The position numbers and the translations under genes are program-made. A stretch of 64,000 nt of DNA from Clostridia bacterium (GTDB taxonomy: Bacteria > Bacillota > Clostridia > UBA1381). Positions 1 through 64,000 of this stretch are shown here, piece by piece. Where the stretch lies: NCBI GenBank assembly GCA_017621875.1, contig JAGASE010000001.1, forward strand, positions 186,001 to 250,000, written 5' to 3'. The first letter of the stretch is position 1. Each line of letters starts with the position of its first letter. The notes under the pieces were generated by a model. That model was not told where the DNA came from and searched no databases. It saw nothing but the letters and a program-made list of their open reading frames with translations.

Positions 1-401
1 CTATAGTCGCCGCCGAGCTTTTTTAAGGAGGCACGCTTTTCGCCGGTTGTGTAATGGTCAAGAGTAGGGTCATAGCAGATATTTACGTTGTTATCCTGCT
101 TTTTTGCGTACAGATTCAGGTGACACACCTTCATATTAAAATTTACCAGTGTGGACTGCTCCGGAAACTCCTTTATCGCAAGCTCTGTACTTGTAAGGGT
201 GACAAAGTCCTCATCGTCAAGATAGGAGTTGTTATTGATATGTTCATGGTCGGTAATGGCAAGGAAACTGTAGCCATGTGACTTAAACAGCTCCTTAAGC
301 TCCTCCGGCGAAAGCTTTCCGTCCGAAAGATTGCTGTGGCAATGCATATTACCTTTGTAAAAATTCATGTTGCTGTCAAGTAAAATTTTCTTTTTATCCA
401 T
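1..401 (-). CDS. PHP-domain phosphoesterase, 3' part cut by window edge
   Basis: Only the first 133 codons are inside the window; the gene continues beyond position 1. The start is the ATG at 399-401, preceded by a GAGGG ribosome site. Near the N terminus the protein reads MHCHSNLSDG, the metal-binding HxHxxxSDG motif that opens PHP domains, followed about 25 residues later by ITDHEHI, the second PHP motif. PHP proteins are metal-dependent phosphoesterases, including histidinol phosphatase, polymerase proofreading domains and nucleotide or oligonucleotide phosphatases. No signal peptide is seen, so a cytoplasmic enzyme is expected. It is divergent from the secreted metallophosphoesterase at 631. 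The family is certain; the substrate cannot be inferred from this fragment. Confidence 0.85.
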   Translation of the reverse strand, partial: MDKKKILLDSNMNFYKGNMHCHSNLSDGKLSPEELKELFKSHGYSFLAITDHEHINNNSYLDDEDFVTLTSTELAIKEFPEQSTLVNFNMKVCHLNLYAKKQDNNVNICYDPTLDHYTTGEKRASLKKLGGDY

Positions 402-439
402 TTCAATACCCTCTTTTATGTAGGTTTTCTTTAACTAAA

Positions 440-468
440 ATTATATATACAAATGATTGAAATGTCAA
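440..468 (-). promoter_or_regulatory. Sigma-A-type promoter for the PHP gene
   Basis: Read on the minus strand, a perfect TTGACA (463-468) and a perfect TATAAT (440-445) are separated by 17 bp. The -10 lies about 40 bp upstream of the ATG at 401. Confidence 0.75.
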
Positions 469-523
469 GACGCGAGGGCAAAAAGAAAGTTACAAAAATC
501 CGAAATGACAATACCATAATCAA

Positions 524-552
524 TTGACTTTGCATTAGAATAATCGCATAAT
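524..552 (+). promoter_or_regulatory. Promoter for the secreted metallophosphoesterase
   Basis: TTGACT (524-529), a 17-bp spacer and CATAAT (547-552). This leaves a leader of about 70 nt before the ATG at 631. The stretch 402-630 holds only the two divergent promoters. Confidence 0.6.
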
Positions 553-630
553 TTAATTAACAAGGGCAGGGCGGAGACTTTTACGGCTTGAGGATGTCTC
601 GGTTTTGCGGTTAAGGAGGAATAAATAAAA

Positions 631-3600
631 ATGAAAAAAAGATTGTTAGGAATTATACTTACGCTGTCAATGCTGATGAGTGTGGTCAGCGGATTCCCGA
701 TGCGTGCTCTTGCTCAGGCGGATATTAATGATACTGTCGATACATGGGGAGTGCAGGATTTGGATGACTTCACATCATCAATCAGGCTTTTGGCATCGGG
801 AAAACCTTCGTCGGGCTGTACCGGCTGTGTTCTTGCTAATACCGACTATGGCTTTGCATATTATGCACATAATGGAGGCTTTGGAACGGATCACCATATT
901 GATGTTGCAAACGTATACAGCGGGAATTATGCCGTCGAGTTTGATATGTTTTTTGATGACATAGACCATTCATTCGCATCGGCATCGACCAAGTCGGACG
1001 TATTTCGTGCAAAAGTGACCGAAAAAGGCAGCAGCGGGGATACGGTGCTTTATTACAGTAATTTGGTAAACCCGTGGAATATAGGAAACTGGGAGGACAC
1101 AACCACCACTAAGTTAACTATAGCAGATGACTCCGGCAGTGGAATTTCGGCAAAGTATGCGAGTGCGGAGCGTAAATATAAAGGCTCGGTGAGTGACGCG
1201 ATGCCTTCATATCTTAATACCAGAATAATTGTAGATGTCGAAAACGGAAAAAACTATTTTTGCTGGAAATGGAATACCTCAGAAAATTGGATTACTGTGA
1301 AAAATCACAGCTTTTCTGCTGCAGCAAGCAGTGCAGATGCGGTTACACAGCTTGAGCTTTTGGTTGCTGTAGGCGTTGGTATAGACAACTTCAAGGTTTT
1401 ACGTCCAAAGAGCAATATTGTTCAGATACCGCAGGAGTATACATACTATGATTTGGTTGATCTTGATGCGGAGAACATGATTGTAAATCCGCATTTCGGA
1501 ACGCCCGTGTTTACAGAACCGGGAGCGAGCTTTACCGCAGAGTTTACCTGCAGTGATTCCGATGTGGATTTTACCGAGGGAAGCTTTGATGTGTATATTG
1601 AAAACGAATACAAATCATGGTATGCCGCCTCATCTGTGCCTGCTGCCGGTGACATTTATTTAGGCACTAAAAAGGGATATACCGTAGATATAACAGTGCC
1701 GGAGGATATTACGCCGGAGCTTTTGAATCTTTACATGGTGCATAGAGGTGAAAGCGGCATAGCGGACGCAGAATATTTTGCACCTAAGTCTGTTCAGGTA
1801 ACCGAGGAGCTGGAGCAGGACTTCTATTCTGTGGCAATTTCCGATACCCATATCAACAAATGGGGAGGACCGGAATATGCATCGAAAAACGCAAGAGTTC
1901 TTGAGTTCTTTAACAAAGCAATCTCTATTGGCGGAGCGAGATATCTTTCTCATATGGGCGATATAAACGACAATGTTTCTAAGGACAGAAAAACAAGCCT
2001 CAAGGAGACCTTTGTGCGTGCGTTTGAAGACAGCGATGTTCCGCTGATTGTGGTCGGCGGAAACCATGAGTATGATACCTATACTTATCCTGCTATATCG
2101 GAGATCGCGGCTTCGGATAAGGCACAGATAACCTACGAGGAATACAAAAATGCTGAAGAGGGGACATATATTGATGCAACTTCCTCCTCAGAAAGTAATT
2201 ATCAGCTGTATAATACCTTTGATGAAAAGAGCTTTGATGAGTTCTTCGGCACAAAAACGGCTCTTATAACCATGGGCGAGGATATGGTTATTGCAAAGCA
2301 CGACTTCGGTGCATGGCAAAAGCTCACAGGTGAAGGCTCTGTGTTTATCAAATTGAGAGACGCACTTGCACAGGCGTGGGATGCCTCAAGTGCCGATTAC
2401 AGAATTATCTATCAGCATACCGAAAATACGGGAAAGGAAAACAACAATCCCGAAACCTACGGAATGGCGGCTTTTATGTCCCCGTATTACCATGCAGATT
2501 ATCTTGCACAAAATCCGCAGGAATATGATATACAGTATACAGGTCACTATCACAAAACTTATGTGAGAAATGAAAAGGTTTTGACGCTCGGTGGCGGCGG
2601 AAAAGGCGAGGCAAACTGGCAGGGACACGGAGTAATCTCTAACTTCGCATATGATGCGTCCGCTGATAAGAAGTGGACCAACAGCAGCGAGCAGCTTCTT
2701 GAAGAATATGCCGAGCTTGATGAAAATGGAACGGGGACATATAATAAAGAGGTCGTTGATGAGATACAAACGGACTTCATTGACAGCTTTAATCTGATGA
2801 CAGAGGCGATTGAAGAGCGTTTTTATAACCCCAATGACGGAACCTCTGATTATAACATAGCGACCGTAAAGAATATGATTGATTTTAACTTCTATGACGG
2901 CAGAGTTAGATTTATAATGCAACCGGGGACATATAAAGTGGACGGCGGCGAGCTGCTCAGCCAGTACACCTCGTATGACGATACAAAAACGATAGTTATT
3001 GCAAAGGTGAACATTCCGGCAGGAAGCGAAATCACACCTTCCTATGTGAACGTTGTATGTCAGCCGCAGGAAAGCGTGGAGCAGGCGACAGAGCTGGTAT
3101 TAAAGGGTGCGGAAACCGGATTTGTTTCGGCAGATACCGCATATCTTGACATTGTATCAAATACCGACATTGTTAAAAGCACATTTACGCAGGAGAGCAT
3201 TGCGGTTAAGAATAATGGGTTTGATACGGCAGTTACCGTAACCTATCCTGATGTTAAAACTGCGAGAATTAACTTTACCGATAAGCTTTTGCCGAACAGT
3301 AAATATACCGTAACGCTTTCAGATAACGTACAGACAAGTGGTGATATGACCGATACGAAAAGGAGCTTTGAGTTTGTCGCGCTGCCTGATGAAGGCGTTG
3401 AGTTTATCAGGGAAACCGTTACTACCTTTGGTGCAGCCGGAGAGGTGCTGAAAAATATGACGACTACAATAGACGGAGAGGATAAAAAGTTATCCGATGT
3501 TGTTTATGAAAACTATGTTGTTGATTATACGCTTGCAATCCCCGGATATGGAAATGATGACGGAGTTGTAGAGCCTGAGCATGTTTCGGAGACGGGTTCA

Positions 3601-4539
3601 CGTCTTGACTGGTTTATATACACATATGACGATGACGGAGTGCTGAAAAATATTCGTCCGAATAATTTGAAGCCAAGTCTTAACTATACAAATCCTGAGG
3701 TTCTTGCCTATGTGGGAACGAATATAAGCGGCGGCAAGGTGTCGTTGTCGGAATCTATTCTTCCGAATCCTGTTAATATAAGGTCGGAAAATGCATATGA
3801 TTTCCGTGTTGTAAAGGTTGGAGAAACATGGACGCTTTATGTAAAAAATGTGAGCGATGCAAGCTATGATGTATTGTTTACCGTCAGCGGAAAGGATAAA
3901 AACGTCTATGCCAACGAGGGATATACAAGCCTTTATACATCTGTACCGGGCTCGCACACCTATTGGTATAATTATATCGTATATCCGATTGAGGCTGCTG
4001 TGAGTGTGTCGGAAGAGGTAGGAGCAGAATTTGATGTAAGCTTTGGCGTGCAGCCGGAAAATCTTGATACGGTAACGGTAGAGGGACTGGGCGACATTAC
4101 ATTTGAAAAGCTTTCTCCAAAGACCTATAAGGCTACAATGCCGGATACGTGGACAAAAAATTCCGATGCATGCAGTGTAGCTCTTGATAGCGTAAGCGAC
4201 ATTTACGGAAATGCACTCGGCAAGCTGGAGCTTGCTGCTGAGGAATATGAAGTCAGCTTTGATAAGGTTGAGATTTCGGCGGCAGAGACCGGATATAAGA
4301 TTAACGTGACGGCAAGAAAGAACTGGAGCTTGCCGGAAAATGCAAAGCTTGTATGTGCAAGCTATGACGGTACGGCATTTGATAATGTACAGCTGATTGA
4401 CGCAGCCGAGGCAAGCTATAACGGAAGCGATTTTGAATTTACGCTAAAATCAGACGTTTCAAATCCGATAATCAAAGTGTTCTGCATTGATGCAGTGGGC
4501 ATGACGCCTCTTGCACAAAAGCAGTTACCTACAGATTAA
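631..4539 (+). CDS. Large secreted calcineurin-like metallophosphoesterase
   Basis: The 1302-residue protein starts with a clear signal peptide (MKKR, a hydrophobic core, cleavage near ALAQ about residue 29), and AAGGAGG lies upstream of the ATG. The first 270 residues look like a beta-rich, possibly ligand-binding region. The calcineurin-like phosphoesterase domain covers about residues 395-690: SDTHIN (DxH) near 405, GDIND near 441, GNHEYD near 475 and GHYHKT near 637. These are the bimetal ligands of the family, so the enzyme should be active. After it comes an Ig-like segment resembling Big_5 (about 830-930), then further beta-rich repeats. No sortase or SLH anchor is seen, so it is probably released or wall-associated. 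Likely substrates are extracellular phosphate esters or nucleotides, which is inference. The gene ends at a shared convergent terminator. Confidence 0.85.
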   Translation: MKKRLLGIILTLSMLMSVVSGFPMRALAQADINDTVDTWGVQDLDDFTSSIRLLASGKPSSGCTGCVLANTDYGFAYYAHNGGFGTDHHIDVANVYSGNYAVEFDMFFDDIDHSFASASTKSDVFRAKVTEKGSSGDTVLYYSNLVNPWNIGNWEDTTTTKLTIADDSGSGISAKYASAERKYKGSVSDAMPSYLNTRIIVDVENGKNYFCWKWNTSENWITVKNHSFSAAASSADAVTQLELLVAVGVGIDNFKVLRPKSNIVQIPQEYTYYDLVDLDAENMIVNPHFGTPVFTEPGASFTAEFTCSDSDVDFTEGSFDVYIENEYKSWYAASSVPAAGDIYLGTKKGYTVDITVPEDITPELLNLYMVHRGESGIADAEYFAPKSVQVTEELEQDFYSVAISDTHINKWGGPEYASKNARVLEFFNKAISIGGARYLSHMGDINDNVSKDRKTSLKETFVRAFEDSDVPLIVVGGNHEYDTYTYPAISEIAASDKAQITYEEYKNAEEGTYIDATSSSESNYQLYNTFDEKSFDEFFGTKTALITMGEDMVIAKHDFGAWQKLTGEGSVFIKLRDALAQAWDASSADYRIIYQHTENTGKENNNPETYGMAAFMSPYYHADYLAQNPQEYDIQYTGHYHKTYVRNEKVLTLGGGGKGEANWQGHGVISNFAYDASADKKWTNSSEQLLEEYAELDENGTGTYNKEVVDEIQTDFIDSFNLMTEAIEERFYNPNDGTSDYNIATVKNMIDFNFYDGRVRFIMQPGTYKVDGGELLSQYTSYDDTKTIVIAKVNIPAGSEITPSYVNVVCQPQESVEQATELVLKGAETGFVSADTAYLDIVSNTDIVKSTFTQESIAVKNNGFDTAVTVTYPDVKTARINFTDKLLPNSKYTVTLSDNVQTSGDMTDTKRSFEFVALPDEGVEFIRETVTTFGAAGEVLKNMTTTIDGEDKKLSDVVYENYVVDYTLAIPGYGNDDGVVEPEHVSETGSRLDWFIYTYDDDGVLKNIRPNNLKPSLNYTNPEVLAYVGTNISGGKVSLSESILPNPVNIRSENAYDFRVVKVGETWTLYVKNVSDASYDVLFTVSGKDKNVYANEGYTSLYTSVPGSHTYWYNYIVYPIEAAVSVSEEVGAEFDVSFGVQPENLDTVTVEGLGDITFEKLSPKTYKATMPDTWTKNSDACSVALDSVSDIYGNALGKLELAAEEYEVSFDKVEISAAETGYKINVTARKNWSLPENAKLVCASYDGTAFDNVQLIDAAEASYNGSDFEFTLKSDVSNPIIKVFCIDAVGMTPLAQKQLPTD

Positions 4540-4548
4540 CAAACAAAA

Positions 4549-4584
4549 AGGGGTTGTAAAAAAACTTGTTTTTTTACAACCCCT
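4549..4584. terminator. Bidirectional intrinsic terminator
   Basis: Perfect 16-bp inverted repeat (AGGGGTTGTAAAAAAA, loop CTTG, and its complement). It has A and T runs on both sides of a GC core, so it can stop transcription from both convergent genes (metallophosphoesterase on plus, DUF5107 gene on minus). Confidence 0.9.
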
Positions 4585-4602
4585 ATTATGTCTACTGTCT
4601 GA

Positions 4603-6567
4603 TTAATGCATTCTGAAATCCAGTTCATAAGGTAACGGATATTTTTCATAAATTTCATCATCAGTGATTTCTGTTATTTCATCTGCTGCAAGCATTTTTC
4701 TGTGAATTTGGAGCCAGATGTGAGAAATTGAAAATTCACCTTCTTTTATATCGGGCATTACAAAATTATCCATTAAGATTGCAAGAGCTTCCTCATATCT
4801 GTCGGTTTCTGTAAGTGCCAATGCATAGAACATTTTAAGTCTGCCGTCTGCTTTGAGGTTTTGGGGAATATCTTGCTCGTAAACCTCCGTCCACTTTTTA
4901 AAATTCTTTGTTGCCGCAAGTGCCTCAGCATAATTTACCCAAAGAGGCTGATAATCATTCTTTTCAGCGATTGCCTTTTCCATATATTCACTCGCTTTTA
5001 CAAGATTCCGGTATTCATTCTTTTCAATCTGAGCAAGATTGCGATAGCTCCATGCATTAGGTTCAAGCTCAACGGATTTTAAAAATGCTTTATACGCACC
5101 GTCTATGTTACCGTTAGTTGCAAAAATTGTAACACCAAGCTGATTAAATTTGTACCAGCTGTCTTTTGTCGCTTTCAGCTTTTCAATCCAAAATTCACCC
5201 TTAACATAGCTCTTTATGGGAGCGTTTTTATTAGGAATATCAAGCTCACCGGTTTTTAAAAGCTTTACCCATTCTGCACATTCTCCGTTTACCGATGCCT
5301 CCGGAAAATCAAGATGATTGCTTATCGGGGCTTCACGAATCATATTCTCAATCGCACCCCATCCACTTCCCATATATTTGAGCTCTCCTTTTCCGGCAAT
5401 CTCAAATTCTGCATTCTCAACAATCATCTGTTGTTTATTAATGTTATTTTTCACCTCATCAATAACACAATTCCAGTCCCTGCCGTGCAGGATTTCGGGA
5501 TTACCCTGAAACGCTCCATACCCCTCTGTCCAGCTAAGTGTTGATTTTGCCGCCATGGGAAAATGTTCAAGCTGAGTTTTAAGTAATCCTGCCTGAATTT
5601 CTATATACTTCTTTCCGCAGTCAGAGAGCCATTCGTTCCAATGCTTTCCTCCGGCACCCTCTCCCCAAGCAAACACCTTTCTGCCCGTAAGCTCAGGGGT
5701 TGACATATGAATAAGACCGTAGCCCGCTTCATTAACAGCGGTTATCCACTTCTTTTCATTTTCCGGAATTTTATAAAAGAAATCTCTTGAACGCTCAAGA
5801 TTAGTTGTGTATGTAACATCAACACCGTCATTAACGGGAATATCTGCATTTCCGAGGAAGTATGCACCCTCTTCATATGCACATCGGAATGATTGTTCAC
5901 AAGGTGCAATTACTCTTGTGTCAGGTGTTTCGTCAACTGCAATATTTGACCACCAGTACATATATACTTCATTATCAGAGGTATTCTCAATTTCAGGGCG
6001 GACAAGCAGAACATCTTTTTCAAGTTTAGCCGTTATGGAATATGCTACACCTCTTATACGCTCATATTCATACATTCTGAGCATCGGATTTCCGTCTTTA
6101 TCCTTGAGTTCTTCTGCAAAAAGTGGTGAACAAGTCCACATATTATGCCCTTTTATGCCAATATTCCACTCAACACCGCCGCTAAACCATGCATTGCGGA
6201 GTGCAAGATTACCCGGCTGAAATACATCATTTGCGTAAAGCAATTCCTTGCCTGCCTTTTTGTCATAAAGAGACCAGAGTCTACCGCCCAGTGATGTTAC
6301 AAATGTAGCTTTCAGGTATTCATTTTCCAGAACTGCTGCATCAAGCTCCAAATCAATCCTCGCTCTGTCATACTGATTTTGCACCTGATGAGGAAGAAGC
6401 GTGGGAATCATACCCTTACCCATATATTTCCGTTCCTCATCTGTTACCTCAGGAAGTATTGTCAGCGGTGCTCTTATATAATCGTCATTTTTTATATCGG
6501 GCAGACAGCTTGTCTCACCAAAATTTACGCCTTTAATTTTAAATTTTTCAAATGTTAATGTATTCAT
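4603..6567 (-). CDS. DUF5107 domain protein with C-terminal TPR repeats
   Basis: 654 residues, no signal peptide, so cytoplasmic. The N-terminal half carries hallmarks of the DUF5107 family: GGRLWSLYDKKAGKELLY, then NAWFSGGVEWNIG and YMYWWSNIAVDE. This fold is related to the beta-sandwich of carbohydrate-active enzymes. From about residue 470 onward helical pairs typical of tetratricopeptide repeats appear (for example GAYKAFLKSVELEPNAWSYR). DUF5107-TPR proteins are found near sugar-degradation genes in many bacteria, and many are longer than this one. The biochemical activity is not established to my knowledge; a role in oligosaccharide metabolism is inference. A consensus promoter and an upstream palindrome precede the gene, pointing to dedicated regulation. 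Confidence 0.8.
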   Translation of the reverse strand: MNTLTFEKFKIKGVNFGETSCLPDIKNDDYIRAPLTILPEVTDEERKYMGKGMIPTLLPHQVQNQYDRARIDLELDAAVLENEYLKATFVTSLGGRLWSLYDKKAGKELLYANDVFQPGNLALRNAWFSGGVEWNIGIKGHNMWTCSPLFAEELKDKDGNPMLRMYEYERIRGVAYSITAKLEKDVLLVRPEIENTSDNEVYMYWWSNIAVDETPDTRVIAPCEQSFRCAYEEGAYFLGNADIPVNDGVDVTYTTNLERSRDFFYKIPENEKKWITAVNEAGYGLIHMSTPELTGRKVFAWGEGAGGKHWNEWLSDCGKKYIEIQAGLLKTQLEHFPMAAKSTLSWTEGYGAFQGNPEILHGRDWNCVIDEVKNNINKQQMIVENAEFEIAGKGELKYMGSGWGAIENMIREAPISNHLDFPEASVNGECAEWVKLLKTGELDIPNKNAPIKSYVKGEFWIEKLKATKDSWYKFNQLGVTIFATNGNIDGAYKAFLKSVELEPNAWSYRNLAQIEKNEYRNLVKASEYMEKAIAEKNDYQPLWVNYAEALAATKNFKKWTEVYEQDIPQNLKADGRLKMFYALALTETDRYEEALAILMDNFVMPDIKEGEFSISHIWLQIHRKMLAADEITEITDDEIYEKYPLPYELDFRMH

Positions 6568-6617
6568 ATTTCTGCATTTCCTGATATTTTTTAGAAAAAT
6601 ATTGCCAAATCATGCTC

Positions 6618-6697
6618 ATTGTACATTATTTTGTTATGATTGTCAAGGCTTTAATACGCTTTACGGGAAATTTGTTTTCGCAATACAAAATGTATTG
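6618..6697 (-). promoter_or_regulatory. Promoter plus upstream palindrome for the DUF5107 gene
   Basis: On the minus strand TTGACA (6641-6646), a 17-bp spacer and TACAAT (6618-6623) lie about 50 bp before the ATG. About 35 bp upstream of the -35 is the palindrome CAATACAAAATGTATTG (6681-6697, 7-bp arms, 3-bp centre). Its position suits an activator site. The rest of 6568-6798 shows no gene. Confidence 0.65.
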
Positions 6698-6798
6698 ATA
6701 AACCACATAAAACGATATAATATAGGCATCACTTCACTTCACTTGCCGGTGGTTATTTCATAATCTAATGATATGTTTTAGCATATTGACACCCCACA

Positions 6799-9700
6799 TC
6801 ATTTTTTTGAACTTTCATCCTTCTCCTGAAGCTGTTTAATATATGCCATAACCTCCTCCATCTGTGTGTCTCCGTCAAGGTCATGTGCTGCTTTTTGCAT
6901 GTAGTAGTAAAATTTGTAGTCCTTGCCGTTTTGGGCCTCCGATACTTGGTCGATTGCCTTTTGCAGTCCGTTTTGGTCGGAAATGCCGCTTGCCTGCAAT
7001 CCGTACAGCACTTCAAGCTTTTCGCGGTAAAAGGAGTCAGGCACAAGAATATTCAGATGCAACTGTTCCTCCAGAGATTTGAGGTAAGCAGGCAGCCATT
7101 CGCTTTCGGAGATACTGCTGTCGTCCTTCATTTTCAGATACGCGTCCTGCTCATAATTGTAGAAGTAATGTATTTTTTCCTGTGTCCAGAGAACATCGTC
7201 TGCGTCGATGTCCTTTCTGTCACTCATATAGCTTCTGTAGGAAATTGCTTCTTCTGCTGCCTTTAGAAGCCAATGCGTGTCGTCTGTTTGCTCGTACATA
7301 CGGTAACAGATATTTATTCCAAAATCGGTAAGCTGTATCCAGTCGCCCTGAACATTACGGCTGATATATGGTGAGCTGTTACGCTTTTCACGCAGTAAGC
7401 ACCAATGCTCCCAGCACTGATTTGGGGTATAAATTTTTTCTATAAGCTCCTTTGAGGCCGAGAACTGATAGGCAATAAAGCATTCATAATTTACGGCAAA
7501 TTTCACGTTATCTACTTCCCAGTAGTGTGCACACAGCTTTTCTACAATACTTATGGTCCAGGCAAACAGCTCTGCATATTCAGGAGAATCCTTAGGGACG
7601 AGGTCGGTCATGTCACTTTGAAGACTTGATGCTTCCTTGAGCAGTGACAGATACTCCGTATCTGTGATGTCGGAATGGGAAGCCTCCCATGCTTCTATTT
7701 GCTTCTGCTTTTCTTTGACAAGCAAAGAATATTTGCCCCACTTATCCTTTTTGCGTGCCTTGTCGTTTACCAAAAGAATATACAAAAGCTCCTCCGGCAG
7801 CTCCTCGCCGGGCAGCTCCGTTTTGTAAAACTGCTCAATCCTGCGAGCCTCGGCAAGCAACAGCGGACGGTAAGAGGCATCGCAGTCAGTGGTTTTCTTT
7901 TCCACAATTCTTTGGTATTGCGAGATTATGGTTTTCAAAATTTCCGTATCCTTCTTTATAAAGCCGAGCAGTGTATGTGATTTTAAGAAACGCAGCTGAT
8001 TCTGCAGGTCTTCCTCAGCTTGAAAAATAAGCGTCGGGGTCAATTCGACAGGGCAATAACGGGCAGCCTCCTGCAAAAGCTCTGAGGCTTTGTAGTCCAT
8101 GCCGCATTCGTGATAAAGCTCTGCCATTGCCTGCTTTAAGCCGCTGCGGAATACGTTGTTTTGTGCTGCAAGGGCTTTTTGCGTTTCATCGCACTTGTTT
8201 ATCTGCACCCATGCCAGGCGTAAGCATTCTTCCGCATCGGAAAGCGTATCGGGTGTAGCTGTCTGTATAAGTATCAGATAAGAGCGGATAAGATACTGCC
8301 GCTGTTTTTCTTCATATTTTCTTTTTACAATCCATTCGGGGTCGATTTTGCCGAAAATAGCAAGGCACTTTCCTGCCAGGTCAGCCGCAGACGAAGGGTT
8401 ATCGTATCGTACATAGCACTCTGCTATATTCAGATAGAATACAATTCTTGTCCATTTGCCGCCGTTGGGGTCTTTTGACAGCAGCTCGCGGTCGCAGTCT
8501 AAAAGCATTTGGCACCATTTAAACGCTTTTTCCTTCTCCTGATGACGGTCATAGTACTGAACACCGTAAAGATATGACCAGGCAAGCTCATACAAGCGTT
8601 GAAGCGTTCCTTCATGCCGATACAGTATTACAGAATGCTCTGTAAGCTTTTGTAAGTCCTCCTCCATCAGTGCTGCACCGTACATTCCTTTTTTTGCAAA
8701 CATGAGGTCCTTGTCGTCCTTCCAGTTCCAGATGTCCAGACTGAGCCTTAAAACAATCCTTTTATACCGCAGATAGGACAGCATATCCAAAATGCTAAGG
8801 CTTTCCTCCTCTGTTTTGCCTTCCAAAAGGCTGTCGTAAATCTGTATAGCCTCGCGGTACGATTCGAGAAGCTTGCGTTTATGGTCAAATTCGTGTTTTG
8901 TTACTCTTTCTAAGGCATAGGCTTGCGAATAGTAGGAATATCCTAATCTGCGGCGAAACAGCTCAAGAGGACAAAGTCCTGATAGATATTCATATTGCTC
9001 TCGGAAAGCATTGATGTATTTTTGTGCAAAGTCGGCTTTGGTGCAGTTGATACGCGAGTTAAGAAGATTTGCATACTGGATTCGTTCGTCGATGGTAGGG
9101 AACAGGGTGATACGCTGTTCAAACCAAGGCGTGATATCCTTAATAAGTGCGGAAGCATAGCTGTACTGATTGTGATTATTGTATTCCTCGGCAAGCTGAA
9201 CATACTGCGAGTATATCATATGATAGCTCATTTTCTCCTGAGGCTTGCAGGTTTCCCATGATTTCAGCTGCATTGTCGAACGCATGATATGAAGGTGCTG
9301 GTGCAGTGATTTCAGGCGTTCCAAGACTTTTTCCGACTCGACATGCTCTACTGCCTGCCAGAATACGAGCAGCATGCCTACTTCGACGGAAAGCCAATTT
9401 ATCGTTTCTTTAAGAGATTCGTCACCTATATCGGTTTTTTTGTTAAGCTCTCGTATGCGTTTGTCGACAGCACTCCATTTTTTATTGAAACGCCGCTCTG
9501 ATAAAATTGCGAGAAGTGTAAGGATATACTCACGCGTATCGTCAGGTTCGGGAGCGGCAATGGAAAAATACAGTTGGTCAACTGTATCCCAAGAGGTCAG
9601 GTAGGGCTGTGCGTCATCTAAGTATTTAAGCAGCGATAATTCCGCCAAATGTACGTAGTACAAGGTTTTTTTCGATTTTACGTCATTTTTTGCAGCACAA

Positions 9701-11811
9701 AGCAGCTCAAGCCAGTAGCCATGATTTTTCACAGCACGGTCAGTGTCTGCGAGAATTGTTTTTGCAAGAAGCCATGAATATGAATCGGGAGCTTGATGCA
9801 AGCTTGCCAATGCTGTCTCCTTGCCGACCTCCAAAAGATATGCATGGTATGTACCTAAGCAGCTGTCAAGCTCACTGCCTCGGCAGGACATGGCGGTATG
9901 CAGGCATCGGCTTATCTCATCGCGGTTTTCACTGCGAAGTGCATAATATAGGCTTTCGGAAATATTCGCTTTTTGCTGCATATAGCGGCACAAAAGCAGT
10001 GCATTGGACTTGTATTGCTCGCTTGAGAGCTGTGACAGCAAGCTTTCCCTTAAAAGGCGATGCGAAAAATCCCAACGTCCGTCGCGGTTCTCGCAAAATG
10101 CGTCGTACAAAAAGCTGAGCAGGCATTGAACTGCCATGGGAAGAAGAGTCAAGCCCTGCATTTTTAAAATTTCTTCAAGCTCCTGCAGCGTAAGACCACT
10201 GCGGGAGGATGCGAGAAGTGAGAAAATTGACATAGGGTCGGCTATTTTGAAATCGCCCTTTATGTCGGAAAAACGGCGGCTCATTCTTCTTGCGGTAAAA
10301 TCCAGTGTATTGAGCGTCATTTCGGTAATATCCTCCGGCATCTGCTCAATAAGCTGCTCCATGTATAAGGACAGTCCCTCCATACCCGGTGCAAGAGCTT
10401 CTGCCGCTTTAAAATCCTCCTCGTTCATAATAAACAGCTGCTGAAGCACCAATGACAGATAATAGGGATTGCTGCAGCCTTGCTTATTTCGGATTGCATT
10501 TTGTGCTTTTGAGTCTAAATGCTTGCCCCTGTGGGCTGCGTGCATCTGGGCAAGAGAAATTACCTCGGTGGGGAGTAAATCTCCGATTTTATGGCAGCCG
10601 AAGTCTGAAAATTCAAGCTGCTCCAAATGCTTTTTATAGAAGGAGTCGAGTGATGTAACAACCAGACCATAGGGGTGTTCATCAACCGGGTCGCGAATAA
10701 CTGCCTTTGAGATTAAGCAGAGAATGTCGGTTATATCCTCCTCCATTTGGTCTGCGGCGTCAATTAAAAACATCGTACTGCAGGTACGCTCAGCATTTAA
10801 AAGATCTAAAATCCACTTCATTTTTTGTGCACGGGACGTGTTTGCTCCAAGCATGGAGCTGCAGCTGCCGTTTCTGCGTCTGAGCCAATAAATGAGCACG
10901 TCTAAAAAAGTATCAACACTGCTGCAGTTTTCGTTGCCGCAATAGTATATAAATACATCATATCCGGCACTTGCCGCACCGTCGCATATGCTTGATAAAA
11001 AGGCACTTTTGCCACAGCCGCCTTCTCCATGATAAAGATATGCACCGCGTCCGTTAAGCACGGCGGGATTAGTGAGATTTTCACGCGGAACGTATGTAGA
11101 CATATAGCGTGAGACGGTAAGGGAGGCGTTGTTTAAAATTTGCTCCTCCGGGCATATTGTTTGATTTTCTGTGACCTCCGCCTCAAGCATGTTCCATAAC
11201 AGCTCGGTAAGACGGTTTTTAAAATCCTCCAGTCCGCCAACTTGATTTGTCTGCTCGTCCCATGTGGGGTGATATTCAAAAATTATTGCACCCGAAGTTG
11301 TGCGGATTTTTTCTTTTAAAGAGGTCAATTTTTCGCGGTGCTGCTCGCTTTCTGCCTGATATACGCCGCGGTATTCGGCAGGAATGTTATCGGAAAAATT
11401 CTCGTCACGGAAACAGAAAATACAGCGTTCTAAGTTGTCCTGCTCCAACGCTCCGTATAAAATTTCCATTTGTGTAATGCTTATAGGCTCGCTGTACCAG
11501 CGTGCAAGCCGCTCGTCGTGCGTGCTTGCTACGGTGTCTGAGCCGGGAATCCAGCCGTAGCGTTCACCGACGAGTATAATCATGTACGGGCGGCAGCGGT
11601 CGATTGAATCAATACAGCTCTCAATTACGTGATAGCCGCTTTCCTCCTCCGACATCAGGCTGGTGTCCACACCCCAACGGAGGTCCAATTCTTGTATATC
11701 CTCACCGTACTTTTTCAGCTTTTGACGAACCTGAGGAAAAATCTCCTGATGGAGCAGGTCTCTTTCTGCCTGCATATCCTTAAAGGTGCTTGAAATAAAA
11801 AATGATTTCAT
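6799..11811 (-). CDS. DUF4062-STAND NTPase-TPR giant protein
   Basis: 1670 residues; start ATG at 11811 with AAGGAG upstream. The N terminus FISSTFKDMQAERDLL, followed by DLRWGVD near residue 43, is diagnostic of DUF4062. This domain also opens the eukaryotic STAND proteins TEP1 and NPHP3. A P-loop GEGGCGKSA is near residue 260 and a Walker B-like FLIDAAD near 347, so the middle is a NACHT/STAND-type ATPase. The remaining 1,000 or so residues are almost entirely helical, with TPR-like patterns, and probably form the sensor or scaffold. STAND proteins oligomerise on ligand binding to activate the N-terminal domain; several bacterial ones are anti-phage. Whether this one is a defence protein is inference, because no known defence gene is adjacent. 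It is monocistronic with its own promoter. The P-loop is intact and no truncation is seen. Confidence 0.85.
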   Translation of the reverse strand: MKSFFISSTFKDMQAERDLLHQEIFPQVRQKLKKYGEDIQELDLRWGVDTSLMSEEESGYHVIESCIDSIDRCRPYMIILVGERYGWIPGSDTVASTHDERLARWYSEPISITQMEILYGALEQDNLERCIFCFRDENFSDNIPAEYRGVYQAESEQHREKLTSLKEKIRTTSGAIIFEYHPTWDEQTNQVGGLEDFKNRLTELLWNMLEAEVTENQTICPEEQILNNASLTVSRYMSTYVPRENLTNPAVLNGRGAYLYHGEGGCGKSAFLSSICDGAASAGYDVFIYYCGNENCSSVDTFLDVLIYWLRRRNGSCSSMLGANTSRAQKMKWILDLLNAERTCSTMFLIDAADQMEEDITDILCLISKAVIRDPVDEHPYGLVVTSLDSFYKKHLEQLEFSDFGCHKIGDLLPTEVISLAQMHAAHRGKHLDSKAQNAIRNKQGCSNPYYLSLVLQQLFIMNEEDFKAAEALAPGMEGLSLYMEQLIEQMPEDITEMTLNTLDFTARRMSRRFSDIKGDFKIADPMSIFSLLASSRSGLTLQELEEILKMQGLTLLPMAVQCLLSFLYDAFCENRDGRWDFSHRLLRESLLSQLSSEQYKSNALLLCRYMQQKANISESLYYALRSENRDEISRCLHTAMSCRGSELDSCLGTYHAYLLEVGKETALASLHQAPDSYSWLLAKTILADTDRAVKNHGYWLELLCAAKNDVKSKKTLYYVHLAELSLLKYLDDAQPYLTSWDTVDQLYFSIAAPEPDDTREYILTLLAILSERRFNKKWSAVDKRIRELNKKTDIGDESLKETINWLSVEVGMLLVFWQAVEHVESEKVLERLKSLHQHLHIMRSTMQLKSWETCKPQEKMSYHMIYSQYVQLAEEYNNHNQYSYASALIKDITPWFEQRITLFPTIDERIQYANLLNSRINCTKADFAQKYINAFREQYEYLSGLCPLELFRRRLGYSYYSQAYALERVTKHEFDHKRKLLESYREAIQIYDSLLEGKTEEESLSILDMLSYLRYKRIVLRLSLDIWNWKDDKDLMFAKKGMYGAALMEEDLQKLTEHSVILYRHEGTLQRLYELAWSYLYGVQYYDRHQEKEKAFKWCQMLLDCDRELLSKDPNGGKWTRIVFYLNIAECYVRYDNPSSAADLAGKCLAIFGKIDPEWIVKRKYEEKQRQYLIRSYLILIQTATPDTLSDAEECLRLAWVQINKCDETQKALAAQNNVFRSGLKQAMAELYHECGMDYKASELLQEAARYCPVELTPTLIFQAEEDLQNQLRFLKSHTLLGFIKKDTEILKTIISQYQRIVEKKTTDCDASYRPLLLAEARRIEQFYKTELPGEELPEELLYILLVNDKARKKDKWGKYSLLVKEKQKQIEAWEASHSDITDTEYLSLLKEASSLQSDMTDLVPKDSPEYAELFAWTISIVEKLCAHYWEVDNVKFAVNYECFIAYQFSASKELIEKIYTPNQCWEHWCLLREKRNSSPYISRNVQGDWIQLTDFGINICYRMYEQTDDTHWLLKAAEEAISYRSYMSDRKDIDADDVLWTQEKIHYFYNYEQDAYLKMKDDSSISESEWLPAYLKSLEEQLHLNILVPDSFYREKLEVLYGLQASGISDQNGLQKAIDQVSEAQNGKDYKFYYYMQKAAHDLDGDTQMEEVMAYIKQLQEKDESSKK

Positions 11812-12116
11812 AAATTTACTCCTTCTTATGTATATCGCTGCAGTTGCTTAAAACAGACGGCGTGTTGTGCTGCCGGCGTAAGCATGCCTAACTTTATTTC
11901 AATTATAGCATAAATGTTTTTTAATGTAAATATTTAGCGTAGTTTTAGCTAACTAAAAGGTGAATTAAGTGTTCCTGGTGTAATGACAAGGACAGATTTT
12001 CGTTCCTGTTGAAGAAATATAGAAAAACGAGTATTGCATACGCAATACTCGCAACAATCCGTAAGATGTTATTCGTTCCGGTTTTATGAATTAAATGTTA
12101 ATTCAGCCATATTTAT
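11812..12116. other. Intergenic: promoter of the STAND gene and argH terminator
   Basis: About 305 bp with no credible gene. On the minus strand TTTACA (11925-11930), a 17-bp spacer and TATAAT (11902-11907) form the promoter of the STAND gene, leaving a leader of about 90 nt. The other end holds the argH terminator hairpin (12028-12051). Confidence 0.7.
12023..12051 (-). terminator. argH terminator
   Basis: Perfect 10-bp arms CGAGTATTGC / GCAATACTCG around a 4-nt loop (12028-12051). On the minus strand they are followed by a T-rich tract, about 65 bp after the argH stop. Confidence 0.75.
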
Positions 12117-13496
12117 TTATAAAGTTTCAAGATACTGCTCTGCTTCGGAAATCGCCTTCAAAACAGTGGTTTTTGCAGGTCCGCCGATAACGGTTCTGCC
12201 GTTTACGCAGGTTTCCATACTGATTGCATCATAAATATCGTTGTCAATTATGTCGGAAAATTCCTTGAACTCGGAAAGAGTAAGCTCATCGAGGGATTTA
12301 TCCTTGCTGATGGCGTAGAAAACGAGTTTTCCGACAACAGCATGAGCATCACGGAACGGCATACCCTTTTTCACGAGATAATCGGCAACATCGGTCGCGT
12401 TTGTAAATCCGCCCTTTGCACCCTTTAGCATATTTTTGTCGTTTATCTTCATTGTAGTAATCATATCGCAGAAAACCGGCAGGCACAGCTTAACTGTATC
12501 AATTGCGTCAAATATCGGCTCCTTGTCCTCCTGCATATCCTTGTTGTATGCAAGCGGAATACCCTTCATTGTGGTTAAAAGTCCCATCAGATGCCCATAA
12601 ACACGTCCTGTTTTGCCGCGGATAAGCTCGGCAACGTCGGGATTTTTCTTCTGCGGCATGATTGATGAGCCGGTTGAATATGCGTCGTCCATTTCCACAA
12701 AGGAAAATTCGTGACTGGACCACAGAATAAGCTCCTCGCAGAAACGTGATAAGTGCATCATTATGATTGACAGACAGCCTGCAAGCTCAATAGCGAAATC
12801 GCGGTCGGAAACTCCGTCCAACGAATTTTGCGAAACTGCGGCAAAGCCAAGCTCGTCTGCTACAAATTCTCTGTCTAACGGATAGGTTGTACCTGCAAGA
12901 GCACCTGAGCCGAGCGGCATAACATTAGTACGCTTTTTGCAGTCTTTGAGGCGGTCAAGGTCACGCTTTGCCATTTCAAAATACGCCATCAAGTGATGTG
13001 CAAGCGTAACCGGCTGAGCCTTTTGCAGATGTGTGTAGCCCGGCATGATTGTTTCGGTATGCTGTTTTGCAAGAGTAACCAATGCAGTCATAAGCTCCTT
13101 CAGCATTTGTGAAATCTCGTCCGTCTCGTCCATTAAATACATACGGATATCAAGAGCAACCTGGTCGTTACGGCTTCTGCCGGTGTGCAGACGCTTTCCG
13201 CTTTCGCCGATTTTGTCGGTCAAAAGCTTTTCTATGTTCATATGTATGTCTTCTGCATCAATTAAAAATTCAACCTTGCCTGCTTCAATTTCTGAGAGGA
13301 TTTCCTTTAGTCCCGCTACGATTTTGTCCGAGTCCTCTTGGCTTATAATGCCTTGTTTTCCAAGCATTTTTGCATGAGCAATGCTGCCCTTTATGTCCTG
13401 TGCGTACATTCTTTTGTCAAATCGGATTGATGAGTTGAAATCGTCAACCTTTGCGTCGGTGTTCTTCTGAAACCTTCCGCCCCATAGTTTTGCCAT
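12117..13496 (-). CDS. argH: Argininosuccinate lyase
   Basis: 459 residues, the usual length. It splits argininosuccinate into arginine and fumarate, the last step of arginine synthesis, in the cytoplasm. The N terminus MAKLWGGRF and the fumarase/aspartase superfamily signature [12 protein letters not shown] (near residue 277) are present. HTGRSRNDQ, the conserved substrate-binding stretch, is also seen. It follows argG on the same strand, but 338 bp of structured DNA lie between them. The ATG at 13496 has AAGGAGT just upstream. Confidence 0.97.
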
Positions 13497-13834
13497 ATAA
13501 ATAACTCCTTTGTGATTTTGTCGGGTGCTCTGCCCCTATAACCCCGCATGCCTTTTGGAAAAGGCTTGACCGAAAACTTTTCGGCATTGGCTTTGCCAAT
13601 GCAGGTGAAATCTTAAGTAAAATTAAAACTTCCGAAATTTATTATACCATAAAAATTCGGAAGTCTCAATATATTTTTTATTCTTTGAGCTAAAACTTAT
13701 AAAATTTTATAAGTTTTTGTCTAATGTACTTGACTTTTGCATTGCGATAGCAATGCACATAAGTTTTTGCCAAGCTTTTTTCAAAAAGCTTGTGGGGTAC
13801 GGGGCAAAGCCCCGAAATACCTCCCCGAAAAGCA
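13497..13834. repeat. Structured, MITE-like inverted repeat between argH and argG
   Basis: No gene. Two outer arms of about 70 bp (13531-13603 and 13738-13806) are imperfect inverted copies of each other: TGCCCC...CCCCGCATGCC...TGCCAATGCA against TGCATTGC...AAGCTTGTGGGGTACGGGGCA. Between them lie the hairpin ACTTCCGAA/TTCGGAAGT (13628-13664) and the perfect 26-bp palindrome at 13692-13717 (AAAACTTATAAAA and its complement), which can terminate argG. A GGGGC/GCCCC hairpin sits at 13801-13812. The arrangement suggests a non-autonomous repeat that inserted between two co-directional arginine genes. Confidence 0.6.
13692..13717. terminator. Palindromic terminator-like hairpin after argG
   Basis: 26-bp perfect palindrome built from AAAACTTATAAAA and its complement. 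It is AT-rich and sits about 120 bp beyond the argG stop on the minus strand. The GC content is low, so termination strength is uncertain. Confidence 0.4.
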
Positions 13835-15064
13835 TTATTTCTTATACTTATTCTCTCCGTGCTTGTTCATCATCATAGCACGCACCTTAAGCGGCAGACC
13901 GTAAAGGTTGATAAAGCCCTCGCTGTCCTTGTGCGAATAAAGCTCGTGCGAATCGCCGAAGGACGCGATATCCTCGTTATACAGTGAATACGGGCTTGTA
14001 GCACCTGCAGGGTAGATATTACCCTTGTAAAGCTTAAGCTTAACATCGCCTGTAACGGTTTCGTCCATAACGTCGAACATAGCACTCATAGCCTCGCGGA
14101 GAGGTGTGAACCACTTTCCGTCGTAAACAAGCTCTGCGAACTTAACTGCCGACTGACGCTTAAAGCTTTGTGTATCGCGGTCAAGACAGAGATACTCAAG
14201 CTCTTTGATAGCAGCGTAAAGAATTGTTCCGCCCGGGGTTTCATAAACGCCGCGTGACTTCATACCAACAAGACGGTCCTCAACGATATCTGCAATACCT
14301 ACGCCGTAAGCACCGCCGATTTTGTTAAGCTCCTCAAGGAGAGCAAGAGGTTCCATTTTCTTGCCGTCAAGAGCAACCGCCTCGCCCTTTTCAAAGCTGA
14401 TGGTAACATATTTTGCTTCCTCCGGTGCTTTTTCCGGCGAAACGCCGAGCTTTAAAAGACTGTCAAGCTGCGGCTCGTTTGCAGGATCTTCAAGATCCAT
14501 GCCCTCATGGCTGATGTGCCATACGTTGCGGTCACGTGAATATAATTCCTTTTTGGTAACAGGTATTTCAATACCGTGTGCATTTGCATAATCAACAGCG
14601 TCCTCGCGGGATTTGATATCCCAGATACGCCATGGAGCGATTACCTTAAGGCTTGGATTTAACGCCTTGATTGTCAGTTCAAAACGAACCTGGTCGTTGC
14701 CCTTTCCTGTGCAGCCATGGCAGATTGCCGTTGCACCCTCTTTTTCAGCGATTTCAACAAGCTTTTTTGCGATAATCGGACGTGCATGAGATGTACCCAA
14801 AAGGTACTTTCCCTCATATTCCGCACCTGACTTAACAACAGGCCAGATATAGTCCTTAACGTATTCAGCCTTTAAATCTGCTATGTAAAGCTTTGAAGCA
14901 CCTGCCTTTTTTGCACGCTCCTCAAGACCTTCTGTTTCCTTGCCCTGACCTACGTCACCGCATACAGCGATTACCTCATAGTCGTAATTTTCCTTAAGCC
15001 ACGGAATGATGATTGATGTATCAAGTCCTCCCGAATATGCGAGAACAACTTTTTCTTTTGACAT
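13835..15064 (-). CDS. argG: Argininosuccinate synthase
   Basis: 409 residues from the ATG at 15064. It joins citrulline and aspartate using ATP to give argininosuccinate. The N terminus [17 protein letters not shown] contains the N-type ATP pyrophosphatase loop (SGGLDTS). [10 protein letters not shown], typical of the family, is also present. The open frame extends 28 codons further upstream, but GGGAGG lies just before MSKEK and those extra codons overlap the promoter, so the shorter start is preferred. It is divergent from ruvC. Arginine control (AhrC/ArgR) is plausible, but I see no clear ARG box. Confidence 0.97.
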
Positions 15065-15119
15065 ATTGAAATTCCTCCCTTTTTGGTATACAATAGTATA
15101 AATATATAACTTAAGTATT

Positions 15120-15148
15120 ATTATACATTTTAGTTTATATTTATGCAA
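15120..15148 (-). promoter_or_regulatory. argG promoter
   Basis: Minus strand TTGCAT (15143-15148), a 17-bp spacer and TATAAT (15120-15125), with about 55 nt of leader to the ATG. Confidence 0.65.
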
Positions 15149-15192
15149 TAGTCAAATGTGATAAAAGTATACAAAAACAGGAGGCGTTTTTT

Positions 15193-15693
15193 GTGATTAT
15201 TTTAGGGATAGACCCGGGATATGCGATTGTGGGTATAGGAGTGCTTGAATACAAGGGGAATAAGTTCAGACCTATTGAGTACAATGCGATTACCACGCAT
15301 TCGTCCATGATAACCAGCTTAAGACTGAAAAAAATCAAGGAGGAAATACAAGAATATCTGCATAAATATAAGCCTGACGCAGTGGCGATAGAGGAGCTGT
15401 TTTTTAATAACAATGCAAAAACGGCGATTGCAGTTGCACAGGCAAGGGGAGTTATGGTTGCCGAGGCAGCGAGCATGGATATTCCGATTTATGAATACAC
15501 GCCGCTGCAGATAAAGCAGGCGGTTACGGGCTACGGAAGGGCGGAAAAGGGACAAATTCAGCAGATGGTTAAGATGCTGCTGAATCTGAACGCAATCCCG
15601 AAACCCGATGATGCTGCCGATGCACTTGCGGTTGCTATCTGCCATGCCCATTCGGCGAAAATCAGCGACGAATTTGGCGAGAACAGGCTGTAA
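15193..15693 (+). CDS. ruvC: Holliday junction resolvase RuvC
   Basis: 166 residues with a GTG start preceded by AGGAGG. The endonuclease cuts four-way recombination junctions delivered by RuvAB. Acidic catalytic residues are visible: D7 in GIDPGY, E67/E68 in AIEELFF, and D139/D140/D143 in KPDDAADAL. It is the first gene of a ruvC-ruvA-ruvB set on the plus strand, 128 bp from the ruvA start. Length and motifs are those of the normal enzyme. Confidence 0.96.
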
Positions 15694-15821
15694 AATCCGT
15701 TACATACTTGTAATGTAATCGTAAATGCGTAATTTGTCAAAATGTGATATAATTTAAACATAGTCTGTAAAATGAGGAATTGTACCTTGCCGAAAGCAAC
15801 GTACAAAGGAAGGAAAGCGGA

Positions 15822-16409
15822 ATGTATTACTATATAAAAGGTGAACTGGTTTTAAAACAGGATAATTTTGCTGTTTTGGATAACGGCGGAGTGGGATATA
15901 AGATTTATACCTCACAGCTTTCTGCGGAAAGTGTAAGCATCGGAAGCAGAGTCACCTTTTATACCTATGTGTATGTAAGAGAAGATATTTTGGACATTTA
16001 CGGCTTTGTTTCGCAGGACGAGCTTTCGATGTTTTTGCAGCTTTTATCGGTTTCGGGAGTGGGGCCGAAGGCGGCACTTGCGATTTTGTCGGTAGTAACG
16101 CCGCCGCAGCTTGCACTTGCTGTTATGACCAATGACGCCAAAACCCTGACAAAAGCATCGGGCGTTGGTGCAAAAATGGCACAGCGTGTAATTTTGGAGC
16201 TTAAGGATAAGCTAAAAAATGCAGATATTGTCACCGAAGGAGTGACCGATGTGCAAATTTCGGCAGACGACAGCACTATGGAGGCTGTAACTGCTCTTAC
16301 TGTGCTTGGATATTCGCAGCAGGAGGCAAAAAATGCCGTTGCAAAAATAGACCCGGCTTTGGGGGTTGAGGAAATTATAAAGCAGGCACTTAAGAGCATG
16401 GCGGGATAA
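15822..16409 (+). CDS. ruvA: Holliday junction branch migration subunit RuvA
   Basis: 195 residues. RuvA binds the four-way junction as a tetramer and loads RuvB. The start at [10 protein letters not shown] fits the family N terminus and has AAGGAAGG upstream; the frame is open 14 codons further, but those lack family similarity. Domain I (OB-fold) is followed by the helix-hairpin-helix stretch [16 protein letters not shown] and a second one around [16 protein letters not shown]. The C-terminal domain III (about 145-195) binds RuvB. It is followed by ruvB 41 bp downstream. Confidence 0.96.
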
Positions 16410-16450
16410 AAGCAGTATTTGCAACTTTTAGGAAAGGAATTTTTGGGATA

Positions 16451-17461
16451 ATGATATTCGATGATAACGAAAGAATAGTAACCGGAGATTTTATGGACGA
16501 GGACGCCGATATTGAGGTGGGACTACGTCCGCGTCAGCTTGCAGACTATGTGGGACAGGAAAAGGTTAAGGAAAATTTAAGCATTTACATAAATGCCGCA
16601 AAGGAACGCCGCGAGCCATTGGACCACGTGCTTTTGTACGGACCGCCGGGACTCGGAAAAACGACGCTTGCCGGAATTATTTCAAATGAGATGGGCGTAA
16701 ATATACGTATAACGAGCGGACCTGCCATTGAAAAGGCGGGGGATTTGGCTGCGATTTTAACCAATCTGTCGCATAACGATATTCTGTTCATCGACGAGAT
16801 TCATAGAATGTCGAGAACGGTTGAGGAAATTCTGTATCCGGCGATGGAGGATTATGCCCTTGATATCATTATAGGAAAAGGTCCTTCGGCAAAATCCATA
16901 CGTCTTGATTTGCCGAAATTCACCTTGATAGGTGCTACAACGCGTGCCGGTCTTTTAACGGCACCGCTTCGCGACCGTTTTGGCGTTATTGCCCGTCTTG
17001 AGCTTTATTCGACCGATGAGCTGAAGCGTATTGTAAAACGTTCGGCGAATATTTTGGGTGTCGAAATCGATGACGGTGGTGCGGCGGAAATTGCAAGCCG
17101 TTCTCGCGGTACGCCGAGAATTTCAAACAGACTTTTAAAGCGTGTGCGTGATTTTGCACAGGTCAAGTTTGATGGCAAAATTACAAAGGAAATCGCATCG
17201 GAGTCACTTCATCAGATGGAAATTGATGAAAAAGGACTTGATATGATTGACAATAAAATGATAATGACAATGATTAAAAATTTTGGGGGAGGTCCGGTAG
17301 GACTTGAAACCTTGGCTGCGACTATCGGAGAAGAGGCTAATACCATTGAGGACGTGTATGAGCCGTATCTTCTGCAGCTTGGGTATATTTCAAGAACGCC
17401 GAGAGGAAGGATTGTGACACAGTCGGGCTATGAGCATTTTAAGGTGCCTATGCCCGAATAA
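16451..17461 (+). CDS. ruvB: Holliday junction branch migration ATPase RuvB
   Basis: 336 residues, the standard length. The AAA+ hexameric motor pulls DNA through the RuvA-bound junction. Walker A is GPPGLGKT (residues 64-71) and Walker B is LFIDEIHR, followed by the small lid domain and a C-terminal winged helix ending TPRGRIVT. It lies directly downstream of ruvA. The next gene begins about 18 bp after its stop, so the following amidase is probably co-transcribed. Confidence 0.97.
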
Positions 17462-17479
17462 AAGGGAGGAAAATACTTG

Positions 17480-19132
17480 ATGAAAAAAATGGCGATTACG
17501 CTTTTTTTGCTGTGCTGCTTTTTAATGAATACAGTCGCCTCTGCCTCACTGCTTTTAGAATATGACGGCGGAATCCATAATTATACAGGGGCTGTATATG
17601 ACCTTAAGGTAAACGGAAAAACGCTTAGCGACCTGCCGCTGGAGCCTATCATTTTTAATGACAGGGCTTTAGTTCCGGTGCGTGAGGTCTTTGAGGCTTT
17701 AGGTGCCGAGGTGGATTATGAGGAAACCGATAAATCAATAACGATTGATTATGACGATACAACTGTTCGCCTGAGAATAGGCTCTGTAACGGCAAGAGTA
17801 AACGGAAAAAATAAAACAATCCCCGATAAGGTTGCACCAAGACTGATTGCAAAATGGGGAGAGAGTGCAAAAACAATGGTTCCTGTGCGTTTTATTTCGG
17901 AAAGCGTGGGACTTAAAGTGGATTTTGATGAGGACGAAGGAATTATATCGGTTTCGGACGGGACAACCTCGGTTCGACCGACGGCAAACCCAACTGCTTC
18001 ACCGACCGCTACACCCGCACCTGTACTCACAAATAAGCTGAATAAGCTGAAATATGACGAGGAGGACGGCGTGGTAACAGTAACCGTTTCGGCAAGTGAC
18101 AGCATAGAAAAAATTTCCGATGCGGCAGTAACCTCATCAAATGTTTTGTATGTAGACGTGTATGGTGCGTCATATACAACCGACAATAAAACCGAGGTGA
18201 ATTTGGGAGCGGTAAAGGCAGTCCGATTCGGACTTCATGAGGAGTCAACAAGAATTGCGGTTGATACCGAGAATATGAAAAAATACAGCGTGGCTCTTTC
18301 TGCAGATAGAAAATCCGTTGTGATTAAAGTAGCAGAGGACGAGGAGGCGGACGTAGAGCCGGACGAAACACCTGCACCTACAACATCGCCAAAGCCAACA
18401 ACATCACCCTCGGCATCGCCATCAGCATCGCCGTCGGCTACGGCTACACCAAAGCCGATAAAATACAGCGAAGAAAAAATCGTGGTAATTGATGCAGGTC
18501 ACGGAGGAAGTGACCCGGGAGCGATTGGCTATCTTATGACCGATGAGGAAAAAGAGGCTTATTATGCGGCACTTGAAAGCACCGAGCCTATTCTTTCCAC
18601 GATGGCTCCGGGAACAGGCAAGAAACACAACGAAAAGGATATAGTTCTGTCGGTTGCAAAGAAGGTAAAGGAAAACCTTGAGGATAACGGCGTAAAGGTT
18701 ATTATGACCAGAACAGGAGATACATATCCGACTCTGGAGTCGCGTCCTGAGCTTGCCAACACTAAGGGAGCGGTACTTTTTGTGAGTATTCACGCCAATT
18801 CCACAAATTATGATGTTACCGCAGCACAGGGTATAGAAGTGTATTACAGTGAGCAAAATAATGACGATGACTTAGGCGTTACCAGCAAGCAGCTGTCAAA
18901 TGCACTTTTGGACAGTCTGACTAAATTTACCAATGCAAAATCGAGAGGCGTAAAAACAGGCAACCTTTTGGTAAACAGAAAGTGTCTGATGCCGTCAAGC
19001 CTTATAGAAATAGGCTTTTTGAATAATCCTGATGAGCTTGAGCTTATGGCATCGGACAGCTATCAGGATAAGCTTGCGGCAGGAATTACGCAGGGAGTGC
19101 TGTCTATATGGAAGAAAGTCGAATTGCCGTAA
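17480..19132 (+). CDS. Secreted N-acetylmuramoyl-L-alanine amidase with stalk and AMIN domains
   Basis: 550 residues. A signal peptide (MKKM to ASA) is followed by a copper-amine-oxidase N-like stalk domain (about 25-165; PLEPIIFNDRALVPVREVFE and MVPVRFISES), an AMIN-like domain (about 185-285) and a Pro/Ser/Thr linker. The C terminus is an Amidase_3 zinc peptidoglycan amidase with VIDAGHGG, HNEKDI, SIHANS and LIEIGFLNN holding the zinc ligands and catalytic glutamate. It cleaves the bond between muramic acid and the peptide stem during wall remodelling. GGGAGGA precedes a TTG at 17477 and this ATG at 17480; either could start the gene. No broken motif is seen. Confidence 0.9.
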   Translation: MKKMAITLFLLCCFLMNTVASASLLLEYDGGIHNYTGAVYDLKVNGKTLSDLPLEPIIFNDRALVPVREVFEALGAEVDYEETDKSITIDYDDTTVRLRIGSVTARVNGKNKTIPDKVAPRLIAKWGESAKTMVPVRFISESVGLKVDFDEDEGIISVSDGTTSVRPTANPTASPTATPAPVLTNKLNKLKYDEEDGVVTVTVSASDSIEKISDAAVTSSNVLYVDVYGASYTTDNKTEVNLGAVKAVRFGLHEESTRIAVDTENMKKYSVALSADRKSVVIKVAEDEEADVEPDETPAPTTSPKPTTSPSASPSASPSATATPKPIKYSEEKIVVIDAGHGGSDPGAIGYLMTDEEKEAYYAALESTEPILSTMAPGTGKKHNEKDIVLSVAKKVKENLEDNGVKVIMTRTGDTYPTLESRPELANTKGAVLFVSIHANSTNYDVTAAQGIEVYYSEQNNDDDLGVTSKQLSNALLDSLTKFTNAKSRGVKTGNLLVNRKCLMPSSLIEIGFLNNPDELELMASDSYQDKLAAGITQGVLSIWKKVELP

Positions 19133-19180
19133 TTTCGGAATTTTGAGAGAACGCAAAAGATAAGTAAAGGATTTTATTTA

Positions 19181-20206
19181 ATGAAAAGACAAGATTTTTA
19201 TTATGAGCTTCCGCCGGAGCTGATTGCACAGGAGCCGCTTCATGACAGACAGACGTCGCGGCTTATGTGCGTGGATAAGCAGACGGGAGAAATTGAGCAT
19301 AAGCACTTTTATGATATTGTTGATATGTTAAATCAGGGCGATTGCCTGATACTTAACGATACACGAGTTATTCCTGCACGCCTTTACGGTGTTAAGGAGG
19401 GAACAGGCGGTCATATCGAATTTCTGCTCCTGCATAAGCATAAGCTGGACGAGTGGGAGGTCATTTTAAAGCCGGGCAGAAAGGCAAAGCCGGGTGCAAG
19501 GTTTGTATTTGGTAACGGCGAGCTGACCGCCGAGGTTTTGGAGGTAGTTAATGACGGAAACCGACTGGTTAAATTCTATTATGACGGTGTGTTTGAAGAA
19601 ATTTTGGATAAGCTCGGTGAAATGCCGCTTCCGCATTATATAACGAAAAAGCTCGAGGATAAGGAGCGTTATCAGACTGTTTACGCAAAATGTGACGGCT
19701 CTGCTGCAGCACCGACTGCAGGACTGCATTTTACACATGAGCTTATGGAAAAAATCGAAAAAAAGGGCGTAAAAATCGGATACGTGACGCTTCATGTGGG
19801 TTTAGGTACCTTTCGCCCGGTTAAGGCAGACGATATTTTAGAGCATAAGATGCATTCGGAATTTTACATTCTGCCCAAGGAAACGGCGGAGCTTGTGAAT
19901 GCAACCAAGAAAAATGGCGGACGGGTTATTTCGGTGGGTACGACCGCAACCAGAACGCTCGAAACGGTTGGTATGCAAAACCCCGTTTTAACCGAGCAAA
20001 CCGGCTGGACCGATATTTTTATCTATCCCGGCAAAAAGTTTAACGTGATTGACGCACTTATCACCAACTTTCATTTGCCGGAATCTACACTGATTATGCT
20101 TGTCAGTGCCCTTGCCGGCAGAGAAAATATCCTGAACGCCTATAATGAGGCAGTTAAGGAAAAATACAGATTTTTCAGCTTTGGCGATGCAATGTTTATA
20201 CATTAG
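19181..20206 (+). CDS. queA: S-adenosylmethionine:tRNA ribosyltransferase-isomerase QueA
   Basis: 341 residues. It transfers and isomerises the ribosyl part of SAM onto preQ1 in tRNA, giving epoxyqueuosine. Family stretches [10 protein letters not shown] near the N terminus, [11 protein letters not shown] and PTAGLHFT are all visible. It lies 9 bp before tgt, the enzyme that acts just before it in the pathway, so the two form an operon. Cytoplasmic; normal length. Confidence 0.96.
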
Positions 20207-21346
<1,140 letters not shown>

Positions 21347-21350
21347 CATA

Positions 21351-21389
21351 AAAATCACCTTGAAATCATATAGATTACAGGGTGATTTT
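21351..21389 (+). promoter_or_regulatory. Inverted repeat that can mask the SpoIID-like gene ribosome site
   Basis: AAAATCACC (21351-21359) is complementary to GGTGATTTT (21381-21389). The right arm contains the only Shine-Dalgarno-like sequence before the ATG at 21393. It could be a weak terminator after tgt or a translation control hairpin. The loop is long (21 nt), so stability is doubtful. Confidence 0.35.
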
Positions 21390-21392
21390 AAC

Positions 21393-22352
21393 ATGAGAAG
21401 ATTAATTATAATAATTGCGGCGGTGTTTTTGGCAACGGTTTTGATTCCTGCGGTGCTATATCTGCGTTGCGGGAAATACGAAAAGCCTGTGCCGGAAAAA
21501 GAGGATACAATATCGGTGTATATAAAAGCCGAGGACCGGGTCTGCGAAATGAGCAAGAGCCAATATTTAAAGGAGGTTGTGTCGGCGGAAATGCCGGCAA
21601 GCTTTGAAAAGGAGGCACTTAAAGCACAGGCGGTTGCGGCACGCAGCTATCTTGAGGCAAGACGCGATGCATACAAGGTGTCGGGGACGCCGGACGTGCA
21701 TAAGGGTGCGGAAATATGCACCGATTCAACGCACTGTAAGGCGTGGATTGCAGAAAGCGAGCGAAGGAGCTTGTGGGGAGCGGACGCCGATAAAAACTGG
21801 GAAAAGATATCTCAGGCGGTGGACGAAACGGCAGACGAGATTCTGAGCTATGATGGAGAGGTAATATCGGCGGTGTTTCACTCCACCTCATCGGGAAAAA
21901 CCGAAAGCTCAAAGGACGTTTGGGGAGGAGAACGACCGTATCTTGTAAGTGTAGACAGCCCCGGAGACAAGGTTTCGCCGAAATTTAAGTCAAGCAAGGA
22001 AATTTCCCTTGAGGAATTTAAAAAAATTGCACGGGAAAATATTGACGGTGTTGATTTTTCAAAGGAGCTTGTGGGCGAAACTCTGCGAAGTGATGCCGGA
22101 GGGATTTTGACGGTCTCGGTAGGCGGAGTGAAAATAAAAGGAACAAAGCTCAGGAGCATTTACGGGCTTAGGTCAACGAATGTTGCAATAAACATACAAA
22201 ATGATATGGTGAGCTTTGATGTTACGGGCTACGGACACGGTGTAGGAATGAGCCAATACGGTGCAAATTATCTTGCGTCGGAGGGTAAAAGCTATGATGA
22301 GATTCTCAAAACCTATTACACAGGGGTAGAAATTGCAAAAACGGGTATGTGA
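21393..22352 (+). CDS. SpoIID/LytB-type peptidoglycan-acting protein
   Basis: 319 residues. A single N-terminal hydrophobic segment (LIIIIAAVFLATVLIPAVLY) anchors or exports it. It is followed by the SpoIID domain: EVVSAEMPASFEKEALKAQAVAARSYL near residue 60, and GYGHGVGMSQYGANYLA near the C terminus. SpoIID is a lytic transglycosylase acting on denuded glycan strands during engulfment in sporulating Firmicutes; LytB-like relatives act on vegetative walls. The start at MRRLIII is preferred over the ORF start 11 codons upstream because the earlier codons lack a ribosome site. I cannot tell a sporulation role from a vegetative one. Confidence 0.85.
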   Translation: MRRLIIIIAAVFLATVLIPAVLYLRCGKYEKPVPEKEDTISVYIKAEDRVCEMSKSQYLKEVVSAEMPASFEKEALKAQAVAARSYLEARRDAYKVSGTPDVHKGAEICTDSTHCKAWIAESERRSLWGADADKNWEKISQAVDETADEILSYDGEVISAVFHSTSSGKTESSKDVWGGERPYLVSVDSPGDKVSPKFKSSKEISLEEFKKIARENIDGVDFSKELVGETLRSDAGGILTVSVGGVKIKGTKLRSIYGLRSTNVAINIQNDMVSFDVTGYGHGVGMSQYGANYLASEGKSYDEILKTYYTGVEIAKTGM

Positions 22353-22368
22353 AAGACACTTTACCCCC

Positions 22369-22397
22369 TTGACATAAATTTTACAAGGTGTTATTAT
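22369..22397 (+). promoter_or_regulatory. Promoter of the MBL-fold hydrolase gene
   Basis: Perfect TTGACA (22369-22374), a 17-bp spacer and TATTAT (22392-22397), about 35 bp before the ATG. Confidence 0.7.
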
Positions 22398-22431
22398 TAC
22401 AATAATCTAAAGAAAAGGGTGGGGATTTATT

Positions 22432-23193
22432 ATGAAGATGTTATTTTTTGGCACAGGTGCTGCTGATTGGAATATAAAGGACCGCGTAGACGGTCAGTTT
22501 CACAGAAGGCTTACGTCGGTATTGCTGAATGATGATTTGATGATTGATTGCTCAACTGAGACGCCTGATTTTTTTGAAACAAATGACGTAGAGCTTGGAA
22601 ATGTGGATAATATTCTTATTACGCATACCCATCGCGACCATTATTCTCCCGCTGCAATTTCGCAAATTTTTCATGACGGCAGTGTGACAGTTAATGCGGA
22701 GGAACGTTCACTTGGAAAGCTTAAAGCAGAGCTTAGCTGCAGTGTAGAGGGCTTAAAGCTTTTTGAGAGCAAAAGAATAGGTGAGTATGACGTAATTGCT
22801 GTGATTGCAAACCATTCGGTGCAGGATCCGTGCGAGCAGCCTGTAAACTACATAATCTCAAGGGGAGATAAGACAATTTTCTGGGGCTGCGACAGCGGCT
22901 GGATACATAATCTCAGCTGGCACGAGATAAGAAGGCATAAATTTGACCTTATGGTTTTTGACGGTACTCTGGGAGATCTTGACGGAGATAACAGAATTTT
23001 TGAACATAATAACTTGAATATGATACGTGAAATTGTGGCGACCATGAAAAGGGAAGAGATTATTAAGCCGGGCGGCAAGCTGATGATTTCGCATATGTCG
23101 AAGTATGCACATGGTACGCATGAGGAGTTGCAAAAGCTCATGGACGAAATCGGTGTGATTGTTGCATATGACGGTATGGAAATAGAATTTTAA
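22432..23193 (+). CDS. MBL-fold metallo-hydrolase
   Basis: 253 residues, no signal peptide. The zinc-binding motif THTHRDHYS (HxHxDH) sits near residue 65, and further conserved positions appear in FWGCDSG (about 144-150) and LMISHMSKYAHGTH (about 221). The superfamily hydrolyses phosphodiesters, thioesters or lactams; this layout, with an SHMS-type C-terminal histidine, resembles phosphodiesterase-like PhnP/RNase Z relatives. The substrate is unknown. It has its own consensus promoter and a strong downstream terminator, so it is monocistronic. Confidence 0.8.
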   Translation: MKMLFFGTGAADWNIKDRVDGQFHRRLTSVLLNDDLMIDCSTETPDFFETNDVELGNVDNILITHTHRDHYSPAAISQIFHDGSVTVNAEERSLGKLKAELSCSVEGLKLFESKRIGEYDVIAVIANHSVQDPCEQPVNYIISRGDKTIFWGCDSGWIHNLSWHEIRRHKFDLMVFDGTLGDLDGDNRIFEHNNLNMIREIVATMKREEIIKPGGKLMISHMSKYAHGTHEELQKLMDEIGVIVAYDGMEIEF

Positions 23194-23268
23194 AAAGCTC
23201 ACATTTGACGTGTGAGAGGGGCACATTTGCTATTTTGCTGCTAAAGGTAGATTTTTGTATAACAAAAG

Positions 23269-23305
23269 AAAAAGCTGTGACAGATTTCTCTGCACAGCTT
23301 TTTTT
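23269..23305. terminator. Bidirectional terminator between convergent genes
   Basis: 11-bp arms AAAAAGCTGTG / CACAGCTTTTT with a T run after on plus and an A-run equivalent on minus. It lies between the MBL hydrolase and the convergent PepSY protein gene. Confidence 0.85.
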
Positions 23306-23307
23306 AG

Positions 23308-23940
23308 TTAATCATCGTTGTCAACTTCCCATGAAACTATTGTTCCATCGGCTGCAGTGATGTCAGCATCGTATTCGACAAGCCCTCTTTTAAATTCTAC
23401 TTCGTAGTGCCATACACCGCCATCTTTGTCAAGCTCAACTCTGTCAAATACCACGTCGCCTGCCGTCAAACCTGCTTTTTCAAGGGCGATTTCCTTGGCT
23501 TTATCCTCGCCGATGAAGCTTGATTGGTCGATTGCAGCAGGTGTGGCGGAAGCTGCCGGAGCTGCGTCAGCCTTGTCAGGGACTGCTACCTGCGTATCTG
23601 ATGTTCCTGCACCTTCTGTTCCTGATACAATAACATCTGCGTCTGTAACGGTAGTTTCCTTAAGTTCAATCCGCTTTTCGTCCTCGTACCAAAATACGGT
23701 TTTGCCCATGATTTCGCCAATTGCTCTTATTGGGAGATATGTTGTACCGTCATAAAGCACAGGATAAACTGTGTCACCTGCTGCATTTTTGAAGGTTTTA
23801 CGTTCTCCGTCAATTTCAATGGCGAAGTCCGGACGTATCTGAGCCTTGATTTCTCTGATAGCTGTAGACGCAGCCGCACCGACAACCGCACTTGCTAAGC
23901 ATAAAGCACCTGCTGCCAATAGTGTGATTCTTTTTTTCAT
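23308..23940 (-). CDS. Secreted stalk-domain protein with C-terminal PepSY domain
   Basis: 210 residues. A signal peptide (MKKRITLLAAGALCLASAVVG) precedes a copper-amine-oxidase N-like stalk domain (about 35-95; LYDGTTYLPIRAIGEIMGKTVFW). An Ala/Pro/Asp linker then leads to a PepSY domain (about 143-210): SFIGEDKAKEIALEKAGL through WHYEVEFKRGLVEYDADI. PepSY domains are often inhibitory or regulatory partners of secreted peptidases; no peptidase is adjacent here. AAGGAGAT precedes the ATG. No catalytic residues are visible, so a surface binding or regulatory role is likeliest. Confidence 0.8.
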   Translation of the reverse strand: MKKRITLLAAGALCLASAVVGAAASTAIREIKAQIRPDFAIEIDGERKTFKNAAGDTVYPVLYDGTTYLPIRAIGEIMGKTVFWYEDEKRIELKETTVTDADVIVSGTEGAGTSDTQVAVPDKADAAPAASATPAAIDQSSFIGEDKAKEIALEKAGLTAGDVVFDRVELDKDGGVWHYEVEFKRGLVEYDADITAADGTIVSWEVDNDD

Positions 23941-23983
23941 AGTACAATCATCTCCTTTTAAAGTGTTATATAATGAGACACTT

Positions 23984-24011
23984 ATCGGCTAAGAACAATG
24001 CCTTAGCCGAT
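23984..24011. repeat. Perfect 10-bp inverted repeat upstream of the PepSY gene
   Basis: ATCGGCTAAG (23984-23993) and CTTAGCCGAT (24002-24011) with an 8-nt loop. There is no T run, so it is not an obvious terminator for the rubrerythrin gene ending at 24074. It could be an operator, since it lies just upstream of the PepSY gene start. Confidence 0.5.
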
Positions 24012-24073
24012 GAAGCTGCCTGTAACAACAGAACAATATTTTGATATGCAAACTGTAATGGACTATCAGGATA

Positions 24074-24661
24074 TTAGCCGAAATATCTCTTTAAAAGACC
24101 TTCAAGACCTCTTCCATGACGAGCTTCGTCACGAGCCATCTCATGAACTGTATCGTGGATAGCGTCAAGACCGTTCTTCTTTGCACAAAGTGCAAGGTCA
24201 ACCTTACCCTGTGTTGCCCCGTATTCGCAGTCAACTCTCCATCTGAGGTTATCTTTTGTTGTAGCCTTCATGTTCGGCTCCAGGTCTTCGCCTAAAAGCT
24301 CTGCGAACTTAGATGCGTGCTCTGCCTCTTCATAAGCGGCTTTCTCCCAGTAAAGACCGATTTCGGGATAACCTTCTCTGTGAGCGATTCTTGCCATGCA
24401 AAGGTACATTCCAACCTCGGCACATTCGCCGTTAAAGTTTGCCATAAGCTGGTCAAAGATATATTTCTTATCCTCATCGCTTATATCAGGATTATTTTTT
24501 ACAGTCTTTGCATAAACGCCGTACTCATGCTCGGCAGCAAGTGCTGCACCCTCCTGCATAATTGTGAATTTTGAGCCAGGAACGCCGCATAATGGACATT
24601 TTTCTGGTGCAGAATCACCCTCGTGAACATAACCGCAAACAGGACAGACAAATTTTTTCAT
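24074..24661 (-). CDS. Reverse-type rubrerythrin (NADH peroxidase family)
   Basis: 195 residues. The rubredoxin-like iron site is at the N terminus ([10 protein letters not shown] and CPLCGVPGS), followed by the four-helix di-iron domain with [26 protein letters not shown] and [11 protein letters not shown]. In classical rubrerythrins the rubredoxin part is C-terminal, so this is the reversed order known from clostridial oxygen and peroxide defence proteins. It reduces hydrogen peroxide to water using electrons from NADH through rubredoxin reductase. The start at [10 protein letters not shown] has GGAGG upstream; an in-frame ATG 14 codons earlier overlaps the perR stop and is less likely. It is 22 bp after perR, so both share one operon and operator. 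Confidence 0.9.
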
Positions 24662-24683
24662 AATACATACCTCCAAAATTTTA

Positions 24684-25094
24684 TTAAATAACTTTTGTTT
24701 CAAGAGTTTCCTCTTGCTTGCATTTTTTACATTTTCCGTATAATACCAAGGAATAGGCTTCTACTGAAAATTCATCTTTTGCAAATTGTTCGAGTCCGGA
24801 CGCAGAAATGGCTTCAATATCTCCGATGCAGCCGCACGACGTACAGTAAGTATGGTCATGGGGTATCTCAGTTTGAGCGTCATAATGGTCCAGCCCGTCA
24901 CCTACATCGACTTTGAAAATTTGATTTTGTTCAAGCAGGATTTTTAAGTTACGGTAAACGGTAGCAATTCCGATTCCGGGGCAATCCTCTCTGACTTTTT
25001 CAAAAATCCAATCGGCTGATGGGTGAGTAGTTGTGTTTTTCAGAGCTGACAAAATTGCATTTCTCTTCTCCGAATTATTTAACCTTTTTTCCAT
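24684..25094 (-). CDS. perR: Fur-family peroxide-responsive repressor (PerR-like)
   Basis: 136 residues: an N-terminal winged helix ([14 protein letters not shown] recognition helix) and a C-terminal metal-binding domain. [19 protein letters not shown] provides the regulatory metal and first structural-zinc cysteine pair, and CKKCKQ the second pair. PerR senses peroxide by metal-catalysed histidine oxidation and then releases its target genes. Co-transcription with a reverse rubrerythrin is the arrangement expected of PerR rather than an iron-sensing Fur, but the two cannot be separated by sequence reading alone. An exact 7-1-7 operator overlaps its promoter, indicating autoregulation. Confidence 0.85.
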
Positions 25095-25110
25095 CAGAAA
25101 CTCTCCTTAA

Positions 25111-25166
25111 TTGATAATGATAATTATTATCAATTTCAATTATAGCATAAAAAATTTATTTGTCAA
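25111..25166 (-). promoter_or_regulatory. perR-rubrerythrin promoter with exact Fur-family operator
   Basis: On the minus strand TTGACA (25161-25166), a 16-bp spacer and TATAAT (25139-25144). Just downstream, at the expected transcription start, lies TGATAATTATTATCA (25118-25132), an exact match to the 7-1-7 Fur/PerR operator. It sits inside the longer overlapping palindrome 25111-25133. A repressor here would block initiation directly. Confidence 0.85.
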
Positions 25167-25334
25167 TACTTTTTTAAAAAAATTTTTGAAAATTTTTCCA
25201 AGAGAATATTTATACCTATTATAATAAAGTCAATAAAAACAAAATAAAACCAAAAAAATTAAAAAATACCCTATACAATTACGAAAATGTGTGATATAAT
25301 GTGATTATTAAATTACAAAAAGGAGAATGTAACT

Positions 25335-26594
25335 ATGTACGATATTGAAAAGGGCTATGAGCTTGCAAAAGAATACTATGCACAATACGGCATTGACGTT
25401 GACAAGGTGCTTGAAATTTGCGATAAAACACCTATATCCATGCACTGCTGGCAGGGTGACGATGTTAACGGTCTTGAGAAGAAGGAAGGCGGCTTGACCG
25501 GCGGTATTCAGACTACGGGAAATTATCCGGGAGCAGCACGTACCGGCGAGGAGCTGAGAGCTGATATTGAAAAGGCTATGAGCTATATTCCGGGTGAGCT
25601 TAAGGTAAATGTTCACGCAAATTACCAGGAGGCAGATACCTTTGTTGACAGAAATGAAATTGGACCTGAGCATTTTGAAAAATGGGCAAACTGGGCAAAG
25701 GAAAAGGGTATCGGACTTGATTTTAACCCTACATATTTCTCACATCCAAAGGCTGAGAACGGAACTCTTTCCTGCAGCGACGAGGAAACAAGAAAGTTCT
25801 GGATTGAGCATGGTATCCGCTGCAGACAAATCGGTGAATATTTCTATAAGACAACAGGCAAGCCGTGTGTAATTAATCACTGGACTCCGGACGGTGACAA
25901 GGAATTTCCGGTTGACACACTTGGTCCGAGAATGAGATTAAAGGACAGCTATGACCAAATCTTTAAGGCGACCGAAAATGTCGAGGGCGTTATTGACGGT
26001 ATTGAGTCAAAGGTATTCGGTATAGGTCTTGAAAGCTTTACTGCAGGTTCACATGAATTTTGCATGGGCTATGTAATGAAGGCAAACAAAGATCATATTA
26101 TTATGACTCTTGATACAGGTCACTATCACCCGACAGAGGTTGTGTCTGCAAAGCTTGCATCTGTACTCACCTTCTCAAATTCAGTGCTTTTGCATGTTTC
26201 ACGTCCTATCAGATGGGACTCTGACCACGTTGTTGCATTTGATGATGAGACAAAGTCAATCATGGAGGAGCTTGTAAGAATGAATAAGCTTCAGGATACA
26301 TATATCGCAACTGACTTCTTTGATGCTTCAATCAACAGAATTGCAGCTTGGGTTATCGGACTGAGAAACACAAGAAAGGCTATGCTTTATGCACTTTTGC
26401 AGCCTGTTGAAATGATGAAGAAGGCTGAGGCTGACGGCGATGTTTCGGCAAGACTTGCAATTACTCAGGAATTTAAGGCAGCACCGTTTGCGTTGGTTTG
26501 GGATTACTACTGCCAAAAGACAAACAAGGGCGTAGGTCTTGAATGGCTTGATGAAGTTCGTGAATATGAAAAGGACGTACTTTTGAAGAGATAA
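25335..26594 (+). CDS. rhaA: L-rhamnose isomerase
   Basis: 419 residues, the family length. It interconverts L-rhamnose and L-rhamnulose in the cytoplasm. Strongly recognisable stretches are ISMHCWQGDDVNGLE at the N terminus, GGIQTTGNYPGAAR and LDTGHYHPTEVV with the metal-binding residues. AAGGAG precedes the ATG and a TATAAT -10 lies at 25295-25300. No rhamnulokinase or aldolase gene is adjacent, so the rest of the rhamnose pathway must be elsewhere. It fits an organism that breaks down rhamnose-containing polysaccharide. Confidence 0.95.
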   Translation: MYDIEKGYELAKEYYAQYGIDVDKVLEICDKTPISMHCWQGDDVNGLEKKEGGLTGGIQTTGNYPGAARTGEELRADIEKAMSYIPGELKVNVHANYQEADTFVDRNEIGPEHFEKWANWAKEKGIGLDFNPTYFSHPKAENGTLSCSDEETRKFWIEHGIRCRQIGEYFYKTTGKPCVINHWTPDGDKEFPVDTLGPRMRLKDSYDQIFKATENVEGVIDGIESKVFGIGLESFTAGSHEFCMGYVMKANKDHIIMTLDTGHYHPTEVVSAKLASVLTFSNSVLLHVSRPIRWDSDHVVAFDDETKSIMEELVRMNKLQDTYIATDFFDASINRIAAWVIGLRNTRKAMLYALLQPVEMMKKAEADGDVSARLAITQEFKAAPFALVWDYYCQKTNKGVGLEWLDEVREYEKDVLLKR

Positions 26595-26655
26595 GCAAAA
26601 TATTTGCTATATAAAAACAGGAATGGTATTATTAGGTATACTCCAAAGGACAGTA

Positions 26656-26684
26656 AAAGGTCGCAGCGATTTGCTACGACCTTT
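26656..26684. terminator. Hairpin shared by rhaA and the RAYT gene ends
   Basis: AAAGGTCG (26656-26663) and CGACCTTT (26677-26684), extended by AGC/GCT beyond one mismatch. It lies between the convergent ends of rhaA and the RAYT gene and overlaps the RAYT stop. It is probably a bidirectional terminator. Confidence 0.6.
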
Positions 26685-27192
26685 AATCATTATAAAAACA
26701 ATCTTTTTCCCATCTTATAACATTTGTATCTATGTATTCCCATATTTTCTGATAATCTTTTTGGTCTCTAATTATATGATCATTACAAGAGGATTGAAAA
26801 ATGTTTTTGCCATATTCGCGATTGCAATATCTTTTTAGGAGTGATACAAATTTAGCGGTTTCACTATTGTAGGGTGCGGCGGTTTCCGACGCACCGTTTT
26901 TGTAATCCGTTATGTTGAGAATTAAATGAAAATGATTTGGCATAATTACATATTTATCTACTTTGATATGAGCATATTTTCCATTCATCAATTTAATATA
27001 TTTATCAAGAATTTGCCCATATTCAGATAATATCATTTGCTGTGCGTCGAAATCGCCGCACACTACGATTTCACCGAGCAACTGTTTTCTGTCTTTTACG
27101 CATATTGTGAGAAAATACATTCCCGGTGTTGAATAATCATATCCCTTTAATCTTGTCGGCTTTCGTTTTGGTAGTTTTATATTATCTGTCAT
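26683..27192 (-). CDS. REP-associated tyrosine transposase (RAYT), probably inactive
   Basis: 169 residues of the IS200-like Y1/HUH family. Family stretches YFLTICVKDRKQLLG near residue 26 and MPNHFHLIL (HUH histidines H87 and H89) are clear. The helix that normally carries the catalytic tyrosine in a [F/W]Q..YYDHxIR pattern here reads FQSSCNDHIIR. Cys-Asn replaces the tyrosines, so strand-transfer activity may be lost; this is inference from a remembered consensus. Codons 100-107 are formed by a REP-like hairpin (26873-26895). The start overlaps the end of the XRE gene by 11 bp. Such genes are domesticated transposases linked to REP repeats. Confidence 0.85.
   Translation of the reverse strand: MTDNIKLPKRKPTRLKGYDYSTPGMYFLTICVKDRKQLLGEIVVCGDFDAQQMILSEYGQILDKYIKLMNGKYAHIKVDKYVIMPNHFHLILNITDYKNGASETAAPYNSETAKFVSLLKRYCNREYGKNIFQSSCNDHIIRDQKDYQKIWEYIDTNVIRWEKDCFYND
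26873..26895. repeat. REP-like hairpin inside the RAYT gene
   Basis: GGTGCG-g-CGG-TTT-CCG-a-CGCACC, a nested stem of 6 and 3 bp with a G/A bulge. It encodes GASETAAP, an in-frame insertion relative to the surrounding RAYT sequence. A related copy is at 28312-28334. Confidence 0.7.
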
Positions 27193-27403
27193 AGCTTTTG
27201 GGAGCTTCTATTAGTCCAATAATGTAATCCGCAGAAACATTATACAATTTACATAAGATAGCTAAATCGTCTATTTTCAATTCTGCTCTGCCTGTTTCAA
27301 TATGGTTATATCCCTGTTGAGATTTTTGTAATAGTGTACCTATATATGATTGTGTATAATCGTTATCTTCTCTCAAATTTTTAATCCTTGTTCTATAATC
27401 CAT
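27182..27403 (-). CDS. Small XRE-family HTH repressor
   Basis: 73 residues: MDYRTRIKNLREDNDYTQSYIG leads into a helix-turn-helix (YIGTLLQKSQQGYNHIETGR), followed by ALCKLYNVSADYIIGL, typical of Cro/C1-type repressors. The open frame extends 25 codons upstream, but AGGAG directly precedes this ATG and the extra codons run over the operator region. It is divergent from the stalk/NPCBM gene, and the intervening DNA has two identical-format operators (TACTC-N7-GAGTA). It overlaps the RAYT gene downstream, so both share a transcript. It probably represses its own gene and the divergent one. Confidence 0.85.
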   Translation of the reverse strand: MDYRTRIKNLREDNDYTQSYIGTLLQKSQQGYNHIETGRAELKIDDLAILCKLYNVSADYIIGLIEAPKSYDR

Positions 27404-27446
27404 AATATCAACACTCCTAATATGATATTCTAAGAAAAGAATATCG

Positions 27447-27492
27447 TACTCATAAATAGAGTATTGACTTTTACTCAAAGTTTGAGTATAAT
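27447..27492 (+). promoter_or_regulatory. Promoter of the stalk/NPCBM gene with two 17-bp operators
   Basis: TTGACT (27464-27469), a 17-bp spacer and TATAAT (27487-27492). The palindrome TACTCAAAGTTTGAGTA (27472-27488) fills the spacer. A second site with the same half-sites and spacing, TACTCATAAATAGAGTA (27447-27463), abuts the -35. Centres are 25 bp apart. A further inverted repeat GATATTC-N8-GAATATC lies at 27424-27445. These are likely binding sites of the adjacent XRE repressor. Confidence 0.75.
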
Positions 27493-27527
27493 AATATTGA
27501 AATTAAATTTCAGGAGGTAAAAATAAA

Positions 27528-28199
27528 ATGAAGAAAAGATTACAAGGATTACTTGCAGGTATGCTTATCGGGGTAACAATTACAGGTGGTGCAGTGTTTG
27601 CAACAACAGGAACAAAAACTATTGAGGTGCTTTACAGCAATATAAATGTTTATAAAGATAATGTTTTATGTGAACTAAAGGATGCTAACGGTACAGTAGT
27701 TGAACCATTCATTTATAACGGAACTACTTATATGCCTGTAAGAGGAACGGCAAATTTAGCTGGAATGGATGTTGAATGGGACGGAGCAACGCAAAGCATA
27801 TATTTATGGGATGAGATGTGTGGCGAAGAAGCTTTTTTGATGGATGTTTGTCCACCATATGAAACAGGCTCATTTAGAGACGAAAGTTTTTATATGGCGG
27901 GAGAAAAATATTCTAACGGCTTTTATAGCTGGTTTTATGAACAAGATGCTTACTTTAACTTAAATGGAAAATATTCAGAGTTAAACTGTGTTATTGGACA
28001 TTTGGACGGATATGTAGATAGAGAAAAAACTGTTAGTTTTTTCGTTGATGGGAAGAAAGTTAAAGAAGTTGATGTTTTTGAGGGGGATATGCCTAAAAAA
28101 GTAACGGTTCCATTAAATTACGGCTTGCAATTAAAAATTCACACAAATGTAAATGGGCAAGATTATAAAGTAGGAATTGGAAATATAACTGTTAAATAA
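27528..28199 (+). CDS. Secreted stalk-domain protein with NPCBM-like C terminus
   Basis: 223 residues. A signal peptide (MKKRLQGLLAGMLIGV to VFA) precedes a copper-amine-oxidase N-like stalk domain (about 30-105; PFIYNGTTYMPVRGTANLAG). The C-terminal half (about 115-223) resembles the NPCBM carbohydrate-binding domain: YFNLNGKYSELNCVIGHLDGY, TVSFFVDG and LNYGLQLKI. It probably sits at the cell surface and binds glycan. AGGAGG precedes the ATG. Control by the divergent XRE repressor is suggested by the operators in its promoter. No catalytic residues are seen. Confidence 0.8.
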   Translation: MKKRLQGLLAGMLIGVTITGGAVFATTGTKTIEVLYSNINVYKDNVLCELKDANGTVVEPFIYNGTTYMPVRGTANLAGMDVEWDGATQSIYLWDEMCGEEAFLMDVCPPYETGSFRDESFYMAGEKYSNGFYSWFYEQDAYFNLNGKYSELNCVIGHLDGYVDREKTVSFFVDGKKVKEVDVFEGDMPKKVTVPLNYGLQLKIHTNVNGQDYKVGIGNITVK

Positions 28200-28311
28200 A
28201 ATATTGTCCAGTACTTAGACAGTCATGGAAAATGTATAACATCTTCCAAAATGTTTAGGTTAATCCTAAGACCTCAAAACGGAACGATGTGGGCATCGTT
28301 CCCTACGATGC

Positions 28312-28334
28312 AGTTCGTCGAAAACCGCCGAACT
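28312..28334. repeat. REP-like hairpin, second copy
   Basis: AGTTCG-t-CGA-AAA-CCG-c-CGAACT. Against the reverse complement of the hairpin at 26873-26895 it matches 18 of 23 positions. Four of the five differences form two compensating base-pair changes (G-C to T-A, G-C to A-T), so the stem is conserved. Confidence 0.65.
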
Positions 28335-28341
28335 CTACGAA

Positions 28342-28377
28342 AAAAGGCAGGAACGATTGATTTCGTTTCTGCCTTTT
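28342..28377. terminator. Terminator-like hairpin
   Basis: AAAAGGCAG-g-AACGA ... TCGTT-t-CTGCCTTTT around a 6-nt loop. Flanking A and T runs allow function on either strand between the two convergent genes. Confidence 0.65.
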
Positions 28378-28452
28378 AAACTGTCCTTAAGAACAGTCGC
28401 CTTAAACCGTTCCTGTTTTTGTGTTACTTGTAATAATTTGTTGCCATATCAG

Positions 28453-30744
28453 CTATTTTGACTGCTTTTTAAATTCACTCGGAGTAAGCCCTGTATAGTT
28501 TTTAAAACAGCGTATAAACGTGTTACGGTTGTTGTAGCCGATGCTTAAGTATATATCGGTTATGCTCATATCATCTGAAAGCAGAAGCCTTTTTGCCTTT
28601 TCGATTCTGAGGAAGGTCAGGTACTCGGTAAAGGTAACATTCAGCTCGGCTTTTATCTTTTTGGACAGGTATTTTGATGTGGTAGAGAATACTTCTGCGA
28701 CCGAGTCTAAATACAAATCCTCGTGGAAATGTGATTGCATATATGCGATTACTGTATTTATATCTACCTTATCGCTGCTTTGCGTTTGGATTTTTATTAC
28801 ATCGATATATTTTATAATAAGAGTGTAAACCTCTTCGGCGGACTGTGACATTATATTTCCGAGAAGTGTTAAATCACCGACGCCTTCATGGTCATAGGTC
28901 AAGTTTTTAAGACGCATGACCTTGAAAATGATATTGATTATCTGTACATAAAGCTGGCGTATGTTTTCTCCCTGAGAGGAGTCGAGCATATTTTTGTCTA
29001 TTACCTTGTTTATGGTTTTAATCGCCATTTCGGTCTGACCGGAAAGAAGGTGGTTAAAAATTGCGTTTTCATCGGTGATTGTAAGCTGGTATGGCACGGC
29101 GTCGTTGCCGCCAACAATTATCTGTGCATTATTTGTAACCGAGAAATCGTTCATCGCCTCGTTGTGCGAGCGGAGCAAACCGTCCGCATATGGGTATATA
29201 TCTCCTACTCCTATTTTAATATTGATATATTCGTTATCCTGCTTAAACAATTTCTCGAAGGACTGCAGGAGAGTAAGAATATCGTTTTTTTCCTCCTGTT
29301 TTTCAAGGTTTAAAAGGATATAATATGTATCGTTTGTACTCGGAAGTGTGTATGTAACAAATTTCTCCGAGAAATGTGCGTAAATGATTTTTGAAATACC
29401 AAGCTTTATCTGCTCATATTCCAAGCTGTTATACATGTCGTAAAAGTCCTTTGTAAGCTCAAAGCTGATTATTATTGAACAGAAGTAATCATATTTAAAT
29501 TCGGGAATGTGCTTGTGAAGCACCTCAGTTTCGTCCTTTGAAATATACCGCATGTTGGAGTTTAGCAGATTTATAAGATACTGCGTGTTTTCAAGCGGCT
29601 TGATTTTTGTAATCTGCGAGGATAGATTTTTATTGGTATTTACAATGCTATTGATAGAATTACTTAGGTATCTGAGCATAACCGAGGGCGATTGGTTGTG
29701 CATCTTTTCTGTATTGTCAAACAGCCCTATAAGCTGCTTATACGGTGCTTGTATCGACTTAATCAAAAGCCGTGTTAGAACAGCAAGAGTGATAAATGCA
29801 ATAATAACCACAAGTATAAGCATAAACTGTAAATCGATAGTCAGATTCCAGATATCTTTTTGGGGAATAAGTGAAACATATGTATAACCCAAAACGGAAT
29901 ATGACGGCGAGTATGCTACTGCAGTATACTTTGTGCCGGCAACAGTCGTATTAAACCTTGATGTGGTGTTCATTGAAATATAATCAATGAAGTCGTCATC
30001 GATACTCTGCGGCTCGGAGCCTGCAAAATAGCACTGTTTGGATTGCTTGCCTGCGATGGCAAATATGGTATTCGGTGTTAGCTGATGCTCAGAAAGCGAG
30101 TTTAAAAGCTTGGTTATATCAATATTTACCACTATAGGATTTAAAATATGAATACTGTTAATTTTTGAAAAAACAATAGGCACAATATATTTTTCACTGC
30201 CGTTATCACTTACATGCGTTACAGGCAGTATTTTTCGTGCCGAAAGCGGATTTGAATATTTAATCCAGTAATCGTAGTCATAATCGGCGTAAACATACTT
30301 CGATGCGAGAGTGCTTTCCATTGAAAGCGGCTCGGAATCGATTGTGCCGCAGATAATACTGTTCTGGCGGTCAATCATAAAAATGCTGTCCACATAAAGT
30401 GACGCATTTTTTCTTGTTTGGCGGAGAATTTGCGATACATATTTGTAATCCTCGTGCGGAAGCTGTTGGCTGGTATTGGTCAGTGCGTTCATAAATGTAT
30501 TATCGTCTCCCATCATGTTGAGTGACGAGGAGATTACATTGATAAACTGCTCGGAGGACTGACAGATAGACTCCATTTGCGAGGTATAAGAGTGAGTCAT
30601 TATATTAACGCAGCTGCTTGTCTGCGAAAAAATGCTGAAGGACAGTGTAAAGATTATAATACACACCAGCAGCAATAAAAATATGTATGTTTTGCTCATT
30701 CCGGTCTTTGTATCTAATTTATATTTTAGCCCCAAAAAGTCCAT
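28453..30744 (-). CDS. Membrane-bound AraC-family sensor-regulator
   Basis: 763 residues. A membrane segment near the N terminus (YIFLLLLVCIIIFTLSFSI), an extracellular sensor region of about 270 residues that looks Cache-like, and a second membrane segment (FMLILVVIIAFITLAVLTRLL) come first. A cytoplasmic linker then leads to a C-terminal AraC DNA-binding domain (YLSKKIKAEL, ITDIYLSIGYNNRNTFIRCFKNYTGLTPSEFKKQ). One-polypeptide sensor/AraC proteins typically control adjacent sugar-uptake operons in gut Firmicutes. The open frame extends to a GTG at 30792, but a TATAAT lies within that extension, so the ATG at 30744 is preferred. It is divergent from the sugar-binding lipoprotein gene, its likely target. 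Confidence 0.85.
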   Translation of the reverse strand: MDFLGLKYKLDTKTGMSKTYIFLLLLVCIIIFTLSFSIFSQTSSCVNIMTHSYTSQMESICQSSEQFINVISSSLNMMGDDNTFMNALTNTSQQLPHEDYKYVSQILRQTRKNASLYVDSIFMIDRQNSIICGTIDSEPLSMESTLASKYVYADYDYDYWIKYSNPLSARKILPVTHVSDNGSEKYIVPIVFSKINSIHILNPIVVNIDITKLLNSLSEHQLTPNTIFAIAGKQSKQCYFAGSEPQSIDDDFIDYISMNTTSRFNTTVAGTKYTAVAYSPSYSVLGYTYVSLIPQKDIWNLTIDLQFMLILVVIIAFITLAVLTRLLIKSIQAPYKQLIGLFDNTEKMHNQSPSVMLRYLSNSINSIVNTNKNLSSQITKIKPLENTQYLINLLNSNMRYISKDETEVLHKHIPEFKYDYFCSIIISFELTKDFYDMYNSLEYEQIKLGISKIIYAHFSEKFVTYTLPSTNDTYYILLNLEKQEEKNDILTLLQSFEKLFKQDNEYINIKIGVGDIYPYADGLLRSHNEAMNDFSVTNNAQIIVGGNDAVPYQLTITDENAIFNHLLSGQTEMAIKTINKVIDKNMLDSSQGENIRQLYVQIINIIFKVMRLKNLTYDHEGVGDLTLLGNIMSQSAEEVYTLIIKYIDVIKIQTQSSDKVDINTVIAYMQSHFHEDLYLDSVAEVFSTTSKYLSKKIKAELNVTFTEYLTFLRIEKAKRLLLSDDMSITDIYLSIGYNNRNTFIRCFKNYTGLTPSEFKKQSK

Positions 30745-30962
30745 AGTCTGCGGACACTCCCCTTTAATCATATTATAGTGAAATTGTAACACGAAACTAC
30801 TTGACAGTCAATCAAAAAAATAAACGAAGAATAAAGTTTTTAAGGGAGTAATTGTTACATGACAATCAAAAAAAGCTGATAACCATGCGGTTTTGCTGTG
30901 AAAAGTGTTACAATGCTTTAAAAATACGGGTGGAAATATGAAACATTTGAAAAAATTGGGTG

Positions 30963-30991
30963 TTGCATACCGAGCACAAATGAGTTATATT
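30963..30991 (+). promoter_or_regulatory. Promoter of the sugar-transport and surface-enzyme locus
   Basis: TTGCAT (30963-30968), a 17-bp spacer and TATATT (30986-30991), about 50 bp before the solute-binding protein ATG. The upstream region to 30793 has repeated TGACA(G)TCAATCAAAAAAA-like runs that could be regulator sites. Confidence 0.6.
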
Positions 30992-31042
30992 CAAATCATA
31001 AGGGGTGCAATACCCGAAGTATAATTTCATTCAGGAGGTAAT

Positions 31043-32440
31043 ATGATGAAAAATTTAATTAACAAAAAAACAGGAGCAGTTGCTCTGTCAGCAATTATGG
31101 CTTGTGCGGCACTTGCCGGATGCGGCGGTAAGGATAACGGTAAGCTCAGTGTAGCAATCGGAAACTGGCCGGACCCTGCGAATGAGGCAAGCTATGCTGC
31201 TGCTCAGGAAAATGAAACAAACTTTGAGAAGCTTTATCCTGATGTTGATATAGTTCCTGACTCTTACAGCTTTGATTCAAAGACTTTTAATGTTAAGGCG
31301 AGCGGAAATCAGCTTCCTAATATGTTTAATACACATTACACCGATGTTCAGCAGATTATCAAGGCAGGCTATGCACTGGATATAACGGATAAGATGACCG
31401 AAAGAGGCTATGCACAGGCGATGAGCCCGGACCTTTTAGAGCTGGTATCGGATGAGAACGGAAGAATATATGGTATTCCGATGCAGTCGGGTGCATATGC
31501 ACAGGGTTTATACATAAATAAAGAGCTATTCAGACAGGCAGGTCTTGAAAATGCGGACGGAAGCTTTAAGATTCCGGCTACTTATGAGGAGCTTGCAGAG
31601 ACTGCAAAGATAATTAAGGATAAAACCGGCAAGGCGGGCTTTGTTATGGGAACATCAAGCAACTGCGGCGGCTGGTACTTTATGAATATTGCATGGAGCT
31701 ACGGAGTTCAGTTCATGGAGCAGGACAGCGACGGAAAGTGGACCGCTACCTTTGACACACAGGAAATGTATGACGCTCTTCAGCTTGTATATGATATGAA
31801 GTGGAAGTACAACGTTCTTCCGGATAACACCGTAATCGACCAGGCAGAGCAGCTCAAGCTGTATGCAACAAATCAAGCTGCTATGATGATTTCTTCACCG
31901 CCTCAGGATTCACTGGTTTCAAAGTACGGAATGAACAAGGATAATGCACACGTTGTATCTATTCCGGCAGGACCGAAGGGCAAGTTCTCCCAGATGGGTG
32001 GAACTGTTGTTATGGCTTCTACCAATACAACGGAGGAGCAACTTGACGTAATCTTCGACTGGCTTGATTTCAAGGGTCAGGGACCTGAATTTACCGAAAC
32101 TGCGGAGTCCACGTTAAGAAGCTCTCTTGAAGCAAAGCGTGAGGCAAACAACATCATTCTTCCTTGCAGTGCCTTCAAGGTATGGGTAAATGATGACAGA
32201 ACCGAAAAGGAAAATGCTCTGTATGCCGAATATACAAACGTTCAGGCGTCAGACTATGATAAATATTTTGCATTTGACGGCGTTCAGATAAAGGCGGAGG
32301 AGCCTGTATGTGCACAGGAGCTGTATTCGGTTCTTGACGGCGTTATTCAGGAAATTATAACAAACAAGGATGCGGATATTCCTGCATTGGTTAAAACAGC
32401 TGCAAACGATTTCCAGCTGAATCACCTGAATAATCTTTAA
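31043..32440 (+). CDS. Sugar ABC transporter substrate-binding lipoprotein (family 1)
   Basis: 465 residues. A lipoprotein signal with lipobox LAGC (Cys27) anchors it to the outside of the membrane. The mature part has the family 1 extracellular solute-binding pattern, with IYGIPMQSGAYAQGLYINKELF and YEELAETAKIIKDKTGK. It should capture a mono- or oligosaccharide and deliver it to the two permeases downstream. AGGAGG precedes the tandem ATGATG start. The sugar cannot be read from the sequence, but SLH glycoside hydrolases follow in the same direction, suggesting their products as substrate. Confidence 0.92.
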   Translation: MMKNLINKKTGAVALSAIMACAALAGCGGKDNGKLSVAIGNWPDPANEASYAAAQENETNFEKLYPDVDIVPDSYSFDSKTFNVKASGNQLPNMFNTHYTDVQQIIKAGYALDITDKMTERGYAQAMSPDLLELVSDENGRIYGIPMQSGAYAQGLYINKELFRQAGLENADGSFKIPATYEELAETAKIIKDKTGKAGFVMGTSSNCGGWYFMNIAWSYGVQFMEQDSDGKWTATFDTQEMYDALQLVYDMKWKYNVLPDNTVIDQAEQLKLYATNQAAMMISSPPQDSLVSKYGMNKDNAHVVSIPAGPKGKFSQMGGTVVMASTNTTEEQLDVIFDWLDFKGQGPEFTETAESTLRSSLEAKREANNIILPCSAFKVWVNDDRTEKENALYAEYTNVQASDYDKYFAFDGVQIKAEEPVCAQELYSVLDGVIQEIITNKDADIPALVKTAANDFQLNHLNNL

Positions 32441-32455
32441 TTGTAAATAAGGCTA

Positions 32456-32493
32456 TGCAAACGGCGTTGGTGTAATACTCGACGCCGTTTGCA
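32456..32493 (+). terminator. Stem-loop between binding-protein and permease genes
   Basis: 12-bp perfect arms TGCAAACGGCGT / ACGCCGTTTGCA with a 14-nt loop and no T run. This position is typical of a stabilising or partial-termination hairpin that keeps binding-protein mRNA above permease mRNA. Confidence 0.7.
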
Positions 32494-32586
32494 GACTAAA
32501 GTAAAGAATCGGACGTATAACCGCATGACGGTATATGTCATAAGGTGCTAAATTTGTGCCGCAAAAGCGGCGGAATGGAGAATTTT

Positions 32587-33507
32587 ATGAAGAAAACAGC
32601 AGGGCAGGGTGCGGAAAAGAAAAATGCCGGAAAGTTTTTCGAAAGCTTTAAAGCAAACTTTTCGGGCTGGATGCTGATAGTTCCGTCCCTGATTTTGTTT
32701 ATACTGATTGTATGGAGACCTATTGTTATAGGAATAAGCTATTCTTTTTTTGAGCTTCGGGGCGTAACGCCTGCGGAATTTGTGGGACTTGAAAATTTTA
32801 GACAGGTGCTTGCCGATACCAATTTTATTAAAACACTTTTAAATACTGTAAAATATGTATTCTGGTCGCTTATTATCGGTTTCCCGATGCCATTTATAGC
32901 TGCACTCATGCTCAATGAAATGGTTAACTGCAAGGGATATTTCAAGGTGGCAATGTATCTTCCGGTTGTTATTCCGGGAATGGCTACCTGCCTTATATGG
33001 AAAATGATTTATATGGACGGCGGCGGTGGATTTTTGAATATGCTGCTTTATTTTTTCGGCATAGGACCGCTGAATTGGCTCAGTAATGCCAATTTAACTA
33101 TTCCGCTTATAGTAATAATGATGTCGTGGCACGGTTTTGGTACAACCCTAATTATGTACCTTGCCACCATGCAGAGCATAAATCAGGAGCTTTATGAGGC
33201 TGCACGTCTTGACGGAGCAGGCTTTTGGGGAAGAATCCGTCATGTGCTTATTCCGCATATGTCGGGAACAATGCTGCTTTTGGGAATCCGTCAGATTATC
33301 AGTGTGTTCCAGGTTACAGAGCAGCCGCTGGTTATGACCGACGGAGGCCCGAACGGTGCATCGACCACACTCGGACTTACAGGGTATAACTATGCTTTCC
33401 GCTACGGTCAGTACGATAAAGCGATGGCACTGGGCGTAATAAGCTTCCTGATACTTCTGGTACTCACGTTTATCTATTTCTATTTAGACAAAAAAACACA
33501 GAATTAA
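32587..33507 (+). CDS. Sugar ABC transporter permease, MalF/UgpA type
   Basis: 306 residues with six predicted membrane segments (the first is WMLIVPSLILFILIVW). The EAA loop EAARLDGAGFWGRIRHVLIP contacts the ATPase subunit. The start ATG at 32587 has GGAG at the right distance; the longer frame lacks a site. It pairs with the following permease to form the CUT1 channel. No ATPase gene is in the locus, which is common for CUT1 systems that share an MsmK-type ATPase. Confidence 0.93.
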   Translation: MKKTAGQGAEKKNAGKFFESFKANFSGWMLIVPSLILFILIVWRPIVIGISYSFFELRGVTPAEFVGLENFRQVLADTNFIKTLLNTVKYVFWSLIIGFPMPFIAALMLNEMVNCKGYFKVAMYLPVVIPGMATCLIWKMIYMDGGGGFLNMLLYFFGIGPLNWLSNANLTIPLIVIMMSWHGFGTTLIMYLATMQSINQELYEAARLDGAGFWGRIRHVLIPHMSGTMLLLGIRQIISVFQVTEQPLVMTDGGPNGASTTLGLTGYNYAFRYGQYDKAMALGVISFLILLVLTFIYFYLDKKTQN

Positions 33508-33525
33508 AAGGGAGGCGAAATTAAA

Positions 33526-34431
33526 GTGAAAAAAATTAGTGAAAGATTTTCTGAAAAAACAAACGGCTTATTAAATTTTGCTGACCTCAAAAAGACGAGA
33601 TTCAAGGCTCTTTACTGGATAATGTTTGCCCTTTTGATGAATTTCACGCTTGCGTGCGTTGTGCCGACAATCTGGGTATTGTCATCGGGGCTTAAAACTA
33701 CCGAGGAAATGTACAGAATACCTCCTACAATTATTCCGGAGGTTTTCCGATGGGAGCAGATTCCGATTGCTTGGAATAAGATTTCCTTCGGAAAGAATTT
33801 TCTCAATTCGCTGTGGATTATACTGGGCTGTCTTTTGTTTGACATAACCTTTAACGGACTTGCAGGATATGTTCTTTCCAGAATTAAACCCAAAGGCTCG
33901 GCAATTGTTGAAACGTTGGTATTCTGGTCAATGCTTCTGCCGACGATAAGCATGGTACCGCTTTACATAACCTTTGTTGATGTACCGCTTATACATGTAA
34001 ACCTTCTGGGGACATTTACTCCGATGTGGCTGATTGCCGGTGCAAATGCGTTTAATGTGCTTCTGTTCCGCAGCTTCTTTAACGGAATACCTATGTCCTA
34101 TGTAGAGGCGGCACGTATAGACGGCTGCAGCAATCTTGGAATTTTCAGAAGAATTATTCTGCCGCTTTCCAAGCCGATAATAATGGTTGTAAGCATTTTC
34201 AGTATTACAAGCTCCTGGAGCAGCTTTATGTGGCCGTACCTGGTGCTGGGCTCGACCGATAAGGTACCGGTTGCAGTACGTCTTTATGAGCTTAGCACAA
34301 AGGGAACAACCATTCAGGATAACGAGATGATGATTATTACAACCTTCTCGATAATTCCTCCGCTTATCATGTATATGATTTTCTCAAAGCAGATTATGGG
34401 AGGTCTGGATATGAGCGGTATTAAGGGTTAA
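33526..34431 (+). CDS. Sugar ABC transporter permease, MalG type
   Basis: 301 residues with a GTG start after GGAGGC, 18 bp beyond the first permease. Multiple membrane segments and the EAA loop EAARIDGCSNLGIFRRIILP are present. It is the second half of the CUT1 channel. Its stop is followed after about 70 bp by the SLH protein gene, so one transcript probably covers uptake and surface proteins. Confidence 0.93.
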   Translation: MKKISERFSEKTNGLLNFADLKKTRFKALYWIMFALLMNFTLACVVPTIWVLSSGLKTTEEMYRIPPTIIPEVFRWEQIPIAWNKISFGKNFLNSLWIILGCLLFDITFNGLAGYVLSRIKPKGSAIVETLVFWSMLLPTISMVPLYITFVDVPLIHVNLLGTFTPMWLIAGANAFNVLLFRSFFNGIPMSYVEAARIDGCSNLGIFRRIILPLSKPIIMVVSIFSITSSWSSFMWPYLVLGSTDKVPVAVRLYELSTKGTTIQDNEMMIITTFSIIPPLIMYMIFSKQIMGGLDMSGIKG

Positions 34432-34501
34432 TGCTTTTATGTATTTAACGGATTCTAACAGAACTGCCATTGGCAGGATAAATAAAGGAAAGGGTGATTG
34501 T

Positions 34502-36220
34502 ATGATTTTAAAAAGAACTGCTGCAGTGGCAGCTGCCGCGGCTATTATGGCATCATCTTCGGTGTGCATGGGTGCAGGCGTGTGTGACATCAGCTATGAT
34601 ATTGATACGAATACCATAGCGATAAGCGGACATGTGACAGGCAATGCCAAATATGCAGCCCTGGAAATATTAAAGAAGGCAAAAACAGAAACGGATATAA
34701 AGTCGGCCTCAATGGGAGATGATGAGGCAGAGGCACTTAGCGGTTTGATAATGCATGCCGACCAGACAGCAGCTGCGGAGGACGGAAGCTTTACCTTTAC
34801 TTTCTCGCTTCCTGAGGATGCCGAGACAGGCACATATGCCGCAAGAATTTCTATGGGAAGTGTGGATAATGACCAGCTTATTTATATTAAGTACAGCGAT
34901 TTTTCAGCTGCACTCGATAGAATAAATTCAGCCGATATAACCACTGCGTCCCAAATGAAGGGTGCGATAGATGCCGGCAAGAATTACCTGGGTATGGACG
35001 CAGTAGCCTACGACAAGCTTACCGATAGTGAAAAACTGAAAATTGCGGAAAAAGTGCTAAACGCCCGCGATTCAAAAACCGGCAAAGTATTTGCAGGCTC
35101 GGCAGATTTTTTGCAGAGCTATCGCCCCGCAGCACTGGTTGAGATGATAAATCATTTCAGCAGTAAAAACAGTGATTTCGAGGCAGACGAGCTTTTATCG
35201 GAAAATGGGGACTTGATAGATATATCTTCCCTAAGCTCATATGCAACATATGAAAAGCAAACCGACAGCGTGAAATCGATGATATTGAGTGCGGTCTGTG
35301 AAAAAACGGGTTATACAGATTTAGATGGTGTCAAAGAGGAATTTTTATTCCAGACCGTAAACTACGCACTTTATAAAGCATCGGGATATGACCTGGCGTA
35401 TGAAATTTTAAATGATAATAACGGATATTTAGGATTATCCTTTACCGATTATAACAAGGTTAAAACAAAAAGCAAGGTAGACAAAAAAATGATAGGTCAG
35501 CTTTTTGCTTCAAAAGAGGATATCAAGAATAAGTTTGATGATTATGTTGACGCTGCTTTGGATTCGCAGTCGGATTCATCAGGAGGCGGCAGCAGCGGCG
35601 GAAGCGGTGGCTCTGTACCGAAAACCAATATTTCGGTCGGGATTTCGACGCCTTCGGGAACAGAGGGCTATAATACGCTGTTTTATGACCTTGACGGTGT
35701 AGAGTGGGCGAAAGAAAGTATTTTAAAGCTGGCTGAAATGGGCATTGTCAGCGGACGCGGCAACGGTATGTATTGTCCGCAGGATAATGTCACAAGAGAG
35801 GAATTTGTAAAAATGCTTGTCTGTACGCTCGGCTGCGAGGACGCTGCTGCAATATGCGAATACTCTGATACCGACGCAGGTGCGTGGTACTATAAATATG
35901 TTGCGTCGGCTGTTTCGGCAGGTATTGTAAGCGGAATAAGCGAGGAACGGTTTGGAACGGGTGAAAATATTTCCAGACAGGATATCGCAGTGTTAATAAA
36001 GCGTGCAGCCGAATATAAGGGAATTGCACTTGCAAAGGTAAAGGATAATGCCGGATTTGCGGATAGCAGTGAGGTTTCGGCATATGCTGCGGACGCTGTT
36101 ACAAAGGTATCTGAAAGCGGACTTATAAATGGAACCGATAAGGGGACGTTTGAGCCGCGAAGAAGTGCAACAAGAGCAGAAACTGCAAAAATTTTGTATG
36201 ATTTTTCAAAGCTGCTGTAA
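34502..36220 (+). CDS. Secreted protein with three C-terminal SLH domains
   Basis: 572 residues. A signal peptide (MILKRTAAVAAAAAIMAS) leads an N-terminal region of unknown type (about 25-375). A Gly/Ser linker (SSGGGSSGGSGGS) then joins three SLH repeats (about 400-572; VEWAKESILKLAEMGIVSGRGN, WYYKYVASAVSAGIVSG, YAADAVTKVSESGLINGTDKG). SLH domains bind pyruvylated secondary wall polymer, so the protein is held on the cell surface. The N-terminal part is helical and contains no enzyme motif that I recognise. It may be a binding or scaffold partner for the glycoside hydrolases downstream. Confidence 0.85.
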   Translation: MILKRTAAVAAAAAIMASSSVCMGAGVCDISYDIDTNTIAISGHVTGNAKYAALEILKKAKTETDIKSASMGDDEAEALSGLIMHADQTAAAEDGSFTFTFSLPEDAETGTYAARISMGSVDNDQLIYIKYSDFSAALDRINSADITTASQMKGAIDAGKNYLGMDAVAYDKLTDSEKLKIAEKVLNARDSKTGKVFAGSADFLQSYRPAALVEMINHFSSKNSDFEADELLSENGDLIDISSLSSYATYEKQTDSVKSMILSAVCEKTGYTDLDGVKEEFLFQTVNYALYKASGYDLAYEILNDNNGYLGLSFTDYNKVKTKSKVDKKMIGQLFASKEDIKNKFDDYVDAALDSQSDSSGGGSSGGSGGSVPKTNISVGISTPSGTEGYNTLFYDLDGVEWAKESILKLAEMGIVSGRGNGMYCPQDNVTREEFVKMLVCTLGCEDAAAICEYSDTDAGAWYYKYVASAVSAGIVSGISEERFGTGENISRQDIAVLIKRAAEYKGIALAKVKDNAGFADSSEVSAYAADAVTKVSESGLINGTDKGTFEPRRSATRAETAKILYDFSKLL

Positions 36221-36242
36221 AGAAAGGGGAGAGTGAAGGTCA

Positions 36243-38867
36243 GTGAAAAAGATATTATCATTTTTAATATGTCTGGCAATGCTTGCTCAAAGCATAATGA
36301 TAAACCCGGTATTTGCACAGGACAGCTCCGGTTTTGGTGAAGAATATGAGCTTTTGAAGGCACTGGGAATCGTAAACAGCAAAATAGTCATAGACGACAA
36401 GGATATTACAAGAGGCGAATTTGCGATACTTCTTGCAAATCTTAGCGGATTTACCGAGGGCGGCGAGGAAATATCGCAGTTCGTTGACGTTGAAGAGGAG
36501 TATTTTGCAAAAAAGGAAATAAATTATGTCGCATCTAAGGGATATATGAAGGGTCGCAGCGATGATAAGTTCTGTCCCGGATACAATCTCACAGCAGATG
36601 AGGCGTATCGGGTGGTGCTTACCGCCTTGGGCTATGGTATATATGCTGCCAATTCAGGAGGATATACTGCTACAGCTTCCTCTATAGGACTTTCTAAGGG
36701 TGTCAATGCAGGACGTCAGCTTTCAAAAAAATCGGCTGTTAGGCTTATATATAACGCACTTGATACGGGAATCCTGTCGGCATCGGAATATAAGGTGACT
36801 GACGGCGGAGTGTCGCAGGTTATGAAAACAACTGAAACTCCGCTTACCGAGTGGCTTAATCTGGATTATGCCGAGGGACTTGTTACAAAAGTAGGCACAA
36901 GCGTTATAAATAACGACTACAGCATCGGCGGAGATTTCATGATAGGCGATACCTCTCTTGAGCTGTCAAAAGATGATAACGTGTATGAATATCTTGGCTT
37001 TGTGTGCCGTGCATACTACGATAAGGACGACTATTCCTTAAAGGCTGTTGTTAATAGAGAAAATAAAAACGACATTACACAGATAGATACGGCAAGCTGC
37101 GTATATGTTGATGATGCAATCGTATATGACAATGGCAAAGGAACAAAAAGGGTTGAGGTTAAAGCTATTGACGAGGTTGTTTTAAACGGTGTGCCGGTGG
37201 CTGCGGACGAACGTGAGAGTGCAATCAGCAATGCCGATGGTAGGATTGTTGTGAACAAGGTATCGGATTATGACGGAAAAATTATTCTGATAACCTCTTA
37301 TGAAACTTACTATGTAAGCGGAATTTCGCAGGAAAATACTACAATATACGACAGGGTTAATACAGCAAGAAGGCTTGTTATTGATTATGATAATGCAAGC
37401 GTGGATATAAAATATTCAGACGGCAGTGAGTGCAGATTTGAGCAGATTAAGACGGGAAATGTGTTGAGTATTTTAAGGCATGGTACAGGAGACGATGTCA
37501 CTGTTATTGTTTCGGATAAGTCTGTTAGCGGAAAGCTTACGGCAAAGAGTGTTGAGGACCTTACTATTGAAATTTCCGCTACAGAGTATGCAGTAACAAA
37601 GGACTACATAACAAAAGACCTGCCGGAGCCGGGAACAAGCATTACAGCGTATCTCGATTGCTTCGGAAGAGTTGCGTATATCGACGATGGCGGCAGCGAG
37701 GGCTACAGCTACGGATTTATAAGAAAGTATTATCCTTCCGATGATGACGATACTCTGCTTAGCCTGAATATATTCACATTAGATGGTACATTTGTTACCT
37801 ATAATACACGTGAAAAAACAAAAATTGACGGCAAGACTTTTGATACCCCTGATAAAAAGATAGAAGCACTTTCAAAGGAGAACGGAAATCTTGGAGTTTA
37901 TCGTCTTGTGAGATATAAGCTGAACAGTGCAGGTGAAATCAGCCATATTGATACCTCGGTTTATACAAGCGGCAGTGAGTCGGATAGCAACAGAATGATA
38001 AAAATACACTCTGCATCAGGCGATTCGCTGCTGTATAAGCAGGTGCCGAAGGCTTTCGGACATACGGGAGATGTGGGTATTAAGGTTGTAACCGACGCTT
38101 CTACAATAGTGCTGAAGGTTCCGCAGAATGCTAATGCAGGTACTAACACAAAGCTTTTTAAGGTTTCAAGCCTTTCAAGCTATACCAATGACTACGCGTA
38201 CTCAATTGATGCATACAAGTCATCTTTAAAGGATATTCCTGCGGATATAATTGTTGAATATGTAACCGAAGGCTCGGCTGAAAAGTACGCATACGGATTC
38301 ATAAAGGAGCTGCAGCAGGTTTATGATGAGGACGAGGACGCTCCGGTTATGAATATAACTATGGTAACCTCCCAATACGGAGAAAAGGTTTATAAGACGG
38401 AGGCGGATTTTGATATTGCCGACGCTGTTAAAGCGGAGGGAGAAGCTGATGATACACTCACGCCGGGCAAGGGAGATATAGTAAAGGTCGGACTTGATTC
38501 GCAGGAGCAGATCCTCTCCATGGAGGTTTACTATGATGCAAGTGCTGCGAGCTGGCTGCCAAGTACAGCTCCGTACGGCTCAATTTATAACGACCATTTC
38601 TATTACGGTACGGTTTACCGCAAGGACGGACAATATCTGCAGATGAGCAACAGACCGGTAACGAGTGCGGTGTCACAGGAAAGCCTGCTGTCATCAATAC
38701 CGCTTGCAAGTAATGTAAGGATTATAAAATTCGAGACTGCTTCAAATAAGGCAGAGGAGATTTCGGTAGATGAGCTGCTTGATTTTGAAAGCGTGGGTGC
38801 AAGTGCGTCAAGGGTAGTTGCTATCACCCGTGCGGCAAGCGGTACGGTAGTTATAGCTTATGAATAA
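36243..38867 (+). CDS. SLH-anchored surface protein of unknown function
   Basis: 874 residues with a GTG start and a signal peptide (MKKILSFLICLAMLAQSIMINPVFA). SLH-like repeats occupy about residues 30-180 (YELLKALGIVNSKIVI..., INYVASKGYMKGRSDDKFCPG, SAVRLIYNALDTGIL). The remaining 700 residues are beta-rich, full of Asp, Gly, Ser and Tyr, and match no family I can name. Large SLH proteins with a beta-rich remainder are often S-layer or polymer-binding proteins. It overlaps the next ORF frame by a few bases and shares its operon. Confidence 0.75.
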   Translation: MKKILSFLICLAMLAQSIMINPVFAQDSSGFGEEYELLKALGIVNSKIVIDDKDITRGEFAILLANLSGFTEGGEEISQFVDVEEEYFAKKEINYVASKGYMKGRSDDKFCPGYNLTADEAYRVVLTALGYGIYAANSGGYTATASSIGLSKGVNAGRQLSKKSAVRLIYNALDTGILSASEYKVTDGGVSQVMKTTETPLTEWLNLDYAEGLVTKVGTSVINNDYSIGGDFMIGDTSLELSKDDNVYEYLGFVCRAYYDKDDYSLKAVVNRENKNDITQIDTASCVYVDDAIVYDNGKGTKRVEVKAIDEVVLNGVPVAADERESAISNADGRIVVNKVSDYDGKIILITSYETYYVSGISQENTTIYDRVNTARRLVIDYDNASVDIKYSDGSECRFEQIKTGNVLSILRHGTGDDVTVIVSDKSVSGKLTAKSVEDLTIEISATEYAVTKDYITKDLPEPGTSITAYLDCFGRVAYIDDGGSEGYSYGFIRKYYPSDDDDTLLSLNIFTLDGTFVTYNTREKTKIDGKTFDTPDKKIEALSKENGNLGVYRLVRYKLNSAGEISHIDTSVYTSGSESDSNRMIKIHSASGDSLLYKQVPKAFGHTGDVGIKVVTDASTIVLKVPQNANAGTNTKLFKVSSLSSYTNDYAYSIDAYKSSLKDIPADIIVEYVTEGSAEKYAYGFIKELQQVYDEDEDAPVMNITMVTSQYGEKVYKTEADFDIADAVKAEGEADDTLTPGKGDIVKVGLDSQEQILSMEVYYDASAASWLPSTAPYGSIYNDHFYYGTVYRKDGQYLQMSNRPVTSAVSQESLLSSIPLASNVRIIKFETASNKAEEISVDELLDFESVGASASRVVAITRAASGTVVIAYE

Positions 38868-38877
38868 GGAGAGAGCC

Positions 38878-41800
38878 ATGAAAAAACTAATTAGTATTGT
38901 TTTGTCGGTATCGGTTTTGGCGGGCGTTTGCCCTATAGCGGCACACGCTTCGGGCTTTTCCGATGTGACATATGATAATAAGGCGTACGAAGCGGTTAAT
39001 TACCTTGCAGCAAAAGGTATAGTGAGCGGTGTTGGAGATAATAAATTCATGCCGGAGGCTTCAGTGAAAAGAGCTGATTTTGCGGTTATGGCGGATAATG
39101 CCCTGGAGCTTTCCGACCAAAGCAGCACCGCATTTTCCGATGTTTATGCGGAGGATTATTACTATTATGCGGTACAGAGAGCGAGCGGCGAGGGCATAAT
39201 AAGCGGAACTGGAAACGGACTATTCGAGCCGAATCGCAGCATCACACGCGAGGAGGCTGCCTCTATACTGGTGCGTGCATTTGAAAAAAGAAACGGTGCA
39301 ACAGCCTCGCTTGATATGGCATCGGAATATGCGGACAAGGGCGAGGTTTCGGCATGGGCTTTGGAGGCTGTGGATAAAGCACTTGCACTTAATCTTATAA
39401 CAGCAGAGAACGGAATTGAGCCGAAGCGTGCGATGACGCGTGCGGAAACAGCGTATGCTGTAGCGAATCTGCTGCTTTTGGAAAGTGAAAATTCTGTCTG
39501 GGACAGCGGAAAGAAAAGCTATATAGAGCAAACAACCGCAAGAGGAAATATTTTCCTTGTAAGTCATGAGAAAAAACTGATGACGCTGGTTACAGGCAGA
39601 AAAGCAATTGAATATATTATACGCGATTATTGGGGCAGGGCACTGGAGCATAAATACATACGCATTGAAAATGAAAAGCATGTATTTGATGTATCGGATT
39701 ATACTCCGGGATATTATGAGCTTTATGTTTATGCAAGGGACAGTCAGGGACTGAAAGAGGAAATTTCCAGAGCCTCATTCTGTGTATTTGAGGACTTCGA
39801 TTTTAAGAGTCTGGAATATTCGCCGTTCGGAATGAACACTCACATCACAAGAGGTGCGAGCGGATGGAAGCCCGACCTTCTGCATGAGGCTTCTCTTATG
39901 GGAGTACGACATCTTCGAGATTCGGACGAATGGGGAGGCGTTGAAAGGTCCAAGGGCGTTTATACAGATACATGGGCGGATAAGCGTGCAATAATGGACA
40001 AATATGGCATGGATAACCTCTGGGTATCGGCATATGTAAATCCGTTCTATGACAATAATTCTACGCCGTATACCGAAGACGGAAGAACAGGCTTTGCAAA
40101 TTACTGCAAGGGCATACGCGACATTTGGGGCGATAAGATGATGCTCATGGAGGTTTATAACGAATGGTGGGGACCGCAGTTCGGTGACCGCGGCAGCGGT
40201 GAGGCAAATTCACTGCCGGAAACCTTTGTTCCGCTCGTTAAGAAAACCTATGAAACGGTTAAGCCGAATCATCCGGATGTGATACTGATGCCAACCTTTT
40301 CTACAAACGCAAACAGATATCAGCCAAACTGGAACACAAATCTGTTGAAGCTTGGTATTTTGGACTATATTGACGCCATTGCCCTTCACGGCTATGCCGG
40401 AAATGATAAAACTCCCGGAAAAACAGAGCCGGAGGGCTCAATCGCGGCAACCGTTAAGGAATTGAGAGATGAGCTTGATGAAAAGTTCCCCGACCGCGAG
40501 GTTGATATATATGTAACCGAAACAGGTCTTAACACAAGTACCAATAAGTATGGAATAAGTGAAAAGCTGGGAGCATGGTATGTGCCGAGAGTGTTCACGA
40601 GCTGTATGGCACTGGGAGTTAAATCAATATGGTGGTATGACCTTATTGATGACGGAAACACCGATTCGGAGCATGAGGACCGCTTTGGTACGCTGCGTGC
40701 CTTCGGAAGCAAGTACGGTAATTATACTCCGAAGCCAACATATGTTGCATACGGTGCATTTGCCCGTACAATTGCAGGTCAGCACATGACGGCGGAAAAA
40801 CGAGTAGGAGATATTTACTGGTATGTTTACGGCGGAAAAGGCGAGGATACTCACGTAATTCATGCCCGCGATGATGTTAAAAAGAACATTACTGTTTATA
40901 CCGATTCCCCTGTTGAAGTAATTGACATTATGGGCGGAAAAAGTGTATATACACCGGTTGACGGAAAGCTGTACTTTACTGCAAGCGGTGAGTCAATTTA
41001 CATCAAGGGTGATGTAAAGGATATCAAGGAGGAATGTCCGATAAGCCTTACGGCGGACGGCGAGGTTATTTTGGGTGAAACTTACAGCGTAACCGTTGAT
41101 AACGGCGGTACGGGACTTGATATAGAAATTGAAGGAAGAACTGCCGAAAACGGAAGCTTCACTCCCGACATTTTGTATATTGAAAGTGACAGAACGGTAA
41201 TTGCCGAGGTTAAAAACGGTACAATGCCTGCAGGAAGAATTACTGCGGAGGTTTCACCGACGGCAAGATATGAAATAACCGCAAACGGCGACCTTGAAGG
41301 AACAGGTGACAGTGTTGAGGGATATATTTATGCGTTGGTAAAGAATCTTTCCGCTCGTGAGCTTCCGCTTACAGGTCTTGTGTGGACGCTGGAGGATAGA
41401 AGCGGAACTTTTGCCGCAGTAGAAAGCATACCTGCAAAGAGTCAGACTTATGTAAAAATACCCGTGGGACAAATTGAGACGGGAGTTGAGTATGACTACA
41501 CTGTGCGTACACAGATTGGAGGAATTACTTCAGACGAGCTTGACATAAGCGATACCATAACCTTTAATGCAATAAAACGCTTTACACCTGTTATAGACGG
41601 TGTGGTAGACGCAGAGTTTGAGTCAATCACCGGCTTCAATCTTGATGAAGCGACAGTATCCTCGCTTATCGACGGTAGAAAGCACACAGGTGCCTCCGAC
41701 CTTGGCGGTAAGGGCTGGATGACTTATGATGATAAATATTTGTACTGGATTGTCGACGTAACCGATGATGACCATAATATCATTGAAAACGGTATGAACA

Positions 41801-42216
41801 TGTGGAGAAATGACAATCTGCAGTTTACGCTGTATTGCGAGAACTCCGAGCTTTATGATGAGGTAAGCAAATACTTTGAATTGGGTATATCGCTTACGCA
41901 AGAGGGCGGAGTGCAGGTTTACCGATGGAGAACGATTGACGATATGCCGGAGGATTTAAGCATTATACCCGATGCGGTATATGCAGCATCCCGTAACGAG
42001 GACACAAAGCATACTGTGTACGAAATCGGAATCCCGTGGACAACTCTAAAGGTTGACCCGACGGTGCAGAAGAATATCCGTTCATCAATTCTGATAAACG
42101 ACAATGACAGCGGACAGCGTAAGAGCTTCCTTGAATGGGGCAGCGGAATCGGATACGGAAAAGACCCGAATGCATTTATCAAGTATATTATATCGGGAGG
42201 CGAAGCGAATGAATAA
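38878..42216 (+). CDS. SLH-anchored clan GH-A-like glycoside hydrolase with CBM9/DOMON-like C terminus
   Basis: 1112 residues. A signal peptide is followed by three SLH repeats (about 25-205; FSDVTYDNKAYEAVNYLAAKGIVSG, YYYAVQRASGEGIISGTGN and one more). An Ig-like region precedes a TIM barrel at about 310-640. Its EVYNEWW (near residue 427) and YVTETGLN (near 547) match the acid/base and nucleophile positions of clan GH-A enzymes (GH5/GH39 and similar). A C-terminal beta-sandwich (about 900-1110; PVIDGVVDAEF, WMTYDDKYLYWIVDVTDDD) resembles CBM9/DOMON carbohydrate-binding domains. The start at MKKLISI after AAGGAG is preferred to the frame start six codons earlier. The glycan substrate is unknown. 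Confidence 0.85.
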   Translation: MKKLISIVLSVSVLAGVCPIAAHASGFSDVTYDNKAYEAVNYLAAKGIVSGVGDNKFMPEASVKRADFAVMADNALELSDQSSTAFSDVYAEDYYYYAVQRASGEGIISGTGNGLFEPNRSITREEAASILVRAFEKRNGATASLDMASEYADKGEVSAWALEAVDKALALNLITAENGIEPKRAMTRAETAYAVANLLLLESENSVWDSGKKSYIEQTTARGNIFLVSHEKKLMTLVTGRKAIEYIIRDYWGRALEHKYIRIENEKHVFDVSDYTPGYYELYVYARDSQGLKEEISRASFCVFEDFDFKSLEYSPFGMNTHITRGASGWKPDLLHEASLMGVRHLRDSDEWGGVERSKGVYTDTWADKRAIMDKYGMDNLWVSAYVNPFYDNNSTPYTEDGRTGFANYCKGIRDIWGDKMMLMEVYNEWWGPQFGDRGSGEANSLPETFVPLVKKTYETVKPNHPDVILMPTFSTNANRYQPNWNTNLLKLGILDYIDAIALHGYAGNDKTPGKTEPEGSIAATVKELRDELDEKFPDREVDIYVTETGLNTSTNKYGISEKLGAWYVPRVFTSCMALGVKSIWWYDLIDDGNTDSEHEDRFGTLRAFGSKYGNYTPKPTYVAYGAFARTIAGQHMTAEKRVGDIYWYVYGGKGEDTHVIHARDDVKKNITVYTDSPVEVIDIMGGKSVYTPVDGKLYFTASGESIYIKGDVKDIKEECPISLTADGEVILGETYSVTVDNGGTGLDIEIEGRTAENGSFTPDILYIESDRTVIAEVKNGTMPAGRITAEVSPTARYEITANGDLEGTGDSVEGYIYALVKNLSARELPLTGLVWTLEDRSGTFAAVESIPAKSQTYVKIPVGQIETGVEYDYTVRTQIGGITSDELDISDTITFNAIKRFTPVIDGVVDAEFESITGFNLDEATVSSLIDGRKHTGASDLGGKGWMTYDDKYLYWIVDVTDDDHNIIENGMNMWRNDNLQFTLYCENSELYDEVSKYFELGISLTQEGGVQVYRWRTIDDMPEDLSIIPDAVYAASRNEDTKHTVYEIGIPWTTLKVDPTVQKNIRSSILINDNDSGQRKSFLEWGSGIGYGKDPNAFIKYIISGGEANE

Positions 42217-43369
42217 AATTCTGAAAACAGTTACGATAGCGGCAGTAATGCTTGCAGTGTCCGCCCAGAGTGTATTTTCGGCGGCACTTGAAAAGATTTC
42301 AAAGGGGACCTTAGTGTCCCCTGAAGAAAACGTGTTCCGCCTTTGGGGTGATGATAATGAATTTATTCTGTTGGACGTGTCGGAGGATAATAACTCAAAA
42401 TTCTTTGTTATGGCGAAGAGCTATTTTTCTAAAAGAGCGTACAGCAGCGGTAAAAATCAGCGATTCGACCCTGAGAATCCGTCAAGTGTTGCATACTTTT
42501 TAAACGGCGAATTTTTGAAGAAGGGTATAACAGACAGCTTTACCAAGCGGAATTACCGTCTTCCGGAGGAGATAATCGAGCATATTAATTTCAATCACAG
42601 CTGGACTACCGAGGCAGGACGCGTCGGCGGAGATTGCCCCAAAGAGTATGTAACAAAGACGGGAATAGCACTGTTGTCACAGACTGAATACTTAAAGTAT
42701 CAGGATAAAATCGGCATGACAGATGGCTTTGATAATTTGATACATACACCAAAATATACAGGCTTTTGGACAAGAACAGGTGCAAACAGCAGCGAAATGA
42801 TTTGTGTGCGTGCGGTAACAAGTGTAACACAAACTCTTGCATGGGCAATTAATGATGCAGGTCTTAATATCCGACCGGTATTCTGGCTGGATATCGACTT
42901 TTTCCGCGAGGTGCCTATCGACCTTTCTTCCGCCGGAGAAAATGTAAAGGCGATTTTTAAGGAGTATTATACAATCAATGAGCTTGAAAAAATTTATCCC
43001 GAAAGCTGGGTTTATGATTATCTGGGATATAAGCCCGATGTCAGTGTAAAAAACACGGTGATAAAGGTTGACGGCGATTCTGCATCAGCTCTTAAGGCGG
43101 GTGCTCACAAGATGTCGGTAAATGCGGAGTTTGTAAACAATCTGCAGGAGGATATCGGTGGAAGAATTGTGGCAGTTAAGTATCATTCTAATGGTACTCC
43201 GCAGCAGATGGCGAGTTTGCCGCTTGATATTCCGGCAAATTCATCAGTAAGTGCGGGAATTGAGCTTAATTTCAATACCCCATGCAAAAACGGTGATTAT
43301 GTAAAGCTGTTCTATTCGTCAGCTTATGATAAATTTGCAAAAACATCTAATTCAGTAAGAATTTACTGA
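42209..43369 (+). CDS. Secreted single-copy module protein (DUF6273-like)
   Basis: 386 residues, signal peptide MNKILKTVTIAAVMLAVSAQSVFSA. The ATG overlaps the preceding stop by 8 bases with GGGAGG upstream. It carries one copy (about 35-265) of the module found twice in each of the next two proteins: F.FVMAKSYF, SVAYFLNGEFL, HSWTTEAG, WTRTG, IRPVFWLDIDFF and IDLSSAGENV. The pattern of a tryptophan-Arg core and a terminal RPxFxL strand recalls DUF6273, a surface domain of unknown function. A C-terminal beta-rich domain (about 295-386) follows. No anchor is seen. Confidence 0.65.
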   Translation: MNKILKTVTIAAVMLAVSAQSVFSAALEKISKGTLVSPEENVFRLWGDDNEFILLDVSEDNNSKFFVMAKSYFSKRAYSSGKNQRFDPENPSSVAYFLNGEFLKKGITDSFTKRNYRLPEEIIEHINFNHSWTTEAGRVGGDCPKEYVTKTGIALLSQTEYLKYQDKIGMTDGFDNLIHTPKYTGFWTRTGANSSEMICVRAVTSVTQTLAWAINDAGLNIRPVFWLDIDFFREVPIDLSSAGENVKAIFKEYYTINELEKIYPESWVYDYLGYKPDVSVKNTVIKVDGDSASALKAGAHKMSVNAEFVNNLQEDIGGRIVAVKYHSNGTPQQMASLPLDIPANSSVSAGIELNFNTPCKNGDYVKLFYSSAYDKFAKTSNSVRIY

Positions 43370-43386
43370 GAAGGGAGAGTGCAGTA

Positions 43387-45810
43387 ATGAAAAAAATAAT
43401 TTCGCATCTTCTGGCAGCTGCGATGCTTGCTGCATGGATGCCGGCTATGGCAGAGGGAGAAACCGTAACCGTTGAGGCAAGGAGCGGCAAAACCCCTGCT
43501 TACGGAGAAACTCTTACTGCTGTGTTTTCCGGCGAGGGTGATGATATCACTGTAACCTGGCAGAGAGTTGACGGCAGCAATTCAGAAGATATTAAAACGG
43601 GCGATGAATATATCGTAACCGAAGCAGATATGGGATATAAAATCCGTGCATCGGTCTCGGACGGAACTAACACGTATACTTCGGAAGAATATAGTATTGC
43701 AAGCTATGTTGAGTCTCATTCGCGAAATGAGGACGCTATAGTAAACGCAGCCTCAGACGAGGACGCTCTGTTTAAGCTGAAGGGCAGCGACAGGGAATTT
43801 GTGCTTGCCGAAACCTTTAATAACAGTGAATCGAAGTATTTTGTGGTTGCAAATGAGCTGTACGGAAAAAAGGCGATCTCAACCGAAAACGGATATCAAA
43901 AATTTAATTCCGAGGAGGAAGGAAGCTTCCAGGCATGGATAAACAGCGATTTTGCAGGAAGCGGCATAGACGGCGTAAAGCTTCCCGAAAAGCTTCTGAG
44001 CTATATAAATTATAGTCACATCTGGCGTACCGAGGGGACGACAGCATGGACGTCAAATAATATTGACAGCTATACCTTTAAAGCAGGAATTACAATTCCA
44101 TCGGTGTCGGAGCTTGTATATTATGACAGGGTTGGCTATGACGTAAAAAGCACAGAGGGCGAGTCGGCGGATAAAATAATGACGAGAACGCCGGTAAACC
44201 ATTCGGCAGCACTTGCTCCGAACTGGATAATGCTTCTTAATATGCAGTATTCGCAAAATTCCTCAACGCAGGTACGTTTGGTGCATGGAGCAAGCCCGGA
44301 GGAATGGGTGCGTCCGCAGTTCTATTTAAAGGACGGATTTTTTGCAAACGTGGCGGTGGACCTTTCAAGTGCAGGAGAGGATATAATTAACCTGATAAAG
44401 CAGGAGGACGCAGATAGCCTGTATGAGCTTTATTCAGCGTATGAGGCGGTGAATATCTTAGGACTTGAGCCGCCGGAGGGATATCTCATATTGTCGGATA
44501 TCTGTATGGAAACAAAAAGTGGTGAGACTCCGGCTTACGGAGAAACCGTTATCCCGAAATTTAAATACGACTCATCGAATGTAAATCCTTTTGAAAAGTG
44601 CGAATATGAGTGGGTAAGCGGCGGTGAGACGGTATCAAATGCGGAGGAGTATATAATAACCGAGGCAGACGCAGGACGTAAGCTGAAGTTCTTCGTAACT
44701 GTTTGGGATACCGAAGGAAACGAAACAATGCACGAGTCGGAGGAGATAGAGATTCCTGCAATTTCCATAAGTCCGGTAGCTCCTAACAGCTCAACCGGTA
44801 ATATCGCAAATGCAGACGCAGCAAATGTGTTTGATATAGGCGGACAGAAGTTCACCCTGGTTGATAGCTTTAATAATTCAAAATCAACCTTTTACGTAAT
44901 TGCCAATGCAGTTTACGGAAATAAGAGCTTTTCAAGCCCGATTATGAATACAAATGATACCACAAGCCTGTCCTACTGGTTGAATAACACGTTTTTAACG
45001 GAAGGAAACGGCACCGCAGGCACGTTGCCTGCATCGGTTAAGAGCTATATCGACTTTGAGCATATGTGGCTTACTGAGGGAGCACCCGATTCGGCATCGG
45101 GGCATTCGGCTTACAGCTTTGCTGCGGGTGTGACAATACCGTCGGTATCGGAGCTTATAAGATATAAGGACGTAATCGGAGTTTCCGATACAGGGGCACG
45201 CTATTGGCTCAGAACAAACATAAACTATGCTAACACCAAGCATTTTATGGGTACAATAGCCGGCACAGGTACGTCTTCGGCAATAAATCACTGGGATATA
45301 CCAAACGGAAGTACAGGTATTCGACCGCAGTTCTATCTGGGTGAGGACTTCTTTAAAAATATTGCCATAGACCTTACTCTGGCAGGAAGCAATGTTATTG
45401 CGGCAATGGCACAGAGGTATACAATCGAGGAGCTTGAGCATCTGTATGATGCGGCTGTACTTGAGGAATTAGGCTTCGGCTATGAATTTGAGTTTGATGC
45501 AAGCTTCACATCGGGAGGTGTTAAGGCAGAAACTCTTGCCGGCATAACCGAGCTTACGGCAGAGGTTACACTTACGTCAAATACCGATAAGGGATTGTCC
45601 GGCTTAGTGATTTATGCTTTGTATGATGAGAAAGGGGCAACGCAGGCTATAAGGTTTGCAAGGATTGAAACCGAGGCACAGACCTCCGCCGACATTTCGA
45701 TGACGCTTACGGGTCTTAGCGGCATTACGGCTGACTACAATGCAAAGGTAATGCTTTGGGACAACTCGTACAGCATGAATGTTCTGAATAATTTTGTGAG
45801 CTTTAAATAA
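43387..45810 (+). CDS. Secreted protein with two Ig-like plus two DUF6273-like modules
   Basis: 807 residues. A signal peptide (to about 22) is followed by an Ig-like domain (25-105, VTVEARSGKTPAYGETLTAV), module 1 (about 120-355), a second Ig-like domain (about 365-455, METKSGETPAYGETVIPKF) and module 2 (about 470-690). A terminal beta-sandwich closes the protein. Each module has AWINSDF / YWLNNTFL, HIWRTEG / HMWLTEG, FKAGITIPSVSEL, TRT / LRT and RPQFYL. The two halves are clearly an internal duplication. It is secreted, without SLH or LPXTG, and probably binds the polysaccharide or other surface proteins. GGGAG precedes the ATG. Confidence 0.7.
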   Translation: MKKIISHLLAAAMLAAWMPAMAEGETVTVEARSGKTPAYGETLTAVFSGEGDDITVTWQRVDGSNSEDIKTGDEYIVTEADMGYKIRASVSDGTNTYTSEEYSIASYVESHSRNEDAIVNAASDEDALFKLKGSDREFVLAETFNNSESKYFVVANELYGKKAISTENGYQKFNSEEEGSFQAWINSDFAGSGIDGVKLPEKLLSYINYSHIWRTEGTTAWTSNNIDSYTFKAGITIPSVSELVYYDRVGYDVKSTEGESADKIMTRTPVNHSAALAPNWIMLLNMQYSQNSSTQVRLVHGASPEEWVRPQFYLKDGFFANVAVDLSSAGEDIINLIKQEDADSLYELYSAYEAVNILGLEPPEGYLILSDICMETKSGETPAYGETVIPKFKYDSSNVNPFEKCEYEWVSGGETVSNAEEYIITEADAGRKLKFFVTVWDTEGNETMHESEEIEIPAISISPVAPNSSTGNIANADAANVFDIGGQKFTLVDSFNNSKSTFYVIANAVYGNKSFSSPIMNTNDTTSLSYWLNNTFLTEGNGTAGTLPASVKSYIDFEHMWLTEGAPDSASGHSAYSFAAGVTIPSVSELIRYKDVIGVSDTGARYWLRTNINYANTKHFMGTIAGTGTSSAINHWDIPNGSTGIRPQFYLGEDFFKNIAIDLTLAGSNVIAAMAQRYTIEELEHLYDAAVLEELGFGYEFEFDASFTSGGVKAETLAGITELTAEVTLTSNTDKGLSGLVIYALYDEKGATQAIRFARIETEAQTSADISMTLTGLSGITADYNAKVMLWDNSYSMNVLNNFVSFK

Positions 45811-46135
45811 AGGCTGAAAATCCATCTTCCTCGACTTTTCGAGGCATACGGACTAAAATGTTTTAAATAATTTTTGCGGATTTGCTGCTGCAGAAATGTT
45901 TAAATAAATGCTGTGGAAATTAAGAATTGTTATGCTCTTGCTAAAGATGGACGAATTTGCCGGGAATTAGTACGCAAATGCTTCACCCATACAAAAGCAT
46001 TTGCGGCGTGGGGTAAATTTTTCGGGCATATTCCGACAGATTGGAGCGAAGAGTGAGTAATTATATTTTCTGACGGCAGCTTTAATAAAGAAATGTGCCT
46101 TGCGGCACAAGCTTTAGCGAAAGGAGATAATAAAA
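45811..46135. other. Intergenic with strong hairpins before the second duplicated-module gene
   Basis: 325 bp, no clear gene. It contains 11-bp arms CGCAAATGCTT / AAGCATTTGCG (45971-46001) and GTGCC/GGCAC (about 46095-46109). A 40-codon open stretch ending in HIPTDWSEE runs across 45930-46057 without a start or ribosome site; it may be a relic. No riboswitch fold was recognised. Confidence 0.5.
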
Positions 46136-48757
46136 ATGAAAAAAATATTATCAATGGTAGTTGCACTTGGTATGGCATTGTCAACATTTACGGCAATTCC
46201 TGCACAGGCTGCAGCCACAACAGTATCAATCGCAGCTGTAAGCGGCGAAGCGATTGCATATGGTGAAACCTTAAAAGCAACTCATGACGGGGACTCGGGA
46301 GCAACCGTAACCTGGCAGAGAGTTGATGGTAGCAATGTAACCGACATAACAACCGGCGATACATACATCGTAACCGAGGAGGATATGGGTTACAGTATTC
46401 AGGCAAAGGTTGATGACGCAGTATCATCTGCAGCTGCCATTGCAAGCTATGTAAAGACTTTTAATACAAATTCCACATATGCAAGCAACAGACTGTCTGA
46501 TGAAAATGCGATTTTTAAGGTTAAGGGGAGTGACCGCACATTTGTTCTGGCAAAAACCTTTAACAATAATGAGTCAACATATTATGTGGTTGCTAATGAA
46601 ACATACGGAAAAAGAACGCTGAATGAAAGTACATATACTATAGATGGTCTTGTAGCTAAGGGAAGATGGAATCCGAGCGTTGTGTCGGAAAGCAATTTGG
46701 CATATTGGCTGAATGTCAGCTTTGCAAACTACGGCAACTCCAGTTATGGTGACGGCAATAAATTACCGACGGAGCTTATTGACTGGATAAACTGGGATCA
46801 TATTTGGCGTACCGAGGGAACGACAAGCTTGCCTGAACAAACCGTAAGCGGATATTATACAGATAATCTTGACAGCTATACCTTTACAGCAGGTGTAACT
46901 GTTCCGTCAATGTCGGAAATCACAAATTACAGCAAGGTGGGATATTTGGCATTGCCTGCAAACTCACAGAATAATTCTACTAAAGGATATATAATCCAAA
47001 CAAGAACAGTCTGCGACAGACCCAGTACAAGTGCGTATAAATGGAATCTTGTACTTGTAACTCAGACAGCAGCTGAAGGAGCAACGTCATGGGCTGCGAC
47101 CGATACGGCATTCAGGTCGAATCATAATGACTATCCGACTACAAATTCGATACGTCCGCAGTTCTATTTAAAGGACGGATTTTTCGGAAGTGTAGCGGTT
47201 GACCTTGCATCTGCAGGCTCAGACGTTATTGCAGAGATTAAGAAGGAAGACGTTGAAGACCTTGTTCTGATTTATTCTGCTGACGATATGAGAGAATATC
47301 TCGGAATAGATGTAAGCCTGTATCCTGAAATTACAGCTGTAAGCGGTGAAGCGATTGCATATGGTGAAACCGTTAAAGCAACAGCTCCTAATGTTACAGC
47401 GTTCACATGGAAGGCTGACGATGTTGTAGTTGCATCGGGTACAGATGAATATATCGTAAAGGAAGGCGACGCCGGTAAAAAGCTTACAGCTGAATACACC
47501 GCTGCAGACGGTACGGTTTATAAGAGCGGCGAGGATGTTCCGGCACTTTTGAATGAGGCATGGAAGCCAAATGCTACCGTGGCTTCAATAAAAAATTCTC
47601 CTAACACCTTTACGGTAGACGGACAGAGCTTTACACTTATTGCTGATTTTAACAACGATGAATCAACATACTTTGTTGCAGCTAATGATATGTACGGAAG
47701 TGTTAATATATCTACTGTAACAATGTCACCTGCTGAGGGTGTTATATCGTGGCTTAACGGTGCTGAGGGGCTGGCAGGCGGTTATGGCTCAAAAGAACTG
47801 CCGGAAGGAATTTTGGAATACATTGATACAGACCACGAGTGGCTTGCAGAGCCTGCTCCGCTTGACGCAACGGCTTCTGATACTGCAGAAGCATATACCT
47901 TTACAGCAGGTATCGCACTTCCGTCAATAAGTGAATTTAGACGCTATCCTGATACCTTTAACTGGTACGTTAAGAATCCTGATAAAACAGAAGTGATAGA
48001 TTCTTCTACGGGAGCACTTACAACAGCTAATAACTATGCATACTGGACACGTACACGTGCAAACTTTGCAAATGCGGACAAGAACCACCTGTTGGTGGCA
48101 CATGTAGCAACAAATGCCACCTATGCAAACTTCAATCCGCCGCACTGGGGTTTGCCGGCAACTACAAATGTAAGACCTGTGTTCTATCTTGCTGAGGACT
48201 TCTTCAGAAATGTTACGATTGACCTTTATGAAAGTGAGGCTGTAACAAATATTCTTGCTGAGAGATACTCGCTTGAGGAAATGAAGGCACTTTATCTCCC
48301 GACAGGTGAATATGTTGAGGAAGACCTTGTAAGCTTGGGCTTTAAGGCTGAAAAGGCCATCAGCGTAAGCTTTACAGACGAGAATGGCACAGCACTTGAT
48401 GTGCTTGAAGGTGCAACGTCACTTAAGGCCGCAATAACAGCAGAAAGCTTCAATAAGAGCTTTGAGGCTGTTGCAATTTTGTCAGTATACGACGGAAATG
48501 GAAATTTAGTTGCAGTTGATATGGCAAATATCGACACAACATCAACAGGTACAGATTCTGTAAGCATCACTTTAACAGAACTTGAAGATATTGATGCAGG
48601 ACATGTTGCAAAGGTTATGTTCTGGGATTCAATGGACGGAATGGTTCCGGTAGGCGATATTGCGGACTTTGGAACAGAGATTACTCCTGCAGGGGAGCTG
48701 AGCTTTGCTGCAGGTGCGGCATCGGACGGAAGCATTGGAGGATATAATTTTTTCTAA
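46136..48757 (+). CDS. Secreted Ig/DUF6273-like module protein, likely first part of a frameshifted fusion
   Basis: 873 residues to the in-frame stop. The architecture matches the preceding gene: signal peptide, Ig-like domain (SGEAIAYGETLKATHD), module 1 (about 110-375), a second Ig-like domain with the same SGEAIAYGETVKAT signature, module 2 (about 475-710) and a beta-sandwich. AAAGGAGAT gives an excellent ribosome site. It differs by an extra tail ending SIGGYNFF and a stop at 48755-48757. The stop is preceded by T-TTT-TTC in the phase needed for -1 slippage, and the -1 frame continues as a glycoside hydrolase. The complete product may be about 1,373 residues. Confidence 0.75.
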   Translation: MKKILSMVVALGMALSTFTAIPAQAAATTVSIAAVSGEAIAYGETLKATHDGDSGATVTWQRVDGSNVTDITTGDTYIVTEEDMGYSIQAKVDDAVSSAAAIASYVKTFNTNSTYASNRLSDENAIFKVKGSDRTFVLAKTFNNNESTYYVVANETYGKRTLNESTYTIDGLVAKGRWNPSVVSESNLAYWLNVSFANYGNSSYGDGNKLPTELIDWINWDHIWRTEGTTSLPEQTVSGYYTDNLDSYTFTAGVTVPSMSEITNYSKVGYLALPANSQNNSTKGYIIQTRTVCDRPSTSAYKWNLVLVTQTAAEGATSWAATDTAFRSNHNDYPTTNSIRPQFYLKDGFFGSVAVDLASAGSDVIAEIKKEDVEDLVLIYSADDMREYLGIDVSLYPEITAVSGEAIAYGETVKATAPNVTAFTWKADDVVVASGTDEYIVKEGDAGKKLTAEYTAADGTVYKSGEDVPALLNEAWKPNATVASIKNSPNTFTVDGQSFTLIADFNNDESTYFVAANDMYGSVNISTVTMSPAEGVISWLNGAEGLAGGYGSKELPEGILEYIDTDHEWLAEPAPLDATASDTAEAYTFTAGIALPSISEFRRYPDTFNWYVKNPDKTEVIDSSTGALTTANNYAYWTRTRANFANADKNHLLVAHVATNATYANFNPPHWGLPATTNVRPVFYLAEDFFRNVTIDLYESEAVTNILAERYSLEEMKALYLPTGEYVEEDLVSLGFKAEKAISVSFTDENGTALDVLEGATSLKAAITAESFNKSFEAVAILSVYDGNGNLVAVDMANIDTTSTGTDSVSITLTELEDIDAGHVAKVMFWDSMDGMVPVGDIADFGTEITPAGELSFAAGAASDGSIGGYNFF
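48737..48757 (+). other. Candidate -1 frameshift site (T-TTT-TTC before a stop)
   Basis: GGAGG (48737-48741), then the heptamer T TTT TTC (48748-48754) in frame, then TAA (48755-48757). Slipping back one base continues into CTA AAT GAG, the frame of the 48778 reading frame. A small CGG-TTT-CCG hairpin follows (48770-48778). Transcript slippage on T6 or a sequencing indel would look the same. Confidence 0.65.
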
Positions 48758-48777
48758 ATGAGCCAATTGCGGTTTCC

Positions 48778-50256
48778 GTGGCAAGCTGCGACGGAGAATA
48801 CTTTTCATATGAGGTAACGGATTACTACGGTAATGTTGTTATAAAAGAAAGAAACGAAAAATATGAGGGAGAGGGCACAGCACTTGACCTCTCCTCGCTT
48901 CGTGCAGGGTATTATGAGATTACGGCTTATGATACCCTTGACGCGGGCGAAAGGACGCAATTGGCTAAGACGTCAATTTCAATTTTAGAAGAGCATGAAT
49001 TTGCTTCTGCCGAAAATTCATATTTCGGCATTAATATGCATATGCATAGGGGCAGTATAGGAAATGATAACGGTAGTGGCTGGACCTTTGATTTGATAAA
49101 AAATGCATGCAGCATCGGTGCTATGAGTATTCGTGAAAACAGAGAGTGGCAGGACGCGGAGGCAACACCGGGAAGCTACAGCTTTGGCTATGAGAATTAT
49201 GCAGGAAAGCTGGCAACGCGTAATATGGATATGATTATGGCTACAGGCTTTAAAAATACCAATTATGATAACGGAGAGCCGCCGTACACCGATGACGGAA
49301 TTGCAGCATTTGCAAATTACAGCAAGGCTGCGTTTGATGAATACCCCAAGGGACTTTTAAAATATCAGGAAATGTTTAATGAGTGGTGGAAGTACTCCGT
49401 TGACAGTGAAGATAATCAGAATGACCATGTGGACGGAACTCCCGAGGAGTATTTGAAAATTGCCGAAAGGGTGTATTCTACGATAGATAAGACAAATTAT
49501 CCCGATGCGGTTTTGTTTGGAGAATTCAGCCGCGATACAGATGGCTGGAACAAGCCGCTTATTGACGGCGGAATCGTGGACCTCATGGACGCTGCGGCAC
49601 TTCATCGCTATGGTGTGAGCTACAGTACGGATGACCCTGTTCATCTGCCGGAGGATGCTGTTGTAGCGGAATCCTTCCGAGAGCTTCGGGAAATGATGGA
49701 TGCAAGCGGCGGTGAGGATAAGCCTATATGGCTTACCGAAACGGGCTATACGTCCTCTGCAAATAAGTATGGTATATCTGAGGAGCTGCAGGCAAAATAT
49801 TTGCCGAGACTCATGCTGATGTGGATTGCTGAGGGTGCCGAAAAGGTATTCTGGTACGACCTTTTAGACGATGGATATGACAAGAATCAATCATGGATTA
49901 ACAACCACGAATATCATTTTGGACTGATGCGGTCAAAGCTCAATTCCATGGGTGCATATTCGCCGAAACCAGCATATGTTTCCTTTGGCGTTATGGCACG
50001 TGCAGTGGACGGAAAAACCTTTGCCGAAAGAACTGTTAAGAATGATAATATTTATCGTTACCGCTTTGCGGACGAAACGAGTGAAATGAGTGCTTTGGTT
50101 GCACTTACACCCTGCAGTGTTACATTAAGCACGAATGCAGCACTTACCGTTACGGATATTATGGGACAGAAGAAAACGTATTCGCCTCAAAATGGAGTGG
50201 TTACGCTTGACTTGACCGATGATATCATTTATATTGACGGTGCATTTACAATGTAA
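48778..50256 (+). CDS. Glycoside hydrolase, clan GH-A-like (probable C-terminal part of the 46136 protein)
   Basis: 492 residues from a GTG, but the frame is open from 48748, with no ribosome site before the GTG and no signal peptide. The N-terminal Ig-like segment (SYEVTDYYGNVVIKERNEKY) aligns with the region before the barrel of the 38878 enzyme, and that alignment starts upstream of the GTG, in codons reached only by a frameshift from the previous gene. The TIM barrel carries QEMFNEWW (acid/base, near residue 201) and LTETGYTSSANKYG (nucleophile, near 320). A beta-strand tail ends DDIIYIDGAFTM. It is a paralogue of the 38878 hydrolase but lacks SLH and CBM9 parts. The substrate is unknown. 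Confidence 0.75.
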   Translation: MASCDGEYFSYEVTDYYGNVVIKERNEKYEGEGTALDLSSLRAGYYEITAYDTLDAGERTQLAKTSISILEEHEFASAENSYFGINMHMHRGSIGNDNGSGWTFDLIKNACSIGAMSIRENREWQDAEATPGSYSFGYENYAGKLATRNMDMIMATGFKNTNYDNGEPPYTDDGIAAFANYSKAAFDEYPKGLLKYQEMFNEWWKYSVDSEDNQNDHVDGTPEEYLKIAERVYSTIDKTNYPDAVLFGEFSRDTDGWNKPLIDGGIVDLMDAAALHRYGVSYSTDDPVHLPEDAVVAESFRELREMMDASGGEDKPIWLTETGYTSSANKYGISEELQAKYLPRLMLMWIAEGAEKVFWYDLLDDGYDKNQSWINNHEYHFGLMRSKLNSMGAYSPKPAYVSFGVMARAVDGKTFAERTVKNDNIYRYRFADETSEMSALVALTPCSVTLSTNAALTVTDIMGQKKTYSPQNGVVTLDLTDDIIYIDGAFTM

Positions 50257-50282
50257 CAGACAACATTGTAAAATTTATAATA

Positions 50283-50318
50283 AAAAAATCCGTCCTCGCT
50301 TTTGGGGACGGATTTTTT
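50283..50318 (+). terminator. Strong intrinsic terminator closing the surface-enzyme locus
   Basis: AAAAAATCCGTCC and GGACGGATTTTTT, 13-bp arms with a T run, about 30 bp after the hydrolase stop. Confidence 0.9.
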
Positions 50319-50511
50319 ATTATGTAGGAAACCTGCGTTTAGCAATGACGGAATAACAAAATTGCTGCTAAAATCCTACGCCCGCAGGCGGGGCTCCTAT
50401 CAGAAGCCTTTTTATTATGTAGGAAATTGCGTTTAGCAATGACGGAATAACAAAATTGCTGCTAAAATCCTACGCCCGCAGGCGGGGCTCCTATCAGAAG
50501 CCTTTTTATTA
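50316..50511. repeat. Two tandem copies of a structured ~95-bp repeat
   Basis: Units begin TATGTAGGAA at 50321 and 50416 and are nearly identical (one indel plus two changes near the start). Each contains complementary TAGCAAT/ATTGC-TGCTA and GTAGGA/TCCTAC arms, then CCCGC-ag-GCGGG. It lies between the hydrolase terminator and the convergent His-rich gene. Confidence 0.75.
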
Positions 50512-50519
50512 ATATTTTA

Positions 50520-51161
50520 TTATTGTGTTTTGTTCTCGTCTTTTTTGTCATCTTCGTCTTCAAGCTCTCCGTATTTTTCGATGTATCGGTCAAGCTCCTT
50601 CTTAAGGGAATCAACCTCCTGCTGCAAGAGCGTTACCTGTCTTTTCAGCTGCGAGGTTTCAGACGGGGTGTAGCTTGCATTGGTTAAGGTGGTGTCCTCC
50701 TCCTGCCTTGTTAAAGAATATCCTACATATACTATTATAAGTAAAATAATTGTTATAAACAAAACTCTCCGCGAAATCTTGCTGTATTCTGACAGCTTGC
50801 TTTCCTTTGAGTTGGATTTTTTCAGCCATGAAGAAATAGAAAAACGCTTTTTTGCCGGTGAGCTTTTGGAGGAGCTTCTTTTTTTTCCTGAAGAGCTGCT
50901 GCGGCTTTTGTGATGATGGCTGTGACGGTGATGCGAACCATGGCTGCTGCCATTAGAAGTGCCGGAGCTTGAATGATGGTGCGAGCTGTGGCTGCCGCTT
51001 TCGGAAGAATGGGACGCCGAGTGATGATGTGAGCTGTGATGATGGTGATGATGACTATGGTGATGACGCGAAGTATGCTCGCTGCGTTCATCTGATGCCT
51101 TTTCCGAAACAGCTTCGCCTGTATTTTCAGTATTTATATTGTTCTGTAGGGTTTCTGCCAT
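50520..51161 (-). CDS. His/Ser-rich single-pass membrane protein with coiled coil
   Basis: 213 residues. About two dozen histidines fall in residues 33-88, arranged in HHH clusters mixed with serine. A basic Lys/Ser/Arg stretch follows (KSRSSSSGKKRSSSKSSPAKKR). One membrane segment (RRVLFITIILLIIVYVGYSL, about 133-152) precedes an acidic C-terminal coiled coil (about 168-200; LKRQVTLLQQEVDSLKKEL). The positive-inside rule puts the His-rich part in the cytoplasm, where it could bind nickel, zinc or copper. It is the last gene behind addA, 34 bp away. The frame is well supported because the coiled coil and membrane segment are coherent. No family recognised. Confidence 0.65.
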   Translation of the reverse strand: MAETLQNNINTENTGEAVSEKASDERSEHTSRHHHSHHHHHHSSHHHSASHSSESGSHSSHHHSSSGTSNGSSHGSHHRHSHHHKSRSSSSGKKRSSSKSSPAKKRFSISSWLKKSNSKESKLSEYSKISRRVLFITIILLIIVYVGYSLTRQEEDTTLTNASYTPSETSQLKRQVTLLQQEVDSLKKELDRYIEKYGELEDEDDKKDENKTQ

Positions 51162-51195
51162 TTAGTGTTCTCCTTTATGTTTGCATTTTTCTACA

Positions 51196-54100
51196 TTATA
51201 CTACATTATTATCAAAAAATAAATAGATAAATGTATCTTTTACGTTTTTTTCTGTGATTTTCTCTAAAGCATAGCGGTAAAGCTCAAGCTGCTTGTCATA
51301 TTTTTCATGTATTTCACTGATATCCTTGTAGTGGTCGGTCTTGTAATCCACCAAAACAATTCCGTCATCTTCTTCAAAAAAGCAGTCAATAACACCCTGC
51401 AGCATAATGCTTTCGCCGTCGGCGTTTTCCAGCTCCGGGTAAATGTATTTTGCCGGAAATAGCAGCTCAAACGGCTGCTCGCGGTAAACCTTTTTACTGC
51501 TCATAATGCGTCTGCCGATGTCGGACTGATAAAACAGAAGTATTTTCTGCGGATTTATTAAATCCGCCTCGGTTTTGGTCATTATTTTCTGTAAAACAAG
51601 CTTGTCAACTGCGGCTTTGATATACGCCTCGTCCATGTCCTGCTTTGGCACAAGATTCTGCATAACCTTGTGAACTGCAGTGCCGTAATACGCTCCGTCC
51701 GGGCGTTTTTCCTGCATAAACTGTGGCATTGGGTTAATCACTGTTTCATGTTCTGCTTTAAGCTCGGAAACCGAAACCTTTGTGGGAAGGTCGGAAATTT
51801 CGGCGTACGGATACTTGAAGTCAAGTATGTGAGTAATATCGATTGTGGTCTCCGTTTGCTCCTGCTCTTGTGATTCAGTTTCCGCCTCGGGCAGGGTTAT
51901 TTTGCTGAAGCTTGTCAGGTCAAAGCTCCAACTGTCCGACGCAATAGCAACAGGTGCAACCCAATCGATAAAGCCGGAGGCTGCAAGAACATCGGCAGGC
52001 AAAAATTCCGCCTTGCCGTTTGTTAAATAGCTCTGCCATCTTTCCTTTGCACGCGTGCCGCCGCTTTTGCCGGATTTATCAACATTTCCCGATACCGTTC
52101 CGATAAAGTAAAGCTTTTCCTTTGCACGCGTGAGTGCAACGTACAGCTTGCGTATTTCCTCTGAGGTCTGCTCGGTGTTTCGTATTGATTTAAAGACAGA
52201 TACCGCAGGTGTTTCAAAACGTAGGCTGTTTTCAAAGTCAATGTAGTCCATTGCGATGCCGTAGTCCTTGTGAAGAAGGACGCGCGATTCATCACTTCTT
52301 TTGTTAAACCGCTTGCCTCCGCCTGTGATAAACACTACGGGAAATTCCAGTCCCTTGCTTTTATGAATTGTCATAATTCGCACAACGTTATGACCTTCGC
52401 CGACGAGCTTTGCAGAGGACAGGTCGGTATCCTTTTCCTGTATGCGTTCAATGTATTTCACGAAATTAAACAAGCCCTCAAATCCGCCTGCTTCGTATTG
52501 CTTTGCACGCTCGAAAAGCAGACGCAGGTTTGCCTGTGCCTCCTCACCGCCGTGCATTGCACCGGCGAATGCGTAAAAATCCGTTTCCTCATAAAGCGTC
52601 CATAAGAGCTTGTCGGAGGACATGTATCGTGAATAGCGACGCCATCTTGAAAGGTCGCTGTAAAATTTTGAGGTTTTTTCGGCGGTTTTTATAAGCTCCT
52701 CGTCGGTCAGCTTGCCTGATGCGTTAAGATAAATCAGCTCCTTTACCGCAGAGAAGAACCTGCCTTTTTTGCATTTTCTGATTAAAACCAGTTCATCATC
52801 GGTAAAGGCTGCAATCGGCGAACGCATTACGCCCAAAAGCGGAATGTCGCTGTAAGGATTGCAGATGGTTTTTAACAGTGCGAGCATCAGGCGGATTTCG
52901 TTTCTTTCAAAATATCCGCTGCTTTCAACAAAGCATTCTATTCCGGCACTTAAAAGTTCTGCAATGTATGTTTCGGCAGCCGCCTTGAAGGAGGACATCA
53001 AAATAACGATGTCGCGGTTTTCTATGTCGCGGTATGTGTCGCCGTCGCGAACCTTGAAATGCTCCGCCTTCAGCTTGTTTATCTGTGCAGCAACAAGGCG
53101 AGCTTCGAGTGCATGATTTGTAAAATCCTCCTCGTCCTCATCTTCAAATTCGTATTCGGACGGAGGAGCCTCAATTATGTGACATTCCGAAATATAGCTT
53201 TTATTTGCCTGCTTATAGGTTTCATTGCCGAAGTAAAGCCGCTGCTCCTTGTCATAGTTAAGCTCGCCGGCTGCCTCGGTCATAATTGCCTCAAAAATAT
53301 CGTTTACGCTTTGCAAAACCTCGCTACGGCTGCGGAAATTTTTAGACAGAATAATTTTTTTGTCAGCAGAGTCTTTTTCAAGGCTGTAAGCGTCGCTCTT
53401 GCTCTTAAAAATGGTCGGGTCGCTGCTGCGGAAACGGTATATACTCTGCTTCATGTCACCTACCATAAACAGATTGCTTCCGTTGGTTACATATTTAAAA
53501 ATTTCCTCCTGCAGCATGCTTGTGTCCTGATACTCGTCCATTAATATTTCGCTGTACTTATCCTGTAAAGCCTTTGCAATGTCGGGATTTTCCGATAAAA
53601 GAACTGCACAAAGCTGCTCTGCATCGTGAAATTCCAAAATATTTTTTGCAAGCTTTTTCTGCATAAAAAGCTTGTCGTATTCTTCTGTAAGCCGCAGAAT
53701 CGATAATGCGATCGGGTACAGCTTTTCAGCTGACAGTGAAACTGTGTCCTCTGCGGGAGAGGATACAAAAATTTTTGCCAAAGAGATGGAGCTACGTATT
53801 TTTTCTCGGAGATTTTTCAAAAAGTCCTTTTCGCTGTCGCTTTTTGAGTCCAGTCTTGCAAGTCGTGCCGCTCTGTATTGCGAAAGTGCCGATGAGAGTC
53901 CGTCAAAATCGGCGTCCTGAATATCGCGAAGAAATATGTAATCGCTGTAGAAAGCATTGTAATAGCTTTTCCACGCATCGTACACAGGTACTTTTTTCTG
54001 CGGAGGATTTTGTGCGATGAAGGTGTCGATATATTCTGTACCGCACATCATTTCAAGTCCCTTTTTCGCATATGAATACGCATCGGCAACACGTGTTTTG

Positions 54101-54798
54101 CAGTCTGCAAGACCACGCTTAAACCAAGGCGTGTTAAAAAGTCCCTGTTCACATTTAAGTTCCTCGACCTTTTCGCTCAGCCATTTCATCGGATAGGGAA
54201 TGGAACGGGTGAATTTATATATGCTTCGTATAAGGTCGGAAAGACCGCTATCACTGCGGCTTGAGCCGTACAGGCATAAAAGATTTATAAATTCCTCGTC
54301 GTTTGCATCGTAAAGCTCGGAAAACAGCTCCTCCATCGCCTCCTCGGATAAAAGCTGTGCCTGTGCCTCGTCCGCGATGGAAAAATCCGGCTCGATTCCG
54401 AGAATATTGAAATGCTCACGCAGCAGCTTTAAGCAGAAGGCGTCAATCGTTGTAATATCGCTTACCGAGAGCAGAAGCTGCTGCTTTTTTATGATTTTTT
54501 TTCGCTCATCATCTCCTGCGGCTATAGCTGCTTCAAGCTCGTCAGAAAGTGCCGCGTTAATACGCTCTGCCATTTCGCGTGCGGCGGCGTTTGTAAAGGT
54601 GACGATAAGAAGCTTGTCCACGTCAATGCTTTTGGTAATGTCCTCCGGTATAAGCTTTTGTATTACACGCTCAACCAAAACTGCGGTTTTGCCGGAGCCG
54701 GCAGCAGCACCGAGAAGCAGGTTGCAGCTTTCGCCGTTGGTGCGATATTTTGTTGTAATTGCTTCGAGCTGCTCGGGAGTCCAGTTCTTTTTACTCAT
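51196..54798 (-). CDS. addA: ATP-dependent helicase/nuclease subunit AddA
   Basis: 1200 residues. It is the helicase-nuclease half of AddAB, the Firmicutes equivalent of RecBCD, which processes double-strand ends for RecA. Walker A is GAAAGSGKTAV (about 30-40). UvrD-family motifs include MDEYQDTS, VGDMKQSIYRFR and VALTRAKEKLYF. The C-terminal PD-(D/E)XK nuclease is intact: GTAVHKVMQ, LQGVIDCFF and VLVDYKTD. It follows addB by about 40 bp in a minus-strand operon. Length and motifs are normal. Confidence 0.96.
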   Translation of the reverse strand: MSKKNWTPEQLEAITTKYRTNGESCNLLLGAAAGSGKTAVLVERVIQKLIPEDITKSIDVDKLLIVTFTNAAAREMAERINAALSDELEAAIAAGDDERKKIIKKQQLLLSVSDITTIDAFCLKLLREHFNILGIEPDFSIADEAQAQLLSEEAMEELFSELYDANDEEFINLLCLYGSSRSDSGLSDLIRSIYKFTRSIPYPMKWLSEKVEELKCEQGLFNTPWFKRGLADCKTRVADAYSYAKKGLEMMCGTEYIDTFIAQNPPQKKVPVYDAWKSYYNAFYSDYIFLRDIQDADFDGLSSALSQYRAARLARLDSKSDSEKDFLKNLREKIRSSISLAKIFVSSPAEDTVSLSAEKLYPIALSILRLTEEYDKLFMQKKLAKNILEFHDAEQLCAVLLSENPDIAKALQDKYSEILMDEYQDTSMLQEEIFKYVTNGSNLFMVGDMKQSIYRFRSSDPTIFKSKSDAYSLEKDSADKKIILSKNFRSRSEVLQSVNDIFEAIMTEAAGELNYDKEQRLYFGNETYKQANKSYISECHIIEAPPSEYEFEDEDEEDFTNHALEARLVAAQINKLKAEHFKVRDGDTYRDIENRDIVILMSSFKAAAETYIAELLSAGIECFVESSGYFERNEIRLMLALLKTICNPYSDIPLLGVMRSPIAAFTDDELVLIRKCKKGRFFSAVKELIYLNASGKLTDEELIKTAEKTSKFYSDLSRWRRYSRYMSSDKLLWTLYEETDFYAFAGAMHGGEEAQANLRLLFERAKQYEAGGFEGLFNFVKYIERIQEKDTDLSSAKLVGEGHNVVRIMTIHKSKGLEFPVVFITGGGKRFNKRSDESRVLLHKDYGIAMDYIDFENSLRFETPAVSVFKSIRNTEQTSEEIRKLYVALTRAKEKLYFIGTVSGNVDKSGKSGGTRAKERWQSYLTNGKAEFLPADVLAASGFIDWVAPVAIASDSWSFDLTSFSKITLPEAETESQEQEQTETTIDITHILDFKYPYAEISDLPTKVSVSELKAEHETVINPMPQFMQEKRPDGAYYGTAVHKVMQNLVPKQDMDEAYIKAAVDKLVLQKIMTKTEADLINPQKILLFYQSDIGRRIMSSKKVYREQPFELLFPAKYIYPELENADGESIMLQGVIDCFFEEDDGIVLVDYKTDHYKDISEIHEKYDKQLELYRYALEKITEKNVKDTFIYLFFDNNVV

Positions 54799-54839
54799 TT
54801 GATTATTCCTTTCCTGTTAATGTTGAAGAAAAATTTCAA

Positions 54840-57800
54840 TCAATCTTTAAGCTCTTTCTTTATAAACTCTATTGCCTTGTCATCGTCTGAAAAGATTTTG
54901 CGGCAGCTGTCGAAGGCGGTGTCAAACATACATACCTCGCGGAAGTCGCAGTAGCTGCACGAGGATTTTTGTCCGCTTTTATACGGAGCGATGCTGATAT
55001 CGCCGGATTTTATTGCCTTGTCGGCTTCGATAACCGATTTTTGCATGTAGTCGGCAAGAAGGTCAAAGGTTTTGCGTGATGTAACCTGCGAGGCTGCGGT
55101 AAGCGTGCTGTCCTGCTTAAAGGCGATGTTCAGAAATTCGCTTTGCGATGTTGCCTCAAGGTCTTTGTCCATATCAAATGCTGTGTCATAGACAAATTCG
55201 TCATCGCCTGAGGGCGATGTGACCTCGTCCAAAATCACAATTCCGTCCAGCTTTTTCTTCTTTTTCAGCTTATCGGGTGCTGATGACTTATCCTTTAAGT
55301 CAAGCGAAATAATATCGTCGTTAATTTTGTTATACATAATCGCCGATACCTGCGGCGAAAGAGCGGAATTTGTCTTTTCCAGTTCTCCGCTTTTATACAG
55401 CTTAACCGCCGCGACTGCGTAAAGCACAAGCTGCATATCGATTTTGTTTACGATTGCGGAAACGCTGAATTTTTTCTTGCCTGATTTATAGTCGATAATT
55501 CTTATTCCTGCCTTTTTCTCGGCAAGATGCTCCATTATATCAATTCGGTCGATTGTTCCGAAGAGGGTAACGCTGTTTTCCTTCCAGTTGATGCTTACCT
55601 CAAAATCCTTCTCGTAGCACACAGCGGTGTAGCCGCCCTTTGAAAGGCTCAGGCGAATAGTTTCGACGGATTTTTTCAAGGTACTCTCACAACGGCTTAA
55701 AAGATATTCAATCCTGCGTCTGTCCGAGCCTGTGCGGGCGAGAATTTTTTCGCTCATTTCGTTCATTACGGTGAGAATAAGCTCGTCGCAGTCCTGCGGC
55801 GTTAGCTCTCTCCAGCGATCGTGAATTTCAGGTATGGTAGAGGCACCCTCCTCAACCTTTTTGCAAAATTCGCATATGGCGGCATGAATAACACTGCCGA
55901 TGTGGCTTTTTTCCACACGCTTAATCTCCTGTGGCTGTGCATACAAGCCCTTTTCGAGGTAATATGCAAAGGGACACTGACTGAATTTTTCAAGTGCAGT
56001 AATGCTGTAGCGTTTATCCTTGCCGTACAAAAGCTCTGCCTTCATTCGTGAAAGCTTGGGCTGAATACGCTTGTATTTTGCCACGGTTTTTAATATTTCC
56101 AGCTTATCCTTGTATTCGGGATTTTGTGCATACCAATCAAAGACTGCCTGCCACAGCTTTTCGGGCTTTTCGCGGTAGTATTCGGACAGCCTTGACAGCA
56201 TGTAATAAAATCCACGCTTGGAGGAGGCTAAAAGCTCCTCGTTTGTCGGCTTTGATATAACATTGTCGGTCTTTTTGATATCCGGGAACATTTTTAAAAT
56301 GTCATTTACAAACGAAGCACACGAAAGAGAGCTGCCCTCGGAATTTGCCGCAGGATAGCTTATGAACAGCTTTTCGGTTGCTGTGCTTATTATTCGGTAA
56401 AGCTTGAGGTTTTCAAGCATCATACGGTTTAAATCGTCGGGAGCAAGCTCCTTTTCGGATTTTGCGAGAGCGGCGTTTATAAGTGAGCGGTCAAGCGGGC
56501 TGAATATTGCCGAGCAAGAAGGCTCTGCCGGAATTGCACCATGCACTGCACCTACAATAAACAGATGTTTGACGCATGCCGGTGAATTACGGCTGACTGT
56601 GCCGACCGAGACTCTGTCAAGACCTGACGGAATGATGGACAGACTGCACTCGGAAAGCCCGTTTTTCATATAAGAGGCAAAATTATCGCGGCTTATCACC
56701 TCACCGCCCATGGTTGTTACCATCTGGTCAAGCACCTCAAGTATGAAGTTCCATATCTGCTTGAATTGTTCCGATTCGTCGCGAAGACCGCTTTTGTCAA
56801 AGGCACTGCACTCCGCGATAATTCCCTCGTACAGATTGATGTCGCAAAGAAAATTGTATACCGCCGTGGCGATTGCCTGTACCGTTCTGCCCTTATTTTC
56901 AAGGAAGTTTTTAAACGGGCGGATAATCTGTTCACGCAGGCAGTTCAGCTTTTCGAGGTCGTATTCGCACTGTGCGTAGCTTTCGATTACGTCATCGAAA
57001 ATAGTTTCGCCGTTTTCAGTCCACTGCTCAAACCATGCCTTTTTGCCCTTTATTCCTGTGGCAAGAATATAGTTTTCAAGAATGTCTATCTCCTCTTGGT
57101 TTAGAGGGAATACTCCATGCTCATTTTTTGTATAAATGTAGCCTGCCCGCAGGTAATCAAAAACGGAGGAATAGCTCCAGTTTTCAGCGGTTATATTGAA
57201 AAGAGACAGCACTGTGCGGACGATGGGGTGCATTGTGATTGCAAGCTTTTCATCGGTGAAAAATGGTATGTTATAATCGGAAAAAACCGCGTTAAGAATA
57301 TGAATGTATTGCTGCATATCACCGAGAATGACGCCGATGTCGCGGAAACGGCAGCCGCCGTCGCGAACGAGCGAAATGATTTCGGAGGCGGTATGCTCAA
57401 TTTCGGAGTACAAATCACGTGCAGTGAAAACCGAAATATTTTCGCAGCTCCCTGCATATTGCACGCGGTTTTCCCAGTTTTTTAAAAGATGTCTTATATC
57501 GTCTGCTTTTATGTATTCGGCATCATTCTTAAGCTCCTTTGTGTAAAGCTGTGCGTTTTCCGAAAGGGCGATTGCCGAAAGGCGGCTTTTTGCTTTTATA
57601 ACGGGAGCAAAAAGTCCGTCCTCGTCATTTTTGCCGATGCACAGCGTTACAAAAACGCCGCGTGATGCGGTTATTAGGGCACGTATAACGTCGTAATGCT
57701 GAGGCATAAAGTCGTTATAATCATCTATAAAAAAGAAGGTGTTTTTGAAGATATCGCTTGAGGCTATAAGCCTTGCGAAAATATCAAGAGCGTCGTCCGA

Positions 57801-58301
57801 ATCGGTAAAGCTTTCGTCAAAATAGCTCAGGTAATTTTTGTAAATTTCATTTACCGAATGTAGCTTTTTTGAGGTAGAAGCACCTTCAATCTGCGTGCCC
57901 TCCAAGTCATCAGGAGTGATTTGGTATCGCTTGAACTCGGAAAAAAGGTCGGAAAGCGAGGTAATAAAACCGTTTCGCTTTGCACCTGTAAAAAACATAT
58001 TGTCCTCTCCGATTTTTGAGGCAGCTTTGCAAAGAAGCATCGTTTTGCCGGAGGGCAGAACGTTGTTTTCGGAATTTACATATCTGTGCACAAGGCGTGA
58101 AAAGGTAAGCACTTCTACGCGGTTAAGACCGAGTCCGCCCATTGCCTCCGACAGTGTTTTTTCGGCGGTGTAGGAAAACTGCTCCGGCACAATAACTACA
58201 GCATCAGAGCCGGGATTGTTTTTTAGGTTTTCCTTTATGAGACTGTATAGATAGGCACTTTTTCCGCTGCCTATACCGCCTGATATTATATTTAAAAGCA
58301 T
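54840..58301 (-). CDS. addB: ATP-dependent helicase/nuclease subunit AddB
   Basis: 1153 residues. It pairs with AddA for end resection and Chi recognition. The N-terminal P-loop is GGIGSGKSAY (about 8-17). The C-terminal nuclease domain has GSVIHAAICEF, FGTIDRIDIM and IRIIDYKSGKKKF. The 4Fe-4S cluster cysteines of AddB are visible as FSQCPFAYYLE and CSYCDFREVC. The start ATG is preceded by AGAGGTG. It lies 62 bp after murA and before addA. Confidence 0.95.
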   Translation of the reverse strand: MLLNIISGGIGSGKSAYLYSLIKENLKNNPGSDAVVIVPEQFSYTAEKTLSEAMGGLGLNRVEVLTFSRLVHRYVNSENNVLPSGKTMLLCKAASKIGEDNMFFTGAKRNGFITSLSDLFSEFKRYQITPDDLEGTQIEGASTSKKLHSVNEIYKNYLSYFDESFTDSDDALDIFARLIASSDIFKNTFFFIDDYNDFMPQHYDVIRALITASRGVFVTLCIGKNDEDGLFAPVIKAKSRLSAIALSENAQLYTKELKNDAEYIKADDIRHLLKNWENRVQYAGSCENISVFTARDLYSEIEHTASEIISLVRDGGCRFRDIGVILGDMQQYIHILNAVFSDYNIPFFTDEKLAITMHPIVRTVLSLFNITAENWSYSSVFDYLRAGYIYTKNEHGVFPLNQEEIDILENYILATGIKGKKAWFEQWTENGETIFDDVIESYAQCEYDLEKLNCLREQIIRPFKNFLENKGRTVQAIATAVYNFLCDINLYEGIIAECSAFDKSGLRDESEQFKQIWNFILEVLDQMVTTMGGEVISRDNFASYMKNGLSECSLSIIPSGLDRVSVGTVSRNSPACVKHLFIVGAVHGAIPAEPSCSAIFSPLDRSLINAALAKSEKELAPDDLNRMMLENLKLYRIISTATEKLFISYPAANSEGSSLSCASFVNDILKMFPDIKKTDNVISKPTNEELLASSKRGFYYMLSRLSEYYREKPEKLWQAVFDWYAQNPEYKDKLEILKTVAKYKRIQPKLSRMKAELLYGKDKRYSITALEKFSQCPFAYYLEKGLYAQPQEIKRVEKSHIGSVIHAAICEFCKKVEEGASTIPEIHDRWRELTPQDCDELILTVMNEMSEKILARTGSDRRRIEYLLSRCESTLKKSVETIRLSLSKGGYTAVCYEKDFEVSINWKENSVTLFGTIDRIDIMEHLAEKKAGIRIIDYKSGKKKFSVSAIVNKIDMQLVLYAVAAVKLYKSGELEKTNSALSPQVSAIMYNKINDDIISLDLKDKSSAPDKLKKKKKLDGIVILDEVTSPSGDDEFVYDTAFDMDKDLEATSQSEFLNIAFKQDSTLTAASQVTSRKTFDLLADYMQKSVIEADKAIKSGDISIAPYKSGQKSSCSYCDFREVCMFDTAFDSCRKIFSDDDKAIEFIKKELKD

Positions 58302-58363
58302 AGTTTCACCTCTTTTGTGACTTATAAATATAATATATCATATTTTTTGCACAAAAAAAAGTA

Positions 58364-59611
58364 CTAATCCAAAAAAATATTGCCGCCCAATGAGGAAATT
58401 TTTTCACATAAATGCTCGTAGCCGCGTTCTATGTGTTCAACGCCGCTAATTTCGGTTTCGCCGCTCGCACAAAGTCCTGCTAAAACTAAAGACGCACCGC
58501 CGCGGAGATCGAATGCGGTCACCTTTGCTCCGCTGAGCTTTTGCGGACCTTCAATAACTGAGCTTCTGCCGTCGATTCGTATGTTTGCACCCATTCTGTT
58601 CAGCTCGCCGATGTGCAGAAAGCGGTTTTCAAAAACCGTTTCAACGATGATTCCTGTACCCTCGGTTTCGCATAAAAGTGCCGAGAATTGAGCTTGCATA
58701 TCGGTGGGAAAGCCCGGAAAGGGCAAAGTTTTAATGTTTGCCGAGGAAAGCGGACGGCTTGCATCAATGCTTACCGAGCTTTCATGCTCGGTAATGACAG
58801 CCCCCATTTCGCTCAGCTTGGCGGTTACGGGCTTTAAGTGTAGCGGATTTACATTTAAAATACTTCCGCTGCCGCCGGTTATGGCGAAGGCACTCATGAA
58901 TGTGCCTGCTTCAATTCTGTCCGAGATTATGCGGTAGGAGGCAGGGGTAAGCTCTTTTACGCCGCAGATGGTTATGGTGTCGCTGCCCATGCCTGAAATG
59001 CTTGCTCCCTGTGCGTTCAGAAAATCAGCAAGGTCGGTTATTTCCGGCTCTGCAGCAGCGTTTTCGATAACGGTTTCGCCCTCTGCCAAAACAGCTGCCA
59101 TGATAAGGTTTTCGGTTGCTCCGACGCTTGGAAAATCAAGATAAATTTTTGCACCTTTAAGCTTTTTGCAGGATAAATCCACAAAGCCATGCCCGTTTTC
59201 CACCTCAGCACCGAGGGCGGCAAAGCCCTTTAAATGCAGGTCAATAGGGCGATTGCCGATGGGGCAGCCGCCGGGCATTGAGATTCTTGCTCTGCCCATT
59301 CTGGCAAGCAGCGGAGCGGCAAGAAGAAAGGAGCCGCGAAATTTGCTTACCGATTCGTATGGGGCACAGTAGCCGTGACATTCGGTAAAGTCTATATCGA
59401 CTCTGTCTGCAAAGCGTGTGCATTTTCCGCCAAGCTCACGAAGGATATAAAGCATATGCTCTATATCGGTAAGAGCCGGAATGTTAAAAAGCGTTGATGT
59501 GCCTTTGGTAAGTATAGTTGAGGCAAGAATTGGAAGTGCGGCGTTTTTTGAGCCGGAGCAGGAAACGCTGCCGCACAGCGGGTCGGATTTTTTTATGATA
59601 ATTTTTGACAT
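58364..59611 (-). CDS. murA: UDP-N-acetylglucosamine 1-carboxyvinyltransferase
   Basis: 415 residues. It transfers enolpyruvate from PEP to UDP-GlcNAc, the first committed peptidoglycan step. Lys22 in GSKNAALPIL and the catalytic Cys116 in MPGGCPIGNRPID are present; Cys116 is the fosfomycin-sensitive position. Firmicutes often carry two copies (MurA and MurZ), and the sequence does not tell which this is. AAAGGAG precedes the ATG. It may start the murA-addB-addA-His-rich transcript. Confidence 0.95.
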   Translation of the reverse strand: MSKIIIKKSDPLCGSVSCSGSKNAALPILASTILTKGTSTLFNIPALTDIEHMLYILRELGGKCTRFADRVDIDFTECHGYCAPYESVSKFRGSFLLAAPLLARMGRARISMPGGCPIGNRPIDLHLKGFAALGAEVENGHGFVDLSCKKLKGAKIYLDFPSVGATENLIMAAVLAEGETVIENAAAEPEITDLADFLNAQGASISGMGSDTITICGVKELTPASYRIISDRIEAGTFMSAFAITGGSGSILNVNPLHLKPVTAKLSEMGAVITEHESSVSIDASRPLSSANIKTLPFPGFPTDMQAQFSALLCETEGTGIIVETVFENRFLHIGELNRMGANIRIDGRSSVIEGPQKLSGAKVTAFDLRGGASLVLAGLCASGETEISGVEHIERGYEHLCEKISSLGGNIFLD

Positions 59612-59950
59612 GGCTTTCTCCTTTGCTGATTTAAAACATAATTCTATGTTATTATGTTCATATTAATTTTTTTTAAAAGGGAAAAGCATAAATTATAAAG
59701 GAATTAAATGATAATAATTTTTCTGTATTTTGTATTGGTAAAAATGAGAAACTTCCTATCTATATTATAGACTCAAAAAATAAATTTCATATATATTAAA
59801 TTATTTTTTTAAAAAAGCTTGACATTTGAGGTAGGGGGTGATATAATGATTTAGCTAAGAGGTAGGTCCTTTTTTTTTGCGTGTAAGATTACACTTAATT
59901 TAGGGACGTGCTTTACCTATAATTTTATAACTACAGACGGAGGTGTAACC
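59612..59950. other. Intergenic: murA upstream region and rpmG promoter
   Basis: 339 bp without a gene. The only strong signals are the rpmG promoter (59819-59847) and a weak AAGAGG...CCTTTTTTTTT hairpin with T run (about 59856-59878) that could be a leader attenuator. An AT-rich segment with AACATAAT/ATTATGTT symmetry lies next to murA. Confidence 0.6.
59819..59847 (+). promoter_or_regulatory. Perfect consensus promoter of the rpmG-secE-nusG operon
   Basis: TTGACA (59819-59824), exactly 17 bp, TATAAT (59842-59847). It matches the sigma-A consensus at all twelve positions, as expected for a highly expressed translation operon. Confidence 0.9.
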
Positions 59951-60100
59951 ATGAGAGTAAAGATTACATTGGCATGTTCGGAATGCAAGCAGAGAAACTA
60001 CAATACTATGAAGAATAAGAAGAATGATCCGGACAGACTGGAAATGAACAAGTATTGTAAGTTCTGCAGAAAGCACACACTTCACAAAGAAACAAAGTAA
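59951..60100 (+). CDS. rpmG: 50S ribosomal protein L33
   Basis: 49 residues: [18 protein letters not shown] at the N terminus and [16 protein letters not shown] at the C terminus. It is the zinc-binding (two CxxC) form of L33. GGAGG precedes the ATG and secE follows 16 bp after the stop, the conserved rpmG-secE-nusG order. Confidence 0.95.
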
Positions 60101-60116
60101 GATAAGGAGAAACATT

Positions 60117-60329
60117 ATGGCTGAAAATAAGAACACTGCTGTAAAGAAAAATAAGGCACTCAAGTTCTTCAGAGAAACAAAGTCTGAAATGAAGAAGGTT
60201 TCATGGCCTTCAAAGAATCAGCTTTTTCACAACACCATAGTTATTCTGGCTTTTGTTATCATTGTAACTATCATCCTGTCTTTACTTGATGTCGGTTTTG
60301 AAAAATTACTGTCATTTATTGTAAGATAA
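60117..60329 (+). CDS. secE: Preprotein translocase subunit SecE
   Basis: 70 residues. It has a basic N terminus, the conserved FFRETKSEMKKVSWPSKNQL amphipathic helix and one membrane segment (TIVILAFVIIVTIILSLLDVGF). It stabilises SecY in the export channel. It stands between rpmG and nusG, the standard order. Confidence 0.95.
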   Translation: MAENKNTAVKKNKALKFFRETKSEMKKVSWPSKNQLFHNTIVILAFVIIVTIILSLLDVGFEKLLSFIVR

Positions 60330-60362
60330 CAGATAAGTTATTGATTTTAAGAGGAGATTGTT

Positions 60363-60890
60363 ATGGCAGAAGAGGCAATGTGGTATGTGGCACACACATA
60401 TTCAGGTTATGAAAACAAGGTAAAAGCGAATATCGAGAAATCAGTTGAAAACCGCGGTATAAGCGACCTTATTCAGGCTGTTGAGGTTCCTATGGAGGAC
60501 GTTATCGAAGAAAAAAACGGCGAGCAGAAGGTTGTAAAGCGTAAGGTCTTCCCGGGATATGTCGTTATAAAAATGATTATGAACGAAGATACCTGGTATG
60601 TTGTTCGAAATACACGCGGTGTTACCGGTTTTGTCGGACCAGGCTCGAAGCCTGTCCCTCTTTCCGACGAGGAAGTCGAAAAAATGGGGGTTGAACAGGT
60701 GCGTATGGCAGATGTTGACCTTGAGGTTGGTGACAATGTTAATGTCAAGTCCGGACCTTTGGAAGGATTCTCCGGTAAAATCGAAAATATCAATAAAGAA
60801 ACCCGTAAGGTTACTGTTAAGGTTTCTATGTTTGGACGTGAAACACCTATCGAGGTGGAATTCGGTCAGATTGAGAAACTCACAGACTAA
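60363..60890 (+). CDS. nusG: Transcription termination/antitermination protein NusG
   Basis: 175 residues. The NGN domain ([39 protein letters not shown]) and C-terminal KOW domain ([21 protein letters not shown]) are both complete. It binds RNA polymerase and couples transcription to ribosomes or Rho. AGAGGAG precedes the ATG. It is followed by rplK. Confidence 0.97.
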
Positions 60891-60938
60891 GCTTTTTAGG
60901 ACGGCACAGCCGTTTTAAAAATATCCCTCTGGTATACA

Positions 60939-60969
60939 GTGGGAGGGCATTTGCCCGATATCTACCACA
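60939..60969 (+). promoter_or_regulatory. Putative ribosomal protein L1 binding site before rplK
   Basis: GTGGGAG, then the GGGC-ATTT-GCCC hairpin, then CTACCACA. The same format occurs before rplA. Leader RNAs of this form, mimicking the L1 site on 23S rRNA, are known regulators of the L11 operon in Firmicutes. Confidence 0.55.
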
Positions 60970-61009
60970 AAGGGAAGATTATTCCCGAAATAATAGGAGG
61001 TGGCCAAAA

Positions 61010-61435
61010 ATGGCACAAAAAATTGAAGGTTATATCAAACTACAAATTCCGGCTGGTAAAGCTTCTCCTGCACCGCCAGTTGGTCCGGCACTCGGTCAGC
61101 ACGGTGTAAACATTATGCAGTTTACCAAGGAATTTAACGAAAAAACAGCAAAGGACGCAGGTTTAATTATCCCTGTAGTTATTACAGTTTATGCAGACCG
61201 TTCCTTTACATTTGTTACCAAGACTCCACCGGCAGCCGTTCTTCTTAAGAAGGCCTGCAAGATTCAGAGTGGTTCTGGTGTTCCTAACAAGACTAAAGTC
61301 GCTACAATTTCAAAAGACGACGTTAAGGCTATTGCGGAACAGAAGATGCCTGACCTGAATGCAGCTTCTCTTGAAGCAGCTATGAGCATGATTGCTGGTA
61401 CTGCAAGAAGTATGGGTATAGTAGTCGAAGATTAA
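61010..61435 (+). CDS. rplK: 50S ribosomal protein L11
   Basis: 141 residues with the L11 stretches [28 protein letters not shown] and the C-terminal rRNA-binding domain ending [13 protein letters not shown]. Part of the GTPase-associated centre of the ribosome. AGGAGGTGG precedes the ATG. Normal length and position before rplA. Confidence 0.97.
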
Positions 61436-61459
61436 TTACTGGGAAAAGCAATTAATATG

Positions 61460-61491
61460 GTGGGAGAGGCTAAGGGCCTTGCTTGACCACA
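61460..61491 (+). promoter_or_regulatory. Putative L1 binding site before rplA
   Basis: GTGGGAG (61460-61466), an AGGC...GCCT hairpin, then GACCACA ending at 61491. It matches the layout of the rplK leader site (GTGGGAG, GC hairpin, ACCACA) and lies just before the rplA ribosome site. Autoregulation by L1 is inferred. Confidence 0.55.
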
Positions 61492-61507
61492 TAAGGAGGA
61501 TAATAAT

Positions 61508-62200
61508 ATGTTTAGAGGAAAGAAATATCAAGACAGTGCAAAGCTGGTTGACAGATCAAAGCTTTATGATGTTGACGAAGCTTTGGAGCTGGCTATAAAG
61601 ACTGCAAAGGCTAAATTTGATGAAACTGTTGAGCTTCATGCGAAATTGGGTGTTGACTCAAGACACGCAGATCAGCAGGTTAGAGGTGCAATCGTACTCC
61701 CTCACGGAACAGGTAAAACTGCTAAGGTTTTGGTTTTCGCTAAAGGACCTAAGGCTGATGAAGCTTTGGCTGCAGGTGCTGACTATGTTGGCGAGATGGA
61801 GCTTTGCACAAAGATTCAGGAAGAAAACTGGTTCGATTTCGACGTTGTTGTTGCAACTCCTGACATGATGGGCGTTGTAGGACGTTTGGGTAAGGTTTTG
61901 GGACCTAAGGGCTTGATGCCGTCACCAAAGGCAGGTACAGTAACTATGGACGTTGCTAAGGCTGTTAACGAAATTAAAGCAGGTAAGATTGAGTACAGAG
62001 TTGACAAGAACAACATCATTCACTGCCCTGTTGGCAAGGTTTCCTTCGGTAAGGAAAAGCTGGCTGAAAACTTTAATGCACTTATGGGTGCTATCATCAA
62101 GGCTAAGCCGGCAGCTGCAAAGGGTCAGTATTTAAGAAGCGTTGTTGTTTCAACAACAATGGGACCCGGAATAAAGCTTAACGGTTCAAAGCTTGGTTGA
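61508..62200 (+). CDS. rplA: 50S ribosomal protein L1
   Basis: 230 residues: [21 protein letters not shown] at the N terminus, [19 protein letters not shown] in the middle and [12 protein letters not shown] at the end. It builds the L1 stalk and can repress its own operon by binding the leader mRNA. AAGGAGG precedes the ATG. It ends before a terminator and a new promoter for rplJL. Confidence 0.97.
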
Positions 62201-62202
62201 TT

Positions 62203-62240
62203 AAATCTTCGGCAGATTTTAAAATCTGCCGGGATTTTTA
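62203..62240 (+). terminator. Terminator after rplA
   Basis: GGCAGATTTT / AAAATCTGCC (62211-62230) followed by GGGATTTTT; flanking AAATC and GATTT extend the stem. Confidence 0.75.
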
Positions 62241-62248
62241 AAAAAGTA

Positions 62249-62277
62249 TTGACAAATTATGATTTCTGTGCTATATT
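62249..62277 (+). promoter_or_regulatory. rplJL promoter
   Basis: TTGACA (62249-62254), 17 bp, TATATT (62272-62277), directly after the rplA terminator and before the L10 leader. Confidence 0.85.
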
Positions 62278-62296
62278 AATATAGTTGGAAATAAAT

Positions 62297-62395
62297 CCGT
62301 AGACAGTAGGCACAAAGGTAAGTCCTACCGAGGGTGTTAATTAGTTTTGATGACTAACGGCTCTTTTCGTCTACGAAAAAGAGCCTTTCTTTTTG
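62297..62395 (+). ncRNA. Ribosomal protein L10 leader RNA with attenuator
   Basis: The leader has the L10-leader pattern GTAGACAGTAGGCAC ... GTCCTACCGAGG. CGTAGAC (62298-62304) pairs with GTCTACG (62369-62375). That 3' half lies in the loop of a terminator hairpin (GGCTCTTTT 62359-62367 / AAAAGAGCC 62377-62385, then a T-rich tail), so the two structures should exclude each other. L10 (with L7/L12) binds such leaders to repress rplJL when in excess. Confidence 0.85.
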
Positions 62396-62426
62396 AAAGG
62401 CATAAAATCTTATAGGAGGTGACATT

Positions 62427-63119
62427 ATGCCAAACGAAAAGGTTTTGGAAGCAAAAAAAGCACAGGTTGCTGAAGTTGTTGAAGTACTTAACGGTGCAAC
62501 AACAGGCGTTTTGGTTGACTACCGTGGTCTTAACGTTGAAGAAGACACAAAGCTCAGAAACGATTTAAGAGCAGCCGGCGTTAAATATTTTGTTATAAAA
62601 AACACATTGCTTCGTTTAGCAGCAAACCAGGTTGGTCTTGAAGAGCTTGACAGCATGCTTCACGGCCCAACAGCATTGGCAGTTTCAGAGGATCCGGTAG
62701 CTCCGGCAAAAATCCTTTTTGACTTTGCCAAGCAAAACGATAAGGTTGAAATCAAGACAGGCTTCATGGATGGTAAGGTAATGTCTATGGACGAGCTTAC
62801 TACTCTTGCTAAGACTCCTTCAAAGGAAACTCTTATTGCAAAGATTATGGGCAGCCTGAATGCACCGGTTTCAAACCTTGTAAGATTGCTTAACACAATC
62901 GCAGAAGGCGGCGAAGAAATCGCTGACTTAATTGCAAAGAAGAACGGTGAAGCTACAGCTGAAGCACCTGCAGCAGAAGAGACTCCGGCAGAGGAAACTG
63001 CTCCGGAAGCACCTGCAGCTGAGGAAGCTCCTGCAGAAGAAGCAGCACCGGCAGAAGAGGCTGCACCTGAAGCAGCAGCTGAAGAAACTTCAGAAGAAAA
63101 ACCTGCAGACGCAGAGTAA
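62427..63119 (+). CDS. rplJ: 50S ribosomal protein L10 with a long acidic tail
   Basis: 230 residues. The usual L10 core (about 1-170; ATTGVLVDYRGLNVEEDTKLR, FVIKNTLLRLAA) anchors L7/L12 dimers on the stalk. It is followed by about 55 residues of Ala/Glu/Pro repeats (AEAPAAEETPAEE and onward) that the E. coli protein (about 165 residues) lacks. AGGAGGTG precedes the ATG. The L10 leader directly upstream supports autoregulation. Confidence 0.96.
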   Translation: MPNEKVLEAKKAQVAEVVEVLNGATTGVLVDYRGLNVEEDTKLRNDLRAAGVKYFVIKNTLLRLAANQVGLEELDSMLHGPTALAVSEDPVAPAKILFDFAKQNDKVEIKTGFMDGKVMSMDELTTLAKTPSKETLIAKIMGSLNAPVSNLVRLLNTIAEGGEEIADLIAKKNGEATAEAPAAEETPAEETAPEAPAAEEAPAEEAAPAEEAAPEAAAEETSEEKPADAE

Positions 63120-63150
63120 TTTAATTTTATTTAATTAGGAGGAAAATAAA

Positions 63151-63522
63151 ATGGCAGACATTCAGAAGATTTTAGATGATATCAAAGAATTGAAATTGTT
63201 GGAAGTAGCAGAGCTGGTTAAGCTGATGGAAGAAGAATTCGGCGTATCAGCAGCAGCTCCTGTAATGGTAGCAGGTGCAGTAGCAGAAGGCGGTGCAGCA
63301 GCAGCTGAACAGTCAGAGTTTGAAGTTGTACTTGCAGATGCAGGTGCTTCAAAGCTTAACGTTATCAAGGTTGTAAGAGAAATTACAGGTCTTGGTCTTA
63401 AGGAAGCAAAGGCTTTAGTTGACGAAGCTCCAAAGCCGCTTAAGTCAGGCGTAGCTAAGGAAGAAGCTGAAGAAATCAAGGCTAAGCTTGAAGAAGCAGG
63501 CGCTAAGGTTGAACTTAAATAA
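63151..63522 (+). CDS. rplL: 50S ribosomal protein L7/L12
   Basis: 123 residues. The N-terminal dimerisation part is followed by an Ala-rich hinge and the C-terminal factor-binding domain ([28 protein letters not shown]). It recruits elongation factors to the ribosome. AGGAGG precedes the ATG and the gene is 31 bp after rplJ. No terminator is seen between it and the next gene. Confidence 0.97.
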
Positions 63523-63524
63523 TT

Positions 63525-64000
63525 ATGCTTATAGACCTATCCGACATTATTAAGGATTATGGCGGTAAGTTAGAGCTTTGCGAAAGCTTTGAGATGCAGA
63601 ATACGACCTTTTTGGGCGAGGATTTTGCCTTTGAAGGTCCGTGTCTGTTTGAAGGAACGATACAGAATAACACAAAATCTCTGGAGCTTGAAGCGAATGT
63701 TACAGGCAAGCTTTCGGTGCGTTGTGCACGCTGTGCCAAGCCGATGATTGTCAGCATATGCTTCCCGGTTTCGGAAATTCTTGTCCGCGAGGACGCTGAA
63801 TTTACCGAGGACGAAGATGTTGTTGTATATTCGGGTAGTTCGATTGATCTTTCAGAAGTAATAACTAACAGCTTTTTAATGAATGTATCAGGGAAATATC
63901 TGTGCAGTGAGGACTGCAAGGGACTTTGTCCGCATTGCGGTGTAAATCTCAACGAAACGTCCTGCAGCTGCGAAAAGGATATTATTGATCCCCGGTGGGA
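63525..64000 (+). CDS. DUF177 (YceD-type) protein, 3' end beyond window
   Basis: 158 codons are visible without a stop. The start is MLIDLSDIIKDYGG at the ATG 63525, only 2 bp after the rplL stop, so translation is probably coupled. Cysteines in the pattern CARC near residue 70 and CSEDCKGLCPHCG near 130 match the YceD family, whose members act in 23S rRNA processing or ribosome assembly and usually precede rpmF. Here it directly follows rplL, and rpmF may lie just past the window edge. Confidence 0.85.
   Translation, partial: MLIDLSDIIKDYGGKLELCESFEMQNTTFLGEDFAFEGPCLFEGTIQNNTKSLELEANVTGKLSVRCARCAKPMIVSICFPVSEILVREDAEFTEDEDVVVYSGSSIDLSEVITNSFLMNVSGKYLCSEDCKGLCPHCGVNLNETSCSCEKDIIDPRW

Follow-up and report, generated by a model that had tools for sequence, protein, structure and literature searches.

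A probable small frame-changing event at a T TTT TTC site interrupts an ancestrally continuous secreted glycoside hydrolase gene in a Clostridia bacterium

Sequence comparison identifies two overlapping reading frames of a Clostridia bacterium, an upstream frame of 873 residues and a downstream frame in the -1 phase, as one gene by descent, with a secreted fusion protein of 1,373 residues as its ancestral design. The gene lies in a window of 64,000 nucleotides, which is the whole stretch of DNA that was analysed; all coordinates refer to this window and to its + strand unless stated otherwise. Taking a real mutation and a single consensus error jointly, we consider it probable that a small frame-changing event broke a continuous gene. 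Separately, a real mutation is moderately likely, a consensus error possible but rather doubtful, and the programmed frameshifting put forward in the original prediction unlikely; phase variation and any other explanation are each very improbable.

In zero-frame codons, the junction reads GGA GGA TAT AAT TTT TTC TAA. The TAA stop of the upstream frame (48755-48757, read from the sequence) directly follows the heptamer T TTT TTC (48748-48754), which consists of a run of six T (48748-48753) and one C (48754). The heptamer stands in the zero-frame phase required for tandem -1 slippage, and has the X XXY YYZ form expected of a programmed -1 frameshift gene. The -1 frame opens at 48748, 7 nt 5' of the stop. 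Its first possible start, a GTG at 48778-48780, lies 23 nt after the stop and inside an Ig-like domain, and is preceded by just a 3-base match to an SD sequence. These positions, read again from the letters, agree with the original prediction as to the end of the 873-residue frame, the phase of the heptamer, and a -1 frame whose sole start candidate lacks a ribosome site.

The upstream frame (46136-48757) has a signal-peptide-like N-terminus, followed by two Ig-like and DUF6273-like repeats, a beta-sandwich and a 27-residue tail. The modules are of the C-type-lectin-like type, and in phage proteins DUF6273 has a fold of that type (PMC10743442). We call them DUF6273-like because they are related by sequence comparison to a neighbouring single-module protein of 421 aa (42104-43369), which itself scored 22.8 bits against DUF6273 at a cut-off of 23.5; in a Pfam search for DUF6273 across the genome, even the controls gave no signal. 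Between these two genes lies a module-only paralogue of the upstream half (43387-45810, 807 aa, 44% identity). It ends where the 27-residue tail of the 873-residue frame starts, so that this tail links the upstream half to the domain that comes next.

According to sequence comparison, the downstream frame (48748-50256) encodes the rest of the Ig-like domain, a GH39-like barrel of clan GH-A and a C-terminal beta-sandwich. It runs for 500 codons with zero stops and has normal codon usage (52nd percentile). Both catalytic glutamates are retained (in the motifs NEWW and TETG), and N211-E212 and E331, numbered in the -1 frame from 48748, are invariant with two relatives. The barrel matched PDB 5JVK, the GH39wh2 enzyme of Bacteroides cellulosilyticus (PMC6933502), with E values of 1.1e-13 for the single sequence and 5.4e-30 for a profile; none of the Pfam and NCBIfam GH models matched it. 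By homology and its two catalytic glutamates the barrel is placed with GH39 and clan GH-A, and it is a predicted hydrolase. It resembles GH39wh2 in the barrel, in the NE- and TE-type catalytic glutamates and in the beta-sandwiches that flank the barrel on both sides, but the match is weak, the focal protein bears DUF6273-like modules and its function is a prediction. Modelling the structure encoded by the downstream frame gave a pLDDT of 56, too uncertain for use.

Three lines of evidence indicate that the two frames are one gene, namely single-frame fusions in relatives, an Ig-like domain that spans the break, and the linker-like tail. Lectin-like modules, an Ig-like domain and a GH39-like barrel occur in one frame in three genomes from two families: G017 (1,776 aa, complete), G030 (1,113 aa) and G439 (1,219 aa), the latter two being cut by a contig end. 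The secreted product of about 1,373 residues that the original prediction proposed, with two Ig/module units and an enzyme, thus has the same architecture as these single reading frames. Like the focal downstream frame, these fusions finish right after the C-terminal sandwich and lack the CBM9-like domain that the SLH paralogues carry. The downstream frame also matches SLH-anchored enzymes, both in relatives and in the window, where the paralogue at 38860-42216 combines three SLH domains, an Ig-like domain, a GH barrel and a CBM9-like domain in one intact frame by sequence comparison. A profile built without the window sequence scored 404.8 bits on the downstream frame when read from the GTG and 407.3 bits from the slip site. 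The gain is small, but the codons before the GTG encode LNEPIAVSV, which matches the strand that opens the Ig-like domain (e.g., TTEPAAFEV). This agrees with the earlier observation that the domain before the barrel of this paralogue aligns across the junction, codons before the GTG included.

We compared the junction with eight homologous sites in five genomes, which comprised relatives and the in-window paralogue and included the three single-frame fusions. The relatives are distant, at about 33% identity. All eight sites were in frame and none had the heptamer; each reads GGA or GGT and AAT or AAC, followed by an in-frame FY-type codon pair (e.g., GGA AAT GTT TTC, GGA AAT ATT TTT, GGA AAT ATT TTC, GGA AAC ATT TTT and GGA AAT GTA TAT). 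Hence, the site and the break arose in the focal lineage. In the nearest copy (G264, contig C164, 45% identity) the contig end precedes the junction, and a second strain was not found in the genus, family, order and class/phylum samples, the genome contigs or the viral contigs.

Frame-aware Viterbi scanning covered 807 kb (40% of the genome) and yielded 312 close same-strand coding pairs. The focal junction was the only one to lack both a junction start codon and an SD sequence, and the GTG at 48778 was the weakest start signal among all 312; in the other weight-3 pair (C18:399890) an ATG overlaps the stop. A genome-wide indel error was rejected, as none of the other pairs showed a comparable break; the focal break is isolated, and a general indel problem of the assembly is unlikely. 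What remains is either a mutation that is real or one isolated error in the consensus. The gene has the features of an indel-disrupted gene, with intact single-frame homologues and a non-conserved, isolated break, and in the GeneTack survey singleton frame breaks with intact homologues were attributed to indel mutation or sequencing error (PMC3711429).

That the true gene is continuous and the break an error of consensus or assembly is a possibility to which we give limited weight. It would agree with the homopolymer, the continuous relatives and the undecayed downstream frame, and would be the most economical account of an intact -1 frame. Against it stand the lack of any other comparable break in 807 kb, the abundance of A7 and T7 runs in the assembly, and the length of the run, as six bases is short for short-read indel errors. 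We regard a recent real mutation as more likely than a single consensus error. Two observations count against the joint reading of mutation or error: the 500-codon frame with both catalytic glutamates is undecayed, and U UUU UUC is among the motifs prone to shifting in E. coli. At 3% neutral divergence, the downstream frame would have a chance of about 0.12 of having acquired no nonsense change. Given its lack of decay, the break in front of the enzyme frame must be of recent date, be false, or be tolerated through leaking enzyme.

The original prediction proposed that programmed -1 frameshifting on U UUU UUC, which must then have evolved in the focal lineage, sets the ratio of module-only to enzyme-bearing protein. 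We consider this improbable. The heptamer does stand in the correct phase right before the stop, its motif is of a class favourable for shifting in E. coli (PMC4066793), the downstream frame is undecayed, and the adjoining module-only paralogues suggest that both product types could be useful. The heptamer is, however, missing at all eight homologous sites, three of which belong to the same fusion in one frame, so that the site is not conserved among homologues. Moreover, the loss of one base from a homopolymer leaves X XXX XXY in the slippery phase by construction, and therefore the heptamer is not independent evidence for programming; a base loss within a C pair beside the T run would yield an identical picture. 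The original prediction had itself singled out, as the result that would speak against it, related genomes with a single frame and no heptamer. This is what the comparison of the junction revealed, and it leaves recoding unsupported; as the relatives compared are distant, recoding acquired in this lineage alone keeps a small probability.

The flanking signals that had been put forward as stimulators both exist, at about the level expected by chance. The SD-like GGAGG (48737-48741), which codes for Gly-Gly, lies 6 nt upstream of the T run and thus within the spacing of 6-17 nt accepted for stimulation of -1 frameshifting (PMC4066793); SD-like motifs at accepted spacing occurred at 19.6% of the in-phase coding positions of the same genome, taken as a background count. 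The region 3' of the heptamer (48755-48825) forms weak RNA hairpins (-17.8 kcal/mol, z -1.8), and folds at least as stable were found in 17% of ordinary coding windows.

In the same 807 kb, 12 other in-phase T TTT TTC sites were found, all within ordinary genes and none at a gene break, which implies that the motif alone defines no switch. Synonymous shuffling gave an expectation of 23 +/- 3.6 for this coding sequence. The scarcity fits real slipperiness, but slipperiness need not explain it, because the same 7-mer was also rarer than expected in phase 0 (8 vs 20.6). In the slippery phase A AAA AAG was commoner than expected (125 vs 74). A variant in which -1 recoding became fixed in this lineage after a homopolymer contraction, and was kept for free lectin-like modules plus a smaller share of module-linked enzyme, is if anything slightly less probable than programmed frameshifting at large. 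A literature search on programmed frameshifting in bacterial glycoside hydrolases returned nothing relevant. If lineage-specific recoding were true, it would to our knowledge be the first switch of its kind in a locus for secreted glycoside hydrolases.

Phase variation, in which replication slippage would flip the length of the T run and so toggle the enzyme, is very unlikely. A surface or secreted protein with a homopolymer at the break and an intact off-frame would suit it; the T6 tract, however, is short and of unexceptional length in a genome with 597 T6 and 208 T7 runs, while the hallmark of phase variation is a hypermutable repeat tract that has several lengths in the population, and the relatives have no tract at all. 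GeneTack uses a run of 7 or more as its criterion (PMC3711429). Transcriptional slippage, for which a run of A or T must reach about nine bases (PMC1088944), was rejected at a run of six. Two separate genes, the second starting by coupling or reinitiation from the GTG 23 nt after the stop, are scarcely credible and were rejected, as this start has no SD sequence and no signal peptide, would strip the Ig-like domain of its first strand, and has fused relatives against it.

Under the favoured explanation, an ancestrally continuous gene broken by a small frame-changing event, the ancestral gene would have encoded a secreted modular glycoside hydrolase with a signal peptide, DUF6273-type lectin-like modules, an Ig-like domain and a GH39-like barrel. 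A small deletion at or beside the T run would interrupt this gene in the focal genome. Ribosomes would then terminate at the TAA at 48755, giving a soluble, truncated module-only protein as the main product and leaving most of the enzyme unmade. The leftover U UUU UUC may still yield a little fused enzyme through incidental -1 slippage, as a by-product and not as an evolved switch. Loss of the focal enzyme would be buffered, since the genome has related intact GH paralogues.

Of the known systems, the singleton 'fs-genes' or indel-disrupted reading frames of GeneTack (PMC3711429) share with this gene the continuous homologues, a non-conserved break, a homopolymer and being one of a kind in the genome; the focal gene differs in that it is undecayed so far and that its shift-prone residual run may leak product. 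The programmed -1 frameshifting of dnaX and the IS3 family has the same in-phase X XXY YYZ, early zero-frame stop and upstream SD-like sequence. In contrast to those genes, the focal site is non-conserved, its stimulators are at chance level, its relatives are single-frame, and retention of both products lacks support. There is also a likeness to 'savior' frameshifting, in which slippage compensates for an indel (reviewed in PMC5009743), as the leftover run could restore a low level of the predicted full product.

The locus also encodes an ABC sugar-type importer, an AraC regulator and an L-rhamnose isomerase, and the intact protein was probably a glycosidase that is secreted and binds glycans, within a surface polysaccharide-use locus. 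The block of SLH, DUF6273-like and GH genes (31043-50256 in the window; 99-19408 in L063) is common to G017 and G030 but permuted: there the SLH genes come after the module and fused genes, whereas in the window they come first. An 874-aa SLH-containing protein (36243-38867), in which one weak SLH was the only family match, adjoins the SLH-GH gene also in G017, G030, G264 and G439. On the minus strand of L125 (G439, contig C120; 5492-7987), an SLH-GH homologue has 832 aa vs about 1,118; here '...TVQNNMD' joins the final 'LLKK' of the family, an internal in-frame deletion of the CBM9-like domain that is either real or an assembly join. Elsewhere in the window, on the minus strand (6799-11811), DUF4062 and an NPHP3-type NTPase domain occur together in a protein of 1,670 aa, an architecture that points to a STAND-like sensor, perhaps one for defence.

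These results settle that the two reading frames are one gene, with a secreted fusion of modules and enzyme, present in two families, as its ancestral product, which automatic annotation would miss. The junction is furthermore a clean example of how weakly a slippery heptamer in the right phase supports recoding when it stands at a frame break, because a contracted homopolymer leaves one behind. If recoding were nevertheless true, it would be an unusual means of dosing a cell-surface enzyme.
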